Assembly (NCBI GenBank): GCA_002696035.1 | Contig: NZQV01000017.1 | Span: forward strand, 62,001-126,000 | From: Balneola sp. | Lineage (GTDB): Bacteria; Bacteroidota; Rhodothermia; Balneolales; Balneolaceae | Length of the DNA stretch: 64,000 nucleotides | Direction: 5' to 3' | Shown: positions 1 through 64,000 of the stretch, piece by piece | How the letters are laid out: each line of letters starts with the position of its first letter | Position numbering within the stretch: the first letter of the stretch is position 1 | Notes under the pieces: model-generated | Told to the model about the DNA's origin: nothing | The model's input: only the letters and a program-made list of their open reading frames with translations | Database searches by the model: none | Position numbers and translations under genes: made by a program

Positions 1-312
1 AATTACGACCCCGGTGGACTATCAATCACTAAAGATGGAAACATCCCCACTGCCATTGAACTTCACCAAAATTACCCCAATCCATTTAACCCAAGTACCG
101 TAATCAGCTATCAATTGGCTGAAAATAGTGAGGTGCAGCTAAAAGTGTACGATATTGCCGGCAGGGAAGTGGCTGACTTGGTTTCAGGAAGAAAAACTGC
201 TGGCCAACATTCCGTCAGTTTTGATGCTTCGGGATTATCCTCAGGGGTGTATATGTATCGTTTAACAGCGGGTTCTGTTACCGTAACAAAGAGGATGGTG
301 TTGATCAAATAG
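1..312 (+). CDS. C-terminal end of a secreted protein with a type IX secretion sorting domain (5' end outside window)
   Basis: The frame is open from base 1 to the TAG at 310-312 and gives 103 residues. It holds a typical Por-type C-terminal sorting domain: an NYPNPFNPST motif, then beta-rich sequence with VYDIAGREV and GVYMYRL, and a short basic end (KRMVLIK). In Bacteroidota and relatives this domain directs export through the type IX secretion system and is then removed or anchored at the surface. The functional part of the protein lies to the left of the window, so its activity cannot be stated. The domain call is secure; that the cell has a type IX system is inferred. Confidence 0.9.
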   Translation, partial: NYDPGGLSITKDGNIPTAIELHQNYPNPFNPSTVISYQLAENSEVQLKVYDIAGREVADLVSGRKTAGQHSVSFDASGLSSGVYMYRLTAGSVTVTKRMVLIK

Positions 313-359
313 TTTGAAGTCAGCCTTTATATTGCGGGTATCGACTTAAGAAAACATCA

Positions 360-908
360 ATGATCATGAATCAACTCTACTTCATAGCCCTCATTCCTCC
401 TGAACCTCTCAAAGATCAAATTCAGGACATCAAGCTGGAGGTGACGGAAAAATTCAACAGCTCGCACTCGCTGAATGCTCCGCCGCACATCACGTTGCTC
501 AGTCCTTTTCGGATGGATGAGGAGCAGGAAGATCAGCTGGATTCTTTGCTGGAGGTTTTCGCTCAGGGTTTTGAGCCGTTTGAAGTTCAGCTTAAGAACT
601 TTTCAACCTTTCCTCCGCGCGTAGTTTTTATTGATGTAATTAAATCAACGGAATTGCAGAACCTTCAACAAAAACTGGAAGACACTGCCCGATCCAGGTC
701 AGAGATGTTTGCCTATAATTATCACGAGCGGGAGTATCATCCGCACGTTACACTGGCTTTTAAAGACCTGTCGAAATCTAATTTTTATAAAGCTTGGGAT
801 GCATTCAAGGATCGGGAGTTTGAGGAACAGTTTACGGCCGACCAGCTTTATTTATTAAAGCATGATGGAGAGCAATGGAAAGTCATAAATAATTATAACC
901 TAAGTTGA
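360..908 (+). CDS. 2H phosphoesterase (2'-5' RNA ligase / cyclic phosphodiesterase family)
   Basis: This 182-residue protein carries the two HxT motifs that define the 2H superfamily: HITL near residues 43-46 and HVTL near residues 129-132. The histidines and threonines line the active site. Family members hydrolyse 2',3'-cyclic phosphates or 2'-5' bonds in RNA or nucleotides (LigT/ThpR-like). Length matches the family. Two starts are close together (360 and 366); neither has a clear ribosome binding site. It stands alone, 47 bases after the secreted-protein gene. It ends in TGA, which shows TGA is an ordinary stop in the host part of the window. The exact substrate cannot be told. Confidence 0.85.
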   Translation: MIMNQLYFIALIPPEPLKDQIQDIKLEVTEKFNSSHSLNAPPHITLLSPFRMDEEQEDQLDSLLEVFAQGFEPFEVQLKNFSTFPPRVVFIDVIKSTELQNLQQKLEDTARSRSEMFAYNYHEREYHPHVTLAFKDLSKSNFYKAWDAFKDREFEEQFTADQLYLLKHDGEQWKVINNYNLS

Positions 909-1107
909 CCTTAAACGTTATCCTAGTCACTCTTTTGTGCTCACAAAAGAATCAATCCCCGACTACTAAGGGTGATTTAAATATCCCTAATACCAACTTT
1001 CATTTCAGAGCTAAACGTATTCATTTCAAGATTGGTTGAGCCATAGAATTAATGGCATTATCGGAACGAGCCATCTCGGTTATCAATAAATTTTCAATAG
1101 CCTGATT

Positions 1108-2334
1108 TTGAAACACGAACAACAAAAAAAGTCTTCTTTACCCCTTCTTCAGGACGTCAACCTTTACATCATTTTTGGAATAACCCTCACAGCTGTCATG
1201 GGTGTTTCTTCCATAGCGCCGGCATTCCCTGTCATTTCTGATGCACTGAATGTATCTGCACAAAGAATTGGTTTACTGATCACTTTTTTTACTCTCCCCG
1301 GCATTTTTATTACCCCGGTATTTGGGTTACTAGCCGACCGCTTCGGGCGAAAGATCGTTTTAGTTCCTTCTCTGTTTCTGTTCGGAATTTCCGGAACCGC
1401 CTGTGCTTTCACCACAGATTTTGAATGGATGCTCTTTTTCCGCGCCCTGCAGGGAATGGGAAGTGCCTCCCTGGGTGCACTAAATTTAGCGCTTATTGGT
1501 GACCTCTATTCCGACAATGACCGTGCCACGGCCATGGGCTACAACGGAAGTGTTTTGAGCATCGGGACGGCTTTTTACCCAGCTATTGGAGGTGCTGTGG
1601 CTCTTTTTGGCTGGCATTATCCCTTTTTCCTGAGTCTGCTAGCCATACCGGTGGGACTCTTTGTGCTCATTAAACTCGATAAAACCGGCACATCCTCCGG
1701 GCTCAATATTTCGGAGATCTTTTCCAGCGTGGCATCCTCTCTCATCTCCAAGAAAGTGATTCCTCTATTTGCCGGGATCTTCCTCACCTTCATTATGCTC
1801 TACGGCGGCTACATAACTTATTTCACTATTTTGCTGGACGAAAAATTCAGCCAGAATTCATTTTGGATCGGGGTGATTCTATCCGGTTCGTCTTTTATGA
1901 CTGCCTATGTTTCTTCCCAACTTGGTAAACTCACCCTTCGGTTTTCGGAAGTAGCACTGATTCGCACTGCTGCCGTTCTGTATCTGTCTATCTTCCTGAT
2001 CATCCCCGTGGTTGAAAACATCTGGTGGTTTATCCTTCCCGTTGTAATTTTCGGAGCCGCCCAGGGAATGAATATTCCAAGCATCCTAAACCTCCTTACC
2101 GGCTATGCCGACAAAGAATTCCGAGCGGCCTTCCTTTCCGTAAACTGGGTGGTAATGCGCACAGGGCAGGCTCTTGGCCCTTATTTACTTGGTTTGGTGT
2201 ATGCCGGAATCAGCCTTGATGCTACTTTTTATGCCGCTGCCATTGCAGCAGGTTTGTTTGTGATTGCTTCTGTCTTCTTCATGAAAGAGGAATGGTATGA
2301 AGAAGTGGACGTTAACACGATCGAAGAAGTGTAA
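1108..2334 (+). CDS. MFS transporter, drug/multidrug-efflux type
   Basis: The 408-residue protein has about twelve hydrophobic segments and the major facilitator motif A (GLLADRFGRK, near residues 72-81) in the loop after the second segment. This fits proton-driven export or uptake across the inner membrane; the N-terminal half resembles the DHA1 drug exporters. The start is a TTG at 1108. The next ATG (1198) would cut the first membrane segment, so the TTG or another non-ATG start is preferred. It is followed by a quinone-oxidoreductase-like gene 124 bases downstream. The substrate is unknown. Confidence 0.85.
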   Translation: MKHEQQKKSSLPLLQDVNLYIIFGITLTAVMGVSSIAPAFPVISDALNVSAQRIGLLITFFTLPGIFITPVFGLLADRFGRKIVLVPSLFLFGISGTACAFTTDFEWMLFFRALQGMGSASLGALNLALIGDLYSDNDRATAMGYNGSVLSIGTAFYPAIGGAVALFGWHYPFFLSLLAIPVGLFVLIKLDKTGTSSGLNISEIFSSVASSLISKKVIPLFAGIFLTFIMLYGGYITYFTILLDEKFSQNSFWIGVILSGSSFMTAYVSSQLGKLTLRFSEVALIRTAAVLYLSIFLIIPVVENIWWFILPVVIFGAAQGMNIPSILNLLTGYADKEFRAAFLSVNWVVMRTGQALGPYLLGLVYAGISLDATFYAAAIAAGLFVIASVFFMKEEWYEEVDVNTIEEV

Positions 2335-2458
2335 TTCTTCTGTTAAATTCTTTGGATGAGCTTGATAGTCTGAATCAACTGACGGGCTCGAACTCATCGT
2401 TCCCATCCCTTGTTTTAGATGGAAAGAAACAATGAACCATCTAAACAAATTTTGATCC

Positions 2459-3415
2459 ATGAGTGAACAAATGAAAGCCGCTTTTATTGAAGATTACGGA
2501 GAACTCACAACTGTTAAAACCGGTGAGCTTGATAAACCCGAAGCCGGTGAAGGAGAAGTGCTAATTAAAATTAAGTCAGCCGGTGTAAATCCGGTAGATG
2601 CAGCCGTAGTTGGTGGAATGTTGAAAGATGCCATCCCCGGGAAATTCCCCCTTATCCCCGGATGGGATGTGGCCGGTGTGGTAGAAGAAACCGGACACTC
2701 GGCCAGCCGTTTTAGCGCAGGCGATGAAGTATACGCTTACGCCCGCCGGCCAGTTATTCAGCATGGTACTTTTGCGGAATACATCAGCTTGCCTGAGTCG
2801 TACCTTGCTGAACGACCTACGAATATTTCTATGGATGAAGCAGGTGGAATTCCGTTAGTGGGATTGACAGCTTATCAGGCTATTTTTGATTTCGGGGAGC
2901 TGAAAAAAGATCAAACCCTGCTGATCTTAGGAGCCTCCGGCGGAGTGGGAACTCTGGCCATCCAACTGGCGAAATCGGTAGGTGCCAATGTAATTGGTGT
3001 TGCCAGTGAGCAAAATCATAATTACATGAAAGAATTGGGTGCCGACATCACCATTGATTACAATGATAATCACGTTGGGGAAGCCGTTAAAAAAACACAT
3101 CCCGATGGTGTGGATCTTATCTTTCATTGCTCCCGGGGAGATTCTTTCAGCCAGGTCATGGAAACTGGTGTGCTGAAAGAAGATGGAAAAGTTGTCTCCA
3201 TCACTAAAAGTAAGCCGGAAATCAGTGACGACATTACGTTCAAATATGTATTTGTTGAACCGAATGCTGAACAGCTCGAACATATCGCCGCGCTTGCTGA
3301 TAATGGAAAGATAAAAGTCCCCGTCTCCAAAACATTTGATCTCGATGAGGCAGCAGATGCATTAGAACAAATTCAGTCTCTGCACACTCAAGGGAAATTG
3401 ATCATCACTCTCTAA
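2459..3415 (+). CDS. NADP-dependent quinone oxidoreductase-like protein (medium-chain dehydrogenase superfamily)
   Basis: The 318-residue protein has a GroES-like N-terminal domain (GVNPVDAAV, FPLIPGWDVAGVV) and a Rossmann domain with the GASGGVGTLAIQLAK nucleotide-binding loop near residues 160-174. No structural or catalytic zinc-binding cysteines are visible, as expected for the quinone-reductase/enoyl-reductase branch. It probably reduces quinones or reactive enones with NADPH in the cytosol. The start at 2459 is used; ATG 2471 is possible. A strong hairpin terminator follows at 3438-3470. Confidence 0.88.
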   Translation: MSEQMKAAFIEDYGELTTVKTGELDKPEAGEGEVLIKIKSAGVNPVDAAVVGGMLKDAIPGKFPLIPGWDVAGVVEETGHSASRFSAGDEVYAYARRPVIQHGTFAEYISLPESYLAERPTNISMDEAGGIPLVGLTAYQAIFDFGELKKDQTLLILGASGGVGTLAIQLAKSVGANVIGVASEQNHNYMKELGADITIDYNDNHVGEAVKKTHPDGVDLIFHCSRGDSFSQVMETGVLKEDGKVVSITKSKPEISDDITFKYVFVEPNAEQLEHIAALADNGKIKVPVSKTFDLDEAADALEQIQSLHTQGKLIITL

Positions 3416-3437
3416 AAAATTCGCTTATAATTATCTT

Positions 3438-3470
3438 CAGCCAGGACAGAAACATCCTGGCTGTTCTATT
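3438..3470 (+). terminator. Rho-independent terminator after the quinone oxidoreductase gene
   Basis: A perfect 9-bp stem (CAGCCAGGA with TCCTGGCTG) encloses an 8-base loop and is followed by a T-rich stretch. It lies 22 bases after the stop codon. Confidence 0.8.
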
Positions 3471-3492
3471 TACAAAAATATCAGGAGCAACC

Positions 3493-3684
3493 ATGAATGG
3501 CATGTACGAACATACTTTTATGAGCCCACATTGCGGTGCTCAGATCAATATGATGCTGGAGCAATTCTACCGTGAACAAGAGTATATCGAAGATTGTGAG
3601 GTATGCTGCAATCCCATCAACATTCACTATAAATTCCAGGGAGAACAACTAGTGCTTTTTGAAGCATCTCCGATCGGCCAATGA
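3493..3684 (+). CDS. small CPXCG-family cysteine-rich protein with an altered first motif
   Basis: This 63-residue protein matches the layout of the Cys-rich CPXG family: a CPxCG knuckle, a spacer, YIEDC, then xVCCxPI. The second knuckle (DCEVCCNPI) is intact, but the first reads SPHCG instead of CPxCG, so one predicted metal ligand is serine. The family is small, cytosolic and of unknown function, probably zinc-binding. GGAGC lies about 7 bases before the ATG and serves as a ribosome binding site. Whether the protein still binds metal is open. Confidence 0.75.
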   Translation: MNGMYEHTFMSPHCGAQINMMLEQFYREQEYIEDCEVCCNPINIHYKFQGEQLVLFEASPIGQ

Positions 3685-3758
3685 TCCTTCCACCACCCTT
3701 TTTGTAAAAAGCCCTTCAGGATCGTATAATCGGAAGAACTTTAACTATCCGGTTATTC

Positions 3759-5498
3759 ATGAAACAACACTACGCTTCTCTCACAACCATTCTGCTATTC
3801 GCAGCACTTCTTTTTCCCGCTGAAGATCTCATGAGTCAGATTGACCGTGAATCCGGTAACATGATTTCCACACGTTCTGAAGTTATCGCCCAGCGAGGTA
3901 TGGTAGCCACCAGTCAGCCTTTAGCCACTCAGGTTGGTCTGAATATCCTTCGGAATGGAGGCAATGCTATTGATGCAGCAATAGGAGCTAATGCAGCGAT
4001 GGGCTTGATGGAACCTACCGGAAATGGAATCGGCGGTGATCTCTTTGCTATTATATGGCATGCCAAAAGCGGGAAACTCTATGCCCTCAACGCCAGCGGC
4101 CGCTCCCCTCAAGGTTTGTCTTATGATCGGCTGATGGAGATTCTGGATGCTAAAGGCGAAGACGACATTCCTGCCTATGATTTACTCTCCGTATCCGTAC
4201 CCGGAGCCGTGGACGGCTGGTTCGAAATGCACGAACGTTTTGGTTCTGTTGATATGGATATGATCTTATCTGACCCTATTTATTATGCTGAAAACGGGTT
4301 TCCGGTTAGCGAAGCGATCTCTGCTTCATGGCGACGAAGTGTTCCCTTTCTGAAGAACCAACCGGGAGCTTTTGAAGAGACTTTTACCATTGACGGCCGT
4401 GGACCTGAAAAAGGAGAAATTTTTCGCAATCCCGATCTTGGGAATACGTTTCGATTGTTAGCAGAACAGGGCCGTGATGCCTTTTATCGGGGTGAAATTG
4501 CCGAAAAAATTAATGCGTGGATGAAGGATAATAACGGCTACCTCCGCTATGAAGATTTTGATAAGCACCGTTCAGAATGGGTAGAACCCCAGACCGTAAA
4601 CTACCGCGGCTACGATGTGTACCAGGTGGGTGGAAATGTGCAGGGAACGGCAGTCCTTCAGATGCTCAACATTCTGGAGGGATTTGATCTCACCAAAACC
4701 GGATTTGGCTCCGCAGAAACCCTCCATCTGATGATCGAAGCAAAGAAGATCGCTTTTGAAGACCGAGCCAAACATTACGCCGATCCTGATTTTCATGAGG
4801 TTCCCTACGACAAACTGCTCTCCAAAGAATATGCAGCCGAGCGTCGTAAATTGATCGGTGAACGCGCCCGCCGAGACCTCTCCACCGGAGTGGACGTACT
4901 GGAAGATGGCGATACCATTTACCTCACCACCGCCGATGCAGAAGGCAACATGGTTTCCCTCATCCAAAGTAATTTCCGGGGAATGGGCACCGGATTTGTA
5001 GTTCCGGGAACGGGATTCAGTTTTCAGAATCGGGGGGAATTGTTCTCGCTCGATCCCGATCACCCCAATGTATATGCGCCGGGTAAGCGGCCTTTTCACA
5101 CCATCATTCCCGGGTTTGTGATGAAAGACGGCAAGCCCGTCATGAGCTTTGGAAACATGGGCGGAGCCTATCAGCCTATTGGTCACGTCAGTATTTTGAC
5201 CAACGTGATCGATTTTGGGATGAATATCCAGCAGGCCGGCGATTCTTTCCGCTGGGAACATTCCGGTTCAACCCAACCTACCGATGATCTTTCTGAAACA
5301 CTGACGAACTCCGGACAAGTGAGTATTGAATCCGGCGTCTCTTTTGAAGTAGTTAAGGCACTCCGTCAAAAAGGCCACGATGTGCAGATCGGAGACAGCT
5401 TTTTCGGCCGCTTTCAGGCCATCATGCGCGATCATGAAAAAGGCGTGTATTTTGGAGCTTCGGAGTCGAGAGTGGATGGCCAGGCTGCGGGGTATTAG
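3759..5498 (+). CDS. ggt: gamma-glutamyltransferase, exported
   Basis: The 579-residue protein begins with a signal peptide (hydrophobic core near residues 9-22) and then follows the gamma-glutamyltranspeptidase fold. GGNAIDAAIG and GNGIGGDLF mark the N-terminal half. The processing Thr is near residue 386 in DTIYLTTADAEG, where the proenzyme would cut itself to expose the nucleophile. The C-terminus ends in a typical AAGY. The enzyme hydrolyses or transfers the gamma-glutamyl group of glutathione and related peptides in the periplasm. Length is normal. It is a single gene, with 220 bases of non-coding DNA after it that include a short palindrome near 5622-5648. Confidence 0.93.
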   Translation: MKQHYASLTTILLFAALLFPAEDLMSQIDRESGNMISTRSEVIAQRGMVATSQPLATQVGLNILRNGGNAIDAAIGANAAMGLMEPTGNGIGGDLFAIIWHAKSGKLYALNASGRSPQGLSYDRLMEILDAKGEDDIPAYDLLSVSVPGAVDGWFEMHERFGSVDMDMILSDPIYYAENGFPVSEAISASWRRSVPFLKNQPGAFEETFTIDGRGPEKGEIFRNPDLGNTFRLLAEQGRDAFYRGEIAEKINAWMKDNNGYLRYEDFDKHRSEWVEPQTVNYRGYDVYQVGGNVQGTAVLQMLNILEGFDLTKTGFGSAETLHLMIEAKKIAFEDRAKHYADPDFHEVPYDKLLSKEYAAERRKLIGERARRDLSTGVDVLEDGDTIYLTTADAEGNMVSLIQSNFRGMGTGFVVPGTGFSFQNRGELFSLDPDHPNVYAPGKRPFHTIIPGFVMKDGKPVMSFGNMGGAYQPIGHVSILTNVIDFGMNIQQAGDSFRWEHSGSTQPTDDLSETLTNSGQVSIESGVSFEVVKALRQKGHDVQIGDSFFGRFQAIMRDHEKGVYFGASESRVDGQAAGY

Positions 5499-5718
5499 AT
5501 ACGACGAGGTCATTTATGATCCCGATCATCTTGAGAATCTTAAAAATCCCGGATCAATATGTAAATGGTTGAACAAAGGTTACTCAGGATGTAGCAATCT
5601 GCAAGATTAGAACTTAGAAATACGGGGCTTGCCCCCACAAGCCCGTAACGATCGTTCATTCATTGATTTTTGTTGAGATAGCAATTCTAAACTTCAACAT
5701 AAAACACAACGTGCAGGC

Positions 5719-7068
5719 ATGGCCGACTCCGACAGTGACATTCTTGAATTCATTAAAAATTTTGATTCTGACAAACTAAAAAGTATTACCAAGCACATCA
5801 ATTTGGGAGAGATTTTGAAGTCCCTTTCAAATATGAATCAGGCACAGCTGCTCAATCTGAAACGTGCCCTGGAAGCCGGCAATGAAGAATATGAGCCCCC
5901 TGAGATAAAGAGCGACTTTTACCAACTATATGATCAGCTCAACGATGAGGAAAGAGCCTTGCAGCAGCGGGTCAGGCAGTTTATGGAAGATGAAGTCCGG
6001 CCCATCGCGAATGAATACTGGCTGAAAGGCGAGTTTCCACATGACCTCATCCCAAAAATGGCTGATCTCGGAATTTGCGGGCTCCCTCTGGAAGGTTACG
6101 GATGTATGAATCACTCCTACTTGATGGAAGGTATTATTTCACTGGAAATGTCACGGGTGGATGCCTCTATAAGCACGTTCTTTGGTGTGCAAAGCGGGTT
6201 GGTCATGGGTTCCATCTATTTCTGTGGATCTGAAGAGCAGAAACAAAAGTGGTTACCAAAGTTAAGGACCATGGAAAAGATCGGGGCTTTCGGGCTTACC
6301 GAACCTAAAGTTGGCTCTGCCGTTGCAGGCGGACTCACCACCAAAGCTCGAAAAGAAGGCGATCACTGGGTTTTAAATGGTCAGAAAAAATGGATCGGAA
6401 ATGGAACTTTTTCGGACATCACCATAATCTGGGCACAGGATGAGGATGACGGACAGGTTAAAGGATTTATCGTTGAGAATGCTACGCCGGGATTCACCGC
6501 AGAGAAACAGAATGATAAAATGGCCCTTCGCACCGTACAAAATGCCCGTCTTTATTTAGAGGATGTGAAAGTGCCGGCCGAAAACAAACTCAAAAACGCC
6601 AACTCCTTCAAAGATACCGCAAAAGTACTACGCGCCACTCGCGCCGGGGTTGCCTGGCAAGCAGTGGGATGCGCTCAAGGTGCCTACGAGTACGCTGTTG
6701 ATTATTCCCATAAGAGAAAACAGTTTGGCAAAACCATTGGCTCCTTCCAGTTGATACAAGATCTCTTGGTGGAAATGCTTAGCGATTTAACTGCCATGCA
6801 AACAATGGCCTTCCGCCTTTCTCAACTTCAGGACGAAGGCAAGATGACCGACGAACAAGCTTCCCTCGCAAAAGTAAGCTGCACCACTCACACACGAAGT
6901 GTCGTCGAGAAAGCTCGCGAAATTCTGGGTGGGAATGGAATCTTGTTGGAATACAACGTTGCCCGTTTCGTGGCAGATGCCGAAGCCATCTACACCTATG
7001 AGGGAACCAAACAAGTGAATTCCCTCATCGTGGGCCGCGCGTTGACGGGGAAAAGTGCCTTTGTGTAA
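5719..7068 (+). CDS. acyl-CoA dehydrogenase, glutaryl-CoA dehydrogenase-like
   Basis: The 449-residue flavoenzyme has the acyl-CoA dehydrogenase pattern: FGLTEPKVGS and the GxKxWIGNG flavin/substrate region, RKQFGKTIGSFQ, and the C-terminal YEGTKQVNSLIVGRALTG. The Glu of YEGT is the expected catalytic base and its position is that of the glutaryl-CoA dehydrogenase branch. An N-terminal extension of about 60 polar residues precedes the domain. It probably oxidises an acyl-CoA, passing electrons to ETF. The exact substrate is not certain. It converges with the cupin gene on the other strand. Confidence 0.9.
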   Translation: MADSDSDILEFIKNFDSDKLKSITKHINLGEILKSLSNMNQAQLLNLKRALEAGNEEYEPPEIKSDFYQLYDQLNDEERALQQRVRQFMEDEVRPIANEYWLKGEFPHDLIPKMADLGICGLPLEGYGCMNHSYLMEGIISLEMSRVDASISTFFGVQSGLVMGSIYFCGSEEQKQKWLPKLRTMEKIGAFGLTEPKVGSAVAGGLTTKARKEGDHWVLNGQKKWIGNGTFSDITIIWAQDEDDGQVKGFIVENATPGFTAEKQNDKMALRTVQNARLYLEDVKVPAENKLKNANSFKDTAKVLRATRAGVAWQAVGCAQGAYEYAVDYSHKRKQFGKTIGSFQLIQDLLVEMLSDLTAMQTMAFRLSQLQDEGKMTDEQASLAKVSCTTHTRSVVEKAREILGGNGILLEYNVARFVADAEAIYTYEGTKQVNSLIVGRALTGKSAFV

Positions 7069-7099
7069 AGATGACCTGTACTATATCGCCATTGATCGC

Positions 7100-7606
7100 T
7101 CATTCCAACCAGTATTTGTACAATGGGTTCTTATTCCCCGTGACTGGATCCTGTTCCGGCAGTGGCAAATTTTTGATATTACTCAATACCTGCGGGCGTT
7201 CAGTCGCCTCACCAGTACACAAGTCATAACTGCGGCCTCCGGGATAAGCACCTACAACCCGGAAGTCATTGGAACTTGTAAGCAGGCGATGCCCTACGCC
7301 CGCGGGAATCACAATAGCATCACGCTCAGATATCGATAGCTCTTCTCCTTCTTCACCACCCAGTTTTACCGTTGCTGAACCATTGATCACAGCCAATACC
7401 TCATGCGTGGTACTGTGATAGTGATGGTACGAAAATATGCCGTTTACCCATGCATTACTCCATCCATTGCTTTCGAGCAACTTTTTGCACGCTTCGGCTT
7501 TGGTTTGGTTATCCTCTAAAGCATCTGGATATACCAAAAGTGGCAGGTCGGGATTATTCGGAATTGATCCATCATCTTCAAATAAATAGGTGCTGCATTC
7601 TTTCAT
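7100..7606 (-). CDS. cupin-domain protein, YjlB-like
   Basis: The 168-residue protein has a single cupin barrel: YHHYHSTTHEVL gives the metal-binding histidines and Glu of motif 1, and PAGVGHRLL gives the His of motif 2. This resembles the Bacillus YjlB group, whose reaction is unknown. It lies 18 bases after an SDR-family gene on the same strand, so the two are probably co-transcribed and may act on related small molecules. It is expected to be cytosolic, since no signal peptide is visible. Confidence 0.82.
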   Translation of the reverse strand: MKECSTYLFEDDGSIPNNPDLPLLVYPDALEDNQTKAEACKKLLESNGWSNAWVNGIFSYHHYHSTTHEVLAVINGSATVKLGGEEGEELSISERDAIVIPAGVGHRLLTSSNDFRVVGAYPGGRSYDLCTGEATERPQVLSNIKNLPLPEQDPVTGNKNPLYKYWLE

Positions 7607-7624
7607 AAGTTATCTCGTCTTTGG

Positions 7625-8425
7625 TTACACTGCTGCCACTGAACCACCATCAATGCGGTAGTTTGATCCGTTTACAAAGGAGGCCTTTTCAGATGCCAGG
7701 AAAGCCGCTACCGCACCAACTTCTTGAATGGTACCCGGCCGCTCAAGCTCGATGTGCGGACGATCATTTGACAGAAAGTTTTCAATTACCTGCTCTTTGC
7801 TGATCCCTTGTTCTTCTGCCATCTGTTCCATCATATTATCTACCAACGGGGTTTCGATAAAAGCTGGACTGATGGTATTCACTAAAATTCCCTCTGAAGC
7901 ATATTGCTTAGAAAGAGACTTGCTAAAATTGTCGAGAGCCCCTTTGGATGCACTGTAGTGAATCATATCGGGATAAGGCTGCGTGCCATTTTCTGACGAA
8001 ACATTGATAATACGTCCCCACTGCTGCTCTTGCATCGCCGGAATGATCTTTTGGGTCAGTTCCACCACGGCAAAGAGGTTCAGGTCAAACAAAGAACGCC
8101 ATTCATCCAGTGGTGTTTCTTCAAAAGTCCCGTTTTGTCCGATCGTGCCGGCGCTGTTGATCAGGATATCAATAGTCCCGAACTCTTTTTGGGCTTCTGC
8201 TACCAGCCTGTCGATGTCGCTGGATTTCGTAAGATCAGCGACCACCGACAGTACGTTTGAGCCGTAGCCACGCAGTTGATCTGCCGCTTCTTCAAGTTCT
8301 TCCTGATGTCTGGCGCAAATGATGAGCTCACATCCTTCTTTCGCCAATGCTTCCGCGATGCCATATCCAATGCCTTTGCTGCCGCCTGTGACCAATGCGG
8401 TCTTGTCGTTGATCTCGAGATCCAT
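7625..8425 (-). CDS. short-chain dehydrogenase/reductase (SDR)
   Basis: The protein has the classical SDR order: TGGSKGIGYG dinucleotide loop near the N-terminus, the NSAG motif, a catalytic Ser (NVSSENG), and YSASKGAL with the catalytic Tyr and Lys. It is a 3-oxoacyl-ACP-reductase-like oxidoreductase of unknown substrate. I choose the ATG at 8425, which opens directly into the domain (MDLEINDKTALVTGG); an upstream in-frame ATG at 8455 would add ten residues. It probably forms an operon with the downstream cupin gene. Confidence 0.88.
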   Translation of the reverse strand: MDLEINDKTALVTGGSKGIGYGIAEALAKEGCELIICARHQEELEEAADQLRGYGSNVLSVVADLTKSSDIDRLVAEAQKEFGTIDILINSAGTIGQNGTFEETPLDEWRSLFDLNLFAVVELTQKIIPAMQEQQWGRIINVSSENGTQPYPDMIHYSASKGALDNFSKSLSKQYASEGILVNTISPAFIETPLVDNMMEQMAEEQGISKEQVIENFLSNDRPHIELERPGTIQEVGAVAAFLASEKASFVNGSNYRIDGGSVAAV

Positions 8426-8584
8426 ACAATAGTATTTTTTCTGTTTTAGGTTCACCTACAAAAATTTGATCGCGGCGAATATCATTCCGCTACTTCCATT
8501 ATATAGGGATCGCACCATCATACTATCTATGCAGAAGCTCTTCCGGTTTTTAGTATTCTATTCACTTTACTGAACGATATAAGC

Positions 8585-9163
8585 ATGGATACGTTTTCTA
8601 AGGCAATTACAACAGTTTTATTTATGAAATATCTGATAGCGATCATTTTCATTATGACCAACATGAATACCGAAACCATCTTTGATTTTGCCCCCTCTTC
8701 TGATCTTGAAAATTGGAGAGTCGTTGATGATGTGGTGATGGGAGGTCGTTCATCAGGAAGTTTTGAGCTGACTTCTGAAGGACATGGTCGGTTCGCAGGA
8801 GAGATCTCTTTGAAGAACAATGGAGGCTTCTCATCTGTACGATACAACTTTTCTGAAACTGCGGTGAGCCCTACCGATCACATTCTGCTGAGGATTAAGG
8901 GAGATGGAAAGAAGTATCAATTTAGGCTGAAACACGACCGCCGTCAGCGTCACTCCTATGTATATGAATTTAAAACTTCCGGAGAATGGGAAACCATCGA
9001 GATTCCATTGAATGAAATGTATCCTGTTTTTCACGGCAGAAAACTAAATATATCCGACTTCGATCATAATGCTATCGAAGAGCTCGGCTTACTGATCGGA
9101 AATGGAAGGGAAGAATCTTTTGAGTTGCTGATTGTTGAGATCGAGCTTGTGGAAGAAGGATAA
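8585..9163 (+). CDS. CIA30-family (complex I intermediate-associated protein 30-like) protein
   Basis: The 192-residue protein has the CIA30 beta-sandwich signature: W-VVDDVVMGGRSSG near the start, then NNGGFSSVRY, and a C-terminal LGLLIGNG. In eukaryotes the family assists complex I assembly; in bacteria its role is unknown and may be carbohydrate-binding-like. The first residues are hydrophobic. An internal ATG at 8624 would give a shorter N-terminus that looks like a signal peptide, so the true start is uncertain. This is the last host gene before the island. Confidence 0.8.
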   Translation: MDTFSKAITTVLFMKYLIAIIFIMTNMNTETIFDFAPSSDLENWRVVDDVVMGGRSSGSFELTSEGHGRFAGEISLKNNGGFSSVRYNFSETAVSPTDHILLRIKGDGKKYQFRLKHDRRQRHSYVYEFKTSGEWETIEIPLNEMYPVFHGRKLNISDFDHNAIEELGLLIGNGREESFELLIVEIELVEEG

Positions 9164-9225
9164 GTTAAAATTGTTTATAGTATCTATGTTGATCCTTGTC
9201 CCCACCTTGTCCCCGGCAACAACTA

Positions 9226-9264
9226 AAAAAGCCCATGCAAATCAATGATCTACATGGGCTTTAC
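9226..9264 (-). terminator. original terminator of the tRNA-Phe gene, left behind at the island edge
   Basis: A perfect 10-bp stem (AAAGCCCATG with CATGGGCTTT) is followed, on the minus strand, by a T run. It sits just beyond the 3' half-copy of tRNA-Phe, where the terminator of the tRNA stood before insertion. It can also end transcription from the CIA30 gene. Confidence 0.7.
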
Positions 9265-9319
9265 TTGAGTGTGGGACCGGGCGGATTTGAACCGCCGACA
9301 CACGGATTTTCAGTCCGTT
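9257..9319. repeat. left attachment-site repeat with a 3' fragment of tRNA-Phe
   Basis: This 63-bp sequence is identical to 51874-51936. It contains the last 48 bases of tRNA-Phe (9272-9319): T arm, variable loop and the 3' side of the anticodon arm, reading on the minus strand, plus 15 bases downstream. The identity stops exactly after the bases GTCCGTT. Confidence 0.95.
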
Positions 9320-9444
9320 TACTATTAGTTTTCTTATAATTTCTTACTCCTTCTTATAAAACTGCAAATATATATATTTTATATACTTATAATTTTTAAA
9401 CTTATCTTTTTCTTTCAAGATACTTCCTTTCAGTGCTAATATTT

Positions 9445-9466
9445 GTTACCCTTGAGTTACCCTCAG
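9445..9466. repeat. tandem 11-bp repeats, probable integrase arm-binding sites (left)
   Basis: Two adjacent copies, GTTACCCTTGA and GTTACCCTCAG, lie between the left attachment repeat and the integrase gene. An equivalent pair, with one copy identical, lies at 51785-51805 inside the right end. Tyrosine integrases commonly bind such arm-type repeats near both ends. The role is inferred from position and repetition. Confidence 0.5.
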
Positions 9467-9482
9467 AACAAATTATTGCAAT

Positions 9483-10688
9483 ATGCCAAAGATCAAACTT
9501 ACTGATTCATTTATAAGGAATTTTTCATATCCAGGTAAGGAACATGAGTTTTATGATGAGATCCGTCCGGGATTCATTTTAAGGGTTACCAAAACAGGCC
9601 ATAAATCTTTTTCCTACCGATATAGGTTCGGTGATAAAGTACAGCGATTTACAATTGGAGCATTTCCCGCTATCAGTTTGTCAAAAGCAAGATCAATCGC
9701 TGATGATTTACACTTAAAAGTTAAGCAAGGTATAGACCCTCAAGATGAGAAACTAAATGCCAGAACAGAGCCCAAGCAATTAACTATCTCCGAATTGAGT
9801 AAAGAATATGAAAACAGGCATTTTCCGAAACTAAAAAAAACAACTCAAGACGATTACAGGAGAAGAATCAACAACGTAATTGTTCCTGCATTGGGAGATA
9901 TTTATGTCAAAGATCTTGATAGAATTACCATCATTGATTTCTTAGAGGAGATTGCGTTTGAACATGGAAAAGACGGAGCCCCCATTCAGTCCAATAGAGT
10001 TCGGGCTGTATTATCAAGCATGTATTCATTTGGGGTGGACAAAGCAATATGTGACTTCAACCCCGTTCAAACAGTAAAACCCATTGGCGAAGAAAAGTCG
10101 AGAAACCGAGTCTATTCAAAAAAAGAAATTAAGCTGTTATGGGAGCATTTTTGCTTCGAAACTGAACCTTTTAGCAGTGTTTTTAAAATGCTGCTTATTA
10201 CTGGGCAACGATTGAGGGAAACCAGAAGAATGAAGTGGAAGCATATAAAGAATGATATCTGGATAATACCTGAAGAAGAGACGAAAGCGAGCAGAACCCA
10301 CTTTGTTCCGTTAAGTACATTGGCTTTAAAAATTCTAGAAGAGAGAAAAGAAATTTCGGGTGATTCTGATTTTGTATTTGAATCACCAGTCAATCCTGGG
10401 GAGCCTATTTACTGGCTTCAACACGCAGCTGCAAGAGTTAGAAGGGCATCAAAGATCGACGACTTTAGAATTCATGATCTTCGAAGAACAGTCGCAAGTT
10501 TTATGGCTGAACAGGGAGTTTCACGTACAGTGTTAGGAAAAATATTGAACCACAAGGGGTTGTCAGGTGATAGTAGTGTTACTGCAATTTATGACCGACA
10601 TGAATATATGGATGAGAAAAAGGATGCTTTGGATAGTTGGGCCAATCAATTGGAACGTATCTTTACAGAGGAGAAAGAAAAAAATTAA
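9483..10688 (+). CDS. int: tyrosine-type integrase of the island
   Basis: The 401-residue protein has an N-terminal DUF4102-type arm-binding domain (FYDEIRPGFILRVTKTG), a central SAM-like core-binding domain, and a C-terminal catalytic domain. The catalytic residues are visible: Arg243 (TGQRLRE), His331 and Arg334 (HDLRR), His357 and the nucleophile Tyr370 (IYDRHEYM). This is the P4/prophage integrase layout typical of tRNA-targeting elements. It starts 163 bases inside the left attachment repeat and reads inward. It would catalyse insertion and excision at tRNA-Phe. Confidence 0.95.
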   Translation: MPKIKLTDSFIRNFSYPGKEHEFYDEIRPGFILRVTKTGHKSFSYRYRFGDKVQRFTIGAFPAISLSKARSIADDLHLKVKQGIDPQDEKLNARTEPKQLTISELSKEYENRHFPKLKKTTQDDYRRRINNVIVPALGDIYVKDLDRITIIDFLEEIAFEHGKDGAPIQSNRVRAVLSSMYSFGVDKAICDFNPVQTVKPIGEEKSRNRVYSKKEIKLLWEHFCFETEPFSSVFKMLLITGQRLRETRRMKWKHIKNDIWIIPEEETKASRTHFVPLSTLALKILEERKEISGDSDFVFESPVNPGEPIYWLQHAAARVRRASKIDDFRIHDLRRTVASFMAEQGVSRTVLGKILNHKGLSGDSSVTAIYDRHEYMDEKKDALDSWANQLERIFTEEKEKN

Positions 10689-10756
10689 CAATCAGATAAG
10701 CATCGTCACCTTACCCTCATGACAATTTAGAAGGTGAGTCAAGTCGAACTTTTTAG

Positions 10757-11020
10757 CTTTTTGTTTGGATCTCTTGGCTATCATATATCGGACAAGATAG
10801 GGCCCCAGACTTTAAAATTTTTCTATATAAAACTGAAGCACTTTTTGGATTCTCTTCCCAATTGTTTATTAATCAAGATGCTCTGTTTTCCAACATGGGA
10901 CCGTCTTTAGTATTTGGTGATAATGTTACTGGCAAATGTAGTTCTACTGTTATAGACGACCGTTTTAAATATTATGATAGAATTAATATTGGGTTTAATC
11001 TATTTTGGAATAAAAATTAG
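10757..11020 (+). pseudogene. 5'-truncated gene remnant
   Basis: A frame open from 10757 to the TAG at 11018-11020 reads like a real protein C-terminus (hydrophobic/aromatic alternation ending YYDRINIGFNLFWNKN). It has no usable start: the frame is closed by a TAG at 10754 and offers no ATG near its beginning. I read it as the last ~87 codons of a gene lost by deletion. The family is not recognised. The rest of 10689-11077 shows nothing I can support. Confidence 0.4.
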
Positions 11021-11077
11021 CCCTCTATTTCTTTTTGAGAAAGGGGTGGAAAAAATTTAACTCTAAAGGGTTTTACA

Positions 11078-12268
11078 ATGTTTAAACTTCTCGATTACAA
11101 AATTCATTGGGATTCCAAGTCATCATTTGAAAGTCTGCCTTTCCATAAGAAGTATTTTTTTCTTTACACACTAATACTTCACTTAAAGCTATTCAATAAG
11201 AATTATAGTGATGATTTTATTAAAGATTCTTTGACATATATGACTCATATAAAATTGTTTATGCTTGGGTTGAGTGATAATATCTTACAAGAAAATCAGA
11301 TCCCTAAATTGCAATTAGAAAAATCGGATAAGCAGATCCCTAAGGAGTTTGACAAAAATATAATAGACACCTTTTCCGAAATACTCGATCCTAATAACCA
11401 AGATTGGGCTGATCTAAATAGTGTTATAAATTATGCGATAACCTACCTAGAAAAATATTGCGACTACGATAAAATACTAATGGATATTCGTTTCAACTTT
11501 GAGGGATTTACTTACGGTGGGTTTCAAGATCTTGAACCAACTAAACTACGTACGCGACTCATTGAACTAATAAAAAACAATATCAAAAGTCTTTCAGATA
11601 ACACTATTCTAATTGAAGTCGATGATTTTGATGAGTTCAAACCTGGTATCAACCATCAGAGCACGTTTAATTCTATCAAAGAAAGTGTTCCTAGCATAAT
11701 CAGGAAGATCAAATCAGCCAAGAATAGCTCATATTTCACCTTACTTATTGAGCCAAAGCCATTCAATAATCAGAGTGAGTTTCCTGACACTACCTTTGAC
11801 AGGATTAAACACAACTATTCACAGGAGCTTGAAAAAGGGATTTCAACTAGATCGTTTTCAGTTGACGGGGGAAATGATGCTGATTATATAGTCGTCGATG
11901 AAGAGGGAACTGATAATTATAGTACTCCTACCATGCCTCAAAAGGTTGGTTTATTTCATTTAGAAAAATCTATAGATCACTTCCATCATATAGTTGAAGG
12001 GTTAATAAAGCTTAGTGTTCTAAGTGAGATTGAAATAGCATTAAAAACGACTTCAAAATACATGCCTCCGATATTAACGGTAGATGGAGCTACCGACGCC
12101 ATTAGAACTTATTCTTCTTGGTTTATAGAGCAATATGATTTAAAAAGACCGGTTGATCTAGCTAAAAAAATTGAAGCATTCTGCTACAAAAAAACTAAAT
12201 CGGGTAAACCAGAAAGACTGAAAAGAAATTCTATCACTAGAATTATTCGCAAAGAAGGAATTTTCTAA
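11078..12268 (+). CDS. hypothetical protein of the island
   Basis: This 396-residue, AT-rich gene has no motif I recognise. The protein is acidic in the middle, without signal peptide or membrane segments. The last 60 residues are basic (YKKTKSGKPERLKRNSITRIIRK) and could bind nucleic acid. It lies between the integrase and the AlpA/replication genes, a place often used for accessory or regulatory genes. Function cannot be assigned. Confidence 0.75.
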   Translation: MFKLLDYKIHWDSKSSFESLPFHKKYFFLYTLILHLKLFNKNYSDDFIKDSLTYMTHIKLFMLGLSDNILQENQIPKLQLEKSDKQIPKEFDKNIIDTFSEILDPNNQDWADLNSVINYAITYLEKYCDYDKILMDIRFNFEGFTYGGFQDLEPTKLRTRLIELIKNNIKSLSDNTILIEVDDFDEFKPGINHQSTFNSIKESVPSIIRKIKSAKNSSYFTLLIEPKPFNNQSEFPDTTFDRIKHNYSQELEKGISTRSFSVDGGNDADYIVVDEEGTDNYSTPTMPQKVGLFHLEKSIDHFHHIVEGLIKLSVLSEIEIALKTTSKYMPPILTVDGATDAIRTYSSWFIEQYDLKRPVDLAKKIEAFCYKKTKSGKPERLKRNSITRIIRKEGIF

Positions 12269-12290
12269 AAATAATTTAATAGTTGTAAAA

Positions 12291-12362
12291 ACCGGACAAT
12301 TCTTATATCTGATAGGACAAGTATAAAAAACTACCGGACAATTCTAACCTCAGATAGGATAA
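12291..12362 (+). repeat. two imperfect ~30-bp direct repeats upstream of alpA
   Basis: Both copies (12291-12320 and 12333-12362) start with ACCGGACAATTCT and end with GATAGGA followed by a T/C-A-rich base pair. They are 42 bases apart start to start, close to four helical turns. They stand in a 200-base gap before the AlpA gene and the replication genes, so they could be regulator or replication-initiator binding sites. A weaker related sequence (CGGACAAGATAGG) occurs at 10789-10801. Confidence 0.55.
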
Positions 12363-12469
12363 ACTGAGGAATTAACCAGACTTAAATGTGTTATGTACTG
12401 GTAATTAATTGACTTAGACCCTTCATAAATTTCTCCTGAATTAAAATCCAAACTAATACAGGAGATCTT

Positions 12470-12682
12470 GTGAAAAATCTCAAAATTATACGAGTAAAGG
12501 AGTTGTGCCGGCTCATTTCAGTCAGCCCGACTACATTGTGGCGCATGGAGAAACGCGGGGAGCTTCCACCTCGCATTAAAATATCAACCCGAGCAGTGGG
12601 TTGGCGTGAAAGTGATATCGAGGAATGGCTTGAATCTCGTTCTGAACCCCTAAATCAGGAGGCTGATCATGAAACGAGTTAA
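12470..12682 (+). CDS. AlpA-type helix-turn-helix regulator / excisionase
   Basis: The 70-residue protein has the AlpA/MerR-like winged helix: RVKELCRLISVSPTTLWRMEKRGELPPRI followed by WRESDIEEWL. AlpA proteins activate integrase or act as recombination directionality factors in P4-like elements. A GTG start at 12470 is preceded by CAGGAG about 6 bases upstream, one of the clearest ribosome binding sites in the island. It overlaps the next gene by 14 bases. Confidence 0.88.
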   Translation: MKNLKIIRVKELCRLISVSPTTLWRMEKRGELPPRIKISTRAVGWRESDIEEWLESRSEPLNQEADHETS

Positions 12683-13190
12683 TAAAATCCGAGTTCGGGC
12701 AATGTCTGACACTTCTATTATTCATCCATCAATCACGCCAGACACACTGCTTGAATTTACAGATCTAAACCACAGTTTTTTGCAGTACTACTGCATTCAT
12801 GGTGAAGAAGTAGATTGGTATGGCCGGTTAGGAAACCTTGGTACTTTTATCTCGACTCCGTTAACGCTTTTATGCCCACCGGAGCTAACCGAAATATTAG
12901 GTATCAACAACTTCGATACCGTTTCACTTTCATTGGCTGCTATTCCGCCTTTGAAGGTAATAAATCTGCAATCTATTAAGCCCGCAAGCTTAGATAGCAA
13001 TAAGCATCTCGAATTCACAACTGGTTTAAAAGCGTCTAAAGGAGATTCCTTTATCTACAAAGGACACTTAGTAACTATTACTTCTGGCCAGCCCGCCACT
13101 GGATTCATAACCCCAAGCACTCATATCGAGGACGACATCATCGAACCTGAACCTACAAATAAACAATTATCAACGGAGATTACATCATGA
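12669..13190 (+). CDS. hypothetical protein in the replication operon
   Basis: This protein has up to 173 residues; an internal ATG at 12702 (MSDTSII) may be the true start and would give 162. No recognised domain. Its stop TGA overlaps the ATG of the ATPase gene (ATGA at 13187-13190), so the two are translationally coupled. That overlap shows TGA used as a stop only 2.5 kb before genes that contain in-frame TGA. Placement suggests a replication accessory role, by inference only. Confidence 0.7.
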   Translation: MKRVNKIRVRAMSDTSIIHPSITPDTLLEFTDLNHSFLQYYCIHGEEVDWYGRLGNLGTFISTPLTLLCPPELTEILGINNFDTVSLSLAAIPPLKVINLQSIKPASLDSNKHLEFTTGLKASKGDSFIYKGHLVTITSGQPATGFITPSTHIEDDIIEPEPTNKQLSTEITS

Positions 13191-15433
13191 ATAGAACAGA
13201 AATATATCACAAATACTTAGACAACGTAACCCAAACAAAAGACCAAGGCCTGCAAGGCGACTCTCCATGGGGAGATGGTAAAATCACCATAACCAAATCT
13301 GGGGACTTCTCCTGTAGTGCAACAGGGAAATCCGGTACTGTTATTGATTTTATAGGTTCATTTAACCCTACCATGACTAATGCCGGACTTAATAAAGTCC
13401 TGGCATCTGAACTTGTCTGGACAAAACCTCATCTGGAATCAATTCTTAAGTCCGTGGATTCCTTTAAAAATGATGCTCCCCGGCTTAAAGTAGCCAGCGA
13501 AAAGCTAGAACTTCCAAAAAGCTTCCTTAAACAGGTTCCTGGATTTATGAGTACGAGAGAGTTTCAATATAGCATGATTGACCACTACTCCCCATCCGGC
13601 GTACCGTTGACGGTATCCAATTTTTCTCTGGATAAGCCTTTAGCAAGAACTATTGGCGTGCCTCGAATGCCTGAAGAGATATCAGAAACGACTTTTTTTG
13701 TCGAAAATTCACTTGTGGCAAAGTGGATCACAAAACAACTCAAGCTGACGGCACTGCCTTGGCCAAAAGAAGATGATCTGCAAAATTACCATTACGATCA
13801 GCTTTTAAAAGACAAGAAAGTCATCATCTTATATGAAGATTTTAGCTATACCTACAGCGATAGTTTCTTACCATCCCTTGAGGCAATTCAGGATTCAGTA
13901 AAAAGCTTTTCAGCGCTAAAGTATCGGGACATAACCCAAGGGACTTCCTTTGTGAAATGGATTAAAGAGCCTGAAAACCAGGCGAAGTTATTTGAGAAAG
14001 CTCAGGATTGTGCAAATAAACCGTTAATCCCACAGGATGTGTACCAGAAGAGTATTTATTCGAGCACCAAAGAGGAGTTAACATTTGCTCAGGGATATTC
14101 AAGAGGTTTCTTTTTCTATGGCATGAACGATGGCAACATCGTACAATCTCATCCACTTGATATCCACTCAGTAGATTCAGTAGAAAAGAAGTTTGATCTA
14201 TCGGTAGTTGCCCCTGCTGAAGAAAGCCGGCCTCGGTCTGTGAAGTTATCTCCTTCAACCATTCTTAACATCACTGAATCCGTTAGCAATGTATCACCGG
14301 TTACAACATATGCAACACTACGCAACTTCATATCGGAGCGTATTTATTTCGGTGAGAATGAGCAGGATTTAGAAATGGTCACACTCTGGATCCTAGGCAC
14401 CTATGTGTATCGGCTTTTTAATGCCTATCCTTATCTTCACATACAAGGACCTGCCGGAAGCGGGAAAACAACGCTTTTGGAGATTATTGAAAGTACATCA
14501 TTCAATGGGGCGTTAGCTTCACGAATTACAGGCGCTCGTATGATGAAAGAAATCAACGACACCAAATGTACGCTTGGTCTCGATGAGTTTGAAAAATCCA
14601 GCGGGAGCCAATCTGCTGCCAACACGCAAATATTAAATGCAGGATATAAAAAGAGTGGTCGTTACCTAAAAATGATGGGGGAAGGCGAAAACGATAAATA
14701 CCTCGACTTGTATAGTCCAAAGGCATACGCAAGTATTGGTGCTATTAAAACCGATTCGCTGACTTCAAGGACATTACCCATTTGGCAGCAAAAGGCACCT
14801 TCATCTCTTGCCTTAAAACCATGGGATCCTGCAGATCGAACCACAGAGCAACAAATTACATCTATTGTTGAAGGTGGTTATGCAATTGGCTTATACCATC
14901 ATCATTACCTGCAATACCTGATGGCAACCCTGCCAAATAAGATTCTCCTACCAAGTGGGCTATCCCTGGAAGGGCGTCAACGAGAACTGGCGCTCCCTAT
15001 CCTAGTGCTTGCCAACTTTATCGATCCAAGTGGAAGCCTGGAAGCCACTATCAAGGACCTATTGCAGGCTAAACTAGCCGCTACTCATCAGGATACCATT
15101 CGAAGAATCAAGATGTTTACAAATACATTGCGTGAGTGGTCAGCAGACCTTGATGACTTCCCCCATGCTACCGATGAAGAAATGGTGTGGATTTCAAACA
15201 AAGTCTGGGGTGGCACGGCAATTCTATCGGAGTTTAATGGCAAAAACAACTCTCTGTACAATTGGATTAAAACCTTGCACAGTGATGTCGCAATCAAATC
15301 TGTGTGGATACCAAAATTAGATAAGTCCATTAGCAGCATTGGAATTCCGCTCGACCTAAATATCAACAATAAGGAAATTAGGTCGTGGCTTAAGTTAAAT
15401 TCCTCCTCCGAAGACGATAAACCAACAACCTAA
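13187..15433 (+). CDS. replication ATPase (SF3/AAA-like) with degenerate primase zinc-finger domain
   Basis: The 748-residue protein has a Walker A loop G421PAGSGKT428, a Walker B LGLDEFEK with Asp466-Glu467, and a downstream sensor/arginine region (IGAIKTDSLTSRTLP). This is the arrangement of phage/plasmid replicative helicase ATPases. The N-terminal 60 residues resemble a DnaG-type CHC2 finger (GDSPWGDGKITI ... FSCSATGKSGTVIDFI), but the expected Cys/His ligands are mostly replaced. It is translationally coupled to the upstream gene and ends before a strong terminator. It probably unwinds the origin or fork for element replication. Confidence 0.82.
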   Translation: MNRTEIYHKYLDNVTQTKDQGLQGDSPWGDGKITITKSGDFSCSATGKSGTVIDFIGSFNPTMTNAGLNKVLASELVWTKPHLESILKSVDSFKNDAPRLKVASEKLELPKSFLKQVPGFMSTREFQYSMIDHYSPSGVPLTVSNFSLDKPLARTIGVPRMPEEISETTFFVENSLVAKWITKQLKLTALPWPKEDDLQNYHYDQLLKDKKVIILYEDFSYTYSDSFLPSLEAIQDSVKSFSALKYRDITQGTSFVKWIKEPENQAKLFEKAQDCANKPLIPQDVYQKSIYSSTKEELTFAQGYSRGFFFYGMNDGNIVQSHPLDIHSVDSVEKKFDLSVVAPAEESRPRSVKLSPSTILNITESVSNVSPVTTYATLRNFISERIYFGENEQDLEMVTLWILGTYVYRLFNAYPYLHIQGPAGSGKTTLLEIIESTSFNGALASRITGARMMKEINDTKCTLGLDEFEKSSGSQSAANTQILNAGYKKSGRYLKMMGEGENDKYLDLYSPKAYASIGAIKTDSLTSRTLPIWQQKAPSSLALKPWDPADRTTEQQITSIVEGGYAIGLYHHHYLQYLMATLPNKILLPSGLSLEGRQRELALPILVLANFIDPSGSLEATIKDLLQAKLAATHQDTIRRIKMFTNTLREWSADLDDFPHATDEEMVWISNKVWGGTAILSEFNGKNNSLYNWIKTLHSDVAIKSVWIPKLDKSISSIGIPLDLNINNKEIRSWLKLNSSSEDDKPTT

Positions 15434-15449
15434 ATTCCTAAACCACCTA

Positions 15450-15503
15450 AATAAAAGTGAGAGTTTTGAGCCAATCAAAATTATCTCACTTTTATTCTTT
15501 TTT
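15450..15503 (+). terminator. strong Rho-independent terminator after the replication ATPase gene
   Basis: A perfect 13-bp stem (15450-15462 with 15484-15496, AATAAAAGTGAGA against its complement) with further pairing in the loop (GTTTTGA with TCAAAA) is followed by CTTTTTTCT. It separates the ATPase operon from the TGA-containing unit, so that unit needs its own promoter. Confidence 0.85.
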
Positions 15504-15515
15504 CTGCAATTTCAC

Positions 15516-15544
15516 TTGACAAATCCCACGTCTATGAATAGAAT
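15516..15544 (+). promoter_or_regulatory. sigma-70-like promoter of the TGA-containing replication unit
   Basis: TTGACA (15516-15521) and TAGAAT (15539-15544) are separated by exactly 17 bases. It lies just after the terminator and about 108 bases before the first ATG of the unit. The spacing and the hexamers are near ideal for a housekeeping promoter. The long leader contains a GGAG (15597-15600) and a short GTG-started frame with TGA as its third codon (15609-15668). Confidence 0.6.
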
Positions 15545-15651
15545 TATAGTATAACAAGGGACACGTGTGAAAAGTCCCAGAAACATTAAAATAAACGGAG
15601 AACACTCAGTGAAATGAGTTAATAATCCACAACTTCAAAACAGAGAGAAAA

Positions 15652-16245
15652 ATGAGCAATCATATTAAAATAAACGACATCCATTCTGGCCCTAGAGGCT
15701 GAACCAAAAAGCTCATGGAAGTCCATGGAGAGCAAAAAGTAAGAGAGTACTGGAAGGAACACGGAAACAGAAAAACAGCGGAGCATTTCGGAGTTTCGCC
15801 TTGAACAATCACTCACTGTAGAAAAAAATACATGTGGACTCGGCCCCTTGAAAAGGCCCCAAATATCCTCATAGCAGTAGCAAGAGGAAATGCACATCCA
15901 AAGGAATACCCTTATTTAGAATTCAAGGTAACTAATTCGAAAATGTTGGTACCTCAAGCTGAAGATATCCAACGTCACGCCTACTACTTAATGAAAAAAG
16001 GTACATTCATTGGCTGGTGCCTGCTGAATAAAGGATATACCTATTGTGATAATATCTACCGATGGTTTGAAGGCGATCCTAAAATGGATTGGGTTGAGAC
16101 GTACGATGACTTGATCCAGGCGATGAAAGAGGATAAATCCGGATATCTCCAGCCCCGGCATTTCGACAAGGTAGAGCAGGTATATAAATCCTATATAGGT
16201 AAAGACCCCAATTTCGATTTTGAAGACGGGGTAACTCCCTCGTAA
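15652..16245 (+). CDS. HTH-containing protein, full frame interrupted by two in-frame TGA codons
   Basis: One frame runs from ATG 15652 to TAA 16243-16245, 198 codons, with only two stops inside, both TGA (15700 = codon 17; 15802 = codon 51). Read as Trp they give a continuous protein. Residues about 33-62 look like a homeodomain-type helix-turn-helix (KTAEHFGVSP-W-TITHCRKK), where an aromatic residue before TI is common. Five further Trp in the gene use TGG. There are no TAA/TAG and no frameshift. The 3' part shows normal protein sequence (GTFIGWCLLNKGYTYC). It is the first gene of a unit with the primase-helicase gene 136 bases downstream. Alternative: a pseudogene, disfavoured because all lesions are TGA. 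Confidence 0.7.
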
Positions 16246-16273
16246 GGTTTAATAATAACCTTACTCTATAATG

Positions 16274-16300
16274 AGCTAGCCTTCCTTTGGGAGGCTGGTT
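16274..16300 (+). other. 12-bp hairpin between the two TGA-containing genes
   Basis: The arms 16274-16285 and 16289-16300 pair over 12 positions (three G-T pairs) with a 3-base loop, followed by CTTTAT. It could be an attenuator or weak terminator between the HTH gene and the primase-helicase gene. No long T run follows, so the terminator call is not firm. Confidence 0.4.
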
Positions 16301-16381
16301 CTTTATCGATTGGAAGGAAACCCAACCAATAGCAGACAAACTACTTTTACTACAATAATTTAAATTAACATACAGATACAC

Positions 16382-18865
16382 ATGAAATACGAATTTTCAG
16401 CAGACTTACAACCATACCCTACCAAACCAAGCAGTACCCAGGCAGCTCGTATAAGCCAGAGCCTTAAACCTGTGTATGTAGAAAGCATCGAAGAGTTTAT
16501 GGAGGATGTGCAGCAGGGTCACACCTGAAGTCCATCTGACTTTAATGGGACACGCTCCAATGCTAATTGGACCAGTCAGGTGATTCTCGCATTAGATTTC
16601 GATGCAGGGATAACTCCTGATGAAGCTATCGAACGCATACAAGCTTACGACATTACCCCAAATGCATGATATCCAACCTTCAGTGATAGCCCTGAAAAGA
16701 GGAAGTTTCGTCTCATCTTCTTTCTGGACACCCTTATTACCGATATTAATACCCGTAACTACCTGATGGACGGGTTATTTGAAATGTATCCCGAAGCCGA
16801 TAAGGCCTGTAAGAACCCAGCCCATCTCTTTTATGGAACCGATAAACAGGGGGAGGTTTTAAATCCAAAAGCACTTCCACTGGATCTTTTCTTTTCTGTT
16901 TTAGAGTCCGATAAGATTAAAAATGGAGGAAGACTACGGAAAATAAACCCTCAGGCACCCGGAGTGGCGTTTTTACGAAAAGATGGTTTTTCACGTTCCT
17001 CCTATAGTAATACTATAGGGGCAACGTCAAAAGCCACAAACGAGCAAAAGCTAGAATACTACGAAAAGCTAAATCGGAACAAGAATAGTAAAGAGGTTGA
17101 CTGGGATAAATTGCAGTCCCGAGTTCGCCTGTTCTTTGATTTTATGAACGGCGAGGAGCGCCTCTCTTATGCCCAGTTACTGGGACTTGCTCAGAATATG
17201 GTTTGGATGAAGGGAGGCCAGAAGATATATGAGGAGCGCTTGCAAGAGTTCAACGACAACCACACGGGCATTAATCCCTATCCGCGAGACGGACGTTTTG
17301 ATCTGATGCGTAAAATCAACAAATACAATAAAGACGTAGACAAAGCTTATTTCCCTCAACGCCTGGAAACCTTTTCTCCGTACAACAGCGACCATATATA
17401 CCGGAATTTAATCACAGCCGAGCGGGATCTAATTGATAGTATTGAGCTAACCGAGCCCATAACCCGCATACCCCTTGAAAAGGCCGAGCAGCTGCTAGAA
17501 TACAAGTTTACCCAAGCCATGGACAGCCTAAGCGATGATATCTTCATTTTCCAGCTTCCTACTGGTATCGGTAAGACCTGGCGGATAAAAGACCTGGATG
17601 AAGTTACCTTGGCTTTCCCTACCAATAACCTGAAACGCCAGGTATTCGATGAACGAGAAGATGCTCCTTCTGCAATCATGACCCCGGAATTCCCGGTATT
17701 TACCGACTACAGGCTAAACGAAAAGATCGACCGGCTTTTTACAGCTGGTTTTGTAAAGCAGGTTCACCGATTGCTCTGAGATTTCAAAAATGGTGTGGGC
17801 TGTAATCCAGACGATCAAAAACTGGCCCAAGCATATATTGATAAAAACAAAACAGTCCAAAACTCGATAAAGAGCATTTTTACTACTCACAGCCGGGCTA
17901 TCCACACGCCATTCGGGCATGACACGATCATCTTTGATGAAGACCCTCTCCCCCTGCTGTTAGATGTGGATACGTTAAAGATTGCTGATCTAAAGAAGAT
18001 CAAAAAGAATAAACACAGAGCGCTATTATTTGGCGATGACAGGCCCAGGTTTATCAACCTCCAGCGCTATCTGGAAAGCGTTGATGAGGGGGAAATCCTT
18101 ACCTTGCCAGATGAGTTTAAAGTAGATATCACCAATGAATGGCTGCTATTTATGCAGACCGAAGGTATCGACAGCAACATAATGAAGTTTTTAGCCTCTG
18201 ACTATTTTTATAAAGATGAATCAGACCGGGATCTTATCCATTTTATCAACCAAGAATCCCTCCCTCAGGATAAAAAGATCATCATAATGAGCGCTACAAT
18301 TCCCGTAAAGATTTACAAAGAGCTTTACGGAGAGCGAGTGCAGGTCATTGACATTACCGATGTGGCTCACAAGGGTACCATCACCCAGCACACTAGGTAC
18401 TCCTATTCCAGAAATTCATTGGCTAAGCATCTGGATAACGTCAACGAAAAGCTGGAGAAGCGCCCGACGATAACTTTTAAGAGCTTCAACGAGCAGATAG
18501 ATAATGCCAGCCCGGATATGTGATTTGGGAACTGCTCTGGCTATAACCAGTACACGGGAAGGTCTATTAATGTATTGGGCACGCCTCATAAGCATAATGC
18601 CCAATATCTGCTAATAGGCAAAGTATTAGGAGTCAATGTGGACAAGTTTAACCGGGAGTTCAGGATGCAAACGGTTGAATGAGGTGGATTCCGGTTTAGC
18701 TTCAATACCTTCGACAACGAGCGTCTTCAACACATTCAGCTGAGCTTAATAGAGAGTGAGCTTACCCAAGCATCGGGCCGGGCTCGTGCATTACGTGAAG
18801 ATGTAGAAGTAGATATTTACTCCAACCTGCCCCTGCGAATTACTCAGACCTATGTGGAAGACTAG
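16382..18865 (+). CDS. archaeo-eukaryotic-type primase fused to SF2 helicase, with five in-frame TGA codons
   Basis: One frame of 827 codons runs from ATG 16382 to TAG 18863-18865, with five internal stops, all TGA, at codons 49, 96, 466, 714 and 767 (bases 16526, 16667, 17777, 18521, 18680). The primase domain shows LALDFDAG (Asp72, Asp74) and RKFRLIFFLD with the conserved HLFYGT region. The helicase domain shows Walker A G395IGKT, box DEDP at 519-522, SAT at 637-639 and motif VI QASGRAR at 796-802. Trp fits each TGA context (NA-W-YPTFS, DM-W-FGNCSG, VE-W-GGFRF). Five other Trp codons are TGG. If TGA stopped translation, no product would hold both catalytic aspartates and the full helicase. 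It probably primes and opens the element's replication. Confidence 0.8.
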
Positions 18866-19011
18866 CATGCAGAAAATTAACCTGCGATCACCACGGAAGG
18901 AATCTTTATTTTGAATCTTTAGGATTAAGGTTCCATATCCTACCCCCACCATTCTACCCAGCCTCCCAGCCTTAGAGTTAATTTTTCCATGGGGTTCTTA
19001 GCGTTTTTGCA

Positions 19012-19050
19012 GGGAAAATCGGATTCTGAAATATTTTTTCCGATTTTTTA
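19012..19050 (+). terminator. Rho-independent terminator after the primase-helicase gene
   Basis: Stem AAAATCGGA (19015-19023) pairs with TCCGATTTT (19039-19047) and is followed by more T. It lies about 150 bases after the TAG. The rest of 18866-19103 shows no gene; I looked for and did not find a tRNA. Confidence 0.7.
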
Positions 19051-19103
19051 AAATCTGCCTTATGGGATTCTACATAGCCAGTAGATTATGTACAATCAAC
19101 ATA

Positions 19104-19442
19104 TTAGGCTAATTCTTCAATATCTGCTCCAGGAGCAACACTTTTCACGGCTGCTTTTCCATTGTCCCGAGCCGAAGTAGTTGTGTACATTTCACTGGTC
19201 CCAATTATCTCTCCATTGGAAGCTTTTAAGTTGAAGTAATATTGGTCGTTTATCGATTTCCGGTTTTCATATCGAGAATCATATTGGGAATTTGTCTTAA
19301 CAGATTGAATTCCATTCAGGCATGATTGCTTGGTTGTATATCCTTCGCCACTCAGGATATTTTCCCCGTTCTTTGCTTTGAGTCGATAATAAAATTCTTG
19401 ATTCGATGTGCTTCTGAATACTTGAAATTTAGGATTCTGCAT
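19104..19442 (-). CDS. YegP/DUF1508-family protein
   Basis: The 112-residue protein is two tandem copies of the ~50-residue DUF1508 unit: FYYRLKAKNGENILSGEGYTTK and YYFNLKASNGEIIGTSEMYTT. Each folds as a small beta-rich domain. The family is widespread, often on mobile elements, and its function is unknown. Both units are intact. It lies alone on the minus strand, convergent with the primase-helicase gene. Confidence 0.9.
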   Translation of the reverse strand: MQNPKFQVFRSTSNQEFYYRLKAKNGENILSGEGYTTKQSCLNGIQSVKTNSQYDSRYENRKSINDQYYFNLKASNGEIIGTSEMYTTTSARDNGKAAVKSVAPGADIEELA

Positions 19443-19551
19443 ATTTGCCCCATATTTTGGTTAATGGTTACTAACAGTAAGAGCAAATTCAAAGCAACTC
19501 CTTACAGTAAACTTTAAATTCTAATGTAAAAAGAGAGCAAACCGCTCTCTT

Positions 19552-19995
19552 TTACATAAGCCCCTCCTGTCTGAGAGAGGTAAACCCGGATCGGTACAAA
19601 ATCACATGGTCTTCTATAGGGATTCCGAGAAGTTTCCCAGCCTCTACAGCTCGTTTAGTGAGTTGTACGTCAGCGGTCGAACTTTTTGGGTTATTGCTGG
19701 GGTGGTTGTGACTCAATATCAGTGAATTTGCCTTTCCAAGCAGAGCAACCTGGAATATTTGTGCAGTATCAACTATAGTAGCAGTTGATCCGCCAGAGGA
19801 TATTAAACTATGACCTAACACATGTTTCATATTATCCAACAGAACGACTACAAATTCCTCTTTGAGTTCAAGGTGATCGTCATTCCAGATTGATCTTAGA
19901 TAAGCAGCAGCTTCTTCCGGGCTTGTAATAGTTGGCAGGCTTTCGACCGGTTGAACGGACCGGTAGGTAAGCGAGACTTCAGCGATTTGTGGCAT
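19552..19995 (-). CDS. RadC-like JAB/MPN-domain protein
   Basis: The 147-residue protein is the JAB domain alone, without the N-terminal helix-hairpin-helix part of full RadC. The metal motif is intact: SHNHPS followed eight residues later by Asp in TADVQLTKR. Proteins of this size are common on plasmids, phages and genomic islands, where they are thought to counter defences or help DNA processing; the reaction is not settled. It probably belongs to the island's replication backbone. Confidence 0.9.
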   Translation of the reverse strand: MPQIAEVSLTYRSVQPVESLPTITSPEEAAAYLRSIWNDDHLELKEEFVVVLLDNMKHVLGHSLISSGGSTATIVDTAQIFQVALLGKANSLILSHNHPSNNPKSSTADVQLTKRAVEAGKLLGIPIEDHVILYRSGFTSLRQEGLM

Positions 19996-20114
19996 TGGTA
20001 TAAGAGTTTGTTATGGTTTATGAAGGTGTAAAAGGCCTTCACTGTTCTTATACCTTATTTCACAAAAAATATATGACTTAATTTCTTTGTACTAACATCA
20101 AATTTGAATAGCTA

Positions 20115-20399
20115 CTATTCTTCATAAATTCCATCGCCAGACTGAAAGAATTTTCTTATCCGAGTGACTTTTGGTCTTTCACCAACAAATTTAATCTTAT
20201 CATTATTTTGGCTCAAACTATTATGAGTTACATGTCCAAAAATTTTCAAGTATTCTAAAAATTGCTCATCATTTAGCTTCCCAATTAATAATTTTTTTTC
20301 ATTTTCAGCTTGTATCCATTCACCATACTTTTTGTACATATTTAAGAGTATAGATATATCCTCTTCATTTCCACTTATCAGTTTTTCAATTTTCCACAT
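20115..20399 (-). CDS. small hypothetical protein, paralogue of its upstream neighbour
   Basis: The 94-residue protein and the 91-residue product just upstream (20402-20677) share a pattern: Met-Trp-x-Ile start, a central Gly-x-Trp block, then a (D)EEFLxYLKxFG block near residue 65. The genes are two bases apart and co-oriented, so they are one unit that arose by duplication. No known domain, no signal peptide. Function unknown. Confidence 0.65.
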   Translation of the reverse strand: MWKIEKLISGNEEDISILLNMYKKYGEWIQAENEKKLLIGKLNDEQFLEYLKIFGHVTHNSLSQNNDKIKFVGERPKVTRIRKFFQSGDGIYEE

Positions 20400-20401
20400 A
20401 T

Positions 20402-20677
20402 CTAATACCCTAAACTAAAACCAAGTTTTCGTTTTACACTCCCTATCTCTTCACCTTCGCACCATTCATACTGTTGGTGAAAACCAAAGAATTTTAGATA
20501 ATGTAAGAATTCTTCATCTGTTTCAAATTTTCCTTTAATTACTCCTCTTTGAGGCTTTCTCCATTTTTTTTTGAGTATTTCTACCTTCCAATCTCCACCA
20601 CAGGATGAATACAATTGTTTTTTCTTATATATCTCACTCTCTGATAATGAAGTAGTGATAAGCGTAATATTCCACAT
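20402..20677 (-). CDS. small hypothetical protein, first of a tandem pair
   Basis: The 91-residue protein starts MWNITLI and has DEEFLHYLKFFGF near residues 59-71, matching the downstream neighbour's DEQFLEYLKIFG. It has two cysteines and a basic centre (KKKWRKPQRGVIKGKF). It may be a small immunity- or adaptor-like protein, but nothing in the sequence proves this. Upstream 20678-20806 is AT-rich and separates it from a divergent gene. Confidence 0.65.
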   Translation of the reverse strand: MWNITLITTSLSESEIYKKKQLYSSCGGDWKVEILKKKWRKPQRGVIKGKFETDEEFLHYLKFFGFHQQYEWCEGEEIGSVKRKLGFSLGY

Positions 20678-20806
20678 TTTTATTTAACTATTCAGGAGAA
20701 GTTTAAATTAGTTGTGTTTATAACATAAATTTATCTTAGGTGATAAACCAATATTTTAGTTATAGTAATTACTGACTTTATGAAAAGTCAATTAATCAAA
20801 TTCTAA

Positions 20807-21304
20807 ATGCCTATTTCCATAACATACATCTGTGCAAAATGCGGTTTGAATGGTTCCACATTTTCAAGCTGGGGAAGATTTCAATATAAAGTGAGCGACA
20901 AACTAATTTCCTTAAAACGTGACACGGGTATATGCCATATGTGTCATACTATTACCCCCGTCGAAATCCTACCTACTAAAACTGAAATTCAAAAGATCGT
21001 ACAACAAGTTGAATCTGGTAATGTACGACCAGATGCCTTAGATGAAAACTCATACCGGCTGTATGCATTAAAAGACCGCCAAGCTCCTGCCCGGTGTTTG
21101 AGCTGCGAAGAACACGATTTTGACATCTTACCAACCGTTGAAAAGGATCCCGAACGAGCAAGGTCTCGAACGCCCATTCGAACTGGGTTAGTCCACAAAA
21201 ACTGCGGTGGCCAAATTTATGGAGACCCTTTTGGTCCTAATTTTTTTATGGGAGACAAGTTGCCTGAAAGAATTTTTACTGTTGAAGGAATAGAAATAAC
21301 ATAG
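20807..21304 (+). CDS. zinc-ribbon protein of unknown function
   Basis: The 165-residue protein has several Cys pairs: CAKC near residue 9, CHMC near residue 45, CLSC near residue 98 and a later single Cys (KNCGG). These suggest two zinc ribbons. The C-terminus (GLVHKNCGGQIYGDPFG) may complete the second ribbon. It lies immediately before an attC-like 3' end, so it may be the first member of the plus-strand cassette series. No specific function is recognised. Confidence 0.7.
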   Translation: MPISITYICAKCGLNGSTFSSWGRFQYKVSDKLISLKRDTGICHMCHTITPVEILPTKTEIQKIVQQVESGNVRPDALDENSYRLYALKDRQAPARCLSCEEHDFDILPTVEKDPERARSRTPIRTGLVHKNCGGQIYGDPFGPNFFMGDKLPERIFTVEGIEIT

Positions 21305-21403
21305 AATACCCTTTTGCCCTTATAAGCATTTAAAGTCGGACGGGGTGCGATGGAACTTGATTGCAAGGAATTAATTTCGCTACTTCAACCAAATTACAAT
21401 CAC

Positions 21404-21432
21404 CGCACAGCTTAAACGCTGGGTCGTTAGGT
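21404..21432 (+). repeat. 3' end of an integron-type attC site, start of the TrlF cassette
   Basis: The sequence CGCACAGCTTAAACGCTGGG then TCGTTAGGT has the L'/R' layout of integron attC sites. R' is GTTAGGT (21426-21432), a match to GTTRRRY, with the crossover after G21426. The nine bases from 21426, GTTAGGTGC, are the exact reverse complement of the bases that open the attC after the TrlF gene (24472-24480). That self-complementarity is the hallmark of a mobile gene cassette. Confidence 0.65.
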
Positions 21433-21475
21433 GCATAAGATCAGAAAAATATTAACTATCTGAAATTTACAAGAG

Positions 21476-24454
21476 ATGATGAATTACGGCACAACTTGGC
21501 ATAGATGGGAGCCTCATATTCATACTCCTGAAACACTGTTAAATGATCAATTTAATAGTGAAGATCCTTGGGAAGATTATCTCACTATAATTGAGAAGTC
21601 TGAACCTCAAATTCGAGCTATTGGAATAACAGATTACTACCTCACCGATAATTATGAAAAAATATTATTAGCAAAATCAGAGGGTAGGTTGCCTAATATT
21701 GATCTTATTTTTCCAAATATCGAATTAAGACTGGACATAGCTACTCAAAAAGGGAAATGGGTTAACATTCATTTATTAGTAGATCCGATTGACCCAGAAC
21801 ATATCCCTCAAGTCAAGAGGTTACTAGCTCGACTCAATTTTAGAGCACATAATGACACTTTTGCGTGTACTCCTGAAGATCTAATAAGACTAGGGAAAGC
21901 ATCTGACAAAGATATAGAAGATGACCAATCAGCTTTAAGATATGGAGCGACTCAGTTCAAAGTTGGTTTTGATCAATTGAGAGAGGAGTTTGATAAATCA
22001 GGTTGGGCAAAAGAAAATATAATAGTAGCAATAGCAGGAAGTAAAACGGATGGTACATCTGGTGTAAGAGATGCTTCTGACACAACTCTCCGTGAAGAGA
22101 TGGAAAGTTTTGCAAAAATAATATTTGCCAGTAGTGCAGCTCAGCGTGAATTTTGGCTGGGTTTAAGAAGTTTGAATGAACAAGAAATAATCTCAAGATA
22201 TGGAGGTCTAAAACCTTGTCTTCATGGTAGTGATGGCCATGATTTTATAAATACTGGGGAACCAGATGAAAATCGTTTTTCATGGATTAAAGGTGGTATT
22301 GAATTTGATAGTATTAAACAAGCTTGCATTGATCCTTACGGCCGGGCATTTGTAGGAATCAGTCCACCTGAGACAGGAATACCGTCACAATCAATTGATA
22401 GTATCCAAATTAACGGTGCTTCTTGGGCAAAAACACCAAAAATTGGTTTAAATCCTGGTCTTGTATCGATAATAGGTGCTCGAGGTTCAGGTAAAACTGC
22501 CCTTGCTGACATGATAGCTATGGCCTGTGATTCTATACATGAGGCAACAGAATTAGAAAATAGTAGATTAACCACATCCTTTATCAAGCGAGCGAAAGAC
22601 CTACTTGATGGAATTAATGTCAGTATAAACTGGAGATCAGGTGATTCTGAAAACCGGGCGCTCGATGGTTCGACAACTCCTGATGTTAAAAATCCACGAG
22701 TAAGATATTTATCTCAGCAATTTGTTGAAGATCTTTGTTCGTCTGATGGTTTAACTGATGAACTACTCAGTGAAATAGAAAGAGTCATATTTGAATCACA
22801 TTCCTTAACTGAACAAGATGGCGCTATCGATTTTTCTGAATTATTAGAATTGCGGTCATCCAGAATACGACAGGCAAGAGAGCGAGAAGAAGAAGCAATA
22901 GTTCAATTATCGGATCGAATAGGATCAGAACTAGAAAAAGACAGGGAAATTCCCAAATTGAAAGAACAAATTGCCCAAAAGAAAAAAAAGATCAAAGCTT
23001 ATGAAGAAGATCGAAAAAAACTGGTCACGAAAGGAAGTGAGAAACGTGTAGAACGATTAACTGAATTAACATCAGCTGCGGAAAAAGTTAGGGGGTTTAT
23101 AAAGTATTTCAAAAATCAAGAACAGGCATTACTTGGTCTTCAAGATGAAGTCGAGGATCTTCGAAATAATAAGGCCCCAGAAATGCTTCGCCAATCTAAA
23201 GAAAGGCATTCAGCCAGTCGTATGAATCCACAAGACTGGGACACTTTTTTACTGGATTATACTGGTGATGTAAATCAAAAATTAAAAACTCTTTTGAAAA
23301 GCTCGAAAGAATCTATGAATGGTTGGAGGGGCACTAAACCAAAACAACCGGATTCTCCAGAAACTCCATTGATAAATGAAAGTGAAGATCTAGAAAAACA
23401 AACTCTTGCTTTGCTTGAAGCCGAGATTAATCGATTAGAGAAATTAGTTAGTGCTGACAAAGTCACTCAAAGAAGATACTCTGCACTTTCTAAGAGTATA
23501 ATTTCTGAGTCTAGTATACTTGAAAACCTTGAAGAAAAGTTAAAGGTAGCAAAAGGTGCAAAAAAGCGTATTAAAAACCTTCAAGTAGATAGAGAAGAGG
23601 CTTATAAACGAATATTTGATCTAATAGAATCCGAAGAGAATGTCCTTAAAGAATTGTATAAGCCATTGATGGAAAAGATCAATTCAAAAAAAGGAACTAT
23701 CACAAAACTTTCATTTACTGTATCGCGGAATGTAAATGTAGACAAATGGTCAGAATTTGCAGAGAATGAGCTTGTTGATCTCCGTCGCCAAGGCCCTTTT
23801 AAAGGAAAAGGAAATCTTAAAACCATAGTAAATAATACTCTTAAAGAGGCATGGACAAGTGGAGATTCAGATTCAGTAATTGATGCTATGTCAAGTTTTC
23901 GAGAGAAATATCTAAAAAAATTACTGGAACACTCAAATGTTCCTAAAGGTGATCAAAATGATTATAGAGCATGGCTGAAACGTTTTGCAAAATGGTTGTA
24001 TTCCACTGACCACATAAAATTAAATTATAGTGTTGACTATGATGGAGTTGATATCCAAAAATTATCTCCTGGAACGCGAGGAATTGTACTTCTCCTACTT
24101 TATTTAGCCCTTGATGACGCCGATGATCGGCCATTAATAATCGATCAGCCAGAAGAAAACTTAGATCCAAAATCAGTCTTTGATGAGTTAGTTGAATTAT
24201 TTATTGATGCCAAATCAAAACGACAGGTAATTATGGTCACACATAATGCTAACCTCGTAGTAAATACTGATTCGGATCAAGTTATTATTGCAAACGCAGA
24301 ACCAAATGTACGTGGGAAACTTCCGGATATTAGTTACAAATCAGGAGGTTTAGAAAATAAGGAAATTCGAAAAGCTGTGTGTGATATTCTTGAAGGAGGA
24401 GAACATGCTTTTAAAGAAAGAGCAAGAAGATTGAGAATTAATATGTCTAAATAA
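21476..24454 (+). CDS. TrlF-family PHP-ATPase, defence protein
   Basis: The 992-residue protein starts with a PHP-like domain (WHRWEPHIHT, His-x-His). It continues with an SMC/ABC-type ATPase: Walker A IIGARGSGKTAL near residue 340, long coiled coils near residues 450-750, signature LSPGTRG, Walker B PLIIDQPEENLD and H-loop VTHNANLVV near the end. This is the layout of TrlF, found with tRNA-targeting and anti-phage loci. It is probably a nuclease controlled by ATP. ATG 21476 is used; 21479 also possible. It fills an integron-type cassette almost completely. Confidence 0.85.
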   Translation: MMNYGTTWHRWEPHIHTPETLLNDQFNSEDPWEDYLTIIEKSEPQIRAIGITDYYLTDNYEKILLAKSEGRLPNIDLIFPNIELRLDIATQKGKWVNIHLLVDPIDPEHIPQVKRLLARLNFRAHNDTFACTPEDLIRLGKASDKDIEDDQSALRYGATQFKVGFDQLREEFDKSGWAKENIIVAIAGSKTDGTSGVRDASDTTLREEMESFAKIIFASSAAQREFWLGLRSLNEQEIISRYGGLKPCLHGSDGHDFINTGEPDENRFSWIKGGIEFDSIKQACIDPYGRAFVGISPPETGIPSQSIDSIQINGASWAKTPKIGLNPGLVSIIGARGSGKTALADMIAMACDSIHEATELENSRLTTSFIKRAKDLLDGINVSINWRSGDSENRALDGSTTPDVKNPRVRYLSQQFVEDLCSSDGLTDELLSEIERVIFESHSLTEQDGAIDFSELLELRSSRIRQAREREEEAIVQLSDRIGSELEKDREIPKLKEQIAQKKKKIKAYEEDRKKLVTKGSEKRVERLTELTSAAEKVRGFIKYFKNQEQALLGLQDEVEDLRNNKAPEMLRQSKERHSASRMNPQDWDTFLLDYTGDVNQKLKTLLKSSKESMNGWRGTKPKQPDSPETPLINESEDLEKQTLALLEAEINRLEKLVSADKVTQRRYSALSKSIISESSILENLEEKLKVAKGAKKRIKNLQVDREEAYKRIFDLIESEENVLKELYKPLMEKINSKKGTITKLSFTVSRNVNVDKWSEFAENELVDLRRQGPFKGKGNLKTIVNNTLKEAWTSGDSDSVIDAMSSFREKYLKKLLEHSNVPKGDQNDYRAWLKRFAKWLYSTDHIKLNYSVDYDGVDIQKLSPGTRGIVLLLLYLALDDADDRPLIIDQPEENLDPKSVFDELVELFIDAKSKRQVIMVTHNANLVVNTDSDQVIIANAEPNVRGKLPDISYKSGGLENKEIRKAVCDILEGGEHAFKERARRLRINMSK

Positions 24455-24473
24455 TAACAAATTTTAAATTTGC

Positions 24474-24563
24474 ACCTAACAAAACGTTTCAAGTGGACTA
24501 TATTAAGATCCGGAAATATAATTAACTAATCAGGTTAGCCACTTAAATGCTAGACCATTAGTT
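24474..24563 (+). repeat. attC site closing the TrlF cassette
   Basis: R'' is ACCTAAC (24474-24480, matches RYYYAAC), followed by AAAACGTTTCAAGTGG; the other arm is CCACTTAAATGCTAGACC then ATTAGTT (24557-24563). The inner arms AAGTGG and CCACTT pair. This is the R''-L''-L'-R' order of integron attC sites and is close in sequence to the aadA-type and Vibrio repeats. R' starts with A instead of G, so its recombination activity may be reduced. Confidence 0.72.
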
Positions 24564-24581
24564 TTAAAAACAAGAAATAAA

Positions 24582-25367
24582 ATGCCTGAATTTGAGACAT
24601 ACAAATTCAAAGATTGGGGGTCATTAAAAGAGCACTTAAATTATTTTAGAAGTGACTGGATTTTTAGGGGGCAGGCTAATGCTACTTGGGAATTGGAAAC
24701 TTCTATAGAGAGAACTGATTTTAAGTGGACTAACCAAAAAGCAGAATTAGTTTTAATCTCCGAATTTCAGAGGGGTGTACATAACTTTGTCGATGACAAA
24801 AGGCTACCTCAGAATCTTCTTGGGTGGTTAGCTTTTATGCAACATCATGGTACACCAACGAGGATGCTAGACTTTACTACTTCACCCTACGTAGCAGCTT
24901 ATTTTGCTTTATCAGAAATGGAAGATAATTCTGCAATTTGGGCTATAAATAATTCTTGGTTAAATAAAGAGACAAAAAAACGTATCACTCAAAAAGAATA
25001 CTATACTTCCTACGGACAAGTGGATTTTAATAACGATCAGATTTTCGAGGAAACAATTCTAAAAAACGAATACAACTTTGTCACAAAAGTTTCTCCTCAT
25101 AAAAGAAATCAAAGAATTTATTATCAACAAGGACTTCACGTTGTACCCGGGAATACTAGTATATCTTTCATGGAAAACTTAAAATCTATGGGGAATCTCG
25201 AAGGAAATGTGGAAAAGATAAAATTAACACCAGAATTACGATTTGAGGCTCTACAAGATTTATTAAACATGAATATTAATAGAGCTACATTATTTCCAGG
25301 TATTGATGGTTTTGCTATTTCTGTAAAAGAAAAAATCCTAATGTTAAGGGAAATGTTTACTACTTAA
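24582..25367 (+). CDS. FRG-domain protein
   Basis: The 261-residue protein carries the FRG domain: WIFRGQANATWELETSIER at the N-terminus and HHGTPTRMLDFTTSPYVAAYFA in the middle. The family takes its name from the Phe-Arg-Gly motif (residues about 26-28) and occurs widely in phage-defence islands and toxin-like loci; its reaction is unknown. It starts just after the attC of the TrlF cassette, and a possible R'' (AACTAAC, 25375-25381), complementary to the first bases of this cassette, follows. The rest of its attC appears deleted. Confidence 0.85.
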   Translation: MPEFETYKFKDWGSLKEHLNYFRSDWIFRGQANATWELETSIERTDFKWTNQKAELVLISEFQRGVHNFVDDKRLPQNLLGWLAFMQHHGTPTRMLDFTTSPYVAAYFALSEMEDNSAIWAINNSWLNKETKKRITQKEYYTSYGQVDFNNDQIFEETILKNEYNFVTKVSPHKRNQRIYYQQGLHVVPGNTSISFMENLKSMGNLEGNVEKIKLTPELRFEALQDLLNMNINRATLFPGIDGFAISVKEKILMLREMFTT

Positions 25368-25538
25368 CTTTAGCAACTAACATCCTTAAAATAGATAATA
25401 TCAAGGGCATATAATTTCCCCACCGTAGATATTTCGTTCTTATTTTGGCAGAATTCCCCTCCTTCCCAATAGCTTTTCATCTTTTTTGGGTATAAGAATA
25501 ATGAGCAATCATGCTCAGTAATTCTTAATCCAGAACCA

Positions 25539-26306
25539 ATGAACCTACAACCATTCTGCTTTCCTGTAACGCTAAGAACTGTAGCAGTCGACAACGCCAA
25601 ATCACCTCTAATCGACATCGATGACCAAGAGTCCTTCTTACCTAATGGTTATAAGGCTATTGTACGAGAAGATACAAACGAAGTCATTTCCATCGTAAAA
25701 GACTCCTACAAGATCGTGAAGAATAACGATCTCATTGATCAGCTCTTACGATCCCTTGCCACTTCAGGGTATCAGTTCAGGATTGATCCGTCTCACAGTT
25801 TTGTCGAGAATAATCGGATGAGATTAATGATCACCTTTCCTGAACTTCTTTTCCGGGATGGCGAATCTGATATCGCCCTGTCTGCTTTCATACATAACAG
25901 CTACGATCAATCTGAAGGCGTCCGCTTCTATTTTGGCGCTATCCGAAAGATATGTTCCAATGGTATGGTGTTCGGGCAGATTCTGTCCAAATACTATTCC
26001 AAGCATACCTCCGGCTTCTCTTTTGAAGATCTTGGAGAAAAGTTGGCTGATGCCAGGGATTATTTTCCCGTGATCCAAGAGCGCATCAATCGCCTTGAGA
26101 CTTTGCGGGTGGATGAGCAACTCGTGGAAAACGTATCCAATAAAATCTCCAAACGCTTGGCTGAACAAGTCATCGAGCAGGAGGAAATTGGGCGAATTAC
26201 CCAATGGGAAATGCTCAATAGGCTAACCAATTATGTGAGCCATGATCTGGACCAACGGCACCGTGCCCGTTATCAGGACAACATCAGCAAAGTGTTTGCC
26301 CTGTAA
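25539..26306 (+). CDS. DUF932 phage/plasmid-like protein
   Basis: The 255-residue protein has the DUF932 pattern: VVKDSYKIVKNNDLI-like block near residue 60, RMRLMITFPE, and the conserved GVRFYFGAIRKICSNGMVFG. It is found on plasmids, phages and conjugative islands next to recombination genes; its role is unknown. It is at the head of a run with a small basic protein, a YqaJ exonuclease and a likely ssDNA-binding protein, consistent with element DNA metabolism. Confidence 0.85.
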   Translation: MNLQPFCFPVTLRTVAVDNAKSPLIDIDDQESFLPNGYKAIVREDTNEVISIVKDSYKIVKNNDLIDQLLRSLATSGYQFRIDPSHSFVENNRMRLMITFPELLFRDGESDIALSAFIHNSYDQSEGVRFYFGAIRKICSNGMVFGQILSKYYSKHTSGFSFEDLGEKLADARDYFPVIQERINRLETLRVDEQLVENVSNKISKRLAEQVIEQEEIGRITQWEMLNRLTNYVSHDLDQRHRARYQDNISKVFAL

Positions 26307-26375
26307 CGGAGATCGTATGTCGTTAGGAACATTAGTCGTCAAGATCATCATCATAATCTGCAAGGGAGGAAAACC

Positions 26376-26513
26376 ATGAGCGTCAAATCTGTTCTACTCA
26401 AAAGCCTCCTAGAGGGGTTCAAACATGGGCTTCGGCTCTGGCTCTGTAAAGACCGCCAGGAAGACCCTCCTCCTACACATCAAAACGAATCAAACCACAA
26501 GCCTGCCGGATAA
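26376..26513 (+). CDS. small hypothetical protein (45 residues)
   Basis: The ATG at 26376 is preceded by GGGAGGA six bases upstream, the best ribosome binding site in the area, and the frame gives 45 residues ending CLPAG-like Pro-Ala-Gly before TAA 26511. A 20-codon frame (26317-26379) overlaps its start by ATGA and could couple translation. The product has a basic first half (GFKHGLRLWLCKDR) and a polar tail. The stop lies inside the terminator stem. Function unknown. Confidence 0.55.
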   Translation: MSVKSVLLKSLLEGFKHGLRLWLCKDRQEDPPPTHQNESNHKPAG

Positions 26514-26531
26514 CCCGGTGGGCTTTTTTAT
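26500..26531 (+). terminator. Rho-independent terminator
   Basis: AAGCCTGCCGG and CCCGGTGGGCTT form an ~11-bp stem with a 3-4 base loop, followed by six T. It ends the DUF932/small-protein unit before the YqaJ gene. Confidence 0.85.
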
Positions 26532-26559
26532 TTCTACCAATCCTTAAACAAAATCACTT

Positions 26560-27489
26560 ATGAAACTATTAGATAACATTCCAAAAAAATCTTGGATTGA
26601 GGCTCGAGTAAATTATTTGGGCGGAAGTGAGATATCTGCCGCCCTTGGCAAGTCTCCCTACCAAACACCCTTTCAACTCTGGCTTCTGAAAACCGGCCGT
26701 AGAGAGCCTCAAGGTTCCACGCCTATCACAGAGATGGGTCATATACTGGAGCCTGTCTGCGCGGAAAAATTCACCGAAATGACCGGGCTGAAAGTCCGCA
26801 ATATCTCGGAGCCCTACGAACACGAAGAGTATACATTCTTACGTGGAAACATAGATAGGCAAATTGTAAGCTCGGAGAAGCATCCAGGGCCGGGAGTTTT
26901 GGAGATCAAAACAACCACGTCTCATAGAATGCGAAACGAGCCGAACGCCTATCCGCTGAGTTGGGAGTATCAGATTCAACATTATCTTATGCTTACATCT
27001 TATCAATATGCGTATTTGATCGTTATGGAAAGGGACACTGGCTACTTCCACGACCCGATCTACATCGAGCGCAATGAAGAACTGATCGCCATTAACACTC
27101 AAAAAGTAATAGAATGGTGGGAAGATCATGTGATTGCCGATGTGCCACCGGATGCCATGACAGACGAAGATCTGCTCATACTCTATCCGGATGCAAAAGA
27201 GGGAGAAACGGTCGAAGCGAATCCAAAGCTGTACGCATACTTTCAGCAGCTTCAGAAAGTAAGAGACCGCCTTGACGAGTACAAAACACACAAGGAATCC
27301 CTGGAGCACCTGCTCAAAGAAGAGTTAGGAAATGCGGAGCATATGACACTGGCTGGCCGGAGGCTCTTCAGCTGGAAGAACTCTACCCAACGCCGGTTCA
27401 ATACCACAGCCTTTCGGAAAGAGTACCCGCAGCTCTACAAGCAGTTTCTAAAGGAAACCACCACCCGACGTTTCACCATTAACACTTAA
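26560..27489 (+). CDS. YqaJ/lambda-type exonuclease
   Basis: The 309-residue protein has the YqaJ viral recombinase pattern: YLGGSEISAALGKSPY at residues about 16-31, GNIDRQIV for the active-site Asp, and VLEIKTTT for the Glu-x-Lys pair, all of the PD-(D/E)xK fold. Such enzymes degrade one strand from DNA ends and feed a single-strand annealing protein. It is followed 11 bases later by a gene I take as its ssDNA partner. It serves recombination or replication of the element. Confidence 0.9.
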   Translation: MKLLDNIPKKSWIEARVNYLGGSEISAALGKSPYQTPFQLWLLKTGRREPQGSTPITEMGHILEPVCAEKFTEMTGLKVRNISEPYEHEEYTFLRGNIDRQIVSSEKHPGPGVLEIKTTTSHRMRNEPNAYPLSWEYQIQHYLMLTSYQYAYLIVMERDTGYFHDPIYIERNEELIAINTQKVIEWWEDHVIADVPPDAMTDEDLLILYPDAKEGETVEANPKLYAYFQQLQKVRDRLDEYKTHKESLEHLLKEELGNAEHMTLAGRRLFSWKNSTQRRFNTTAFRKEYPQLYKQFLKETTTRRFTINT

Positions 27490-27500
27490 ACCCAATAATC

Positions 27501-28010
27501 ATGGCACTAATCATAAAAGAAGAAAAAATCGAATACCCCTTGGCTCCCGACGGCCTATTAGATGCCCTCCTCGTGGATGTGGTAGATCTAGGCGAGCTGG
27601 ACACTCCTTGGGGACCAAAACATAAATTGTCTTTGGTCTTTGAGTTGGAGGACACCGACTCCGAGGGAAAGCACTTCATCGTTACCAAGCGATATACGTG
27701 GTCGCTCAACGAGAAATCCAATTTACGCAAGGACCTCGAAAGATGGCGCGGTTCTAAGTTCAGCAAAGATGAGCTCGAAAGTGGCGTAGATATGGAAGCT
27801 TTCATTGGGCTGAATGCCACGCTGTTTATCAGCCATAATGAGTCCGAGCAGCATGAAAAAATATTCGCCAACATCGAAACCATTCTTCCTCGGAAGAAAA
27901 ACAACAAGGTGGTCTTCTACGACCTCAAGCCATCCGGCGATTATACCCGTGTAGTTGAAAGGGAAAATTATAAGAAACCTGAAGAGTATGCAGAGATGGT
28001 AAACAGCTAA
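27501..28010 (+). CDS. probable ssDNA-binding / phage replication accessory protein
   Basis: The 169-residue acidic protein has alternating beta-rich segments (HKLSLVFELED, HFIVTKRYTWSLNEKSNLRKDLERW) and LNATLFISHNE. This resembles the phage replication-accessory proteins that stand beside YqaJ or RecT genes and that have OB-like folds. No named family is certain. It shares a promoter with the upstream exonuclease. The ssDNA role is inferred from context. Confidence 0.65.
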   Translation: MALIIKEEKIEYPLAPDGLLDALLVDVVDLGELDTPWGPKHKLSLVFELEDTDSEGKHFIVTKRYTWSLNEKSNLRKDLERWRGSKFSKDELESGVDMEAFIGLNATLFISHNESEQHEKIFANIETILPRKKNNKVVFYDLKPSGDYTRVVERENYKKPEEYAEMVNS

Positions 28011-28037
28011 TGAATGGAGGGCCTTAGTGCCCTCTTT

Positions 28038-28262
28038 TTATTCCACTCCCTTGGTAAGCTCAGCTAATGAAGTTTCCAAGGCCTTCGCAATCTTGATCAG
28101 TGTATAGACGGTGGGCATAGTTTGCCCACGCTCAACCAAGTCTATCATATTGCGGTGAAGATCACTTTCCAATCCTAAATCAAACTGTGAGAGTCCAGCC
28201 TTTTCTCTGGCTCTTTTCACATTAATCCCAATAATAGACTGTATTTCTTCCTTGGACTTCAT
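28038..28262 (-). CDS. XRE-family HTH regulator
   Basis: The protein is a single Cro/C1-type helix-turn-helix domain (VKRAREKAGLSQFDLGLESDLHRNMIDLVERGQTMPTVYTLIKIAKAL). I choose ATG 28262 (MKSKEEIQ); ATG 28277 would add five residues. It is divergent from the secreted-protein operon and only 34 bases from a perfect 18-bp palindrome, so it is the likely repressor of that operon and of itself. Confidence 0.88.
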   Translation of the reverse strand: MKSKEEIQSIIGINVKRAREKAGLSQFDLGLESDLHRNMIDLVERGQTMPTVYTLIKIAKALETSLAELTKGVE

Positions 28263-28295
28263 GATCCAAGTATGCAAGAAATATCACCTTGACTA

Positions 28296-28313
28296 TGCAC
28301 AATATATTGTGCA
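28296..28313. promoter_or_regulatory. 18-bp perfect palindrome, probable operator of the XRE regulator
   Basis: TGCACAATA and TATTGTGCA form a perfect 18-bp inverted repeat between the divergent regulator and the secreted-protein genes. It lies in the 17-base spacer between TTGACT (28289-28294) and CAATAT (28312-28317), a plausible plus-strand promoter, so binding would block RNA polymerase. Confidence 0.7.
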
Positions 28314-28342
28314 ATATCTCACAACTTTCTAAAACTCATATT

Positions 28343-28831
28343 ATGAAATACTTACTAAACTTCACATTTAAACGATTACCCAAAACAGGATGTAAAATAC
28401 TTATTCTGTTTGCATTAACACTCTCACCTATCATTCATGGTTATGCGCAAGCTCCCATTGATGTAACCGATGAACACGCTAAACTTGGTAGAACTTTTGC
28501 TGATCTCGTGTGGAAAGCTTCGGAGACGGGTACTATTAGCTTACCTGTTACTGAAGATTTATCCAGTGGTGATGGAGAGACTATTAAAATCGAGTTCAAA
28601 AACCCAATTAGTAAAGGGGATTTCAAATCCGTTGTCAGCCAAGTAGTGAATGATCACGATGTGATAATTAATGCGAAGGGTGGCTGGGGTGAAGATAATG
28701 AGAATGTGTTTACGTTCTTCTGGCTTAATTCTGATGCAGATGAAGGAAGTCTAAGGGCAAATACCATGGTGCTATATAATGTAATTTCCGGCACTGCCGT
28801 CTTTATTACAACTAGCGAGCAACCAGAGTAG
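28343..28831 (+). CDS. exported protein, first of a tandem pair
   Basis: The 162-residue protein has a signal peptide: basic start, hydrophobic ILILFALTLS core, cleavage after about residue 35 (GYAQA). The mature part starts with PIDVTDEHAKLGRTFADLVW. It is clearly paralogous to the next gene (PIDVTDQHAKIGRTFVDEVW). No known family. The ATG at 28343 is chosen because the upstream in-frame TTG codons would break the signal peptide. Export points to a surface or periplasmic role. Confidence 0.75.
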   Translation: MKYLLNFTFKRLPKTGCKILILFALTLSPIIHGYAQAPIDVTDEHAKLGRTFADLVWKASETGTISLPVTEDLSSGDGETIKIEFKNPISKGDFKSVVSQVVNDHDVIINAKGGWGEDNENVFTFFWLNSDADEGSLRANTMVLYNVISGTAVFITTSEQPE

Positions 28832-28839
28832 GACTCATC

Positions 28840-29328
28840 ATGAAAATCTTATTAAACTTCACGATTGAGAGTCTGCGAACAACAGGAAGTAAGATACTTA
28901 TCCTGGTTGCTATAATACTATCACCTACCATTCATATCTCTGCTCAAACCCCCATTGATGTTACAGACCAGCACGCTAAGATTGGTAGAACTTTCGTAGA
29001 CGAAGTTTGGACTACTACAAAAACTGGAACGGTCACGTTACCTAAAAAAATGGATCTGCCTATTGGAGCAAAAGGGGAGCAAATCAGGATCAAATACAGT
29101 GATCCAATCAGTAAGTGGACTTTTAGATCTGCTGTGAATAAGGTAGTAGACACTTACTCAGATATTACAAACGCCGCAGGGGGATGGTCTGATGAAGATG
29201 AAAACATCATCACCTTACTCACACTCAATGCAGGTAACTATCAGAATAGACAGAGGGCGGGATGTCTTGTGCTATATAACGAGAATACCGGAACCGCCGT
29301 CTTCTTTATAACAAGCACTCAACTATGA
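28840..29328 (+). CDS. exported protein, second of a tandem pair
   Basis: The 162-residue paralogue of the previous gene keeps the signal peptide (ILILVAIILSPTIHISAQ), the PIDVTDxHAKxGRTF block and the end (LVLYNENTGTAVFFITS). About a third to a half of positions are identical by eye. The genes are eight bases apart. Its TGA stop overlaps the next ATG (ATGA at 29325), so the third gene is translationally coupled. Confidence 0.75.
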   Translation: MKILLNFTIESLRTTGSKILILVAIILSPTIHISAQTPIDVTDQHAKIGRTFVDEVWTTTKTGTVTLPKKMDLPIGAKGEQIRIKYSDPISKWTFRSAVNKVVDTYSDITNAAGGWSDEDENIITLLTLNAGNYQNRQRAGCLVLYNENTGTAVFFITSTQL

Positions 29329-29594
29329 AAAAGCACATCTATAAAATTGCATTTACTGTAATCTGGATGCTCCTCGGCCTTTGGCTGACCATACCCGTGG
29401 ATGATGGACGAGAAATCGGTGACATGTGGATGGATGGCGGAGACTTACTTGTGAAAACAGGCCATACTAACTGGTATGCCAATATGGATCTGTTTGCCCT
29501 ATTCATGATACCTGTCATAGGCATGTGGATATGGGTACTCTTCAAAGATGAAACCAAAGACAAACCAGTAAAACGCCGTAGCCGGATGTTTTAA
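29325..29594 (+). CDS. small two-segment membrane protein
   Basis: The 89-residue protein has two predicted membrane helices (IAFTVIWMLLGLWLTIPV and LFALFMIPVIGMWIWVLF) and a basic tail (KDKPVKRRSRMF), suggesting both ends are cytosolic. It is coupled to the two exported-protein genes and shares their operator. The three could form an envelope complex. No known family. Confidence 0.7.
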   Translation: MKKHIYKIAFTVIWMLLGLWLTIPVDDGREIGDMWMDGGDLLVKTGHTNWYANMDLFALFMIPVIGMWIWVLFKDETKDKPVKRRSRMF

Positions 29595-29619
29595 AGAGAA
29601 GCTTCGGCTTCTCTTTTTA
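29594..29619 (+). terminator. Rho-independent terminator of the exported-protein operon
   Basis: AGAGAAGC and GCTTCTCT pair around a TTCG tetraloop and are followed by TTTTT. This is a compact, strong terminator directly after the TAA. Confidence 0.85.
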
Positions 29620-29700
29620 CACTAAATATTAAATCACTTCTCTTTGATGTGAATCATAAATTAAACCTTTTGTTACTTCCACTAAAAATTATGGCTAACA

Positions 29701-30282
29701 TTATCTTATCCCACCTTTATACAGCGAAATAGTGTTTTCAATTGGATATCCTAACAATAGACCAGTAAGCCACAATTGAATTTTACCGCCATCTTGGGCA
29801 TCCCAATCATCAAAATAATATGATATAGATCTTTCTCCCACGTCAGATATGTCTATATCAAAACCATTGTCATGGTAATCATTTTTAAGAGTTTCCAAAT
29901 CGAAATGGTCTTTTATTTTACCTTTTGGTGCAACTGCTAAGTAATATGCTCCTGTTTTTTCAATTTCAAATATTCCTAAATCATACTTTTGGGTATCAAT
30001 TTTTTCATGATACTTTTGCAAATCCTTCTTTTTCCATTCTGTGACAATTCCTAAAGGTTTTTTACCCTCCAGGACCCTTTTTAAGAGAGCCTCATTTGAT
30101 AAATCTATATCATTTAAGCCCCAGCCTCCACAGAAGTGTTGGTTCATATCATTGACCATCTTGTTTTTAAAGCTCAAACTATGTGGCTGATAAAAATACC
30201 TAACCAACAAATATCCATTATTGTATATTTTTTTGGTTTGTGTTTTTTTCCCTTTAACAATGTAAATACCGTGTTTTTTCAT
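29701..30282 (-). CDS. hypothetical protein
   Basis: The 193-residue protein has a basic start (MKKHGIYIVKGKKTQTKKIY) and an acidic second half (FDIDISDVGERSISYYFDDWD). The end (WLTGLLLGYPIENTISLYKG) may form an amphipathic strand-turn. No signal peptide. No family recognised. It stands alone on the minus strand. The 297-base gap to the next gene (30283-30579) holds only a T-rich stretch and a small hairpin (30498-30520). Confidence 0.65.
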   Translation of the reverse strand: MKKHGIYIVKGKKTQTKKIYNNGYLLVRYFYQPHSLSFKNKMVNDMNQHFCGGWGLNDIDLSNEALLKRVLEGKKPLGIVTEWKKKDLQKYHEKIDTQKYDLGIFEIEKTGAYYLAVAPKGKIKDHFDLETLKNDYHDNGFDIDISDVGERSISYYFDDWDAQDGGKIQLWLTGLLLGYPIENTISLYKGGIR

Positions 30283-30579
30283 TTGTATATTTTTTTGGTG
30301 TTGTTTTGTTTCTTTTTAAAAATAGAGGCACAAACTGAAGCAATACCTCTGATCACTCTAAGAACTTAATTATTATATAAGTCCAATATAAATTAATACT
30401 TAAGTTCCTTATGGAGCTCCCTGAAATTGTAAGAAAGGCAGTGAGTTAAAAACTTAAAATCGAATTTTCGCTAGGACCTGGAGCGCTGCGCGTCTCGAAG
30501 AGAAGCCTAGGTTTCTTTTTGCATTAAATGTTATATCACTTAGGTATATTCACATCAAAGAAATCTAACAACGTAAAAC

Positions 30580-30972
30580 ATGGATACCCTTCGAGAACAG
30601 CTAATGACATCATTAAGAGTCTTTCTCTTTTTGGACACTTACGCGCCTCGGGATCTGAATATGAACCAACCCATTACTGAAATTAAAATGACTGAGGAAG
30701 AGTACCTCGATGAGACATTGGTAGGCATTGCTATAAACCGGTGGCAAATTCACCATGCCTATCACATTCAGCAGCCAAATATTACACGCTTTAGCATTGC
30801 TGAATTAGCCGATCTTGCTCTTGCTTCTGAAAGGTTAGTTGGAAAAGACTACCAGTGCTTTGTAAATGATAAAATGGATGAGATCTCCGTCACGCTAAGG
30901 GAATATTTACAAGATTCTTTTCGTGAACAAGGCGTGATTGAAGAGGCCGAATACTTGATGAATTTGAATTAG
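30580..30972 (+). CDS. hypothetical protein
   Basis: The 130-residue protein is mostly helical and acidic, with an aromatic/His patch in the middle (NRWQIHHAYHIQQP). No motif is recognised. It lies before the TPR-metallopeptidase gene with a 163-base gap, so they may or may not be linked. Confidence 0.65.
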   Translation: MDTLREQLMTSLRVFLFLDTYAPRDLNMNQPITEIKMTEEEYLDETLVGIAINRWQIHHAYHIQQPNITRFSIAELADLALASERLVGKDYQCFVNDKMDEISVTLREYLQDSFREQGVIEEAEYLMNLN

Positions 30973-31135
30973 AGAGTCCAATCCAACCTAATATTTTAAA
31001 GTGCTTTGGCTCCATATTATTGTGCTAATATACACGCTTTGCATAGAAGCTAAAATGCCATAAAATTCCTTCCCAATAACCATTATCTTACTTAGGTTAT
31101 TAACGAGCTGTTAATCCTGAATCTATATTTACTGA

Positions 31136-33091
31136 ATGGTTATCACCCATATTGTTGACGACTTTTTATTTGAACTCTTTCCTGAAGCGGAACATGATAC
31201 CGAAAAGCTGACCTCTATTCTAAAGCGGTATTATACCCTGGGGCCTTTTGAGCCGGAGGTGGAACTCAAAGATTCAAGCATCGAAGTTTCCATAGATGTA
31301 GATCGCATTAATACCGATAAGAGCAAGTTTGATAAGCTGGTTAAATACGCCGAATCCGGAAAGCTGGATAAGGCCATTGAACTGGCGAATGATCTTATTG
31401 AAACCGCTCCAAACATCAGTGAATACCATCGGGTGCGTGGACAAGCCTACTCCGAGAAGGGAGATCAGGAAGAAGCTATCAACTCACTGATTGATGCCCT
31501 GAAGTGGAATCCCAAGAACGAGTGGGCACTGCTAATGATTGGTAACATATATGCCCGGTTCAAAAAGGACATGGAAACAGCTCTAAAGTATTTTGACAAA
31601 GTGTTAGAAGTGAAACCGGATGATTACCATGCCTTAAACAACATTGGAGTTCAGCTTTTTGAAGCTGGCCGTAAAGAGGAGGCGTTGGAATACTTGAATA
31701 AAGCTTTGGAGGCTAATCCTAAGTATCCAAACACCTTGTTTGCCTTTGCCATGATTGCCTACCGGGAAAATGATTATTCCAAAGCGTTTGAATTCAGCGC
31801 CAAATCTCTTCGCAATCAGGATAAGAAAAATGAATTATACGATAATGCCGTTAAAATGGCGCTTTCCAGTGCAAAAGAATTGACCGGAGAGATTGATGGA
31901 CTTAGTATAGCGGAAGAGTACATGCAATCACTATCCGACCGATTCAGCGTGGATATTAAGATGGAAGCAGATCCTGAAATACCTACGGCTGCGACTATGC
32001 AATATGCGGAGGTATATCAGCGAAACCATCACTTGATTAAATATAAGCCTAATCATCCGGCTGTGGCTCATTTGGTGGTACATGAGTTAATGCATCTGGA
32101 GCTTCGGGAAGAAGCGAGAGCTGAAAATGCCAACAAACTGTTAACTACAACCGATTCTACTAAAGCTTCTTTCCGGCTGACATTCAAGAAAGATGCCGAG
32201 CGCCTAAAAAAGAAAGGTGTACCTGAATCCAATGTCCGGGGTTTTATGGATTCTATGGCTGACGGTCTTAACCGACAAGTGTTCAATACACCTATTGATG
32301 TGTTTATTGAAGACCGCATCTATAACCGTTTTGAAGAACTGCGACCTTTTCAGTTGCTATCCCTTCATGCCAACACAATGGAAGGAGCCGATGCCAACAC
32401 CCGACCAGATATCATTAAGAATGCTCCCAACAAAGTTATTTCAGCCTCTACAACCTACGGATTGGTTCATGCTCTACAGCTAAAGGATTTGTTTGGTGTT
32501 GATCTCATAAGCGAATTCAAACCTAAACGACGTGAAGTTGAAACGGCAACCAAGTTCTATGAAGAATACCTGGAGCATAAGGATAATAAAGAAGCCGGTA
32601 TCGAATACGACCTGATTCAGTTTTGGGCGGAAGACTTGAACCTTGACCGGTATTTCAATCTCATTGATGAGAGGAACCAAAATAATTCAGCCGACTCAGT
32701 ACTGGACAAAATAGAAAGTGATCCTTACGGATTGGATGAAGATGATCCTTCCAAAGACCGGAAGATGAAAACTTTCATGGAGAAACACGGTGGGGATGAT
32801 TTAAACATGGCCGTGGCTATGTATATGGTTGGTGCTCTCCAGTATTTTGAGGGAATGGACAAGGCCAAGATCAAGGAAATTGCTTTTGACATTGCCAAAG
32901 TGGGTACTGCTGGTATTGATCCTAAAAAGGATGGGTATCGAATTCCGAGTATCCCAGATAGTAATTTTTCAGGCTATCAGACCTTAGCTTATTTTTATGT
33001 GAGCTGGGCCTTTGCCGTTCCGGAAATGGTTTCGAGTCTTGGGTTGTCTTTTGATAAGGAGTTTGAGCTGGCTAAGGAATATTTGAATTGA
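31136..33091 (+). CDS. TPR-repeat protein with an HExxH metallopeptidase-like motif
   Basis: The 651-residue protein has about four to five tetratricopeptide repeats at residues ~60-240 (LDKAIELANDLIETAPNISE, ALKYFDKVLEVKPDDYHALN). These are followed by a domain with HELMHLE (near residue 320), an HExxH zinc-site motif, and a helical C-terminus (FSGYQTLAYFYVSWAFAVPEM). No signal peptide, so it is cytosolic. A proteolytic role, with the repeats binding a target, is an inference. It ends in TGA, another island gene that uses TGA as stop. Confidence 0.75.
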   Translation: MVITHIVDDFLFELFPEAEHDTEKLTSILKRYYTLGPFEPEVELKDSSIEVSIDVDRINTDKSKFDKLVKYAESGKLDKAIELANDLIETAPNISEYHRVRGQAYSEKGDQEEAINSLIDALKWNPKNEWALLMIGNIYARFKKDMETALKYFDKVLEVKPDDYHALNNIGVQLFEAGRKEEALEYLNKALEANPKYPNTLFAFAMIAYRENDYSKAFEFSAKSLRNQDKKNELYDNAVKMALSSAKELTGEIDGLSIAEEYMQSLSDRFSVDIKMEADPEIPTAATMQYAEVYQRNHHLIKYKPNHPAVAHLVVHELMHLELREEARAENANKLLTTTDSTKASFRLTFKKDAERLKKKGVPESNVRGFMDSMADGLNRQVFNTPIDVFIEDRIYNRFEELRPFQLLSLHANTMEGADANTRPDIIKNAPNKVISASTTYGLVHALQLKDLFGVDLISEFKPKRREVETATKFYEEYLEHKDNKEAGIEYDLIQFWAEDLNLDRYFNLIDERNQNNSADSVLDKIESDPYGLDEDDPSKDRKMKTFMEKHGGDDLNMAVAMYMVGALQYFEGMDKAKIKEIAFDIAKVGTAGIDPKKDGYRIPSIPDSNFSGYQTLAYFYVSWAFAVPEMVSSLGLSFDKEFELAKEYLN

Positions 33092-33115
33092 TCATTTCCT
33101 AAATCAAACTGAAAA

Positions 33116-34192
33116 CTATTCAGGCTCCAATTTTGGTTTAGTTTCCAATTTTATTGAAATAACTTCGTACACATTTAGACCTGTGATCTCTAATTTACTA
33201 TCATCAAACACAGCAAGGTTTATTCCTCCATCATGCAGAGAACTTCCATACTCTATAGCATCATAGCCAAGTGATTTTACATACTCACAAAGATACTGCG
33301 TAGGTAAATAGTCAAGCATTTCATCATCATGGCGTCTCAACGGTTTTGATAGTTCTTGCTCTAACCTTTTTAGATATTTTCTATACTTGAGATAATTCTC
33401 TAATCCGTCTTCAGCCATAAATGGGCTAAGGTCTTCAATCTTTCGGAGACGCAAAACCTTCATAGTCTCATCAACCAATCGAAATTCAGCAATTGTAATA
33501 AAGTCTGAATGAGTTGCCCTTGATTCGTATAGAACGGTTTCTTTTTCCGTTGAAATGTACAGATAGGGTATTCCTACGGGGTTCGCTCTTCCTGACTTAC
33601 TTACCCCGATGGGAGGCTTACCCATTTTCTCCTTTTTGTATCCTTCTTCAGTAGATATTCTGCCACGGTAAAACAACTTACCCTTCTTATATACTTTAGT
33701 ATGAACCGGGAAAAGATCGTCTTTAAGTAATTCGAGGCTAATGCTTTCTCCAATGAAAAACCTGTTGTTAGTCTTAATCTCATTGGCAAATGCTTCCCAT
33801 TCTTTTTCTAAGGTTTCAGCTTCTTCAAGCTTGTGCAAAATAACTCTTAGTTCGTGTGGCTCAGTAAATAGCCTATCTTTTCCCTTAAATGAGCTCGATA
33901 GGATTTCTTTAAGCAATGACTGATGTACGTCAGTACCAATATCGCCATTGAAAATAGACCAATCATCTTGAATTTTTTTGTGAATTAGATCAGGAGATAT
34001 GCCTTCGTCAATCTCACCTTTAACTGGTTCATATATATCAACGAGAGAGATGAATTTTTCCTCGAACTCTCTTGGATTTATGAGCGAAGTATTTGTCGTT
34101 GAGCAATAGTCACAATCACCAGTTTTAACTGAATTGGAAGTAATAAAACCGATTAACTCTAAGTCGTCAAAGCAGTTTGAGCAACAATTCAT
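33116..34192 (-). CDS. RES-domain protein with an N-terminal zinc-binding region
   Basis: The 358-residue protein begins with a Cys cluster (CCSNC ... CDYC), then an acidic linker, then a RES domain: LFYRGRIS, GRANPVGIPYLYIS and CEYVKSLGYDAIEYGSS. RES domains resemble ADP-ribosyltransferase folds; known toxins degrade NAD+. It is the last gene of a tight operon (sce7726, sce7725, RES; one or two bases between genes), so it could be the effector of a three-gene defence system. Confidence 0.85.
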   Translation of the reverse strand: MNCCSNCFDDLELIGFITSNSVKTGDCDYCSTTNTSLINPREFEEKFISLVDIYEPVKGEIDEGISPDLIHKKIQDDWSIFNGDIGTDVHQSLLKEILSSSFKGKDRLFTEPHELRVILHKLEEAETLEKEWEAFANEIKTNNRFFIGESISLELLKDDLFPVHTKVYKKGKLFYRGRISTEEGYKKEKMGKPPIGVSKSGRANPVGIPYLYISTEKETVLYESRATHSDFITIAEFRLVDETMKVLRLRKIEDLSPFMAEDGLENYLKYRKYLKRLEQELSKPLRRHDDEMLDYLPTQYLCEYVKSLGYDAIEYGSSLHDGGINLAVFDDSKLEITGLNVYEVISIKLETKPKLEPE

Positions 34193-34194
34193 TT

Positions 34195-35139
34195 TTAATT
34201 TAGAACTCCAATTATAAGTTCAATGTGATGTATAATGGAAAGCTTTTTCACACTTCCTAAACCAGGATAATGACCTGTTTCATGTTGCCTTCTGAATTCA
34301 TTACATGCACTTGATCTCAAGTTATGTTCATTGATAAATGGGATAAGCTTATCAAGGGCTTCTTTGTACGTTCCTGGAACGTCAGAGTAATCTTCATTCG
34401 AGTCTGATACAAAATGCCGTATCCAGATCTGGTCATCATCTCGTAGATAAGTGAGGTGAATAGTAACAGCATAAGGAGCAAAACCTGAATCAGAGAAGTC
34501 TTCACCTATGGTGAGATAATCAGAAAAACCGATGAAACCATCTTCATGGTAGAAATTATGTTCATCTGTAAAAAACTCGTCAGGATCTTTTGCATAATCC
34601 GCATTGGTTGGCTTCGAGTTAAAGGGGTCGCTAAGGATCACCTTAGTATTTTGGTTTATTATACTTCTATACCTTCTATACCTTCTAACCAGATTTGGGT
34701 CTCTGAATAGATTGAAATGTACCGTTTTGTCATTATAAAAATCAGAGAGGCTATCTGTATCAGGGTACTGGCTTAAATGAACAATTGTGAATGGATAGTT
34801 ATATTCTAATTCTGTAAGACTTTGATTAAGAGAGACAAAATCTGTATTTGAATGTATTAGTACCCCAAGGTGTAACTGCTCGTAGTCACCGACTTCTTCA
34901 TTAATAAAATGAATAATCTCACCAAGTGAACCTTTGAGATCACCAACAGAAGGATTTAAAATGAGAGTAAAGGATACTTCAGCATCTACTAACTGTTCAC
35001 AGGTAATTCTAAGTGTAGAGGTTGTTTCTTTTACAGGTTCAATTATGGGGTGTATTATACCTGTTTCACTCATTTGCTCTGATAACTCACGCAGAGAAAT
35101 GAGTTCGTATTGTTTACCCCTCAGATATGGAAAGTACAT
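34195..35139 (-). CDS. sce7725-family protein
   Basis: The 314-residue protein has the family's start (MYFPYLRGKQYELISLREL and IIHPIIEPVK) and a TIM-like beta/alpha pattern. It resembles the beta-protein family of phage T4-type origin. It starts one base below the end of the sce7726 gene and ends two bases before the RES gene start, so all three are co-translated. Family members occur with sce7726 proteins; their function is not established. Confidence 0.82.
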   Translation of the reverse strand: MYFPYLRGKQYELISLRELSEQMSETGIIHPIIEPVKETTSTLRITCEQLVDAEVSFTLILNPSVGDLKGSLGEIIHFINEEVGDYEQLHLGVLIHSNTDFVSLNQSLTELEYNYPFTIVHLSQYPDTDSLSDFYNDKTVHFNLFRDPNLVRRYRRYRSIINQNTKVILSDPFNSKPTNADYAKDPDEFFTDEHNFYHEDGFIGFSDYLTIGEDFSDSGFAPYAVTIHLTYLRDDDQIWIRHFVSDSNEDYSDVPGTYKEALDKLIPFINEHNLRSSACNEFRRQHETGHYPGLGSVKKLSIIHHIELIIGVLN

Positions 35140-36021
35140 TCAATTAATTTTTGTATTTAAAAATTGGTATAAGCGATCATACTGGTTGGCGGTTGGATCT
35201 ATGGCCATGCAGATACTGTTTAGATACTCAGGTAAGAGATTATTCTGAAAAGGGCTTGTCTCTTTTGGCTTCCTTTTCTTTAGCTCCGCGCTCATTAATT
35301 TATGGAAGTTTTTAGGTGGGATTTGTTCCGCAAATTTAAGACACTCTTTGAAATAGTACATATTTGGAACATCCGGCACTTTCCCAAATTCTGATGCGAT
35401 TATATTGGAATATTCTTCTTTTCTGAGAGACTTAAACATGGTTGTTATATCCAAGTATCGGGTTTCTTCTTTTGCCTCTCTTATTTCAGATAGCGTAAAA
35501 TTGTTCGTAAGGGCTATTACTCCAACAGAGTCGTCCTTTAGAATAGAAAGGTATTTATCAATCAGTGAGTGGTGAGTTACCAAATAGACATGAGTAAAGG
35601 CTTTTTTGTAATCCGCTAACTGATCTTCTAATCGCTCAGAAGTATCAAGCTCGGTCTTTATTTCATACACGACTGATTTTCCATTTATGAGTACAAGATC
35701 TGCTAAAGATGAGCCCACTCTAAACTCATTCAATAAAGTTGAGGTGTTAAGGCTATGACGCCCAAGAAGTATTTTCTTTGTAATAAAGTTCTTATACACG
35801 TATTCGCAACGGTATTCTGATAACAAATATGAATAGAGTGCTTCAAGGGCATCCTTACGTGTAGCACCTTTATTTAGCTCAAGATATTGGTGGTACTTAT
35901 CAATTTTGGCATCAATGAACTTACTACTTCCTTTAGAGATAACTCGCTTGAAATGCGAATTCGAGAATATCCCAGAAACTGAAAGGTTTGTATCAACGCT
36001 ATTTTGTAGGGCTGTGCTCAT
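35140..36021 (-). CDS. sce7726-family protein, PD-(D/E)xK nuclease-like
   Basis: The 293-residue protein has a nuclease-like core: RVGSSLADLVLINGKSVVYEIKTELD (Asp, then Glu-x-Lys), residues about 102-127, which fits a PD-(D/E)xK endonuclease. It is the first gene of the sce7726-sce7725-RES operon. The family is commonly found beside sce7725 genes on islands. A DNA-cutting role in defence is inferred. Confidence 0.82.
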   Translation of the reverse strand: MSTALQNSVDTNLSVSGIFSNSHFKRVISKGSSKFIDAKIDKYHQYLELNKGATRKDALEALYSYLLSEYRCEYVYKNFITKKILLGRHSLNTSTLLNEFRVGSSLADLVLINGKSVVYEIKTELDTSERLEDQLADYKKAFTHVYLVTHHSLIDKYLSILKDDSVGVIALTNNFTLSEIREAKEETRYLDITTMFKSLRKEEYSNIIASEFGKVPDVPNMYYFKECLKFAEQIPPKNFHKLMSAELKKRKPKETSPFQNNLLPEYLNSICMAIDPTANQYDRLYQFLNTKIN

Positions 36022-36124
36022 TGCATTGAATAAAACTTAATTTACTTTAAAATAAGAATATTATAAGTGTATATAAGTTAAATTTAATAACCTCAAAATG
36101 ACAATAAATATCATTAGGTTAACC

Positions 36125-36586
36125 TTACTTGTAAAGCTCATTTATCCAGTCGTTGACCGGTTTAATTATATGTGACGATAAAGTACCGTGCAGGTCTTCC
36201 GGTCTTTTTATGTGGGCAAAACTATTTCGAATATTGACAATAGCATCAATCTGTTTTTTATTAACGTCAAGATGCTTCTTTTTTTTCGCCCAATACAGAA
36301 GCCCTGTTAACCCCTTTGCAGATTTGCTCCCTTTTGCATCTTCGAATTTAGTTCTTAAAGCCAATTCAAAGGCCATTATCATAAGAAACTCTGCTACATC
36401 CTGTAGTTCATAATCAATAGAGCGGAGCTTATACACGCTTTTTACCTGTGATAACTTATTCTTGACAGCATCCGGTACATTCACATGTGGTGCAATTAAG
36501 GATTCAGCTTGTTTTTCAAACATTTCCTGAGTGTATGGAGGCACGAAGGCTTCCCACCGGCTGTCCATTTTATACTTCAACAACAT
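36125..36586 (-). CDS. HEPN-like protein of the type III restriction operon
   Basis: The 153-residue helical protein has RNSFAHI near residues 122-128, matching the Rx4-6H motif of HEPN ribonucleases, and a long helix before it. It starts three bases after the end of the restriction subunit gene, so it is the last gene of that operon. It may act as a toxin-like effector or accessory to the type III system. This is inferred from motif and position. Confidence 0.7.
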   Translation of the reverse strand: MLLKYKMDSRWEAFVPPYTQEMFEKQAESLIAPHVNVPDAVKNKLSQVKSVYKLRSIDYELQDVAEFLMIMAFELALRTKFEDAKGSKSAKGLTGLLYWAKKKKHLDVNKKQIDAIVNIRNSFAHIKRPEDLHGTLSSHIIKPVNDWINELYK

Positions 36587-36589
36587 AGA

Positions 36590-39481
36590 CTAAACCTCAC
36601 TCGCACTCTTAACCATGCCATAATCAACACCAAGAGCCTCAAAGTGGGCTTCTCCAAACTGTATTTTATTAAGCTCGCTAATTCTCAGCTGATCTTTTGA
36701 AGTTGAGCCTTTGGTTTCTTTCACCATATATACTTTATCCTCCCCACCGTATTCATCATGCTTTACTATAGCCCAATCGGGATTATAGGGCCCAATTGGA
36801 GTATCAATATTGAACTGTTTTGGCAGTTTCACAAATAGCCGGATGTCTTTTCTAATATCTAATTGTTCAGCAAACCTTTTTTCTACTTCTGAATCGTACT
36901 CTACAAAGTCATAAACAGAATTCTTGACCGGAACTAAACGGTTCAAGTATGAAACCAGCTCTTCCTCTTCAAATCGTCTCATTTCATAAATCTGTCCTTC
37001 CACCTTTTCATACTTGATCCCGCCAATCATCAATGACCGTAAGGTGTCATTAATGGCTGCTGAAATTTCATCCATGAATCGCTGTGGGTTATTTACAAAC
37101 TCATCCAGTCGGTCGGATTGTTTAAGAATTTCGACAATAGTTGCCCTTGTGAGCTCGGTCTCTTTTTGGATGTACGCAACGATATCCGGCAATTTGTAGC
37201 TCATTTGTACTTCCTCAACCCTGTGACCAACCAGTTGAGCTTCTACTCCTTTTCGGGTTATTTCCTGCGTAGTCCGATAAGTATGTAGCTTTATTTTACC
37301 AATAGTCGGTATTTTAGAAATAGCTTTAACGCTTTTCTCAATAAGCTCTTTGGTATCGTATTCTACACGATAGCGGGTTTTCTTATTTATTTTATCCCAC
37401 AAAGTTTTGAAATCTTCATCGAGATAAACCTGTTTGTTAAGCTTGAGTTTGCGGCGTTTTTTCTTGTTCTCAATTCTTCGGCTGAAGTCATATTTCCTGA
37501 TAGCATCAATAACTTCGGCTTCCAATGGCTCATATTTTTCATCCAGTTCAAGGCTAAAATCTTCAAACTCTGGTTTGAATGAGGATAGAATGGCACCTTC
37601 AGAATTCAGGAATCCTTTATTGACCAAGTGATTCCAAATCTCATTGGATTCATCGGCTCCTAATTGTTCTCCATCTATCGTTATCCCAGTGAATTCAGAT
37701 TTTGGAACCATGCCAAATTTAATACCAATGTCTTCATACTCCGTTTGCAGAGCAGCTGCAAAATCATCGTAGCTCTCATTGGCCACTATGGTTACTCGGT
37801 TAATACGTTCGTCAAAAACTCGCTCACCCTCCTGATTTACCGGAATGCGTAATCCACGACCAATTTCTTGTCGCTTTTTAATTTCTGACCCGGATTCATT
37901 CAGGGTGCAAATTTGAAATACATTCGGATTATCCCATCCTTCCCTCAACGCTGAGTGACTAAAAATGAATCGTAAAGGCTCATCCTTTGATAGCAACCGT
38001 TCCTTGTCTTTCATGATGAGGTTATAGGCATCCTCATCGTCTTTTACATCTCGTCCTTCCCAGGAATCTTTTACTCGATTCTGCTTATCAACGGCAAAAT
38101 ATCCATCATGGACTTTTGAGAGTGGGTGGGGAATCACATCTTTATAACGCGGAAGTTGCACCAGTTTTTCATATTCCTGTACAAACCATCGGGCAATTTT
38201 TCCCGGTTTTGCATTTCCAAGCTCATCATACTCCCGATAGTTGGCCACTTTATCAATGAAGAACAGGGACAGCACTTTGATGTCCCGGTCTTTTAACTCA
38301 ATTTCTTTTTCCAGGTGCTCTTCAATTGTATTTCTTATTTGAGCCTGCATCACTTCATCAGTGAGCCCACCTTGAGAATCTCCAATACCTAAGCGTTGAC
38401 CATTTGAGAACCGAATAAACTCCCGACCGGGTGTAACATTAATTTCTGTAACGATATAGCCATTTTGATAAGCTGTTCTTTCATTGGATTTTTCATAGAG
38501 ATCATCTCCATGAGTAACCGTTACATTCGATTCTTTTGGACCAGAATCAGTGTCCTTATGGAAGGTCAAATAAGCTTTTAGCTTGTTATTCTTTGATTTC
38601 AAATCGCGCACTGATATGAACGCTGCATGGTAGCTATCCTCAGCAACAACGGAGGCTACTTCAATCTTCTTAACCAACCCTCGTTCGAAAGCATCTACCG
38701 GATCGAGCTTATAAATAAGGTTGTAGGTATTGCGATGCGTGGCTGAATAACGAAGAGTGCAAAGTGGGTTCAGATTCGAAATTGCATTTCTTGAAGCTTC
38801 CTGTTCCATATTCTGCGGTTCATCCATGATCACAATGGGATTGGTTGAACTCACGAATTCAATAGGTGCACGACCACTGAGCTGATCCATCTCTTTGAAC
38901 ATCACATTGGTGTCTTTATTAAAAGAGTCAATGTTGATGATCATTATTTCTAAATGATTGCTACTTGCAAACTGCCGCAAGTCGCTGATCCTGGAAGAGT
39001 CATAAATAAAATAGTGAGGATTTGGGTTGTTATAAATAGCATTGAAATGCTCTTTGGTAATTTCCAGATTTTTGTGAACTCCTTCCCGAATTGCCACACT
39101 GGGTACGACGATAATGAACTTTTTGAACCCATACTTTTGATTTAGTTCAAAAATGGAGCGTAAATAGACATAGGTTTTACCCGTGCCTGTCTCCATTTCG
39201 GTGGTGAAGTTCATTCCGTTTATATACTCACCACCTTGAAGCTCGGGAACACGTTCAATCTGGTTGCGTTCCTGAACAGCACGTACATTCTCAAGGATTT
39301 GAGGTTTTGAGAGGGATAATTGATTCCCAATTCCCAATTCATTTTGCTCGATGAAGCCAACTTGATCGTTTAGGCTGATTTCATACTCGCCCTGACCCAA
39401 TGGTTGTCCATCAAAAATATCTACAACAGACTCAATGGCTTCTAATTGGTAATCGAGATTTGGATCGAATTTAAGCTTCAT
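36590..39481 (-). CDS. res: type III restriction endonuclease subunit (Res)
   Basis: The 963-residue protein has an SF2 helicase core: TGTGKTYVY, VPSVAIREG, IVIMDEPQNM, LRYSATHR, and EIGRGLRIPV. The C-terminal nuclease domain is present: NPDWAIVKHDEYG ... YMVKETKG (PD...ExK). It translocates on DNA with ATP and cuts in complex with Mod. It overlaps the preceding membrane-protein gene by 11 bases. Length is normal for the family, and all motifs seem intact. Confidence 0.92.
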   Translation of the reverse strand: MKLKFDPNLDYQLEAIESVVDIFDGQPLGQGEYEISLNDQVGFIEQNELGIGNQLSLSKPQILENVRAVQERNQIERVPELQGGEYINGMNFTTEMETGTGKTYVYLRSIFELNQKYGFKKFIIVVPSVAIREGVHKNLEITKEHFNAIYNNPNPHYFIYDSSRISDLRQFASSNHLEIMIINIDSFNKDTNVMFKEMDQLSGRAPIEFVSSTNPIVIMDEPQNMEQEASRNAISNLNPLCTLRYSATHRNTYNLIYKLDPVDAFERGLVKKIEVASVVAEDSYHAAFISVRDLKSKNNKLKAYLTFHKDTDSGPKESNVTVTHGDDLYEKSNERTAYQNGYIVTEINVTPGREFIRFSNGQRLGIGDSQGGLTDEVMQAQIRNTIEEHLEKEIELKDRDIKVLSLFFIDKVANYREYDELGNAKPGKIARWFVQEYEKLVQLPRYKDVIPHPLSKVHDGYFAVDKQNRVKDSWEGRDVKDDEDAYNLIMKDKERLLSKDEPLRFIFSHSALREGWDNPNVFQICTLNESGSEIKKRQEIGRGLRIPVNQEGERVFDERINRVTIVANESYDDFAAALQTEYEDIGIKFGMVPKSEFTGITIDGEQLGADESNEIWNHLVNKGFLNSEGAILSSFKPEFEDFSLELDEKYEPLEAEVIDAIRKYDFSRRIENKKKRRKLKLNKQVYLDEDFKTLWDKINKKTRYRVEYDTKELIEKSVKAISKIPTIGKIKLHTYRTTQEITRKGVEAQLVGHRVEEVQMSYKLPDIVAYIQKETELTRATIVEILKQSDRLDEFVNNPQRFMDEISAAINDTLRSLMIGGIKYEKVEGQIYEMRRFEEEELVSYLNRLVPVKNSVYDFVEYDSEVEKRFAEQLDIRKDIRLFVKLPKQFNIDTPIGPYNPDWAIVKHDEYGGEDKVYMVKETKGSTSKDQLRISELNKIQFGEAHFEALGVDYGMVKSASEV

Positions 39482-40118
39482 CTGCCTCTATTTTTTCAAA
39501 CTGTTTTTCCGCAAAACTTTTAAACTCATAGTAAGAATCATTACCTAATTCATGTTTGAAGTATTTTCTCATGTGTGGATTTTTAAAAAACACTTCCATT
39601 CCTTTATACCAATATTCCATGATTTGAGGAGGAATGTATCCATTACAATAAGCCATATACTCTTCAGCACATAGATTCAGATAATCATCTAATACATTTT
39701 CTACAGTATCAGAATCTGTCAAATGTTTTCTCAGACTTCCATATTGCTTGTTGTCAAGACCATCAAAAGGTTCTGCACCCTCACCTGATACAAGATTCTT
39801 GGTTTTACTATTAATAATATTCATGATGCCATTTAATTCATCATACCTTTGATTATATTTTTCAAATAGCTGAAAAAATATACTCATGTCATTGTGCTTC
39901 TGTCTCATAAAAGCAAAGAGCAGAGTCAGAATACCTAATATCATTCCAAGCCATGTTCGGAATTCTATTTGATCGTCCGGTACAGCACCAATAATTCCAC
40001 CGTCTGTTATTACATCAACAATCGAAAAAGCTATTACTACTAATAGACAAAGTATGAGGAATGAAATTATCCCTTGATCATGTCTGTATAACCAAAACTT
40101 AATTCTATAGTGATTCAT
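39471..40118 (-). CDS. two-segment membrane protein inserted between mod and res
   Basis: From ATG 40118, one base after the mod stop, the protein has 215 residues. Two membrane helices (IISFLILCLLVVIAFSIV and FRTWLGMILGILTLLFAFM) are followed by a long cytosolic part (FFQLFEKYNQRYDEL). This looks like the putative phage abortive-infection membrane proteins found in restriction loci, but the match is not certain. Its overlap with res by 11 bases shows one operon. It may link the restriction system to the membrane. Confidence 0.7.
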   Translation of the reverse strand: MNHYRIKFWLYRHDQGIISFLILCLLVVIAFSIVDVITDGGIIGAVPDDQIEFRTWLGMILGILTLLFAFMRQKHNDMSIFFQLFEKYNQRYDELNGIMNIINSKTKNLVSGEGAEPFDGLDNKQYGSLRKHLTDSDTVENVLDDYLNLCAEEYMAYCNGYIPPQIMEYWYKGMEVFFKNPHMRKYFKHELGNDSYYEFKSFAEKQFEKIEADEA

Positions 40119-40119
40119 T

Positions 40120-42027
40120 TTACACCGTTCTGAATTCAATTTCTTTGCTCTTAAATAGCTGAACGGCATTGGTCTTTAAGGCATCCGCATCATCACCTGT
40201 AAATCCATTGTCGAGGCATATTACTCGTTGTGGTTCTTTCTCTGAAATAGCATCTAACACCTCAAAGGTTAAACCTTCAGCCAAGCAGATCATGAGTTTG
40301 CCATCTTCCACATTGAATACATTCTTACCTTCAAGTTCTATCTTCTCAATGTTTGCCGTAAGGGGGAAGCCGGATTTAAGGATGAGTTCAAATAAGATAC
40401 TTTCTTTTTCATTTTCCGGATTTAGATGATCAGAGAATGCATCCAATTGTTCTTTCAATTTCTCCGGTTCAATATCTACACCGGGGGCCTCCCAAACTTT
40501 AAAATTGGATGGGGTGAGTTTTAAGACTTTAAAACCCAGATCCAGTTCTTTCTCCTTTTTACTTTCCTCTTTGAGTTCCAGTTGCTTGCCTGATTTTTGA
40601 TCTTCCTTAATTTGTTTAATGACTCGTCGGATACGTTCTTTACCAATATCCGCAATACTTCCAAAACCGGCTTTTCTTGCTTCTGATTTCTCCTCTGTTG
40701 GCTCAGGAATCTGAACCATTATAAATTTTCGGTTTCCTCCATCTTCATGATTTTGATTTAGTACTGAGTGAGCTGCAGAACAGGAGCCAGCAAAAAAATC
40801 TAAAATAATGTCCTCTTTTTGAACATTTGCAACCTTTATAATTCTTCCCAATAACCTTATCGGCTTAGGTCCGTCAAAATACCCCCTATCATCAAACAAT
40901 TTCTTAACTTCTTGTCTTCCTTCTTGGTTGTGTCCCACATCTTCATGAAGCCATAAAGTTGTTGGAACAATACCATCTTGAATTTCAGAAAGAAATCTTT
41001 TAATTCTGGGTACGTTATTGCCATCTTCACCAAACCAAATCCTATTATCTTCAACTAACTCTTCAAATTTCTCCTTTGATACCCTCCAGCATGAGCCATG
41101 TGAAGGATTAACTATTCTACCCGATGGAGTCTCAATTGGGTAATCATACTTTTCAGAATATGTCTTAACTGTTAAATCACCTGAAGCCCAAGCACCCCTG
41201 GGATCATTATCAATATTCTTATACCTACTATCTTGATCTTCAGTTCGTTCTAATCTGCCTGCCTCAAAATTTGAACTGTCTTTTGAGTACATAAGAATAT
41301 AATCATGACTGTCTGATAAAAATTTCGCGTCATTTTTAGGAGAAAATGCTCTTTGCCAAATTATGGATGAAATAAAATTCTCTTCACCAAAAATTTCATC
41401 ACATACTTTCTTTAGGTTAGCCATTTCATGGTCATCAATCGAAATAAAAATTACTCCATTTTCCTTCAACAAGTTTTTAGCCAAAAACAAGCGAGGATAC
41501 ATCATATTCAACCACTTGGAATGGAAACGCCCTTCCGTTTCTTTATTAGAGGACTGCCAATTTCCCTCCGCATCTTTTTGCCCCGTATATTTCAAATAAG
41601 TATCCAGGCTTTCCGTGAAATTGTCCGGATAAATAAATTCATTCCCGGTATTGTAAGGGGGATCTATATAGATCATTTTTACTTTCCCGAAGTAACTCTT
41701 TTGAAGTAGTTTAAGCACTTCTAAATTATCCCCTTCAATAAACAGGTGTTCCGTCTCATCAAAATTTACCGACTCTTCACGATCCGGTCTTAATGTAGCA
41801 ACACTTGGCTGCTGAATAGTTTTCATGCACTCCGCCTTACCCGGCCATTGCAATCCAAACCTCTCTTTACCGGGATCTACCCATTCACCGAGCACTCGCT
41901 TCAGGTGATCAAAATCTACTTTGTCTTCTCTAAAAACTTCAGGGAACAGTTGTTTCAACTGCTGCTTCTTTTCATCAGTGATGTCCATTGAGCGGAGATC
42001 GAGTTTATCTGGGGTTTCTTTGGGCAT
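40120..42027 (-). CDS. mod: type III DNA methyltransferase (Mod) with an altered motif I
   Basis: The 635-residue protein has the beta-class N6-adenine methyltransferase layout: motif IV DPPYNTGNEF near residue 114, a central target-recognition region, and motif I DFFAGSCSAAHSV near residue 400. Motif I normally reads FAGSGTTAHAV; here Gly-Thr is Cys-Ser, so SAM binding may be changed. It is the first gene of the mod-membrane-res-HEPN operon. It methylates DNA and gives site specificity to Res. Confidence 0.92.
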   Translation of the reverse strand: MPKETPDKLDLRSMDITDEKKQQLKQLFPEVFREDKVDFDHLKRVLGEWVDPGKERFGLQWPGKAECMKTIQQPSVATLRPDREESVNFDETEHLFIEGDNLEVLKLLQKSYFGKVKMIYIDPPYNTGNEFIYPDNFTESLDTYLKYTGQKDAEGNWQSSNKETEGRFHSKWLNMMYPRLFLAKNLLKENGVIFISIDDHEMANLKKVCDEIFGEENFISSIIWQRAFSPKNDAKFLSDSHDYILMYSKDSSNFEAGRLERTEDQDSRYKNIDNDPRGAWASGDLTVKTYSEKYDYPIETPSGRIVNPSHGSCWRVSKEKFEELVEDNRIWFGEDGNNVPRIKRFLSEIQDGIVPTTLWLHEDVGHNQEGRQEVKKLFDDRGYFDGPKPIRLLGRIIKVANVQKEDIILDFFAGSCSAAHSVLNQNHEDGGNRKFIMVQIPEPTEEKSEARKAGFGSIADIGKERIRRVIKQIKEDQKSGKQLELKEESKKEKELDLGFKVLKLTPSNFKVWEAPGVDIEPEKLKEQLDAFSDHLNPENEKESILFELILKSGFPLTANIEKIELEGKNVFNVEDGKLMICLAEGLTFEVLDAISEKEPQRVICLDNGFTGDDADALKTNAVQLFKSKEIEFRTV

Positions 42028-42201
42028 GCTATAGGTATATTCTAATTGTTTTGACTTAATCTAACAAAACCCTATTCCTTATGAAATAAGAGTATTTGTT
42101 TCAATGAATTGAGGAGTGTAAATCAATCCTTTAGTAATTTTTTAATGTTTGAGAAGAATATTGCATCTTAGCGTGAACTGATTGTTTTAAACATAGACAT
42201 A

Positions 42202-43440
42202 ATGAAAGATTTAGACTGGAGTAAAGAACACATCTTATGGATTGCAAATAATGTCCCTGAAGAAGTAGGTGATCTGGATTCAAAAGTTTTAAGGAAAAAA
42301 ATTGAACCTTGGCTTACAGCTGTTTTTCAAAGTGAACACCTTTCTCTATTACTTGGTACTGGAATTACAACGGCTGTTGTTAATGAAGCAAATCAAGAAG
42401 CCCAAGCTATGGATCGACTTGAATTTTCCACCTGTGGAAATGTGATTAAGGATTCGGCTGATGAGTCAGCAAAGCTTATGGACAGAGGCAAAGCAAATTT
42501 TGAAGATGATCTAAGAACAGCAATTGAGCTCTGGAATGGATTGAAAATTTCCAAAAACGATAAGGCAAAAGCCTTGAAAAATGAAATTGATACTCAGTTA
42601 GTCAACTTAGTTAAAAGCCTACTCGAAAATGAAAAAAAAGTGCTTGAATCAACTGACTATCATTCAGCTATGGCGCTACTAAAACAATTTCTAATTAGTT
42701 TTAGTAGCCGTACTGCTACCAGAGACCGACTTCATATATTTACTACCAATTACGACAGGTTCCTTGAACATGCTTTAGACTTATCTGCAATCCATGTTTT
42801 AGATCGGTTTATTGGGAAACTGTCCCCAATTATGCGAATGAATAAGATGGAGTTGGATTATCATTATAACCCACCAGGAATTAGAGGTGAACCCAGATAT
42901 GTTGAAGGGGTAGTGCGTTATACTAAGTTACATGGTTCACTGGATTGGCGGTTAAATAATAATGAAATCAGAAAAGAGCCTATTCAATTTGGTGAGGTTC
43001 CCGATAAAATTTCTAATCCATTTGAAGCTAAAGTAATTTATCCAAACTCTGCAAAAGGGATTGATACAGCCTATTTTCCTTATTCTGAACTATTCCGTGA
43101 TTTTTCAAGCGCAACCTGTCGACCAAACTCAGTTCTGATTACATATGGTTACGGTTTTGGCGATACCCATATTAATAACATCATACTTGACATGATGACG
43201 ATCCCCTCAACTCATCTTGTCATCATTTCATATGATAAAGCTGATGGTAGAGTTGAAAAGTTTGTCAATAAGTGTAATCCATCTCAATTGACTCTTTTAA
43301 TAGGCAACCATTTTGGAAAGCTGAAAACTCTCGTTAAAAATTATCTACCTAAATCAGCAATTGATAGAATTTCAAAACGACAAGCAAAAGTAATGGAAGT
43401 AAGAAAGGAAATTGACAATTCGGACGATACAGATGAGTGA
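42202..43440 (+). CDS. SIR2-domain protein of a SIR2-HerA defence pair
   Basis: The 412-residue protein has SIR2-like motifs: SLLLGTGIT, FTTNYDRFLE and TKLHGSLDW with the expected His. In such systems the SIR2 domain degrades NAD+ when activated. It overlaps the HerA gene by eight bases (ATGAGTGA), so the two are co-translated. It is divergent from the type III operon, with 174 bases between. Confidence 0.88.
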   Translation: MKDLDWSKEHILWIANNVPEEVGDLDSKVLRKKIEPWLTAVFQSEHLSLLLGTGITTAVVNEANQEAQAMDRLEFSTCGNVIKDSADESAKLMDRGKANFEDDLRTAIELWNGLKISKNDKAKALKNEIDTQLVNLVKSLLENEKKVLESTDYHSAMALLKQFLISFSSRTATRDRLHIFTTNYDRFLEHALDLSAIHVLDRFIGKLSPIMRMNKMELDYHYNPPGIRGEPRYVEGVVRYTKLHGSLDWRLNNNEIRKEPIQFGEVPDKISNPFEAKVIYPNSAKGIDTAYFPYSELFRDFSSATCRPNSVLITYGYGFGDTHINNIILDMMTIPSTHLVIISYDKADGRVEKFVNKCNPSQLTLLIGNHFGKLKTLVKNYLPKSAIDRISKRQAKVMEVRKEIDNSDDTDE

Positions 43441-45547
43441 TTACCAGGATACATACGACTTTGAACATATAAGAGAACAAGCAGTCGGCTCAGTTGAGTT
43501 CGTATCTCCTCATGAAATTAAGGTTTTATTGGATATTAATGCTCCCAAGAACACCGCAATCAATACTGGAACCCCTCAACTTTTTCCAAAAGTAAATGGA
43601 TTTGTGCTAATACCTAATGAAGCTGGAGCTTTGGTCTGTATTATTTCATGGGTAGGAGTTGAATACTCACAATTTCCTAAAAGAAAAGGTTATCAGGATT
43701 TTAATTTAATTGATCTTCCATTCCCCCTAAGAAAGTTATCAATAAGCCCACTTGGCAACCTAAAGGAAAACAATGGGGAATATGAAATAGAGAGAGGTGT
43801 ATTTAGTTTTCCTTCCGTGGGGGATATAGTTGTTGTGCCAAACAAGGATCAGCTTCAAGCAATTGTCCAGAATAAGGACAAAAATGCAAAAGTTAAAATT
43901 GGAACTTCTCCAATGGCTGCAAATGCACCAGTTTATGTTAATCCGGATAAAATCTTCGGAAGGCATACCGCCGTTCTTGGCAATACCGGTAGTGGTAAAT
44001 CATGTTCAGTGGCAGGTTTGATCAGGTGGTCTTTAGAAGCAGTAACTAAAGAATTAGGAGAAGGAGAAGAATCTAACTCAAGGTTTATAGTGTTAGATCC
44101 TAATGGAGAGTATTCAAAAACATTTGATGATTTAGGTTCTACTGTAAACAAATATCAAGTTAAAATAGATGATGATGTCAATACAGGTGGTATTGAGCAG
44201 TTAAAAATCCCTTCATGGATGTGGAATAGTTTTGAGTGGAGCTCTATTTCACAAGCTACACAAAAAACTCAACGACCTATTTTGAGGAGAGCTTTAAAAG
44301 AGGTTAAAGCTGGTACAGATGATAATGAAGTTGATCTATTATTACCTAAGCGTACTATTACAAGCTTATTAATAAGTTTGAAAAATATAGAGAAATCAGG
44401 AGTAAGCGGTTATGCAGAATTTCCTGGTAAGCAAAATTTGGGCGAAATGCTTCAGTCCTCGATAGAATCTCTTGCGGTAGTGGCCGAAGATTTAGAAGGT
44501 GATGCACGTAAAAAAATTCGCGAAATTGCCAGCTCAATAAATACTGTTTTAAATAGAAGAAAACCCAATAATAGCGGATATTATCCGGCTTTCAATTTAA
44601 AAGATATTTCTGAAATCAAGGAAAAAATTCAGGATGCACAAACAGTTTTTGGTGAGCTAACCCCTTATGAAGGACCTGATGAAGATACTCCTTCATTTTT
44701 TGAGAATGAAGATTTCGTAAGTCATTTAGAGCGACTTGCAAATGAGAATAACGTTCAACAATATTTAGATTTTTTCATAATGCGAATACGAAGCATTCTA
44801 ACTGATGTACGTATTTGTTCGGTAATCGAAACTTCCTCTGATACTGAAGTTACTCTTGAAGATTGGCTTGAGGATTATATAGGAGAGAATGAAAAGCCCT
44901 CGATTAACATTATTGATCTATCGCTGGTACCCTCAGAGATTTTGTTTATCGTAGTTGCTGTATTAACTCGTATCATTTTTGAAGCACTTCAGAGGTATAG
45001 AAAGAAAACCAAACAGGTATTGCCCACAACCTTAGTGGTAGAAGAAGCTCATAATTTCATTAAGCGTTACAATACAGACCATGATGAAATTTCAGCCAGT
45101 CGGCTTTGTGCTCAGGCTTTTGAGAAAGTAGCAAAAGAGGGAAGAAAGTTTGGTTTGGGGTTGGTTATTTCTTCTCAAAGACCTTTTGAGCTTTCTCAGA
45201 CGGTTTTATCTCAATGTAATACATTTTTACTTCATCGCTTGGTTAATGATAAAGATCAGGAGATGGTTAAGAAGTTAGTTCCAGATAATTTGGGGGGAGT
45301 TTTGAATGAACTCCCCATTTTGCCTACCCAAAAAGCAGTTCTTTTGGGGTGGGCTGCACCAATTCCGACATTGGTTGAAATGAATTACCTACATGAAGAG
45401 CAACGGCCAAAATCCGAAGATCCTGATTTTTGGGATGTTTGGACAGGAAAAGAAAAACGAGAAGTCGATTGGAGCGCAATTGCTAAAGAGTGGCAAAACT
45501 TTGACAAAAATGATAGTGAAGAAGATGGAAATGCTAAGCAAAGTTAG
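43433..45547 (+). CDS. HerA-type ATPase of the SIR2-HerA pair
   Basis: The protein has about 704 residues from ATG 43433 (ATG 43412 would add seven, deeper in the SIR2 gene). It has an N-terminal HAS-barrel region, Walker A LGNTGSGKSCSV, Walker B LVVEEAHNFI and an arginine-finger region (KLV..NLGG), typical of hexameric HerA/FtsK helicases. HerA forms a ring that works with SIR2 in NAD+-depleting phage defence. Confidence 0.88.
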   Translation: MSDYQDTYDFEHIREQAVGSVEFVSPHEIKVLLDINAPKNTAINTGTPQLFPKVNGFVLIPNEAGALVCIISWVGVEYSQFPKRKGYQDFNLIDLPFPLRKLSISPLGNLKENNGEYEIERGVFSFPSVGDIVVVPNKDQLQAIVQNKDKNAKVKIGTSPMAANAPVYVNPDKIFGRHTAVLGNTGSGKSCSVAGLIRWSLEAVTKELGEGEESNSRFIVLDPNGEYSKTFDDLGSTVNKYQVKIDDDVNTGGIEQLKIPSWMWNSFEWSSISQATQKTQRPILRRALKEVKAGTDDNEVDLLLPKRTITSLLISLKNIEKSGVSGYAEFPGKQNLGEMLQSSIESLAVVAEDLEGDARKKIREIASSINTVLNRRKPNNSGYYPAFNLKDISEIKEKIQDAQTVFGELTPYEGPDEDTPSFFENEDFVSHLERLANENNVQQYLDFFIMRIRSILTDVRICSVIETSSDTEVTLEDWLEDYIGENEKPSINIIDLSLVPSEILFIVVAVLTRIIFEALQRYRKKTKQVLPTTLVVEEAHNFIKRYNTDHDEISASRLCAQAFEKVAKEGRKFGLGLVISSQRPFELSQTVLSQCNTFLLHRLVNDKDQEMVKKLVPDNLGGVLNELPILPTQKAVLLGWAAPIPTLVEMNYLHEEQRPKSEDPDFWDVWTGKEKREVDWSAIAKEWQNFDKNDSEEDGNAKQS

Positions 45548-45720
45548 CGTTGGTTCACATTCTTGAAATATTCTTCCAGCATAAATTCTATTTCGAGAAA
45601 TATAATCCATTCTTTCGATTCCACAACCTCACTCAATAACTTCCAGGATTCCTCCCAAGTGAGAGTGCCACGTACTAAATTGTGTATGCCTTTTGTTAGT
45701 CTAAGCTCTTTCTCAGTCAT
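45544..45720 (-). CDS. small hypothetical protein (58 residues)
   Basis: A continuous frame of 59 codons ends by overlapping the HerA stop by four bases. The product is charged and helical (LTWEESWKLLSEVVESKEWIIFLEIEFMLEEYF). The tail-to-tail overlap with HerA is typical of compact defence loci. It may be an accessory protein; nothing more can be said. Confidence 0.5.
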   Translation of the reverse strand: MTEKELRLTKGIHNLVRGTLTWEESWKLLSEVVESKEWIIFLEIEFMLEEYFKNVNQR

Positions 45721-45873
45721 TTAAAGCTGTTTTTGCTTAAAACTTTATATAGTAAGAGCGATGAGGATGGAATTCCTTACAGTTAATTTTATAACATTTC
45801 AGGGTTTAAGCAACGAGCCTAATTGTAGAATTAATGTCTCGAACCCTAAACGAATCCATGTGAAGCCACCTTA

Positions 45874-46458
45874 TCATTGCTCTTTAAATATAAAATATAT
45901 AGGCTTATACCTTGGTCCAAAAAATGAGGAGGCTGGTAAAGAGGATCTGGCTTCTCTAATGAAGTTTTCAAAGCTTTTCATATCGAAAACATTACTATTT
46001 TCGATCATTTTGATGATTTCTAATTTTCCTAAAACGAGATCACCTTCTGCCAAAATTGCACTTATAGGATTTAAATAATTACTTAATAGATCTCCTTTTA
46101 GGGTTAACCATAAAACATCAATCTCATTAGATAAATCCCAGAAATTTTTTGCTAATGGACAACCAGCTATTACTGGCAAGTTGTGCGATATGGCGTATTC
46201 TTGAAATTCTAACAACTCTGGGTTTATAGTTATATATATATCATCACTTTTGTCATTTTTAAGTTTAGGTCTTCTTGGAAACACTGCAAGTAATTTGAAT
46301 CTATCATCTAAATGAACGGCCTTGGAAATGTTGCTTGTTTCCCGAGTCAACCATGGATACACTGGTACAACCGTTTTAAAGTGATTACCCAACTTCGATT
46401 TTAAATCGGAAGTTAAATAATATTCAGCTGTATGTTCGTTGATGAAGCTAGTAGCCAT
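45874..46458 (-). CDS. hypothetical cassette-like protein
   Basis: The 194-residue protein has no recognised domain (TVVPVYPWLTRETSNI, LPVIAGCPLAKNFWD). No signal peptide. A GC-type palindrome (AGGGTTT and AAACCCT) lies downstream and an attC-like sequence upstream (46484-46519), which suggest a cassette. It ends in TGA. Confidence 0.6.
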   Translation of the reverse strand: MATSFINEHTAEYYLTSDLKSKLGNHFKTVVPVYPWLTRETSNISKAVHLDDRFKLLAVFPRRPKLKNDKSDDIYITINPELLEFQEYAISHNLPVIAGCPLAKNFWDLSNEIDVLWLTLKGDLLSNYLNPISAILAEGDLVLGKLEIIKMIENSNVFDMKSFENFIREARSSLPASSFFGPRYKPIYFIFKEQ

Positions 46459-46483
46459 GTAAAACAGTTATTGAACACTAATA

Positions 46484-46519
46484 GCCCAGCGCTTAGCAGG
46501 CACTGGGATTATGAGTTAA
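46484..46519 (-). repeat. attC-like intergenic repeat, weaker copy
   Basis: This stretch (GCCCAGCGCTTAGCAGGCACTGG then GATTATGAGTTAA) matches 50311-50346 (GCCCAGCGCATAAC... GATTATGAGTTAA) in outline. The shared ends show a family of sites between minus-strand genes. The middle is diverged, and its R''-side partner is not clear. Confidence 0.45.
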
Positions 46520-46719
46520 AAATGGATTAATTATTAAAAACAGGTAACTTCGGACTCCAACGCATTGTTCGCATCACCGACTAATACTTTTGTGCCCTTT
46601 TTCCAATTGGACTAGGAGAACCTAGTAAGCAATCCAACGAGGACGCTAGGAACGAAGTTAATTACCATTCCTAAACGATCTGATGGAGAAAACATGAATT
46701 TTTCTCATAATTCTTATTC

Positions 46720-47628
46720 TCACTTTGACTTAAGTGATTTAGCCTTATCATAGATTCTTTTCCCATCAAAATGGACTTCAATTCTTTCTTTGCAATTCAA
46801 AAATATTTTTTCTGACTCATTTGCACTATGAATTGCAGAGCTCAGGTCCCCATAAATCGAATATAAAGATGGGTACTGGGATTTGAAATCAACAGGTAAT
46901 CCTTCTGCATATTTTTGAATTACACTATCTGCCTTATCCAAATTCTCATCAATATCACTTCTACAATATTGTTCAATGAATACTCTAAGCATGAACAGTG
47001 CCGGTAATACCTGACCTGAGTTGTATGCAATAATCGCACCTGTGAAGTAGTTGTTAAAATCATTTGGAATAAAATTGGGTATATTAACAATCTCCATTGG
47101 AGACCTGCCTGTTAAGGTTATTTTATCCTTATCTCTTTGCGCTTGAAAAACCTCTAATCCATTCCTGCAGCTTTGACAATGGAATGTAAAGGTAAAAACA
47201 CTTTTAAATTCAGGAACTTTTTTATCAATAAATCTTCTTACTCCTTTTAGAGCGTCGTCAGTTCTTAGAAGATTCATTGGGCCTGATTCTGCGCAATTTC
47301 CACAGGTAGATTTTATACTGTTTAATTTGAAGCTAAATCGTCCAACATCATCATAACCCAATCTTTGGCTTTTGACTGAACTGGGATCTAAGGCTTCCCA
47401 AGACATAAGTTTAAATTCTTCAATTATTTTTAAAGCCTCCTCATACTTAATGTTAGCAGAAAACAAATCGCATTTTGCCTTGATAGATTTTAAAAAATTA
47501 TCATCTATAACCTTCACGTTTTGGTAAAGGTGCTTCTTTTCTAAAAGTTTTTTAAAGCAAGATTCAATTCTACTTTTTAAATCATTTTCTAATTCGAATT
47601 TTGAGTAGATAATTAAGTTTGATGACAT
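46720..47628 (-). CDS. DUF4145-like HEPN protein, cassette-like
   Basis: The 302-residue protein has a CGNC/CQSC zinc-finger pair (residues about 112-155) and a C-terminal DUF4145-like helical domain (ALFMLRVFIEQYCRS ... SIYGDLSSAIHSANESE). DUF4145 domains belong to the HEPN group, found in defence loci. Between this gene and the IS lies a GTTGGGT (47690s, minus strand), a match to R' of an attC. Confidence 0.65.
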   Translation of the reverse strand: MSSNLIIYSKFELENDLKSRIESCFKKLLEKKHLYQNVKVIDDNFLKSIKAKCDLFSANIKYEEALKIIEEFKLMSWEALDPSSVKSQRLGYDDVGRFSFKLNSIKSTCGNCAESGPMNLLRTDDALKGVRRFIDKKVPEFKSVFTFTFHCQSCRNGLEVFQAQRDKDKITLTGRSPMEIVNIPNFIPNDFNNYFTGAIIAYNSGQVLPALFMLRVFIEQYCRSDIDENLDKADSVIQKYAEGLPVDFKSQYPSLYSIYGDLSSAIHSANESEKIFLNCKERIEVHFDGKRIYDKAKSLKSK

Positions 47629-47846
47629 TAAAAGTATATTTTGTTTTCTATATTAAAAATAATCAGATTAATTATTTAATACTAAAGACCCAACGTTTAA
47701 GCAGCGAGTCTGGTTACTTCAATTAGGGTTTTGGGCAGAGACTTGTAACCTTACAATCTTTCAGTTAGTAGTTTTCAATTGACACTGAGTTAGTTCTATT
47801 GTCGGCTTCCCCAAAAACTGGACCAGTTAAAAGTAGAATGTTCGGG

Positions 47847-48632
47847 TTAATTTAAGAGTTCTATCGGTGTTTTATACCCCAAAGATTTATGGGGGCGGTG
47901 GTGGTTATAATCGTACATCCATTGCTGCGTTTTTTCTCGCACTTCATCCAGAGTTTTAAACACATACGCGTTCAGCAGTTCCTGTCGCATACTTCCATTT
48001 AAACGTTCTATATAAGCATTTTGCGTGGGTTTACCCGGCTGGATAAAGGCCAAGGTGATTTGGTGCTCCTTACACCACTGGTCGAGTATTATGGATATAA
48101 ATTCCGGGCCGTTATCCACCCGGATCATCTTCGGAAGCCCTCGAGTTTCTTTAAGCCGTTTGAGCACTCGAATGACCCGCAGCGCAGGCAGACTCGTGTC
48201 GGTTTCGATCCACAGCACCTGCCGGTTGTAGTCATCGATCACATTCAGCAGGCGATAACTACGCCCGTCCCACAGGCTGTCGTGCATAAAGTCCAGGCTC
48301 CATACCTGATTGGGCTCTTCTGGCTGGAAGAGGGTTTGTTTAGCTCGTGCTGGAAGTCGTTTCTTTGCTCTGCGACGAATGTTGAGTCCTAACATCGTAT
48401 AGACCCGGTAGATCCGTTTATGGTTCCACGCCCAGCCCTGGTTGCGAATTCTCCAGTAACAGCTCCAAAAGCCAATGGAAGGATGTCGGTCAACCAAAGC
48501 TAACAGCACATCAATCACATAGCTGTCATCTTTCGGCCTGTGCTGGTAACTATAGGTGCTGCGGGGAAGGCCCACGGCCTTGCAGCCCTGACGAATGGAT
48601 ATCTTATGCTCATCTCGCATATGAGTTACCAT
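47847..48632 (-). CDS. IS3-family transposase OrfB (DDE integrase domain)
   Basis: The 261-residue protein has the rve/DDE core: SLDFMHDSLWDGR (first Asp), IRVDNGPEF (second Asp) and NAYIERLNGSMRQE (Glu). It normally follows a -1 frameshift from OrfA, giving an OrfAB transposase; the ATG at 48632 may be internal. It moves the element by DNA cutting and joining. Confidence 0.92.
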   Translation of the reverse strand: MVTHMRDEHKISIRQGCKAVGLPRSTYSYQHRPKDDSYVIDVLLALVDRHPSIGFWSCYWRIRNQGWAWNHKRIYRVYTMLGLNIRRRAKKRLPARAKQTLFQPEEPNQVWSLDFMHDSLWDGRSYRLLNVIDDYNRQVLWIETDTSLPALRVIRVLKRLKETRGLPKMIRVDNGPEFISIILDQWCKEHQITLAFIQPGKPTQNAYIERLNGSMRQELLNAYVFKTLDEVREKTQQWMYDYNHHRPHKSLGYKTPIELLN

Positions 48633-48652
48633 TTCCCGCTTAACGTCAGGAC

Positions 48653-48919
48653 TTACAGCTTTTTTTCCATTACGTCTTTGAGGGCATGATGAACCAGACT
48701 CAAGTCCGCATACATACGCTTCAGGCGACGGTTTTCGGCTTCCAATTCTTTCAGACGCGTAAGCTCACTGACGCTCATGCCTCCGTACTTGGCTTTCCAG
48801 TTATAGAAGGTAGCCGGGCTAATTCCGTGCTCACGAGCCAGATCGGCTACTTTGCGTCCCTGCTCATGCTGGGAGAGAATAGAGATGATTTGGGATTCGG
48901 TAAATCGAGATTTTTTCAT
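48653..48919 (-). CDS. IS3-family OrfA (HTH)
   Basis: The 88-residue protein starts MKKSRFTESQIISIL and has a helix-turn-helix (GISPATFYNWKAKYGG) and a leucine-zipper end. Near its 3' end, a run of seven A (GGAAAAAAAGC, minus strand, 48660-48666) offers a -1 slip into OrfB. Confidence 0.9.
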   Translation of the reverse strand: MKKSRFTESQIISILSQHEQGRKVADLAREHGISPATFYNWKAKYGGMSVSELTRLKELEAENRRLKRMYADLSLVHHALKDVMEKKL

Positions 48920-49065
48920 AGGTCAAAAGTAAGAGTTTTTCTACTTTAGACCGGACGAATTTTAGGGAAGCTGACACTATAATCTAGTATGCAACCTGAT
49001 AAACTTGAAATCCTTTGCCGATGGTATGAAGTGTCCGACTCATTATACGGCTTGGGTTAAGAAGT

Positions 49066-50286
49066 CTAGGTAAGTATCGTTGATCCTGTTTTTATGATTA
49101 TACTTTCTGATATGAAGTACATTAAGGGTAATTCTTTACTAATTATTTCTTCTTGGCCCCCAAAGGGTATAAGCCTTGTTTCTTTTAGATCTTCTTTATT
49201 GTGAACTATGATATTTCGAATATGATATATTCTTCTTGCTATTGAATTGGCAAATTTATCAGATTTGAGTTCAACCTTAAATTGCTTGTCAAAAATATTG
49301 TTAGATTCTGAGTAATGAATGCCTTTCTTTTCCTCGTAATCCTTAATCCAATCCTTAATCTCATTCAGTTCAAAGTATTCTCCTAATACCATTTCAAGCA
49401 TTTTTTGCTCATTACTTCTTTGGTCTTGTTTTCGTACAGTATCGACTAATTTTTTTAACTCTTTAGGTTTTTCAATCGAAAATGTAGGAGATGATATTTT
49501 ATCTGAAACTAAGCTGTATAAAACTTTCTCTGATGACGAGATGAAAAAATATTCAATGATATTATACAAAGCTAAGTAACTGAAAATCGGACTTGCGCTT
49601 GAAAGAGCTAAATTATGATATGATATAAGCTTTTCATTATAATTTCTGACTGGGAATTCAGGATATCTTCCATGGGACTCATAAAAAAATTGATCCTTTT
49701 TATCCCAAAATTCTAACGGTACAATTGCTTTTCCACTAGAATAGGAAATATTAAATAGTGCTGATTTGGCTATTTTGTGCAGATAATTCTTGTCGGAAAA
49801 ATTTACATAAGAATCTTCAGCAGTGACTTTTATTGAATAAGCGATATTTGATAATCTATTAAAAGGTATTGTATCACCACTCATAAAGCCTGATAACAAA
49901 AAACTGTCAGGATAGCGTCCTGAAATATGATTATACAAGTTATTATCAATCAAGAAGAGAATAAAAAAGTTTGAAATCTGCGACAGGTCTACTCTAATAT
50001 TACCGGAAGAATTTTCAAGTCTTTCATTTATATAAGTACCAAATGGATAATGAGAACCCTTCGCTAGTTTAGGTTCTACAAATTGTTCAAAGTAACCGTT
50101 ATAGAAAATTGAAGTTTCTGGATCATTAACAATCTTAGATCTTCTTTGGTAATAGTATTCTAGGTCAAGCTTATCTAAACTCAGTATAGCTCGCCCAGCT
50201 TCCAAGTGTAGACTCTCTTCAGTTTCACCTACTATAGAGACTTCGAAATCAGTAAATATTGCATCACAAGCTTTTTGGAAATCCAT
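49066..50286 (-). CDS. hypothetical protein with a HEPN-like C-terminus
   Basis: The 406-residue protein has no known N-terminal domain. Near residue 375 it has RRIYHIRNIIVHNKED, a match to the R-N-x3-H signature of HEPN-type proteins, which resembles ApeA-like defence proteins. It lies between attC-like sites (50318-50413 upstream; a broken one at 49042-49048 downstream), so it is a cassette. Confidence 0.65.
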   Translation of the reverse strand: MDFQKACDAIFTDFEVSIVGETEESLHLEAGRAILSLDKLDLEYYYQRRSKIVNDPETSIFYNGYFEQFVEPKLAKGSHYPFGTYINERLENSSGNIRVDLSQISNFFILFLIDNNLYNHISGRYPDSFLLSGFMSGDTIPFNRLSNIAYSIKVTAEDSYVNFSDKNYLHKIAKSALFNISYSSGKAIVPLEFWDKKDQFFYESHGRYPEFPVRNYNEKLISYHNLALSSASPIFSYLALYNIIEYFFISSSEKVLYSLVSDKISSPTFSIEKPKELKKLVDTVRKQDQRSNEQKMLEMVLGEYFELNEIKDWIKDYEEKKGIHYSESNNIFDKQFKVELKSDKFANSIARRIYHIRNIIVHNKEDLKETRLIPFGGQEEIISKELPLMYFISESIIIKTGSTILT

Positions 50287-50317
50287 GATTACTTTCTTCT
50301 AAGCCTACCGGCCCAGC

Positions 50318-50413
50318 GCATAACGGGGGCGGAGATTATGAGTTAATTAACGGCTAAAAATTTAAAACAAACAACCCTGTAAACCGATGCTACGGCCGCA
50401 TCCTCAGTTATGC
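50318..50413 (-). repeat. attC-like site between two minus-strand cassettes
   Basis: On the minus strand it opens with GCATAAC and closes with GTTATGC, which are exact complements (R'' and R'). The inner arms GATGCGG and CCGCCCCC partly pair. The order and the 96-bp length fit an integron attC. It follows the gene 50419-51273 and precedes the gene 49066-50286, as in a cassette array. The R boxes differ by one base each from the consensus. Confidence 0.6.
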
Positions 50414-50418
50414 ACTTA

Positions 50419-51273
50419 TTATGTAGTTTTTTTTTCAAAGGATTTAGCTTGGGGTGAATTATATATTCTAGATCTTTTTCTATACCATTCGGGTGGGTTT
50501 AGATGCTCAGGAAATCTAATTGTACCACGATTTAGCCAGTAAATTATTAGTGGAATAGTAAATACTAAAGGAATTATTAATGCTGCTATTGGTAAAAGTA
50601 AAGTCCAAGCATTTTCCCAACCTCCAGTTATATGTTTATAAATATACGGAACAGAAATAATTGCAGCTATTTGCAAAATTAATGGGATTACGCAGCCGAG
50701 TTCTGGAAAACTAAGAGAGTTTTTCTCTTTTTTCCCTTTGATTAAGCCATCAGGCATACCAATAATTGTTCCTTTTAAGCTAGCAACAGTATCAGGACTA
50801 TCTGTTACAATTTGAATTATTCCTCCATCTAAATGATCAAGAAAATCAAAGTCAATAATTGCACTAGCTTTGCTATTCACTTCTTTTATTTTTTGGATAG
50901 AAACATTGCAAACATCTCTTGTTACCCCACTTATATTAATATCAAGTACATTAGCTCCATCTATTTCAACTCGAAGAGGATCATTACTTGTCAAGTCTTC
51001 TTTTGATATTGGAATACGACCAAAATTTGTAAAACGCACGTATTGAAGAATCACACTGTTAACAGTCTCTCTGCTTTCTCCAGTTCCTTCATAAACAATT
51101 TTAATTGAATACCCACTTTGCTTTGAAACAGCATCAGCAATTGGTGTTGGAGGTAAAATGTCATATGTAAGTTTTTTTTCTTTGTGGCTAGTCCGAAAGG
51201 CATAAATAGCATACCCTAAGCTAATAATAGTAAGTATAGCACCTATTATTCCTACAACAATACCTGTTTCCAT
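50419..51273 (-). CDS. membrane protein, cassette-like
   Basis: The 284-residue protein has an N-terminal membrane helix (IVVGIIGAILTIISLGYAIYAF), a central soluble domain, and two more helices near residues 190-245 (VIPLILQIAAIISVPYIY, LLLPIAALIIPLVFTI). It is followed by an attC-like site. No family is recognised. It may be an effector or sensor of a defence cassette. Confidence 0.65.
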   Translation of the reverse strand: METGIVVGIIGAILTIISLGYAIYAFRTSHKEKKLTYDILPPTPIADAVSKQSGYSIKIVYEGTGESRETVNSVILQYVRFTNFGRIPISKEDLTSNDPLRVEIDGANVLDINISGVTRDVCNVSIQKIKEVNSKASAIIDFDFLDHLDGGIIQIVTDSPDTVASLKGTIIGMPDGLIKGKKEKNSLSFPELGCVIPLILQIAAIISVPYIYKHITGGWENAWTLLLPIAALIIPLVFTIPLIIYWLNRGTIRFPEHLNPPEWYRKRSRIYNSPQAKSFEKKTT

Positions 51274-51480
51274 AAAAGAGTTTTAGTTAAAAAAATAATT
51301 TAAGCCATATTACATACCAATGATAAACATTTAAACTACCACAAAATATATCATTCAAACAAGGAATCCATTCTAAACTTTAGAAATCAATGTATTTACA
51401 GGAAAATGATCAATAAACTCATTCAAATAAATTGGCTGAATAAAAGTTCATTAAACATTCGTTTTCAAGGAATCTTCTTC

Positions 51481-51606
51481 TCAGCGCAATAACCATATAT
51501 CTTGATCATGCCACCCGTCTCTTTCCAGCCGAGCTTCAAATTTGCGAGAAATAGTGTGAGCTATAATGGGTGTATCTGAAGGGATGATTATCTTAAAGTC
51601 TGCCAT
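51481..51606 (-). CDS. small hypothetical protein (41 residues)
   Basis: The frame from ATG 51606 to TGA 51481 gives 41 residues (MADFKIIIPSDTPIIAHTIS...). AGAGAGG lies upstream of the ATG as a possible ribosome binding site. The rest of 51274-51888 holds the right arm repeats and the tRNA terminator, and nothing else I can support. Confidence 0.4.
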   Translation of the reverse strand: MADFKIIIPSDTPIIAHTISRKFEARLERDGWHDQDIWLLR

Positions 51607-51784
51607 AATATCAATTCCTCTCTTCCACTCACATGAATTAAAGTCTAATTAAATCATTTTTGTAAGTAATATCAGGCTATCGCAGTCAATACCTTAAAGT
51701 ATTTTGAATGCAGCAACCATATATTTATTGCAGAAAATTTCATCCTATTTCGTATCAATAAGCATGAAACCCCTTCAATTTGAA

Positions 51785-51805
51785 GTACCCTCCAGTTACC
51801 CTCAG
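51785..51805. repeat. tandem 10/11-bp repeats, probable integrase arm sites (right)
   Basis: GTACCCTCCA is followed by GTTACCCTCAG, the second being identical to the left copy at 9456-9466. The pair lies about 70 bases inside the right attachment repeat, at the mirror place of the left pair. Confidence 0.5.
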
Positions 51806-51835
51806 CCCAAAATACAAGGCGATTTTATACAAAAT

Positions 51836-51873
51836 AAAAAAGCCTTGAGCCGCTATAAGTTAATGCGAGTCAA

Positions 51874-51879
<6 letters not shown>
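51836..51879 (-). terminator. terminator of the restored tRNA-Phe, supplied by the island
   Basis: AAAGCCTTGA (51839-51848) pairs with TCAAGGCTTT (51870-51879); on the minus strand it is followed by T-rich sequence. Its stem differs in sequence from the displaced host terminator at 9226-9264. The island thus brought its own terminator for the tRNA. Confidence 0.75.
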
Positions 51880-51961
<82 letters not shown>

Positions 51962-52039
51962 TTTCACAAGGACGGCAAAGATAATGGGTTTCTTAGCTAC
52001 ATACAATATTGAATCGTACTTCTTTCAAAAAAAATTGGC

Positions 52040-53743
52040 TTAAGGGATCTGAATATCCTTTAAACGAAGCTGAAGGGTTCTCCGGCCATTCCAGTTATTT
52101 TCTTCCAACACATAGGCCACTTTGAACGGTTTTTCATTCCGTACGGCCGGCAGAAATTCATGCATGTTAAACCCGATGGTATCAAACACCCCCGAGCCGT
52201 TTTGGCGAACTCTCATCTTCAGATGTCCATTACCCACAATGGTGGGTTCGCCTACTACTTTCACGCCCTCACTCATAAAAACCGGACGCAGGTTTCCGGG
52301 GCCAAATGGTTCAAACTGACTGAGCAGCTTCCAGAACTTCATATCTACATCTTCGAGATCGAGTTTGGCATCTACGGTAAGTTCAGGCTCAAAGGAGTTT
52401 TCGGAAAGATCGGTGTAGGCCAGATCATTCATGCGTCGGCGGAATTCACTCAGGCTGCCTTCTTTCAGTGTAAGTCCGGCCGCAAATTCGTGTCCGCCAA
52501 ATTGCTCCAGCAGATCTCCGCATTTTTTGATAGCATCATAGATATTGAAGCCTTTCACACTTCGGGCCGATCCTTTTATTTTTCCATCCACGTTACTGAG
52601 CATAATGGCCGGGCGGTGATACAGATCCACCAAACGGGAAGCTACAATTCCTATCACCCCCAGGTGCCAGTCTTCCTGATACAGTACAATGGTCGAAACT
52701 TCTTCCATATCGAAATCTTCTTCGATCTGAGCCATCGCTTCTTTCATGGTTCTTGAGTCTGTATCGCGGCGTTTCAGGTTCACCGATTCCAGTTCGTGTG
52801 CATGTGACTTTGCCTCGGCCATAGTTTCAGAGATCATGAGCTTCACAGCCGTACTGGCATCTCCCATTCGTCCCGCAGCATTAATTCGGGGACCTATGGA
52901 AAAGACGATCTTGGAGGTATTCACCTCTTCCTGAGAAACATTGATCAGCTCAAGCAACGCTTTTATACCTACCCGGGGATTTCTCTGAACCATTTTAAGC
53001 CCGGCTTTCATAAGCACACGATTTTCATCGATGATGGGCACAATATCGGAGGCAATGGAAATGGCTACGAGATCCAGAAATTTATAAGAGACTGATTGAG
53101 GCAGGCCCAGCTTTTTGATGGTTCCCTGAATGAGTTTATACCCTACGCCGGCTCCGGAAAGTCCATCGAAAGGATAATTACAATCCGGTCGTTTGGGATC
53201 GAGTACCGCTACTGCATCGGGGATGCCGTCGCCAACAGTATGGTGATCACAGATCACGAGGTCGATGCCTTTTTCTTTGGCAACTTTGGCTTCTTCGATA
53301 GCAGTGATCCCGCAATCCACAGATACGATCAGTGTAGCCCCGATCTCTTCAGCGTATTTAATGCCATCGGGATTGATGCCGTAGCCTTCCTTAAATCGGT
53401 GTGGGATATAGTAATCGGCATCTACTCCAAATTCCTTTAGAAAAATATAGAGGCAGGAAGTAGCCGTAGTTCCGTCTACGTCGTAATCGCCGTAAACGAG
53501 TACTTTCTCACTTTTACGGATAGCCAATGCAAGGCGTTCCGCACCGGCATCCATGTCCTTCATTAAAAAAGGATCGTGGACGTTCTCTATCTCTGGTCTG
53601 AAAAAGTATCTTGCTTCATCGTATGTTTTTATGCCGCGGATAGCCAGTAATTGGGCTATTTTGTCCGGAATTCCGAGCTGCTCTGCAAGTGTTGAGGCAG
53701 AGTCCTCCCCTTCCGGCTGCGCGAATACCCAGCGGAATGACAT
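52040..53743 (-). CDS. recJ: single-stranded-DNA-specific exonuclease RecJ
   Basis: The 567-residue protein has the DHH-family motifs: VYGDYDVDGTTAT near residue 82, DCGITA, ICDHHTVGDG (DHH), and the C-terminal DHHA1 motif FGGHEFAAGLTL. The OB-fold follows. It degrades 5'-ended ssDNA in recombination and mismatch repair. It starts away from the tRNA by 78 bases on the same strand. Length is normal. Confidence 0.95.
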   Translation of the reverse strand: MSFRWVFAQPEGEDSASTLAEQLGIPDKIAQLLAIRGIKTYDEARYFFRPEIENVHDPFLMKDMDAGAERLALAIRKSEKVLVYGDYDVDGTTATSCLYIFLKEFGVDADYYIPHRFKEGYGINPDGIKYAEEIGATLIVSVDCGITAIEEAKVAKEKGIDLVICDHHTVGDGIPDAVAVLDPKRPDCNYPFDGLSGAGVGYKLIQGTIKKLGLPQSVSYKFLDLVAISIASDIVPIIDENRVLMKAGLKMVQRNPRVGIKALLELINVSQEEVNTSKIVFSIGPRINAAGRMGDASTAVKLMISETMAEAKSHAHELESVNLKRRDTDSRTMKEAMAQIEEDFDMEEVSTIVLYQEDWHLGVIGIVASRLVDLYHRPAIMLSNVDGKIKGSARSVKGFNIYDAIKKCGDLLEQFGGHEFAAGLTLKEGSLSEFRRRMNDLAYTDLSENSFEPELTVDAKLDLEDVDMKFWKLLSQFEPFGPGNLRPVFMSEGVKVVGEPTIVGNGHLKMRVRQNGSGVFDTIGFNMHEFLPAVRNEKPFKVAYVLEENNWNGRRTLQLRLKDIQIP

Positions 53744-54039
53744 GATTATTTTGTGCTTTATTTTTATTCATAAAGGCGATGCGGCGGTCAAACCGGATTG
53801 CCAACGCTTTCGCGTGCTTATTGGATATATAAAATACTATTAAACTTGAGAAATTCAGCCTCTTTGTTCAATAAAATAAAAAGGATTTCACGAAGGTTCA
53901 TTCCTGAGGCTTTTTCACGCATTTTCTTACAAACTTTTGTATCGATGAGCGTTCACAGGTTGAGAACCGGCAAATAAATCCCGACCTTGGAAGCGGTTCC
54001 AAAAACGGATCTCCATGAATTAATAGTTATATTTACGCC

Positions 54040-55215
54040 ATGACTAAAACCATTGAAAAAGCACCTAAACCATTGACACAAGAGAACAAGAATTTTCCCA
54101 TTTTTAATGAGCTGGCTAACAAAGAGCACGAACAAATTGTGATCTGTTCTGATCCTGATACCGGCTTGAAAGCCATCATTGCCATTCACAATACCACGCT
54201 CGGCCCTGCACTTGGCGGAACCCGTATGTGGAATTATGAAACGGAAGAGGCCGCAATAAAGGATGTGCTCCGACTTTCCCGCGGCATGACCTACAAAGCA
54301 GCTATTTCCGGGTTGAATTTAGGCGGAGGCAAAGCCGTCATTATTGGCGACCCTCACACCGAAAAAACCGAAGCTTTATTCCGTTCTTTCGGACGCTTTG
54401 TGGATGGCCTTGGTGGTCGTTACATCACTGCCGAAGATGTTGGAATGACCGAAAAAGAAATGGAGTGGATCTATTCTGAAACCAAGTATGTAACCGGTAT
54501 CCCCAAAGCACTGGGCGGAAGTGGAAACCCGTCTCCTGTAACAGCTTATGGCGTATACATGGGCGTTAAAGCCTGTGCCCAAAAAGCTTATGGAAACGAC
54601 TCTTTGGAAGGTAAGAAGATCGCCCTTCAGGGAGCCGGAAATGTAGCTTCTTATTTTGCACGTCATGCCGCAAAAGAAGGCGCTGAACTTTTTATATGTG
54701 ATATATACGATGAAAAAGCCAAAACCCTTGCTGAAGAAGTTGGTGGCAAGCTGGTTGATCCGAATTCCATTTATGGACTGGATGTCGACATTTTCACCCC
54801 TTGTGCGTTAGGCGGGGTGATCAACGATGATACCATGGATGAGTTCAAATGTGATATCATTGCCGGCGGAGCCAACAACGTGTTGGATGAAGAAGACAAA
54901 CACGGGCAGATGCTACTCGATAAAGGTATTATTTATGCTCCCGATTATGTGATCAATGCCGGTGGTATCATCAATATTGCAAGCGAGTTGGAAGGCTACA
55001 ACGAGAAGCGCGCTATGCAAAATGCCGGAAACATCTACACCACCATCACTGACATTTTGAACTATTCTGAAGAACACGGGATCCCGGCTCATAAAGCTTC
55101 GAATGACCTGGCAGAAAAACGCATAGAAACCGTTGGGAAGATCAAGAACAAATACTCTTCCAATGCCAGCATCTCCGGCCGACTCGGAGGAGTGTATAAG
55201 CGATTCAATGACTGA
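54040..55215 (+). CDS. leucine/valine-type amino acid dehydrogenase
   Basis: The 391-residue protein has the Glu/Leu/Phe/Val dehydrogenase pattern: GPALGGTRMW, TYKAAISGLNLGGGKAVI with the catalytic lysines, and the Rossmann loop LQGAGNVASYFA. It deaminates branched-chain amino acids with NAD+. It is divergent from recJ across a 296-base gap that shows no gene. A strong terminator follows. Confidence 0.9.
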   Translation: MTKTIEKAPKPLTQENKNFPIFNELANKEHEQIVICSDPDTGLKAIIAIHNTTLGPALGGTRMWNYETEEAAIKDVLRLSRGMTYKAAISGLNLGGGKAVIIGDPHTEKTEALFRSFGRFVDGLGGRYITAEDVGMTEKEMEWIYSETKYVTGIPKALGGSGNPSPVTAYGVYMGVKACAQKAYGNDSLEGKKIALQGAGNVASYFARHAAKEGAELFICDIYDEKAKTLAEEVGGKLVDPNSIYGLDVDIFTPCALGGVINDDTMDEFKCDIIAGGANNVLDEEDKHGQMLLDKGIIYAPDYVINAGGIINIASELEGYNEKRAMQNAGNIYTTITDILNYSEEHGIPAHKASNDLAEKRIETVGKIKNKYSSNASISGRLGGVYKRFND

Positions 55216-55248
55216 TCATTGAATTAAGCTGCTTTAGTTTTTTGTAAA

Positions 55249-55284
55249 AGAAAAGGGACGCATGAATTGCGTCCCTTTTTTTAT
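55249..55284 (+). terminator. Rho-independent terminator after the amino acid dehydrogenase gene
   Basis: AAAAGGGACGCA and TGCGTCCCTTTTTTT form a near-perfect stem around a 4-5 base loop, with a T run. Confidence 0.88.
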
Positions 55285-55440
55285 GGGGTAGAATGTGAGA
55301 TAATCCTTTTGGGCTTCGCTTAGCCAATAAGTATCAGCAACTGATTTGATATTAGTTACCCGCATTCGCAGGATGACTCTCAGCCTGTACTATTTCCAGT
55401 TACCAATGGTGAGGCGGACAGGCTGTCCGCCTTACGTGGG

Positions 55441-56814
55441 TTAATCACCAAAACTACCGGCAGGCCCGGGAAATACCACCGGACTTTCAAATCCATCTTT
55501 CGATACGCTTGCCACGCCGAAGTAGTAATTATCGATAACTACATTTTCGAGGGTGTGCTCGGTTACATCGGCTGGAACAAACTCACTTTTTTGCCATTGG
55601 TTGGCGTCAGTGAGCCTCCAGTAGATCTTGTAACCGGCCAGTTGAGGATTTTCTTCGGGATCGAGGGCTTTCCAGCTCAGGGTTGCACTTGGACGAACCG
55701 CTCCGGAAATTTGCACTTCGGCCGGCGGACTTGGTGCCCAGCTCATGGCGGCCATCGTTACGGCATTTAAACCGGTCAGTTTGGCGGCAAAATCAAATTC
55801 CACTTCGCTAAGTACATCGCCGTATTCAACACCATCTTCGGTTCTGAGATCCTGATGCTGTCGGTTATAGTCTTCGTTGGTTTCCATGATTCGTACTGCA
55901 GGAAATCCAACATCGTTGAATGGACGGTGATGTCCGCCACGGCCAAAACGATCGAGGCGATAGATCATCATCACATCTAAATTACGGATGTAGAGGTCAG
56001 CCATTTTATCAACGTAGCGCGCCAGATTCCGGGATGGAGAATCCACTTCACCGCCGGTAAATCTCCGAATTCGGGCTTCGCGTTCTGTTTCAACCGCTCG
56101 CGTTCCTTCCGAAAACACGCGGGCCGTGGTGTTGTCGATCACACCATTGATGCCCTGTATATTTCCGATCATATCGTTGTTCAAAACGCCTTTGATATCC
56201 CAGCCTTGCTCTTTGGCGTGTTCAGCGAGGATCTGTCCGCCAAATAATCCCTGCTCTTCTCCGGAAAGCTGTGCATACATAATGGAGCCCTCAAATTCAT
56301 ACTGACTCAATACCCGCGCGGCCTCCAACACTCCTGCTACTCCAGAGGCATTATCGTTTGCGCCGGGCGATGTAGATTCGCCATCCATCACATCACTTAC
56401 TCGAGAATCAATATCGCCGCTCATCATCACAAACCGGTTTGGATCGGCCGTACCACGCTGAATAGCCACTACGTTTACTATTTCAACGGGTTCGGGAATT
56501 CGGTTCTCACCCCCAACATAATCCCGCACATAAAACACTTCGAGGCATCCTCCGCAATCGGCTGAAATACGTTCAAATTCTTCTTTCAGCCAGCGCCGGG
56601 CAGCTCCAATTCCTTCTGTTTCAGATGTAGTGTCGGATAGGGTATGGCGGGTATCAAAACTGACGAGCTTGGTGATATCGGCTTCAATGCGTTCTGCAGA
56701 AGTTGCAGCTCCGATCTGCCGAAGTACTTCGGTTTGAGGAGTTTGGGAAAAAGCTGTTCCCGCAATCATCATCACAAATAATAAAGAGCAAACAGTAGCT
56801 TTTAATGTTTTCAT
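55441..56814 (-). CDS. exported M28-type peptidase with C-terminal fibronectin-III-like domain
   Basis: The 457-residue protein has a signal peptide (LLFVMMIAGTAFS), an M28 aminopeptidase domain and a C-terminal fibronectin-III-like domain (VRPSATLSWKALDPEENPQ). Metal ligands seen are GANDNASG (Asp), SGEEQG (Glu-Glu), NNDMIGN (Asp) and a late His. The first ligand region reads SGDIDSR where the family has xxHxDS: His is replaced by Asp. The enzyme may bind zinc differently. A short palindrome (55413-55431) follows the stop. Confidence 0.85.
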   Translation of the reverse strand: MKTLKATVCSLLFVMMIAGTAFSQTPQTEVLRQIGAATSAERIEADITKLVSFDTRHTLSDTTSETEGIGAARRWLKEEFERISADCGGCLEVFYVRDYVGGENRIPEPVEIVNVVAIQRGTADPNRFVMMSGDIDSRVSDVMDGESTSPGANDNASGVAGVLEAARVLSQYEFEGSIMYAQLSGEEQGLFGGQILAEHAKEQGWDIKGVLNNDMIGNIQGINGVIDNTTARVFSEGTRAVETEREARIRRFTGGEVDSPSRNLARYVDKMADLYIRNLDVMMIYRLDRFGRGGHHRPFNDVGFPAVRIMETNEDYNRQHQDLRTEDGVEYGDVLSEVEFDFAAKLTGLNAVTMAAMSWAPSPPAEVQISGAVRPSATLSWKALDPEENPQLAGYKIYWRLTDANQWQKSEFVPADVTEHTLENVVIDNYYFGVASVSKDGFESPVVFPGPAGSFGD

Positions 56815-56864
56815 AGGTCAATTTTTGTTGAAATTATAATAGGAGCCTTTGAGCTCGTAGTACG

Positions 56865-57284
56865 TTATTGGTCTTGATTGAGGTATTCTTCCATATTTTG
56901 CTGGAATTTCACCTGGGCTTTTAATCCTGTTCGGTGGCCTAAATAAGAACCCAGAGCACAGGCCAGGATCACCGTAAACTGAAAGGTCAGGTTGGATTGC
57001 CCAAGCCCGGTATCATAGATCTGAACCCAGATGAGAGGCGGAGCAGCAACCAACAGTCCAAAAATATAGGGAATGGGATTGGGTCCCTGAAGGCGGCGCA
57101 TAAATCGTCTGCCGCTCACAGAAATAATATTCATATACACCAAGCCGAATCCAAGCAGAAACAGGGTCCCTACAAAAGTGGGATCACTGATCTTCACTAA
57201 AAATTCGGATGAGAACAGGGTAAAAGCGGCCGAAATGATGAACACACCGGACGCATAAAAAAGAAATCGGGGCAGGTTATCCAA
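56865..57284 (-). CDS. small integral membrane protein
   Basis: The 139-residue protein has about four hydrophobic segments (FLFYASGVFIISAAFTLF, FVGTLFLLGFGLVYMNII, PYIFGLLVAAPPLIWVQI, FQFTVILACALGSYLGH) and a short cytosolic tail. No family is recognised. It stands between a peptidase and a DUF456 gene. Confidence 0.7.
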   Translation of the reverse strand: MDNLPRFLFYASGVFIISAAFTLFSSEFLVKISDPTFVGTLFLLGFGLVYMNIISVSGRRFMRRLQGPNPIPYIFGLLVAAPPLIWVQIYDTGLGQSNLTFQFTVILACALGSYLGHRTGLKAQVKFQQNMEEYLNQDQ

Positions 57285-57375
57285 AATGGAAATAAAATTT
57301 GGTTAATGGCTTTTTGATGAGCTGAAATTCCAAAAAAGAAATCCCAAATTCCAATGCAGATATATCTTTTAACGG

Positions 57376-57846
57376 TTACAGGTTCGTGAAAAAGTAGAAC
57401 CCCATAATTCCGGCAGCTATTACTTTTAAGCCGGTGGCTGCCATAAAGCCTGCAAATGCCCCCAAAGCTGACTTCAGAGCCCGATCTGATCTTTGTCCGG
57501 CCAGAATTTCACCCGCAAAAGCGCCGATGAGTGGGCCGATCACGAAACCTAAAGGAGGGAAAAATAATCCAGCGACCAAGCCAACCACGCTGCCGGTTAC
57601 TGCATACGGAGAGCCACCCGACCTTTTTGTGGCCCAGGCGGGAATCACATTATCCAGCACAAAACCGAATAGTATGGCAATACCGGCCCAGATCAACATA
57701 AAGGTGAGGGAAAAAGGGGCCGATACAAACTGAAGCACCAATAAACCAGCGTAACTGAAGGGAAGCCCGGGTACAACCGGCAGAAAAGCACCGATCAGTC
57801 CGGCAATGATCAGCAACGCTCCAAAAATTAGAATAATTGTTTCCAT
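57376..57846 (-). CDS. DUF456-family membrane protein
   Basis: The 156-residue protein has the DUF456 pattern: LIGAFLPVVPGLPFSYAGLL near residues 18-37 and a central GGSPYAVTGSVVGLVAGLFFPPLG, with about four glycine-rich membrane helices. Function unknown; the family is widespread. Confidence 0.85.
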   Translation of the reverse strand: METIILIFGALLIIAGLIGAFLPVVPGLPFSYAGLLVLQFVSAPFSLTFMLIWAGIAILFGFVLDNVIPAWATKRSGGSPYAVTGSVVGLVAGLFFPPLGFVIGPLIGAFAGEILAGQRSDRALKSALGAFAGFMAATGLKVIAAGIMGFYFFTNL

Positions 57847-57882
57847 ACACAGTGAACGTGGTTAATAGCACTAAGTTACGCT

Positions 57883-58191
57883 TCAGATATTTTGTCGGTC
57901 CACGATCTTATTTTCTTCATCGATGAAGCCCTCTATACGAGCCAGCTGAATGAGCGTGGTTGACAGTAATTGATCAAGGTTGATAGCAGATGACTTCAGC
58001 CACTTGTGAGTGTCGCGGTCTTCGGGATATTTTTCGATGCAGTTTTCGGTATATCGCTCGAAATCGCGCACAACTTCCAGGATGTCCAATAATTTATTGG
58101 GACACTGGCATTCGATCATATCCGCATGTTTGCGAAGTTCTTTGGCTGCTTCCTCAGAAACCTGAGTGCCGTCTTCTACAGTAATTTGCAT
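57883..58191 (-). CDS. hypothetical protein, co-oriented with a cyclase gene
   Basis: The 102-residue protein is helical with two Cys (MIECQCPNKLLDILEVV). It lies 15 bases after the cyclase gene on the same strand, so it may regulate it. No domain is recognised. Confidence 0.65.
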   Translation of the reverse strand: MQITVEDGTQVSEEAAKELRKHADMIECQCPNKLLDILEVVRDFERYTENCIEKYPEDRDTHKWLKSSAINLDQLLSTTLIQLARIEGFIDEENKIVDRQNI

Positions 58192-58206
58192 AATAAATGA
58201 TAGTAT

Positions 58207-58800
58207 TTAGGAATTAGTATTTGTTGGGAGAAACCAGTGGGTTTGAACCGGCTTCTTTTTACCGCGAATTGACTTCAACGGCATCTTTTGAAATTGAAAA
58301 TCATCTTTTAATACCTGATAGACCTCATCTGAACATAATACATCCACGGTATAATGTTTGGTCAATTCTTCGATCCGTGCTGCTACATTCACGGTATCGC
58401 CCAGCACGGTGGTTTGTTTTAGCTGATTGGTCTCGAGCCTGCAGTAGGCGGCCTCTCCGGTGTGAATACCAATACCAACCGCAACCATAGACTCTACCTT
58501 AAAATACCGGCTTGCGTTGATCTCTTTCAGCGTGCCACGTATTGAAACACAGGTTTTTGCCGCTAACTTCACATGATTGTCGGCTTCTCTGGCAAACCCA
58601 AAGTGGGCCAGAAAGCCATCTCCGGTAAAACGATCAACGGTACCTCCGTTTTCTTCTACAACTTCCCCAAGAACTGCCAACACCGTGTTTGCAAATTCAA
58701 CAGCCTCAAAGGGATCTTTATCATCAAATAAAGAAGTAAAGTTCCGGATATCACAAAACAAGACCGTACCTACTTTCTTCTCCGGATTTTGGGCATTCAT
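58207..58800 (-). CDS. class III adenylate/guanylate cyclase-type protein
   Basis: The 197-residue protein is a single catalytic domain: VLFCDIRNFTSLF (metal Asp), DRFTGDGFLAHFG (second Asp), and GDTVNVAARIEELTK. No receptor part is visible, so other proteins must sense signals. It may make cAMP. It lies between hutH and the hypothetical gene, all on one strand and closely packed. Confidence 0.85.
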   Translation of the reverse strand: MNAQNPEKKVGTVLFCDIRNFTSLFDDKDPFEAVEFANTVLAVLGEVVEENGGTVDRFTGDGFLAHFGFAREADNHVKLAAKTCVSIRGTLKEINASRYFKVESMVAVGIGIHTGEAAYCRLETNQLKQTTVLGDTVNVAARIEELTKHYTVDVLCSDEVYQVLKDDFQFQKMPLKSIRGKKKPVQTHWFLPTNTNS

Positions 58801-58801
58801 A

Positions 58802-60289
58802 TCAATTCAGCTCCAGTCCCCTGATCAACTGTTCATCTTCCAGTAACGCTACAGCACTGTTAATTTCATCCTTGAAAAAGTGATCCTCATCGGCATGTGC
58901 AATGTGTTTTCGAATATAAGCATGCGCTACATCCACGCCATGGCCGGGTTTCATTGGTTTTCTGAAATCCAGCGCCTGTGCTGCCGTAAACATTTCTATA
59001 GCCAGTACCTGCTCCACATTTTTGAACACATTCAGCAATTTCAGCGCGCCGATGCTTCCCATACTCACATGGTCTTCCTGCCCCAGGCTGGTGGGAATGG
59101 AATCCACAGAGGCCGGATGGCAAAGCACCTTATTCTCAGAAACCAAAGCTGCGGCGGTGTACTGCGGAATCATAAAACCGGAATTGATGCCGGTTTCCTC
59201 CATTAACAAGGTGGGCAAACCGTCATGACCTTCCAGCAACAGATACGTTCGCCGTTCAGAAATACTTGCCATTTCGGCCAGCGCAATGGCGGCATAATCA
59301 AGCACCAAAGCCAACGGCTGACCGTGAAAATTCCCGCCCGAAATAATATCCCCGTTAGGGAACACCAGCGGATTATCGGTTACAGAATTGATCTCGGTTT
59401 CTACTGTCTTCACACAATGCGCAATGGCATCCCGGCTTGCTCCATGTACCTGAGGAATACATCTCAATGAATATGGATCCTGAACTTTGCCGCAATTTCG
59501 GTGCGATTCCAGGATCTCACTTTCTGCCAGTAGATTGCGTACATTTTGCGCTACGGTCTGCTGTCCTGAATGAGGGCGGATTTCATGAATCCGCTTATCG
59601 AATGGTTTGATGCTTCCCTGCAGCGCCTCCAGGCTCATTGCCCCTAAAAGATCGGCTACCTTCAACAGGTTCATGCTTTTTTCTAGTATGTATGCTCCAT
59701 ACGAACTCATCAACTGCGTACCATTGATCAGGGAAAGTCCATCTTTGGGTTGAAGGTCGATGGGTTCCTTGTTGTGCTTTTTCAGAACCTGATCAGCAGG
59801 AATGGTTTCTTTTCCTTCTTTATCCCAGAAGGAACCAAAGCCCAACAGCGGCAGTGACATATGCGCCAGCGGAGCCAGATCTCCCGACGCTCCCACACTT
59901 CCCTTTTCCGGGATAGCAGGAATCAGATCGTGCTCTTCAAAATAGAGCAGTCGCTGAAAGGTTTCGGTAGAAATGCCGGAATATCCCAATCCCAGTGCAT
60001 GGATTTTGAGCTGCAGCATCAGCCGGGAAATATCTTTAGAGATCAGATCACCGGTCCCCACCGCATGCGATAAGATCAGGTTCCGCTGCAATTGTTTCAG
60101 TTGATCGGCCCCAACCCGCTTGTTGGCAAGAATCCCAAATCCGGTATTGATGCCGTAAAATGCCTCATTCTTATTGAGCGCTTCTTCCACCACGCTCCGC
60201 GAATTTTCAACTCGTGAAGGATCTTTTCTTAACTCAGAAATTGACTTCTGAATATCAGAATACAGTTTTTCTACTTTTATATGAACCAT
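58802..60289 (-). CDS. hutH: histidine ammonia-lyase
   Basis: The 495-residue protein has GSVGASGDLAPLAH at residues 130-143; Ala134-Ser135-Gly136 form the MIO electrophile. YGINTGFG (Tyr45) and NFHGQPLAL match the active site. It converts histidine to urocanate. It lies one base before the cyclase gene start, on the same strand; other hut genes are not seen here. Confidence 0.92.
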   Translation of the reverse strand: MVHIKVEKLYSDIQKSISELRKDPSRVENSRSVVEEALNKNEAFYGINTGFGILANKRVGADQLKQLQRNLILSHAVGTGDLISKDISRLMLQLKIHALGLGYSGISTETFQRLLYFEEHDLIPAIPEKGSVGASGDLAPLAHMSLPLLGFGSFWDKEGKETIPADQVLKKHNKEPIDLQPKDGLSLINGTQLMSSYGAYILEKSMNLLKVADLLGAMSLEALQGSIKPFDKRIHEIRPHSGQQTVAQNVRNLLAESEILESHRNCGKVQDPYSLRCIPQVHGASRDAIAHCVKTVETEINSVTDNPLVFPNGDIISGGNFHGQPLALVLDYAAIALAEMASISERRTYLLLEGHDGLPTLLMEETGINSGFMIPQYTAAALVSENKVLCHPASVDSIPTSLGQEDHVSMGSIGALKLLNVFKNVEQVLAIEMFTAAQALDFRKPMKPGHGVDVAHAYIRKHIAHADEDHFFKDEINSAVALLEDEQLIRGLELN

Positions 60290-60356
60290 TCTATCCTTTT
60301 TTTGGCTTGATGCTTACCTATCTGACCAACTTCCATATTTGATATCAGAAGAACAA

Positions 60357-60466
60357 TTAGATTCCCGCCTGCGAGGGAATGACCTTTTGTAAGTTTCGTG
60401 TCTATTTACGCACCAACTTTATCACTTCCCTCCACTCCGTCATCCCCGCGCAGGCAGGGATCTGAT
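60357..60466. repeat. 110-bp palindromic repeat, copy 1
   Basis: One arm is TAGATTCCCGCCT...GGGAATGACC and the other is CGTCATCCCC...GGCAGGGATCTGA. They are inverted around a ~60-base middle. The copy lies in the 404-base gap before the POT gene; two related copies (62370-62480, 62903-63012) are below. No transposase is seen. It resembles a MITE or large REP unit. Confidence 0.6.
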
Positions 60467-60693
60467 CAACATAAAAACCGATATAAAATTGGTCTTTGGT
60501 TGTCACCCCGACACGGGATGACAACTTCTTGAAGCTTATAACCAAACTCAGGTTAATTCCAAAAGCTTCACAAGCGTTATGTGCTGAAGGTCGTCAGTTA
60601 AGGTTTGGAATTCAATCCCTTCTTGCAACCGTTCAGGGGTTTGGGTATCATCGGGCTGCTTACGAATTTCATCCTAACCTAATTTCATTTCTT

Positions 60694-62208
60694 ATGGCAA
60701 ACGAACAAGACAGCAATTCCACTTCGTTTTTTGGTCACCCCCGTGGACTTGCGACCCTCTTTTTTACAGAGATGTGGGAGCGATTCAGTTATTACGGCAT
60801 GCGTGCCATCCTCGTACTTTTTATGGTAGATGCTATCAACACCGGCGGACTTGGCCTGGATGATAAAACTGCTACTGCCATTTATGGACTATATACCATG
60901 TTTGTGTATTTGCTTGCTTTGCCGGGTGGCTGGCTGGCTGATAAATTCATGGGACTGCGAAATGCCATCTGGTACGGTGGTATCATTATCGCGGCCGGAC
61001 ACTTTGCCATGGCCATCCCAACAGACCAAACCTTCTATCTCGGTCTTGTTCTTATCGTCATTGGAACCGGATTTCTTAAGCCAAATATCAGCTCTATTGT
61101 CGGAGGTTTGTATTCCGACAATGAATCTGCCCGACGCGACGCAGGTTTTTCGATCTTTTATATGGGGATCAATATCGGAGCCTTTATTGCACCTATTGCA
61201 ACCGGTTGGTTGGGAGAAAGCATTAACTGGCATTATGGATTTGGACTTGCCGGCGTAGGAATGGTCCTTGGATTGGTTCAGTATAAGATCACAGAACATT
61301 ATCTGGGAGATGTCGGGGTTTTGCCGGAACAACTCGACGATCCTGAAAAACAAGCCAAACGACATTCCCGCATCAAAAATGCGCTTTGGATCATAGGGAT
61401 AGCCCTTACTGCATTTATTGGTTTGGTAATGGCCGGCACCATCACCATCGATCCAGTGGCAATTGCAGATGCCTCAGGAGTTATCATTTTTGGCTTGGTG
61501 ATCGCCTACTTCGTGTATGTTTTTGTTGCTGAAGAACTCACCACGGATCAGAAAAAAAAGATCGGGGTGATCGCTGCTTTATTTGTCTTTTCTGCCATTT
61601 TCTGGTCAGGCTTTGAGCAAGCTGGTTCATCCCTGAATCTCTTTGCCGAGCGTTACACCGATAGATTGATGTTTGGCTGGGAAATGCCGGCAAGCTGGCT
61701 TCAATCCGTGAATGCCTTCTTCATTATCACCTTAGCTCCTGTGTTTGGATGGCTTTGGGTTTGGCTTGCAAAACGAACCCTGGAACCTTCTACTCCCGTT
61801 AAGTTTGCACTTGGATTGATCTTTCTGGGAGTCGGATTCTTAGTGATGATGTTTGCCTCCTATTACGTAGTGGATGGAAATCAGGTGTTACCAACCTGGC
61901 TGATCATGACGTACCTCTTTCACACCATCGGTGAGCTTTGCCTGAGTCCGGTTGGATTGAGCGCCGTAACCAAACTCGCACCCAAAAAATTAGTGGGACA
62001 AATGATGGGAATCTGGTTTATGTCCATTGCCTTTGGGAACCTTATCGCGGGCCGTGTGGCCGGACAGTTTAATCAGGAAGACATTGCTGCCGACCCCGGC
62101 TTACTGCCCGATCTCTTTTGGATCATTGTGATCACCACTGTGGGTGGTGGCCTTGTGATGCTCCTTCTCAGTAAACCCATCCGCAAACTAATGGGGAATG
62201 TGAGATAG
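60694..62208 (+). CDS. POT-family (proton-dependent) peptide transporter
   Basis: I choose ATG 60694, which starts with a polar N-terminus followed directly by FFTEMWERFSYYGMRAIL, the family's ExxERF motif in the first membrane helix. It gives 504 residues and about twelve to fourteen membrane segments. An earlier in-frame start (60496) would add a non-conserved 66-residue tail. It imports di- and tripeptides with protons. A terminator follows. Confidence 0.88.
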   Translation: MANEQDSNSTSFFGHPRGLATLFFTEMWERFSYYGMRAILVLFMVDAINTGGLGLDDKTATAIYGLYTMFVYLLALPGGWLADKFMGLRNAIWYGGIIIAAGHFAMAIPTDQTFYLGLVLIVIGTGFLKPNISSIVGGLYSDNESARRDAGFSIFYMGINIGAFIAPIATGWLGESINWHYGFGLAGVGMVLGLVQYKITEHYLGDVGVLPEQLDDPEKQAKRHSRIKNALWIIGIALTAFIGLVMAGTITIDPVAIADASGVIIFGLVIAYFVYVFVAEELTTDQKKKIGVIAALFVFSAIFWSGFEQAGSSLNLFAERYTDRLMFGWEMPASWLQSVNAFFIITLAPVFGWLWVWLAKRTLEPSTPVKFALGLIFLGVGFLVMMFASYYVVDGNQVLPTWLIMTYLFHTIGELCLSPVGLSAVTKLAPKKLVGQMMGIWFMSIAFGNLIAGRVAGQFNQEDIAADPGLLPDLFWIIVITTVGGGLVMLLLSKPIRKLMGNVR

Positions 62209-62232
62209 GATTTTAGAACTTGTTTTATTTTC

Positions 62233-62265
62233 AAAAGGGACAGTTAAAAGCTGTCCCTTTTTTTG
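62233..62265 (+). terminator. Rho-independent terminator after the POT gene
   Basis: AAAAGGGACAG and CTGTCCCTTTTTTT pair around a short loop. The rest of 62209-62520 holds repeat copy 2. Confidence 0.88.
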
Positions 62266-62369
62266 GTATACATTTTCAAATATGATCCTTTTTTGGCCGA
62301 AAGTCCTCCTCGCGCAGCCGGAAATCAAAAATAACACCAAGAGTAAACTTCCTTTCTAAGTTGAAGAAT

Positions 62370-62480
62370 AAGATTCCCGCCTTCACGGGAATGACCTTTG
62401 GATAGGTTATGGATCGACTTTGGCAAGTGTCCAAAAAAAACCGCACCACCCCGTCATCCCCGTGAAGACGGGGATCTGAT
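62370..62480. repeat. 111-bp palindromic repeat, copy 2
   Basis: AGATTCCCGCCTTCACGGGA and the mirrored CGTCATCCCCGTGAAGACGG ... GGATCTGAT bracket a middle that shows little similarity to that of copy 1 (60357-60466). It lies 40 bases before the GIY-YIG gene end. Confidence 0.65.
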
Positions 62481-62520
62481 TATATCTAAAGGCAGATATG
62501 GTCAAGCCAAACCCGTTCAT

Positions 62521-62829
62521 TTAAAAGTGCATCCTGCCATCAGGCAAAATTTCATTCCAGAAATCCTTCATCGTAGGATTGATCGATCTGATCAAATTAA
62601 CTTTCCATTCTCTATTCCACTTCTTGATCTGCTTTTCTCTGGTAATTGCCTCATACATCGTTTGATGAATGTCGTAGTACATCAGATAGTACGTGTTGTA
62701 TTTTTTTGAGAATTCACAGCCCTGCCCTTTTTTATGATCAAAGACTCGTTGAAGGAGATCACTTGTGACCCCAGTGTATAACACCGTTCTTTTGCTATTT
62801 GCCAGTATGTAAACATACCCCTCTTTCAT
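62521..62829 (-). CDS. GIY-YIG domain protein (UvrC-like nuclease)
   Basis: The 102-residue protein is a single GIY-YIG domain: GYVYILANSKRTVLYTGVTSDLLQR with the catalytic Arg-like end and Glu in YEAITREKQIKKW. It stands alone between two palindromic repeats (copies 2 and 3), in the same pattern as single GIY-YIG genes in other genomes. Its substrate may be repeat DNA; this is an inference. Confidence 0.88.
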   Translation of the reverse strand: MKEGYVYILANSKRTVLYTGVTSDLLQRVFDHKKGQGCEFSKKYNTYYLMYYDIHQTMYEAITREKQIKKWNREWKVNLIRSINPTMKDFWNEILPDGRMHF

Positions 62830-62902
62830 ACTTAGTTAGAGTGATGAAAAGGGGATTCCTTACAGACTTTTTTTTGAATTCGATTTTGGGGTAATAAATA
62901 CA

Positions 62903-63012
62903 ATTAGATTCGCGCCTCCGCGGGAATGACCTTGGAGAGATTTTAGATTGATTTCAGTGAGTGCCAAAAATTACCCACCAACCCGTCATCCCTGCGAAGG
63001 CAGGGATCTGAT
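62903..63012. repeat. 110-bp palindromic repeat, copy 3
   Basis: It has TAGATTCGCGCCT...GGGAATGACC and CGTCATCCCT...GGCAGGGATCTGAT in the same order as the other two copies. It flanks the GIY-YIG gene on the other side. Confidence 0.6.
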
Positions 63013-63098
63013 TACAACCACCCAAAAAATATCAGATACCTATTCAGATTGAATTCCCAAATTCAGCAGGGGCGGATGGGCTATCCGCCCTACGTCTT

Positions 63099-64000
63099 TT
63101 AAAAATTAAGCTGCATTCCCACGACCAATGCCTGATAGTCACTTTGTGCATCAGAGGTAAAACGTTGTAGTTCGCCGATCATAGTGAGGTTGTCTGTAAC
63201 TTTATGACGCGTAAACAGCATAGCCAGCGTGTTCTTGATATCCGGCGAAGAACCTACCACTGTTGAATTCGCATCCTGAGATCCTTCTCCATAACTCACC
63301 CCAAAAGTAGTTCGCTGCACCGCATAAGTTACTTCGGTGTACCATTGTTGAGCATCCACTTCAGCTTGTGCAAGTCCGGTGCCTGTCAGACTGATTCCGA
63401 TCAACCCATCAGCGCCCACACCGCTTGTTTGCGAATAGCTCCCGGTAAATCCAAACCCGGATACACTCATTCGGGCTCCCGCATCCCATCCGGAAATATT
63501 GTACTCATAATCGGCACTTACCACATTTACGTTTTGGAGCATTCCACCGGCCCAGAAATCAATGGATCCTGATTCCATATCAAATAAGTAATTCGCCTGT
63601 GCTTCTAATCTGGGAAGAGGTGTTTCCACATTTGCTTGAGAAGTTCCACTCGGTTTTTCTGGGTTGATGAGGCCGGCCTTCACCGTAAATCCATTTATAG
63701 CAGGAGTAGTGTAGGTGATCCTCGGGTTGAAGTTTGCGTAGGTATATCCGGTTCCGATCCGGCCTAATGTTGCATCCGCTGCATCAGGTCCGCCAAAACG
63801 GCCAACGCCCATGCCACTACCCGCATCACCAATAGAACTGCTGTTAAAAATACCGAAGCCTTTCCCGATATTAACGGTTCCGAAATCACCGGAAACCTGG
63901 ATATCAGCTACCCGTCCTTCAAACAAACCGGCATTCTGTACACTTGGCCCCTGTAGGTGATGGTTGATCTGAAAGATCCCCTTCACCTGAATGCCATTCA
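63099..64000 (-). CDS. outer-membrane porin, 5' end outside window
   Basis: The frame stays open to the right edge of the window. The ~300 residues are beta-barrel-like, with alternating aromatic strands (VKGIFQINHHLQGP, FEGRVADIQVSG) and end in Phe (MQLNF), as outer-membrane proteins do. The pattern (GxFGTVNIGKGFGIF) fits a Gram-negative porin. A short palindrome (63071-63089) follows the stop. Confidence 0.8.
   Translation of the reverse strand, partial: NGIQVKGIFQINHHLQGPSVQNAGLFEGRVADIQVSGDFGTVNIGKGFGIFNSSSIGDAGSGMGVGRFGGPDAADATLGRIGTGYTYANFNPRITYTTPAINGFTVKAGLINPEKPSGTSQANVETPLPRLEAQANYLFDMESGSIDFWAGGMLQNVNVVSADYEYNISGWDAGARMSVSGFGFTGSYSQTSGVGADGLIGISLTGTGLAQAEVDAQQWYTEVTYAVQRTTFGVSYGEGSQDANSTVVGSSPDIKNTLAMLFTRHKVTDNLTMIGELQRFTSDAQSDYQALVVGMQLNF

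Follow-up and report, generated by a model that had tools for sequence, protein, structure and literature searches.

In-frame UGA codons at tryptophan sites in the replication genes of a tRNA-Phe island of Balneola and its relatives: a possible translational gate

In an island integrated at a tRNA-Phe gene of Balneola sp., two adjacent replication genes are interrupted by seven in-frame TGA codons, and the same pattern recurs, in other genera too, in the replication modules of related islands throughout the order Balneolales. Comparison of these sequences leaves us in very little doubt that UGA in these genes means tryptophan, and makes it probable that the codon was selected as a gate on their translation. 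The full explanation that we favour, with more reserve than either of these parts, is that the genes are intact, that UGA is read in them as Trp and that this forms a translational gate on the tRNA-Phe island.

The window, i.e., the whole stretch of DNA analysed, comprises 64,000 nucleotides. Gene 1, encoding an HTH-like protein that may be an initiator or a regulator, lies at 15652..16245 on the plus strand (197 codons and a TAA; two TGA and five TGG), and gene 2, encoding a primase-helicase-like replication protein, follows on the same strand at 16382..18865 (827 codons and a TAG; five TGA and five TGG). By inspection, the gene 2 product has a PrimPol-like N-terminus and P-loop helicase-like motifs. 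The AlphaFold models made in the analysis were poor, with mean pLDDT of 63 and 43. The first-pass annotation had described two open frames broken only by TGA, and this was borne out when the sequence was read again. The seven codons are located on the plus strand at codons 17 (15700..15702) and 51 (15802..15804) of gene 1 and at codons 49 (16526..16528), 96 (16667..16669), 466 (17777..17779), 714 (18521..18523) and 767 (18680..18682) of gene 2; there are no internal TAA, TAG or frameshifts, and the ten other Trp codons of the pair are TGG. The alternative frames over both genes contain dozens of TAA, TAG and TGA, so the open frames are not a product of chance. A promoter-like TTGACA-17-TAGAAT element (15516..15544, plus strand) precedes gene 1 and is followed by a hairpin; the sister islands look similar by eye, and the element may be functional. 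Between the two genes the plus strand carries TATAATGAGC and then a hairpin (16267..16300), an arrangement that recurs at the corresponding position in G043, G066a and G066b and, in G070, downstream of gene 2, which makes five islands in total. A non-coding stretch after gene 2 (18906-19063 of the window) is conserved in four islands (G000, G043, G066a, G066b).

The scan for relatives yielded seven further full-length or near-full-length copies of gene 2 with 47–76% identity, two of them in G066 and all with in-frame TGA; a scan of 128 Balneolales genomes returned the same set, in which 8 of 8 near-full-length copies carry in-frame TGA. Alignment of the homologues, which the first-pass annotation had proposed as a check, placed the TGAs nearly always at Trp columns, most of them TGG in homologues, in support of the local TGA-to-Trp recoding suggested there. 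Codons 63, 96, 275, 466 and 714 are a mixture of TGA and TGG among the homologues: at codon 96 five have TGG and one other has TGA, at codon 466 three have TGG and at codon 714 five, while codon 767 is TGA in six of eight and TGG in two. Codon 49 is TGA in all eight homologues of the order. When the TGA and TGG labels were permuted within the gene 2 homologues, an all-TGA column arose in 0.027% of the trials (P = 0.00027). Four-fold sites of gene 2 are about 31% identical overall, which is near saturation (the G066 pair, at 54%, is the one close pair); a TGA kept in all the copies is thus under selection as TGA. A Pseudanabaena relative (32% identity) is free of TGA and has a Trp codon at the codon-49 site; a second outgroup (G467) is also free of TGA and, by eye, has Phe there. 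More distant relatives (25–29% identity) without TGA are found on the viral contigs L172-L177, which are up to 140 kb in size. The few TGAs at non-Trp columns are those at codon 20 in G021, at the codon 222 column in G091 and in the HTH gene of G066v. One copy, that of G091, contains a TAG and may be decaying. No excess of synonymous conservation was detected around codon 49, and the idea of a conserved RNA signal there was dropped.

The partner gene behaves in a similar way, TGA being present in 14 of 14 copies found of the HTH gene family. Codon 17 of gene 1 is TGA in 4/4 close homologues, and codon 51 is TGA or TGG in those homologues that have Trp there; in the family as a whole the codon-34 column is TGA in ten copies, and the four copies with TGG34 have TGA17. 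TGA and TGG exchange repeatedly at the same Trp columns, in this family as in the others. No relatives of gene 1, VapE or the MEKT gene were found in viral contigs. In other islands gene 2 is adjoined by further TGA-bearing genes, of which the MEKT gene is one; in the G021 island the latter (L017:235-777, plus strand) lies near gene 2. The same island contains a divergent XRE-repressor-like frame (L016:17068-17529, minus strand) with two TGAs, one at the Trp of a 'DWL' motif. In G070, gene 2 is followed by a 94-aa frame (L019:3192-3473) that contains two TGAs and has a good ribosome-binding site, and no relatives of this frame were found among the examined island loci. Downstream of the MEKT gene in G021, G005 and G004 (L017:839-967, minus strand) there is a conserved convergent gene for a 43-aa basic protein, MGIKPGPK..., whose stop is TGA in all three.

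The slot of gene 2 may also be filled by an unrelated replicase of the VapE/NrS-1 type. Islands of G004 and G005, which belong to the genus of the host, are without gene 2, and their VapE, primase, HTH and MEKT genes carry TGA. A second G004 island encodes, among the genes that elsewhere surround gene 2, a primase-VapE fusion of the NrS-1 type with five TGAs; in G004b, G018, G059 and other islands a different UGA-bearing replicase takes the place of gene 2 in this context. When 244 genomes of the class were scanned with PF05272 (VapE), ten strong matches were obtained; every one belongs to the order Balneolales and carries TGA but neither TAA nor TAG, and the whole genes contain 2-6 TGAs each in 10/10 copies. 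Pfam matches and solved structures support the frames, and at two of the TGA sites the known structures of NrS-1-type primases show Trp. No single VapE column is invariantly TGA, and part of the pattern is therefore explained by TGG and TGA drifting into each other where decoding is efficient. The same proposed gate would sit on two non-homologous replicase types and on the HTH partner gene across Balneolales.

In-frame TGA is confined to the replication module. In the aligned parts of the module genes there are 108 TGA and 150 TGG, with TGA in 42 of 42 genes, against 1 TGA and 195 TGG in host genes; the other island genes gave 21 TGA vs 363 TGG, and on inspection we take those 21 to be genuine terminators at the ends of genes, or to lie in antisense frames or in large ORFs of doubtful standing. 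The 18 replicases together contain 69 TGA, one TAG and no TAA in 12,791 codons, so that the related islands are nearly free of the other two stops, and 17 of the 18 require 2-7 UGAs to be read. These numbers, together with the lack of a local synonymous signal at codon 49, rule out leaky UGA read-through at a single site. The TGAs are also clustered at the gene starts: among the Trp codons of the replicases, 26 of 32 are TGA within the first 50 codons, compared with 43 of 153 beyond them (odds ratio 11, P = 3e-8), and an early TGA is present in 18/18 replicases where 20,000 within-gene permutations gave 16 at most, although early TGA columns are common by descent within the replicase families, so that the 18 genes are not independent and the P values overstate the effect. 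Since synonymous sites are saturated, each early TGA column was kept. The 5' clustering suggests that an early stop was selected for, in other words a gate, and does not point to passive recoding.

In the host itself UGA is a stop. The genome has both RF1 and RF2, with a frameshift-like site in prfB, and TGA closes 27 of 90 nearby ORFs; because RF2 is present and TGA is an ordinary terminator, host-wide use of code 4 can be ruled out, in agreement with the first-pass annotation, which had taken TGA for a normal host stop. A scan of the host genome for tRNA-Trp(UCA), suggested in that annotation as a further check, revealed no credible candidate. The same is true of the searches made more widely, which covered canonical tRNAs: of two anticodon patterns neither gave a credible tRNA(UCA), and the specific one, applied to the 128 genomes of the order, gave no Trp-type tRNA(UCA) among the 150 of 207-250 candidates that were scored; ARAGORN, run with default and relaxed settings on the first islands and also on the later ones, gave no credible tRNA(UCA), the relaxed runs producing only weak, random-looking candidates; and neither the Rfam scan of the window nor the tRNA sets of G000 and G021 contained one. 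The tRNA-Trp gene was not found in the host genome and probably falls in an assembly gap. A Hirsh-type D-arm change in the host tRNA-Trp was considered and set aside, the tRNA-Trp of G021 having a normal appearance. Reading of UGA as selenocysteine was rejected, as the homologues have Trp and no Sec tRNA was detected at the ARAGORN default threshold. Viral contigs with tRNA(UCA) do exist according to the same specific anticodon pattern, and none is linked to Balneolales; recoded prophages of the order, searched for via terminase, gave no clean TGA-only case, and we know of no UGA-recoded phage of Balneolales. A 91-nt tRNA-like sequence with a very long anticodon loop was noticed at L100:101-191 (G021:C3), and low-scoring tRNA-like fragments at L093 and L095 in the host genome are perhaps remnants of attachment sites.

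The element that carries these genes resembles, judging by its gene content, a phage satellite or a mobilisable island, with an attachment repeat in tRNA-Phe, an integrase, an AlpA regulator and a replicase. It lies between two 63-bp repeats, of which the left (9257..9319) reproduces the 3' part of tRNA-Phe exactly and the right (51874..51936) overlaps the 3' part of the tRNA-Phe gene itself (51888-51961, minus strand). On the plus strand follow a tyrosine integrase with TGG only (9483..10688; PF00589, Arm-DNA-bind_3), an AlpA-type regulator (12470..12682; PF05930), a 173-aa protein without internal TGA (12669..13190) and a 748-aa P-loop protein with 14 TGG and no TGA (13187..15433), which is the upstream neighbour of the module and is conserved in the sister islands. 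The 173-aa protein is related to the N-terminus of sister-island AAA proteins and is shortened relative to their 672-725 aa. The downstream neighbour, a RadC-like gene on the minus strand (19552..19995; PF04002), is also conserved and has TGG only, and the DUF932, YqaJ/RecE-like exonuclease and NGO0469-type phage replication-initiation genes (25539..28010, plus strand) are common to the sister islands and contain no internal TGA. PADLOC identified defence cargo at 21476-25367 and 36590-45547 of the window, comprising an AAA ATPase, an FRG protein, type III restriction-modification and SIR2-HerA. P4-like and other phage-inducible satellites and VapE islands share with it integration at a tRNA gene, an integrase, AlpA, a primase/VapE replicase and defence cargo, and to our knowledge no UGA gate has been described in them.

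Read-through of UGA as a means of control, the other option raised by the first-pass annotation, is supported as far as the reading of the codon goes, and we infer that the gate operates conditionally and controls replication. With ordinary RF2 activity, the ribosome would terminate after some 10–50 codons and the island would not be replicated, while the presence of a UGA-reading activity would allow the operon to be translated through. As up to seven UGAs are to be read in one protein, decoding would have to be efficient when it happens, and a weak leak would be insufficient. Such an activity could be supplied in trans, for which we tentatively suggest an opal-suppressor tRNA that a helper phage brings in on infection; on the entry of such a phage the island would sense the genetic code of its helper. 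Slightly more tentative is the idea of a natural genetic-code lock, in which the early UGAs silence the replication operon and the island is released by a helper phage that itself decodes UGA as Trp.

Somewhat doubtful, but in need of no special tRNA and therefore at ease with the lack of tRNA(UCA) in the 128 genomes, is a sensor of RF2 limitation, in which the host tRNA-Trp(CCA) would read UGA as a near-cognate codon when RF2 is scarce or blocked under stress or phage attack. An A after UGA is a context that favours read-through, and it follows 64 of 124 module UGAs compared with 57 of 165 TGGs (P = 0.004); RF2, moreover, seems to be autoregulated by frameshifting. This preference for A is modest and could stem from the amino acid that comes next, and the 4-7 UGAs to be read in one protein in several module genes demand a high efficiency per site, for a leak of a few percent would produce practically nothing. 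It is unlikely that the island or the host has a decoder overlooked by current tools, be it an unusual tRNA, tRNA-Trp in a modified form or editing of UGA at the RNA level: the canonical scope of the searches and the missing tRNA-Trp of this genome leave room for it, but ARAGORN on the islands, Rfam on the window, the G021 tRNA set and the anticodon pattern in the 128 genomes were all negative, and the UGA-bearing HTH and replicase genes are the only ones around the module that nearly all island types have in common. More improbable still is passive local recoding, in which efficient decoding is available always, or at least often, when these genes are expressed, and TGG and TGA are free to drift, with no role as a switch. 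The repeated exchanges at the same columns are what it predicts; the marked enrichment of TGA among the first 50 codons, the invariant codon 49, the absence of such drift from the other genes of the same islands and the role of TGA as an ordinary host stop speak against it. Decay of the genes or errors of sequencing or assembly, which the stops within reading frames might suggest and which include the pseudogene pair considered in the first-pass annotation, are refuted almost beyond doubt by the near-absence of TAA and TAG from the replicases of related islands, by the recurrence of the same columns in independent genomes and by purifying selection on the whole frames, the protein being strongly conserved at near-saturated synonymous sites. 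A recent foreign gene pair is unlikely too, given that the pattern is order-wide and old.

The translational gate that we propose has partial parallels. Phages and prophages recoded to code 4 (TGA=Trp) and code 15 have been described (PMC10746230, PMC11210395, PMC9523058); the recoding described there affects late genes, those for structure and lysis, and such phages often bring a suppressor tRNA, RF1 or TrpRS of their own (PMC10746230, PMC11210395). As in those phages, for which a role in timing translation has been proposed, with a suppressor tRNA as decoder, the stops stand in frame at sense sites in mobile DNA of a standard-code host, and TGA occupies conserved Trp sites of intact genes. 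In contrast to them, only replication-start genes of an integrated island are affected here, at the gene starts; recoding of structural and late genes or of the whole genome is not seen, and no decoder, including a tRNA(UCA) of its own, has been found. In a synthetic leak dampener, stops placed in the regulated gene give a tight OFF state and a suppressor tRNA the ON state, and the scheme works with TGA (PMC7969014); that arrangement is engineered, whereas the one described here is natural. The programmed frameshift of prfB makes an early in-frame stop a sensor of termination capacity (PMC12421855), but there a frameshift carries the ribosome past one stop codon with no insertion of Trp.

Literature searches returned no reports of such a pattern in Balneola or in satellites, and the finding is possibly a new kind of switch. 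If the gate is real, it would be the first case known to us of stop-codon recoding that controls the start of replication of a non-phage island, and one selected on unrelated replicases. The system would then offer a compact and testable model of how the meaning of a codon can act as a switch. Genes of this sort are truncated or missed by standard gene callers, so that the islands that carry them would be misannotated as having broken replicases.

Follow-up and report, generated by a model that had tools for sequence, protein, structure and literature searches.

An exchangeable regulator and predicted envelope-protein cassette in integrative islands of the Balneolaceae

A divergent repressor unit in a tRNA-Phe island

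In the window, by which we mean the whole 64-kb stretch of Balneola sp. DNA under analysis, the gene for a small XRE repressor and an operon of three genes diverge from an 80-nt intergenic region (28263-28342). The operon encodes two tandem predicted exported proteins, Exp1 and Exp2, followed by a two-helix membrane protein, TM2, whose ATG overlaps the Exp2 stop codon, and it is closed by a terminator hairpin that is absent from the pattern-scan list and was found by its folding energy (Table 1). A first-pass annotation had described positions 28038-29619 as a self-contained unit of repressor, palindrome, exported pair, coupled two-helix protein and terminator, and every one of these parts is found in the sequence. 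Of the products of the unit, the XRE alone exceeds the Pfam cut-off.

Table 1. Features of the unit and of the island that carries it (window coordinates)
Feature	Position	Strand	Basis
att direct repeat, left island end, copy of the 3' part of tRNA-Phe	9257..9319		63-bp perfect repeat
Tyrosine integrase	9483..10688	+	Phage_integrase 8.6e-19, Arm-DNA-bind_3 8.2e-18
Backbone DUF932 protein	25539..26306	+	PF06067 1.4e-14; order kept in relatives
Backbone YqaJ/RecE-like exonuclease	26560..27489	+	PF09588 4.1e-26; phrog_434 2e-77
Backbone NGO0469-family phage replication initiation protein	27501..28010	+	NF046043 1.5e-29, 102.8 bits vs cut-off 75
Terminator separating NGO0469-family gene from XRE	28016..28035	+	terminator scan and folding
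XRE repressor, 74 aa	28038..28262	-	HTH_3 E 2.3e-12
Operon promoter, TTGACT (28289-28294), 17-nt spacer, CAATAT (28312-28317)	28289..28317	+	sequence inspection
18-bp operator palindrome, type A	28296..28313		palindrome and conservation searches
Exp1, predicted exported protein, 162 aa	28343..28831	+	signal-like N terminus
Exp2, predicted exported protein, 162 aa	28840..29328	+	paralogue of Exp1; DcrB-like model
TM2, two-helix membrane protein, 89 aa	29325..29594	+	start-stop overlap shared by G059 and G112c homologues
Operon terminator, hairpin then Ts	29593..29619	+	-13.5 kcal/mol, z -4.5
att direct repeat, right end, overlapping tRNA-Phe 51888-51961	51874..51936		same 63-bp repeat

The unit lies in a 42.6-kb island flanked at tRNA-Phe by a pair of perfect 63-bp repeats, and a phage-like trio encoding a DUF932 protein, a YqaJ/RecE exonuclease and an NGO0469-family initiator stands directly upstream of it, the last of these genes being convergent with the XRE gene. 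The island also carries defence genes, namely a SIR2-HerA pair, an FRG-domain protein, a Ppl-like ATPase, a RES-domain protein and a type III R-M system, which is accompanied by a weakly HEPN-like protein (below the Pfam cut-off) and whose genes are 7-12 kb away on the other strand. Among the island proteins scanned (Pfam; PHROGs for ten proteins), no virion or lysis gene was recognised.

The promoter of the operon, which has a weak -10 and was missed by the consensus scan, contains the perfect 18-bp palindrome TGCACAATATATTGTGCA within its spacer, as the first-pass annotation had reported. This is the sole perfect palindrome of at least 18 bp in the window, and in the intergenic region it is equalled in 7 of 1000 shuffles; since 30 dinucleotide-shuffled windows carry a mean of 0.53 such palindromes, however, it is not significant by itself. 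It gains significance from its conservation: allowing up to one mismatch, a search of 244 class genomes finds the 18-mer at four places (G000, the genome of the window, G018 and two in G021), all of them adjoining an XRE of the window repressor's family, and a reversed 18-mer used as control yields zero matches in the same genomes. The 25-nt string TTGACTATGCACAATATATTGTGCA is intact at three of these four places, with different genes behind it. The operator of the window is a single palindrome in its intergenic region, with no second exact copy genome-wide, and one site within the cargo promoter spacer makes repression by occlusion the simplest reading.

Exp1 and Exp2 share 53% identity and both have signal-like N termini ending in ...AQ (by eye; the hydrophobic segment of Exp1 also by rule), in line with their earlier description as exported paralogues, and a lipobox is absent from Exp1 by rule and from Exp2 by eye. 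Neither protein has a match in Pfam, PHROGs, NCBIfam or PADLOC, homologues of known Sie proteins included. TM2, with two hydrophobic segments by eye, has weak matches alone, to a PHROG of no known function (E 0.0013) and to Pfam DUF7442 (E 0.28), and no toxin family was matched by any of the three proteins in Pfam, PADLOC or NCBIfam. Viral contigs contained no relatives of Exp or TM2, and phage and plasmid collections contained no Exp.

Structure prediction of the paralogues, suggested at first pass, yielded a lead. The mature part of Exp2, modelled from three sequences (the two window proteins and the L013 protein), is predicted to adopt an alpha/beta fold (best pLDDT 77.6, pTM 0.77; pLDDT 38-78 across five models). 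The best match of this three-sequence model is DcrB (6e8a; Foldseek E 5.6e-3, TM 0.48), whose E. coli gene was named for phage DNA injection. In a VIA comparison the two align with Z 8.6 and rmsd 3.2 over 97 residues, and because models that lack a clear match commonly have a top Z of 7-8, the likeness to DcrB is only a lead. The second VIA match is PA1624, which has been assigned to the Mog1p/PsbP fold (PMC7716261). A BFVD fold search gave no match at E <= 0.001, and Exp had no meaningful match among PDB sequences. A Mog1p/PsbP/DcrB-like fold of mature Exp2 is thus put forward as a lead from modelling: export is shared with the DcrB/Mog1p/PsbP-like periplasmic proteins (DUF1795), as the predicted fold may be, whereas the structural match is modest, sequence similarity between DcrB and Exp is not detectable and DcrB is a lipoprotein (PMC7716261).

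A controller-type repressor family with its own operators

By profile comparison, the closest solved relatives of the XRE are the controller (C) proteins of R-M systems. The family profile matches C.BclI at 9.8e-17 (positions 3-76 of 78) and C.AhdI at 4.5e-13, and the XRE itself matches the PADLOC Control_protein model at 6.1e-10. With C proteins of the C.BclI/C.AhdI/C.Esp1396I type it has in common its size, a single HTH_3 domain, the near full-length profile match, a local operator by its own gene, horizontal movement and association with defence (PMC6237814). C proteins, however, control R-M genes with which they are co-transcribed and usually act on a C-box of two dimer sites, whereas the window XRE is divergent from the operon that it faces, Exp1, Exp2 and TM2, and has one palindrome in the promoter spacer. 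C proteins with single sites are also reported, and C proteins are described as regulating their own genes and as timing expression while they become established in a new host (PMC6237814).

A nine-sequence XRE profile retrieves 12 loci at E <= 1e-30 from the 244 class genomes, the next match being at 6e-19; nine of these loci were in the profile query and the three new ones are all in G112. The loci are spread over nine Balneolaceae genomes (G000, G004, G005, G008, G018, G021, G059, G062 and G112). Extension to 394 genomes of the phylum added no XRE locus below 1e-30 (next matches G389, 3e-20, and G075, 6e-19), and the profile had no match in viral contigs.

The predicted operators of these loci, types A to C together with type D, follow the repressor groups (Table 2). 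In the XRE tree A groups with A', the C rows group together and so do the D rows, all with strong support, although, as the tool warns, the C and D branches are long and their joining could be an artefact; type B, the three sequences of which are nearly identical, has no resolved place at the base. The putative recognition helix, placed by eye, varies between types and is nearly constant inside each. With up to two mismatches, the type-B operator occurs in the nine genomes solely at its three XRE loci, and the operator pattern (type A plus the G059/G112a form of B) was not found in viral contigs.

Table 2. Operator type and first cargo gene at the 12 XRE loci
Locus	Type	Operator	First cargo gene
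G000	A	TGCACAATATATTGTGCA	Exp1
G018	A	TGCACAATATATTGTGCA	213-aa lipoprotein
G021a	A	TGCACAATATATTGTGCA	339-aa protein; Cys after hydrophobic stretch, missed by lipobox rule
G021b	A'	one edge differing from A	TM-zinc-ribbon protein
G059	B	TATCCATACTATSGTATGGATA	162-aa lipoprotein
G112a	B	TATCCATACTATSGTATGGATA	398-aa lipoprotein, then DUF1232-type protein
G112b	B	TATCCATACTATSGTATGGATA	171-aa lipoprotein
G008	C	imperfect TTTGCT...AGCAAA-like dyads	401-aa lipoprotein, then DUF1232-type protein (Pfam match in this copy)
G062	C	imperfect TTTGCT...AGCAAA-like dyads	413-aa membrane-anchored protein
G112c	C	imperfect TTTGCT...AGCAAA-like dyads	138-aa exported protein, then TM2 homologue with internal TAG
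G005	D	none found	TM-zinc-ribbon protein
G004	D	none found	TM-zinc-ribbon protein

The layout is shared throughout. With gene starts set by us, 75-85 nt separate the start of the divergent gene from that of the XRE at all 12 loci, and a TTGAC box is present at nine (by eye). At ten, the centre of the best palindrome lies 41-43 nt from the start of the XRE; these palindromes are equalled in 1 to 73 of 1000 shuffles, so that some of them are weak alone, and the two type-D loci have none (511 and 598 of 1000 shuffles as good). At these chosen starts, a hydrophobic N-terminal segment or a lipobox is encoded by the first divergent gene at 12/12 loci. In the background, made up of the remaining genes in these loci with a length of at least 130 aa, 53 of 229 have one, a comparison that serves as a guide and not as a p-value, given our own simple hydrophobicity threshold in place of SignalP and the relatedness of the loci. 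Three TM-zinc-ribbon first genes (67-68 aa) fall under the 130-aa limit of the background. Leaving out the loci found through Exp (G000, G059 and G005), first genes pass in nine cases out of nine, and these represent seven families.

Exchange of cargo between islands

First-gene cargo comprises about nine families over the 12 loci, and every cargo family with at least two loci is associated with more than one operator type. Exp is found behind types A, B and D, and the TM-zinc-ribbon protein behind A' and D. The 398/401-aa lipoprotein occurs with types B and C (E 4e-185), and G018 and G112b share a zinc-finger second gene (E 4.5e-86), their operators being of type A and type B, respectively. 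TM2 homologues are present at four loci and behind all four lettered types, A (G000), B (G059), C (G112c, broken) and D (G005, weak, E 1.3e-5), the G004 locus being readable for 305 nt. One domain common to all cargos was considered and set aside, the signals being weak: a 401-aa and a 319-aa protein compare at z 5.2, and the 162-aa lipoprotein and the 138-aa protein at z 4.6, with 1 of 200 shuffles as high. In single-sequence hhalign neither pair reached probability 30, and we kept the cargos as separate families.

These data bear on the possibility that the unit is a toxin-immunity or toxin-antitoxin system, in which Exp would hit the own or a neighbouring cell's envelope, TM2 would confer immunity and the XRE would silence the toxin. 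The XRE profile does match HigA and HipB chains, and the start of TM2 overlaps the stop of the exported gene. We nevertheless regard this as improbable: the nearest solved XRE relatives are R-M controllers and not antitoxins, TM2 homologues occur at just a third of the loci, and Exp and TM2 lack a toxin family match, the other cargos having been scanned by Pfam only.

The search for the operon elsewhere, which had been proposed along with the first-pass annotation, located Exp in three genomes (G000, G005 and G059), each time within an XRE unit. The Exp profile matches five of the 244 class genomes at E <= 0.001, and the two others (G027 and G085, E 8-9e-4 with a three-row profile) look spurious, lying inside frames of ~2,400 aa; G027 is unmatched by a four-row profile. 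Among the 394 phylum genomes, matches are again confined to the same three. Stand-alone housekeeping homologues located away from mobile elements were looked for in the class genomes and not found.

Comparison with the island of G008, which is at a different tRNA, locates the exchange. The two sequences are 82.5% identical over 25516-28014, have no match across the XRE and the operon, are 91% identical over 47 bp at the terminator (29593-29639) and match again at 87-88% over 30577-33066. In G008 the gap is filled by a type-C XRE and the 401-aa lipoprotein, and the operon terminator is retained though the genes preceding it are replaced. This pattern indicates that repressor and cargo are exchangeable together, with the terminator as junction; 29640-30576, past the terminator, also differs, and hence exchange reaches beyond the cassette. 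The limits proposed at first pass are close to the replaced block (28014-29593), and its placement of the unit in a mobile island is borne out by the island ends, the integrase and the swapping of this block between islands.

The neighbouring backbone gene delimits how widely the cassette travels. Matches to the NGO0469 gene occur at 32 places, spread over 24 of the 244 class genomes, and we inspected 13 of the 31 other places, plus four more. Within the 13, an XRE relative is present in five (G008, G004:C2, G018, G021:403k and G062), and eight have none in the stretch (phmmer with the window XRE, 1e-4). The idea that every such island bears the XRE cassette is therefore rejected; the cassette is frequent in these islands and not fixed to them. 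The XRE end is convergent with, and less than 100 bp from, the NGO0469 gene at six of the 12 loci (G000, G008, G018, G021a, G112a and G112b), and the two are 1-2 kb apart in G062 and G059, 6-8 kb in G004 and G005 and ~25 kb in G021b; no NGO0469 gene was noticed on the 15.5-kb contig of G112c. Seven relatives were searched for tRNA repeats. Cassette-spanning repeats touch tRNA-Phe in G059 (33 bp), the 5' half of tRNA-Arg in G008 (41 bp) and, in G021a, two whole tRNA-Gly copies (77 bp), and in G112b a repeat of at least 39 bp, reaching the query end, extends from the last 9 bases of tRNA-Asn. None was found for G062 and G005, and G018 has only a 28-bp repeat, 99 bp away.

Some XRE-free islands have exported proteins beside the NGO0469 gene (by eye), which, together with the heterogeneity of the cargo and the lack of a PADLOC defence model matching Exp or TM2, would suit moron-like adaptive cargo, that is, unrelated envelope functions useful to the host (stress, nutrient) sharing one regulated landing slot. 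Random cargo, however, would not be envelope-targeted at every one of the 12 loci, and the frequency of Exp is low, at 3 of 244 genomes once the two spurious matches are dropped. We consider this explanation rather unlikely.

A proposed role at the cell envelope

In the mechanism that we propose, the C-protein-like XRE would bind the single palindrome between -35 and -10, shutting off the divergent operon, and would probably regulate its own gene as well. The first operon product is predicted to go to the membrane or periplasm. In a cell without repressor, the operon of an entering island would be on at once and then be limited as repressor accumulates, and an incoming copy would find its operon silenced if a repressor of its type were already resident. 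Exp1 and Exp2, with their coupled two-helix partner, might then alter or guard the envelope against a phage or rival element; a block of competing phages or elements at the cell surface had also been suggested at first pass. Other envelope functions might also be served by the cargo.

Two described systems bear on this proposal. Ltp is an exported lipoprotein encoded in a Streptococcus thermophilus phage lysogeny module that blocks DNA injection (PMC3952083). As predicted for the first product of the window unit, it is an envelope product of an integrating element, encoded near the genes for repressor and integrase, and its module lists a putative metallo-proteinase ORF, as an M78 peptidase adjoins the XRE in G059. 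Ltp and Exp, in contrast, have no family match, Exp1 and Exp2 are without lipobox, and Ltp is made while its element is resident, whereas the window operon lies behind a repressor, which counts against an exclusion role. A position of this kind suits expression at entry or upon induction.

The second system is the Listeria mtz-tim locus, a switch of phage origin in which an XRE regulator governs a secreted protease and a lipoprotein and which sensitises cells to lysis (PMC8235301). It resembles the window unit in placing exported products under an XRE switch, and differs in having two XRE genes (CI/Cro) and a metzincin and TIMP-like cargo. With this precedent of an XRE-controlled exported pair, the unit could be a phage-like switch, its exported proteins serving to weaken or remodel the host's envelope instead of protecting it and so helping the element's release, uptake or transfer, and a repressed layout would suit a function needed only at induction. 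The cargos scanned, however, carry no protease, lysin or holin signature, the scanned island proteins include no recognised virion or lysis gene, and the cargo is more diverse than a conserved release function needs; we judge this reading unlikely. The arrangement of a repressor over exported genes has a precedent in Listeria, and on sequence grounds a controller-type XRE in the window faces a predicted envelope operon instead of R-M genes.

Together, the layout, export signals, operator conservation, block replacement and island context, all of them read from the sequences, describe an exchangeable regulator and envelope-cargo cassette of Balneolaceae integrative islands that would probably exclude phages or rival elements, a reading that we prefer while giving it somewhat less than an even chance as a whole. 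The kept repressor-switch layout with exchanged envelope genes suggests a plug-in slot for surface functions. Judging from export, diversity, precedent and location in a defence-rich island, envelope-level exclusion would be the most likely job of the cargo, at under even odds. A further possibility, which we hold to be rather unlikely, is that in this island family without recognised capsid genes types A-D constitute heteroimmune groups, each turning its envelope protein on only upon entering a cell that lacks the type in question, with competition between islands and phages at the envelope driving the reassortment of repressors and surface proteins. A search of the literature on Balneolaceae islands and prophages and on similar loci returned no title or abstract describing this locus, which is weak evidence of absence with subscription journals lying outside the search.

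In the organization proposed here, a controller-type repressor and its operator would act as a chassis behind which envelope proteins of unknown family are exchanged, with repressor types reassorted with cargo. About nine uncharacterised envelope families thereby gain a common, testable hypothesis, and the operator, its spacing and the neighbouring backbone gene provide a signature for finding more of them. If the exclusion role is true, islands without a recognisable prophage character would combine surface defence with intracellular systems.

Neighbours of the cassette in related islands

At the G059 locus (L010), the one of the 12 repressor loci searched for it, the XRE repressor gene adjoins a gene for an M78 (ImmA/IrrE-like) peptidase, which looks complete and contains the HELGH motif. 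M78 peptidases are able to cleave XRE repressors. Near the cassette, the G059 and G005 islands, which come from Balneolaceae genomes, each encode an exported metallo-beta-lactamase-fold protein, an SRAP protein and a Y-family polymerase. The G112c homologue of TM2, the two-helix membrane protein, is 53% identical and has an internal TAG within its first helix, indicating either a pseudogene or an assembly error. By eye, signal-like N termini were also observed in some of the islands that lack this XRE (L049, L052 and L057), on proteins encoded just after the backbone replication-initiation gene, NGO0469.

Defence-related genes in the window

PADLOC searches matched the 992-aa ATPase to Ppl (2.2e-27) and the FRG-domain protein that follows it to PDC-S15 (1.2e-43), and returned very strong matches for a SIR2-HerA defence pair (4.8e-166 and 1.6e-278). 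Within the type III R-M region, an interposed gene had no Pfam match, and a 153-aa protein shows weak HEPN likeness.

Coordinates of features in the window and at related loci
Feature	Location	Remark
ATPase and FRG-domain protein	window 21476-25367	
Stretch after operon terminator	window 29640-30576	
Uncharacterised gene	window 29701-30282	minus strand; 193 aa
T-rich direct repeats	window 30221-30323	
Type III R-M genes	window 36125-42027	
Type III R-M restriction subunit	window 36590-39481	
Type III R-M methylase	window 40120-42027	
SIR2-HerA pair	window 42202-45547	
M78 peptidase	L010 about 7761-8750	G059
Metallo-beta-lactamase-fold, SRAP and Y-family polymerase set	L010 10462-14775	G059
Metallo-beta-lactamase-fold, SRAP and Y-family polymerase set	L011 13465-18052	G005; copies identified by eye
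TM2 homologue	L096, 494-751 nt from XRE start	G112c

Beyond the operon terminator

At the start of the uncharacterised gene located 3' of the operon terminator are two T-rich direct repeats of 41 nt each, which share 80% identity and are separated by 62 nt. The stretch that includes this gene differs from the G008 island, although the flanks are alike on both sides, and possibly constitutes a second exchange slot.
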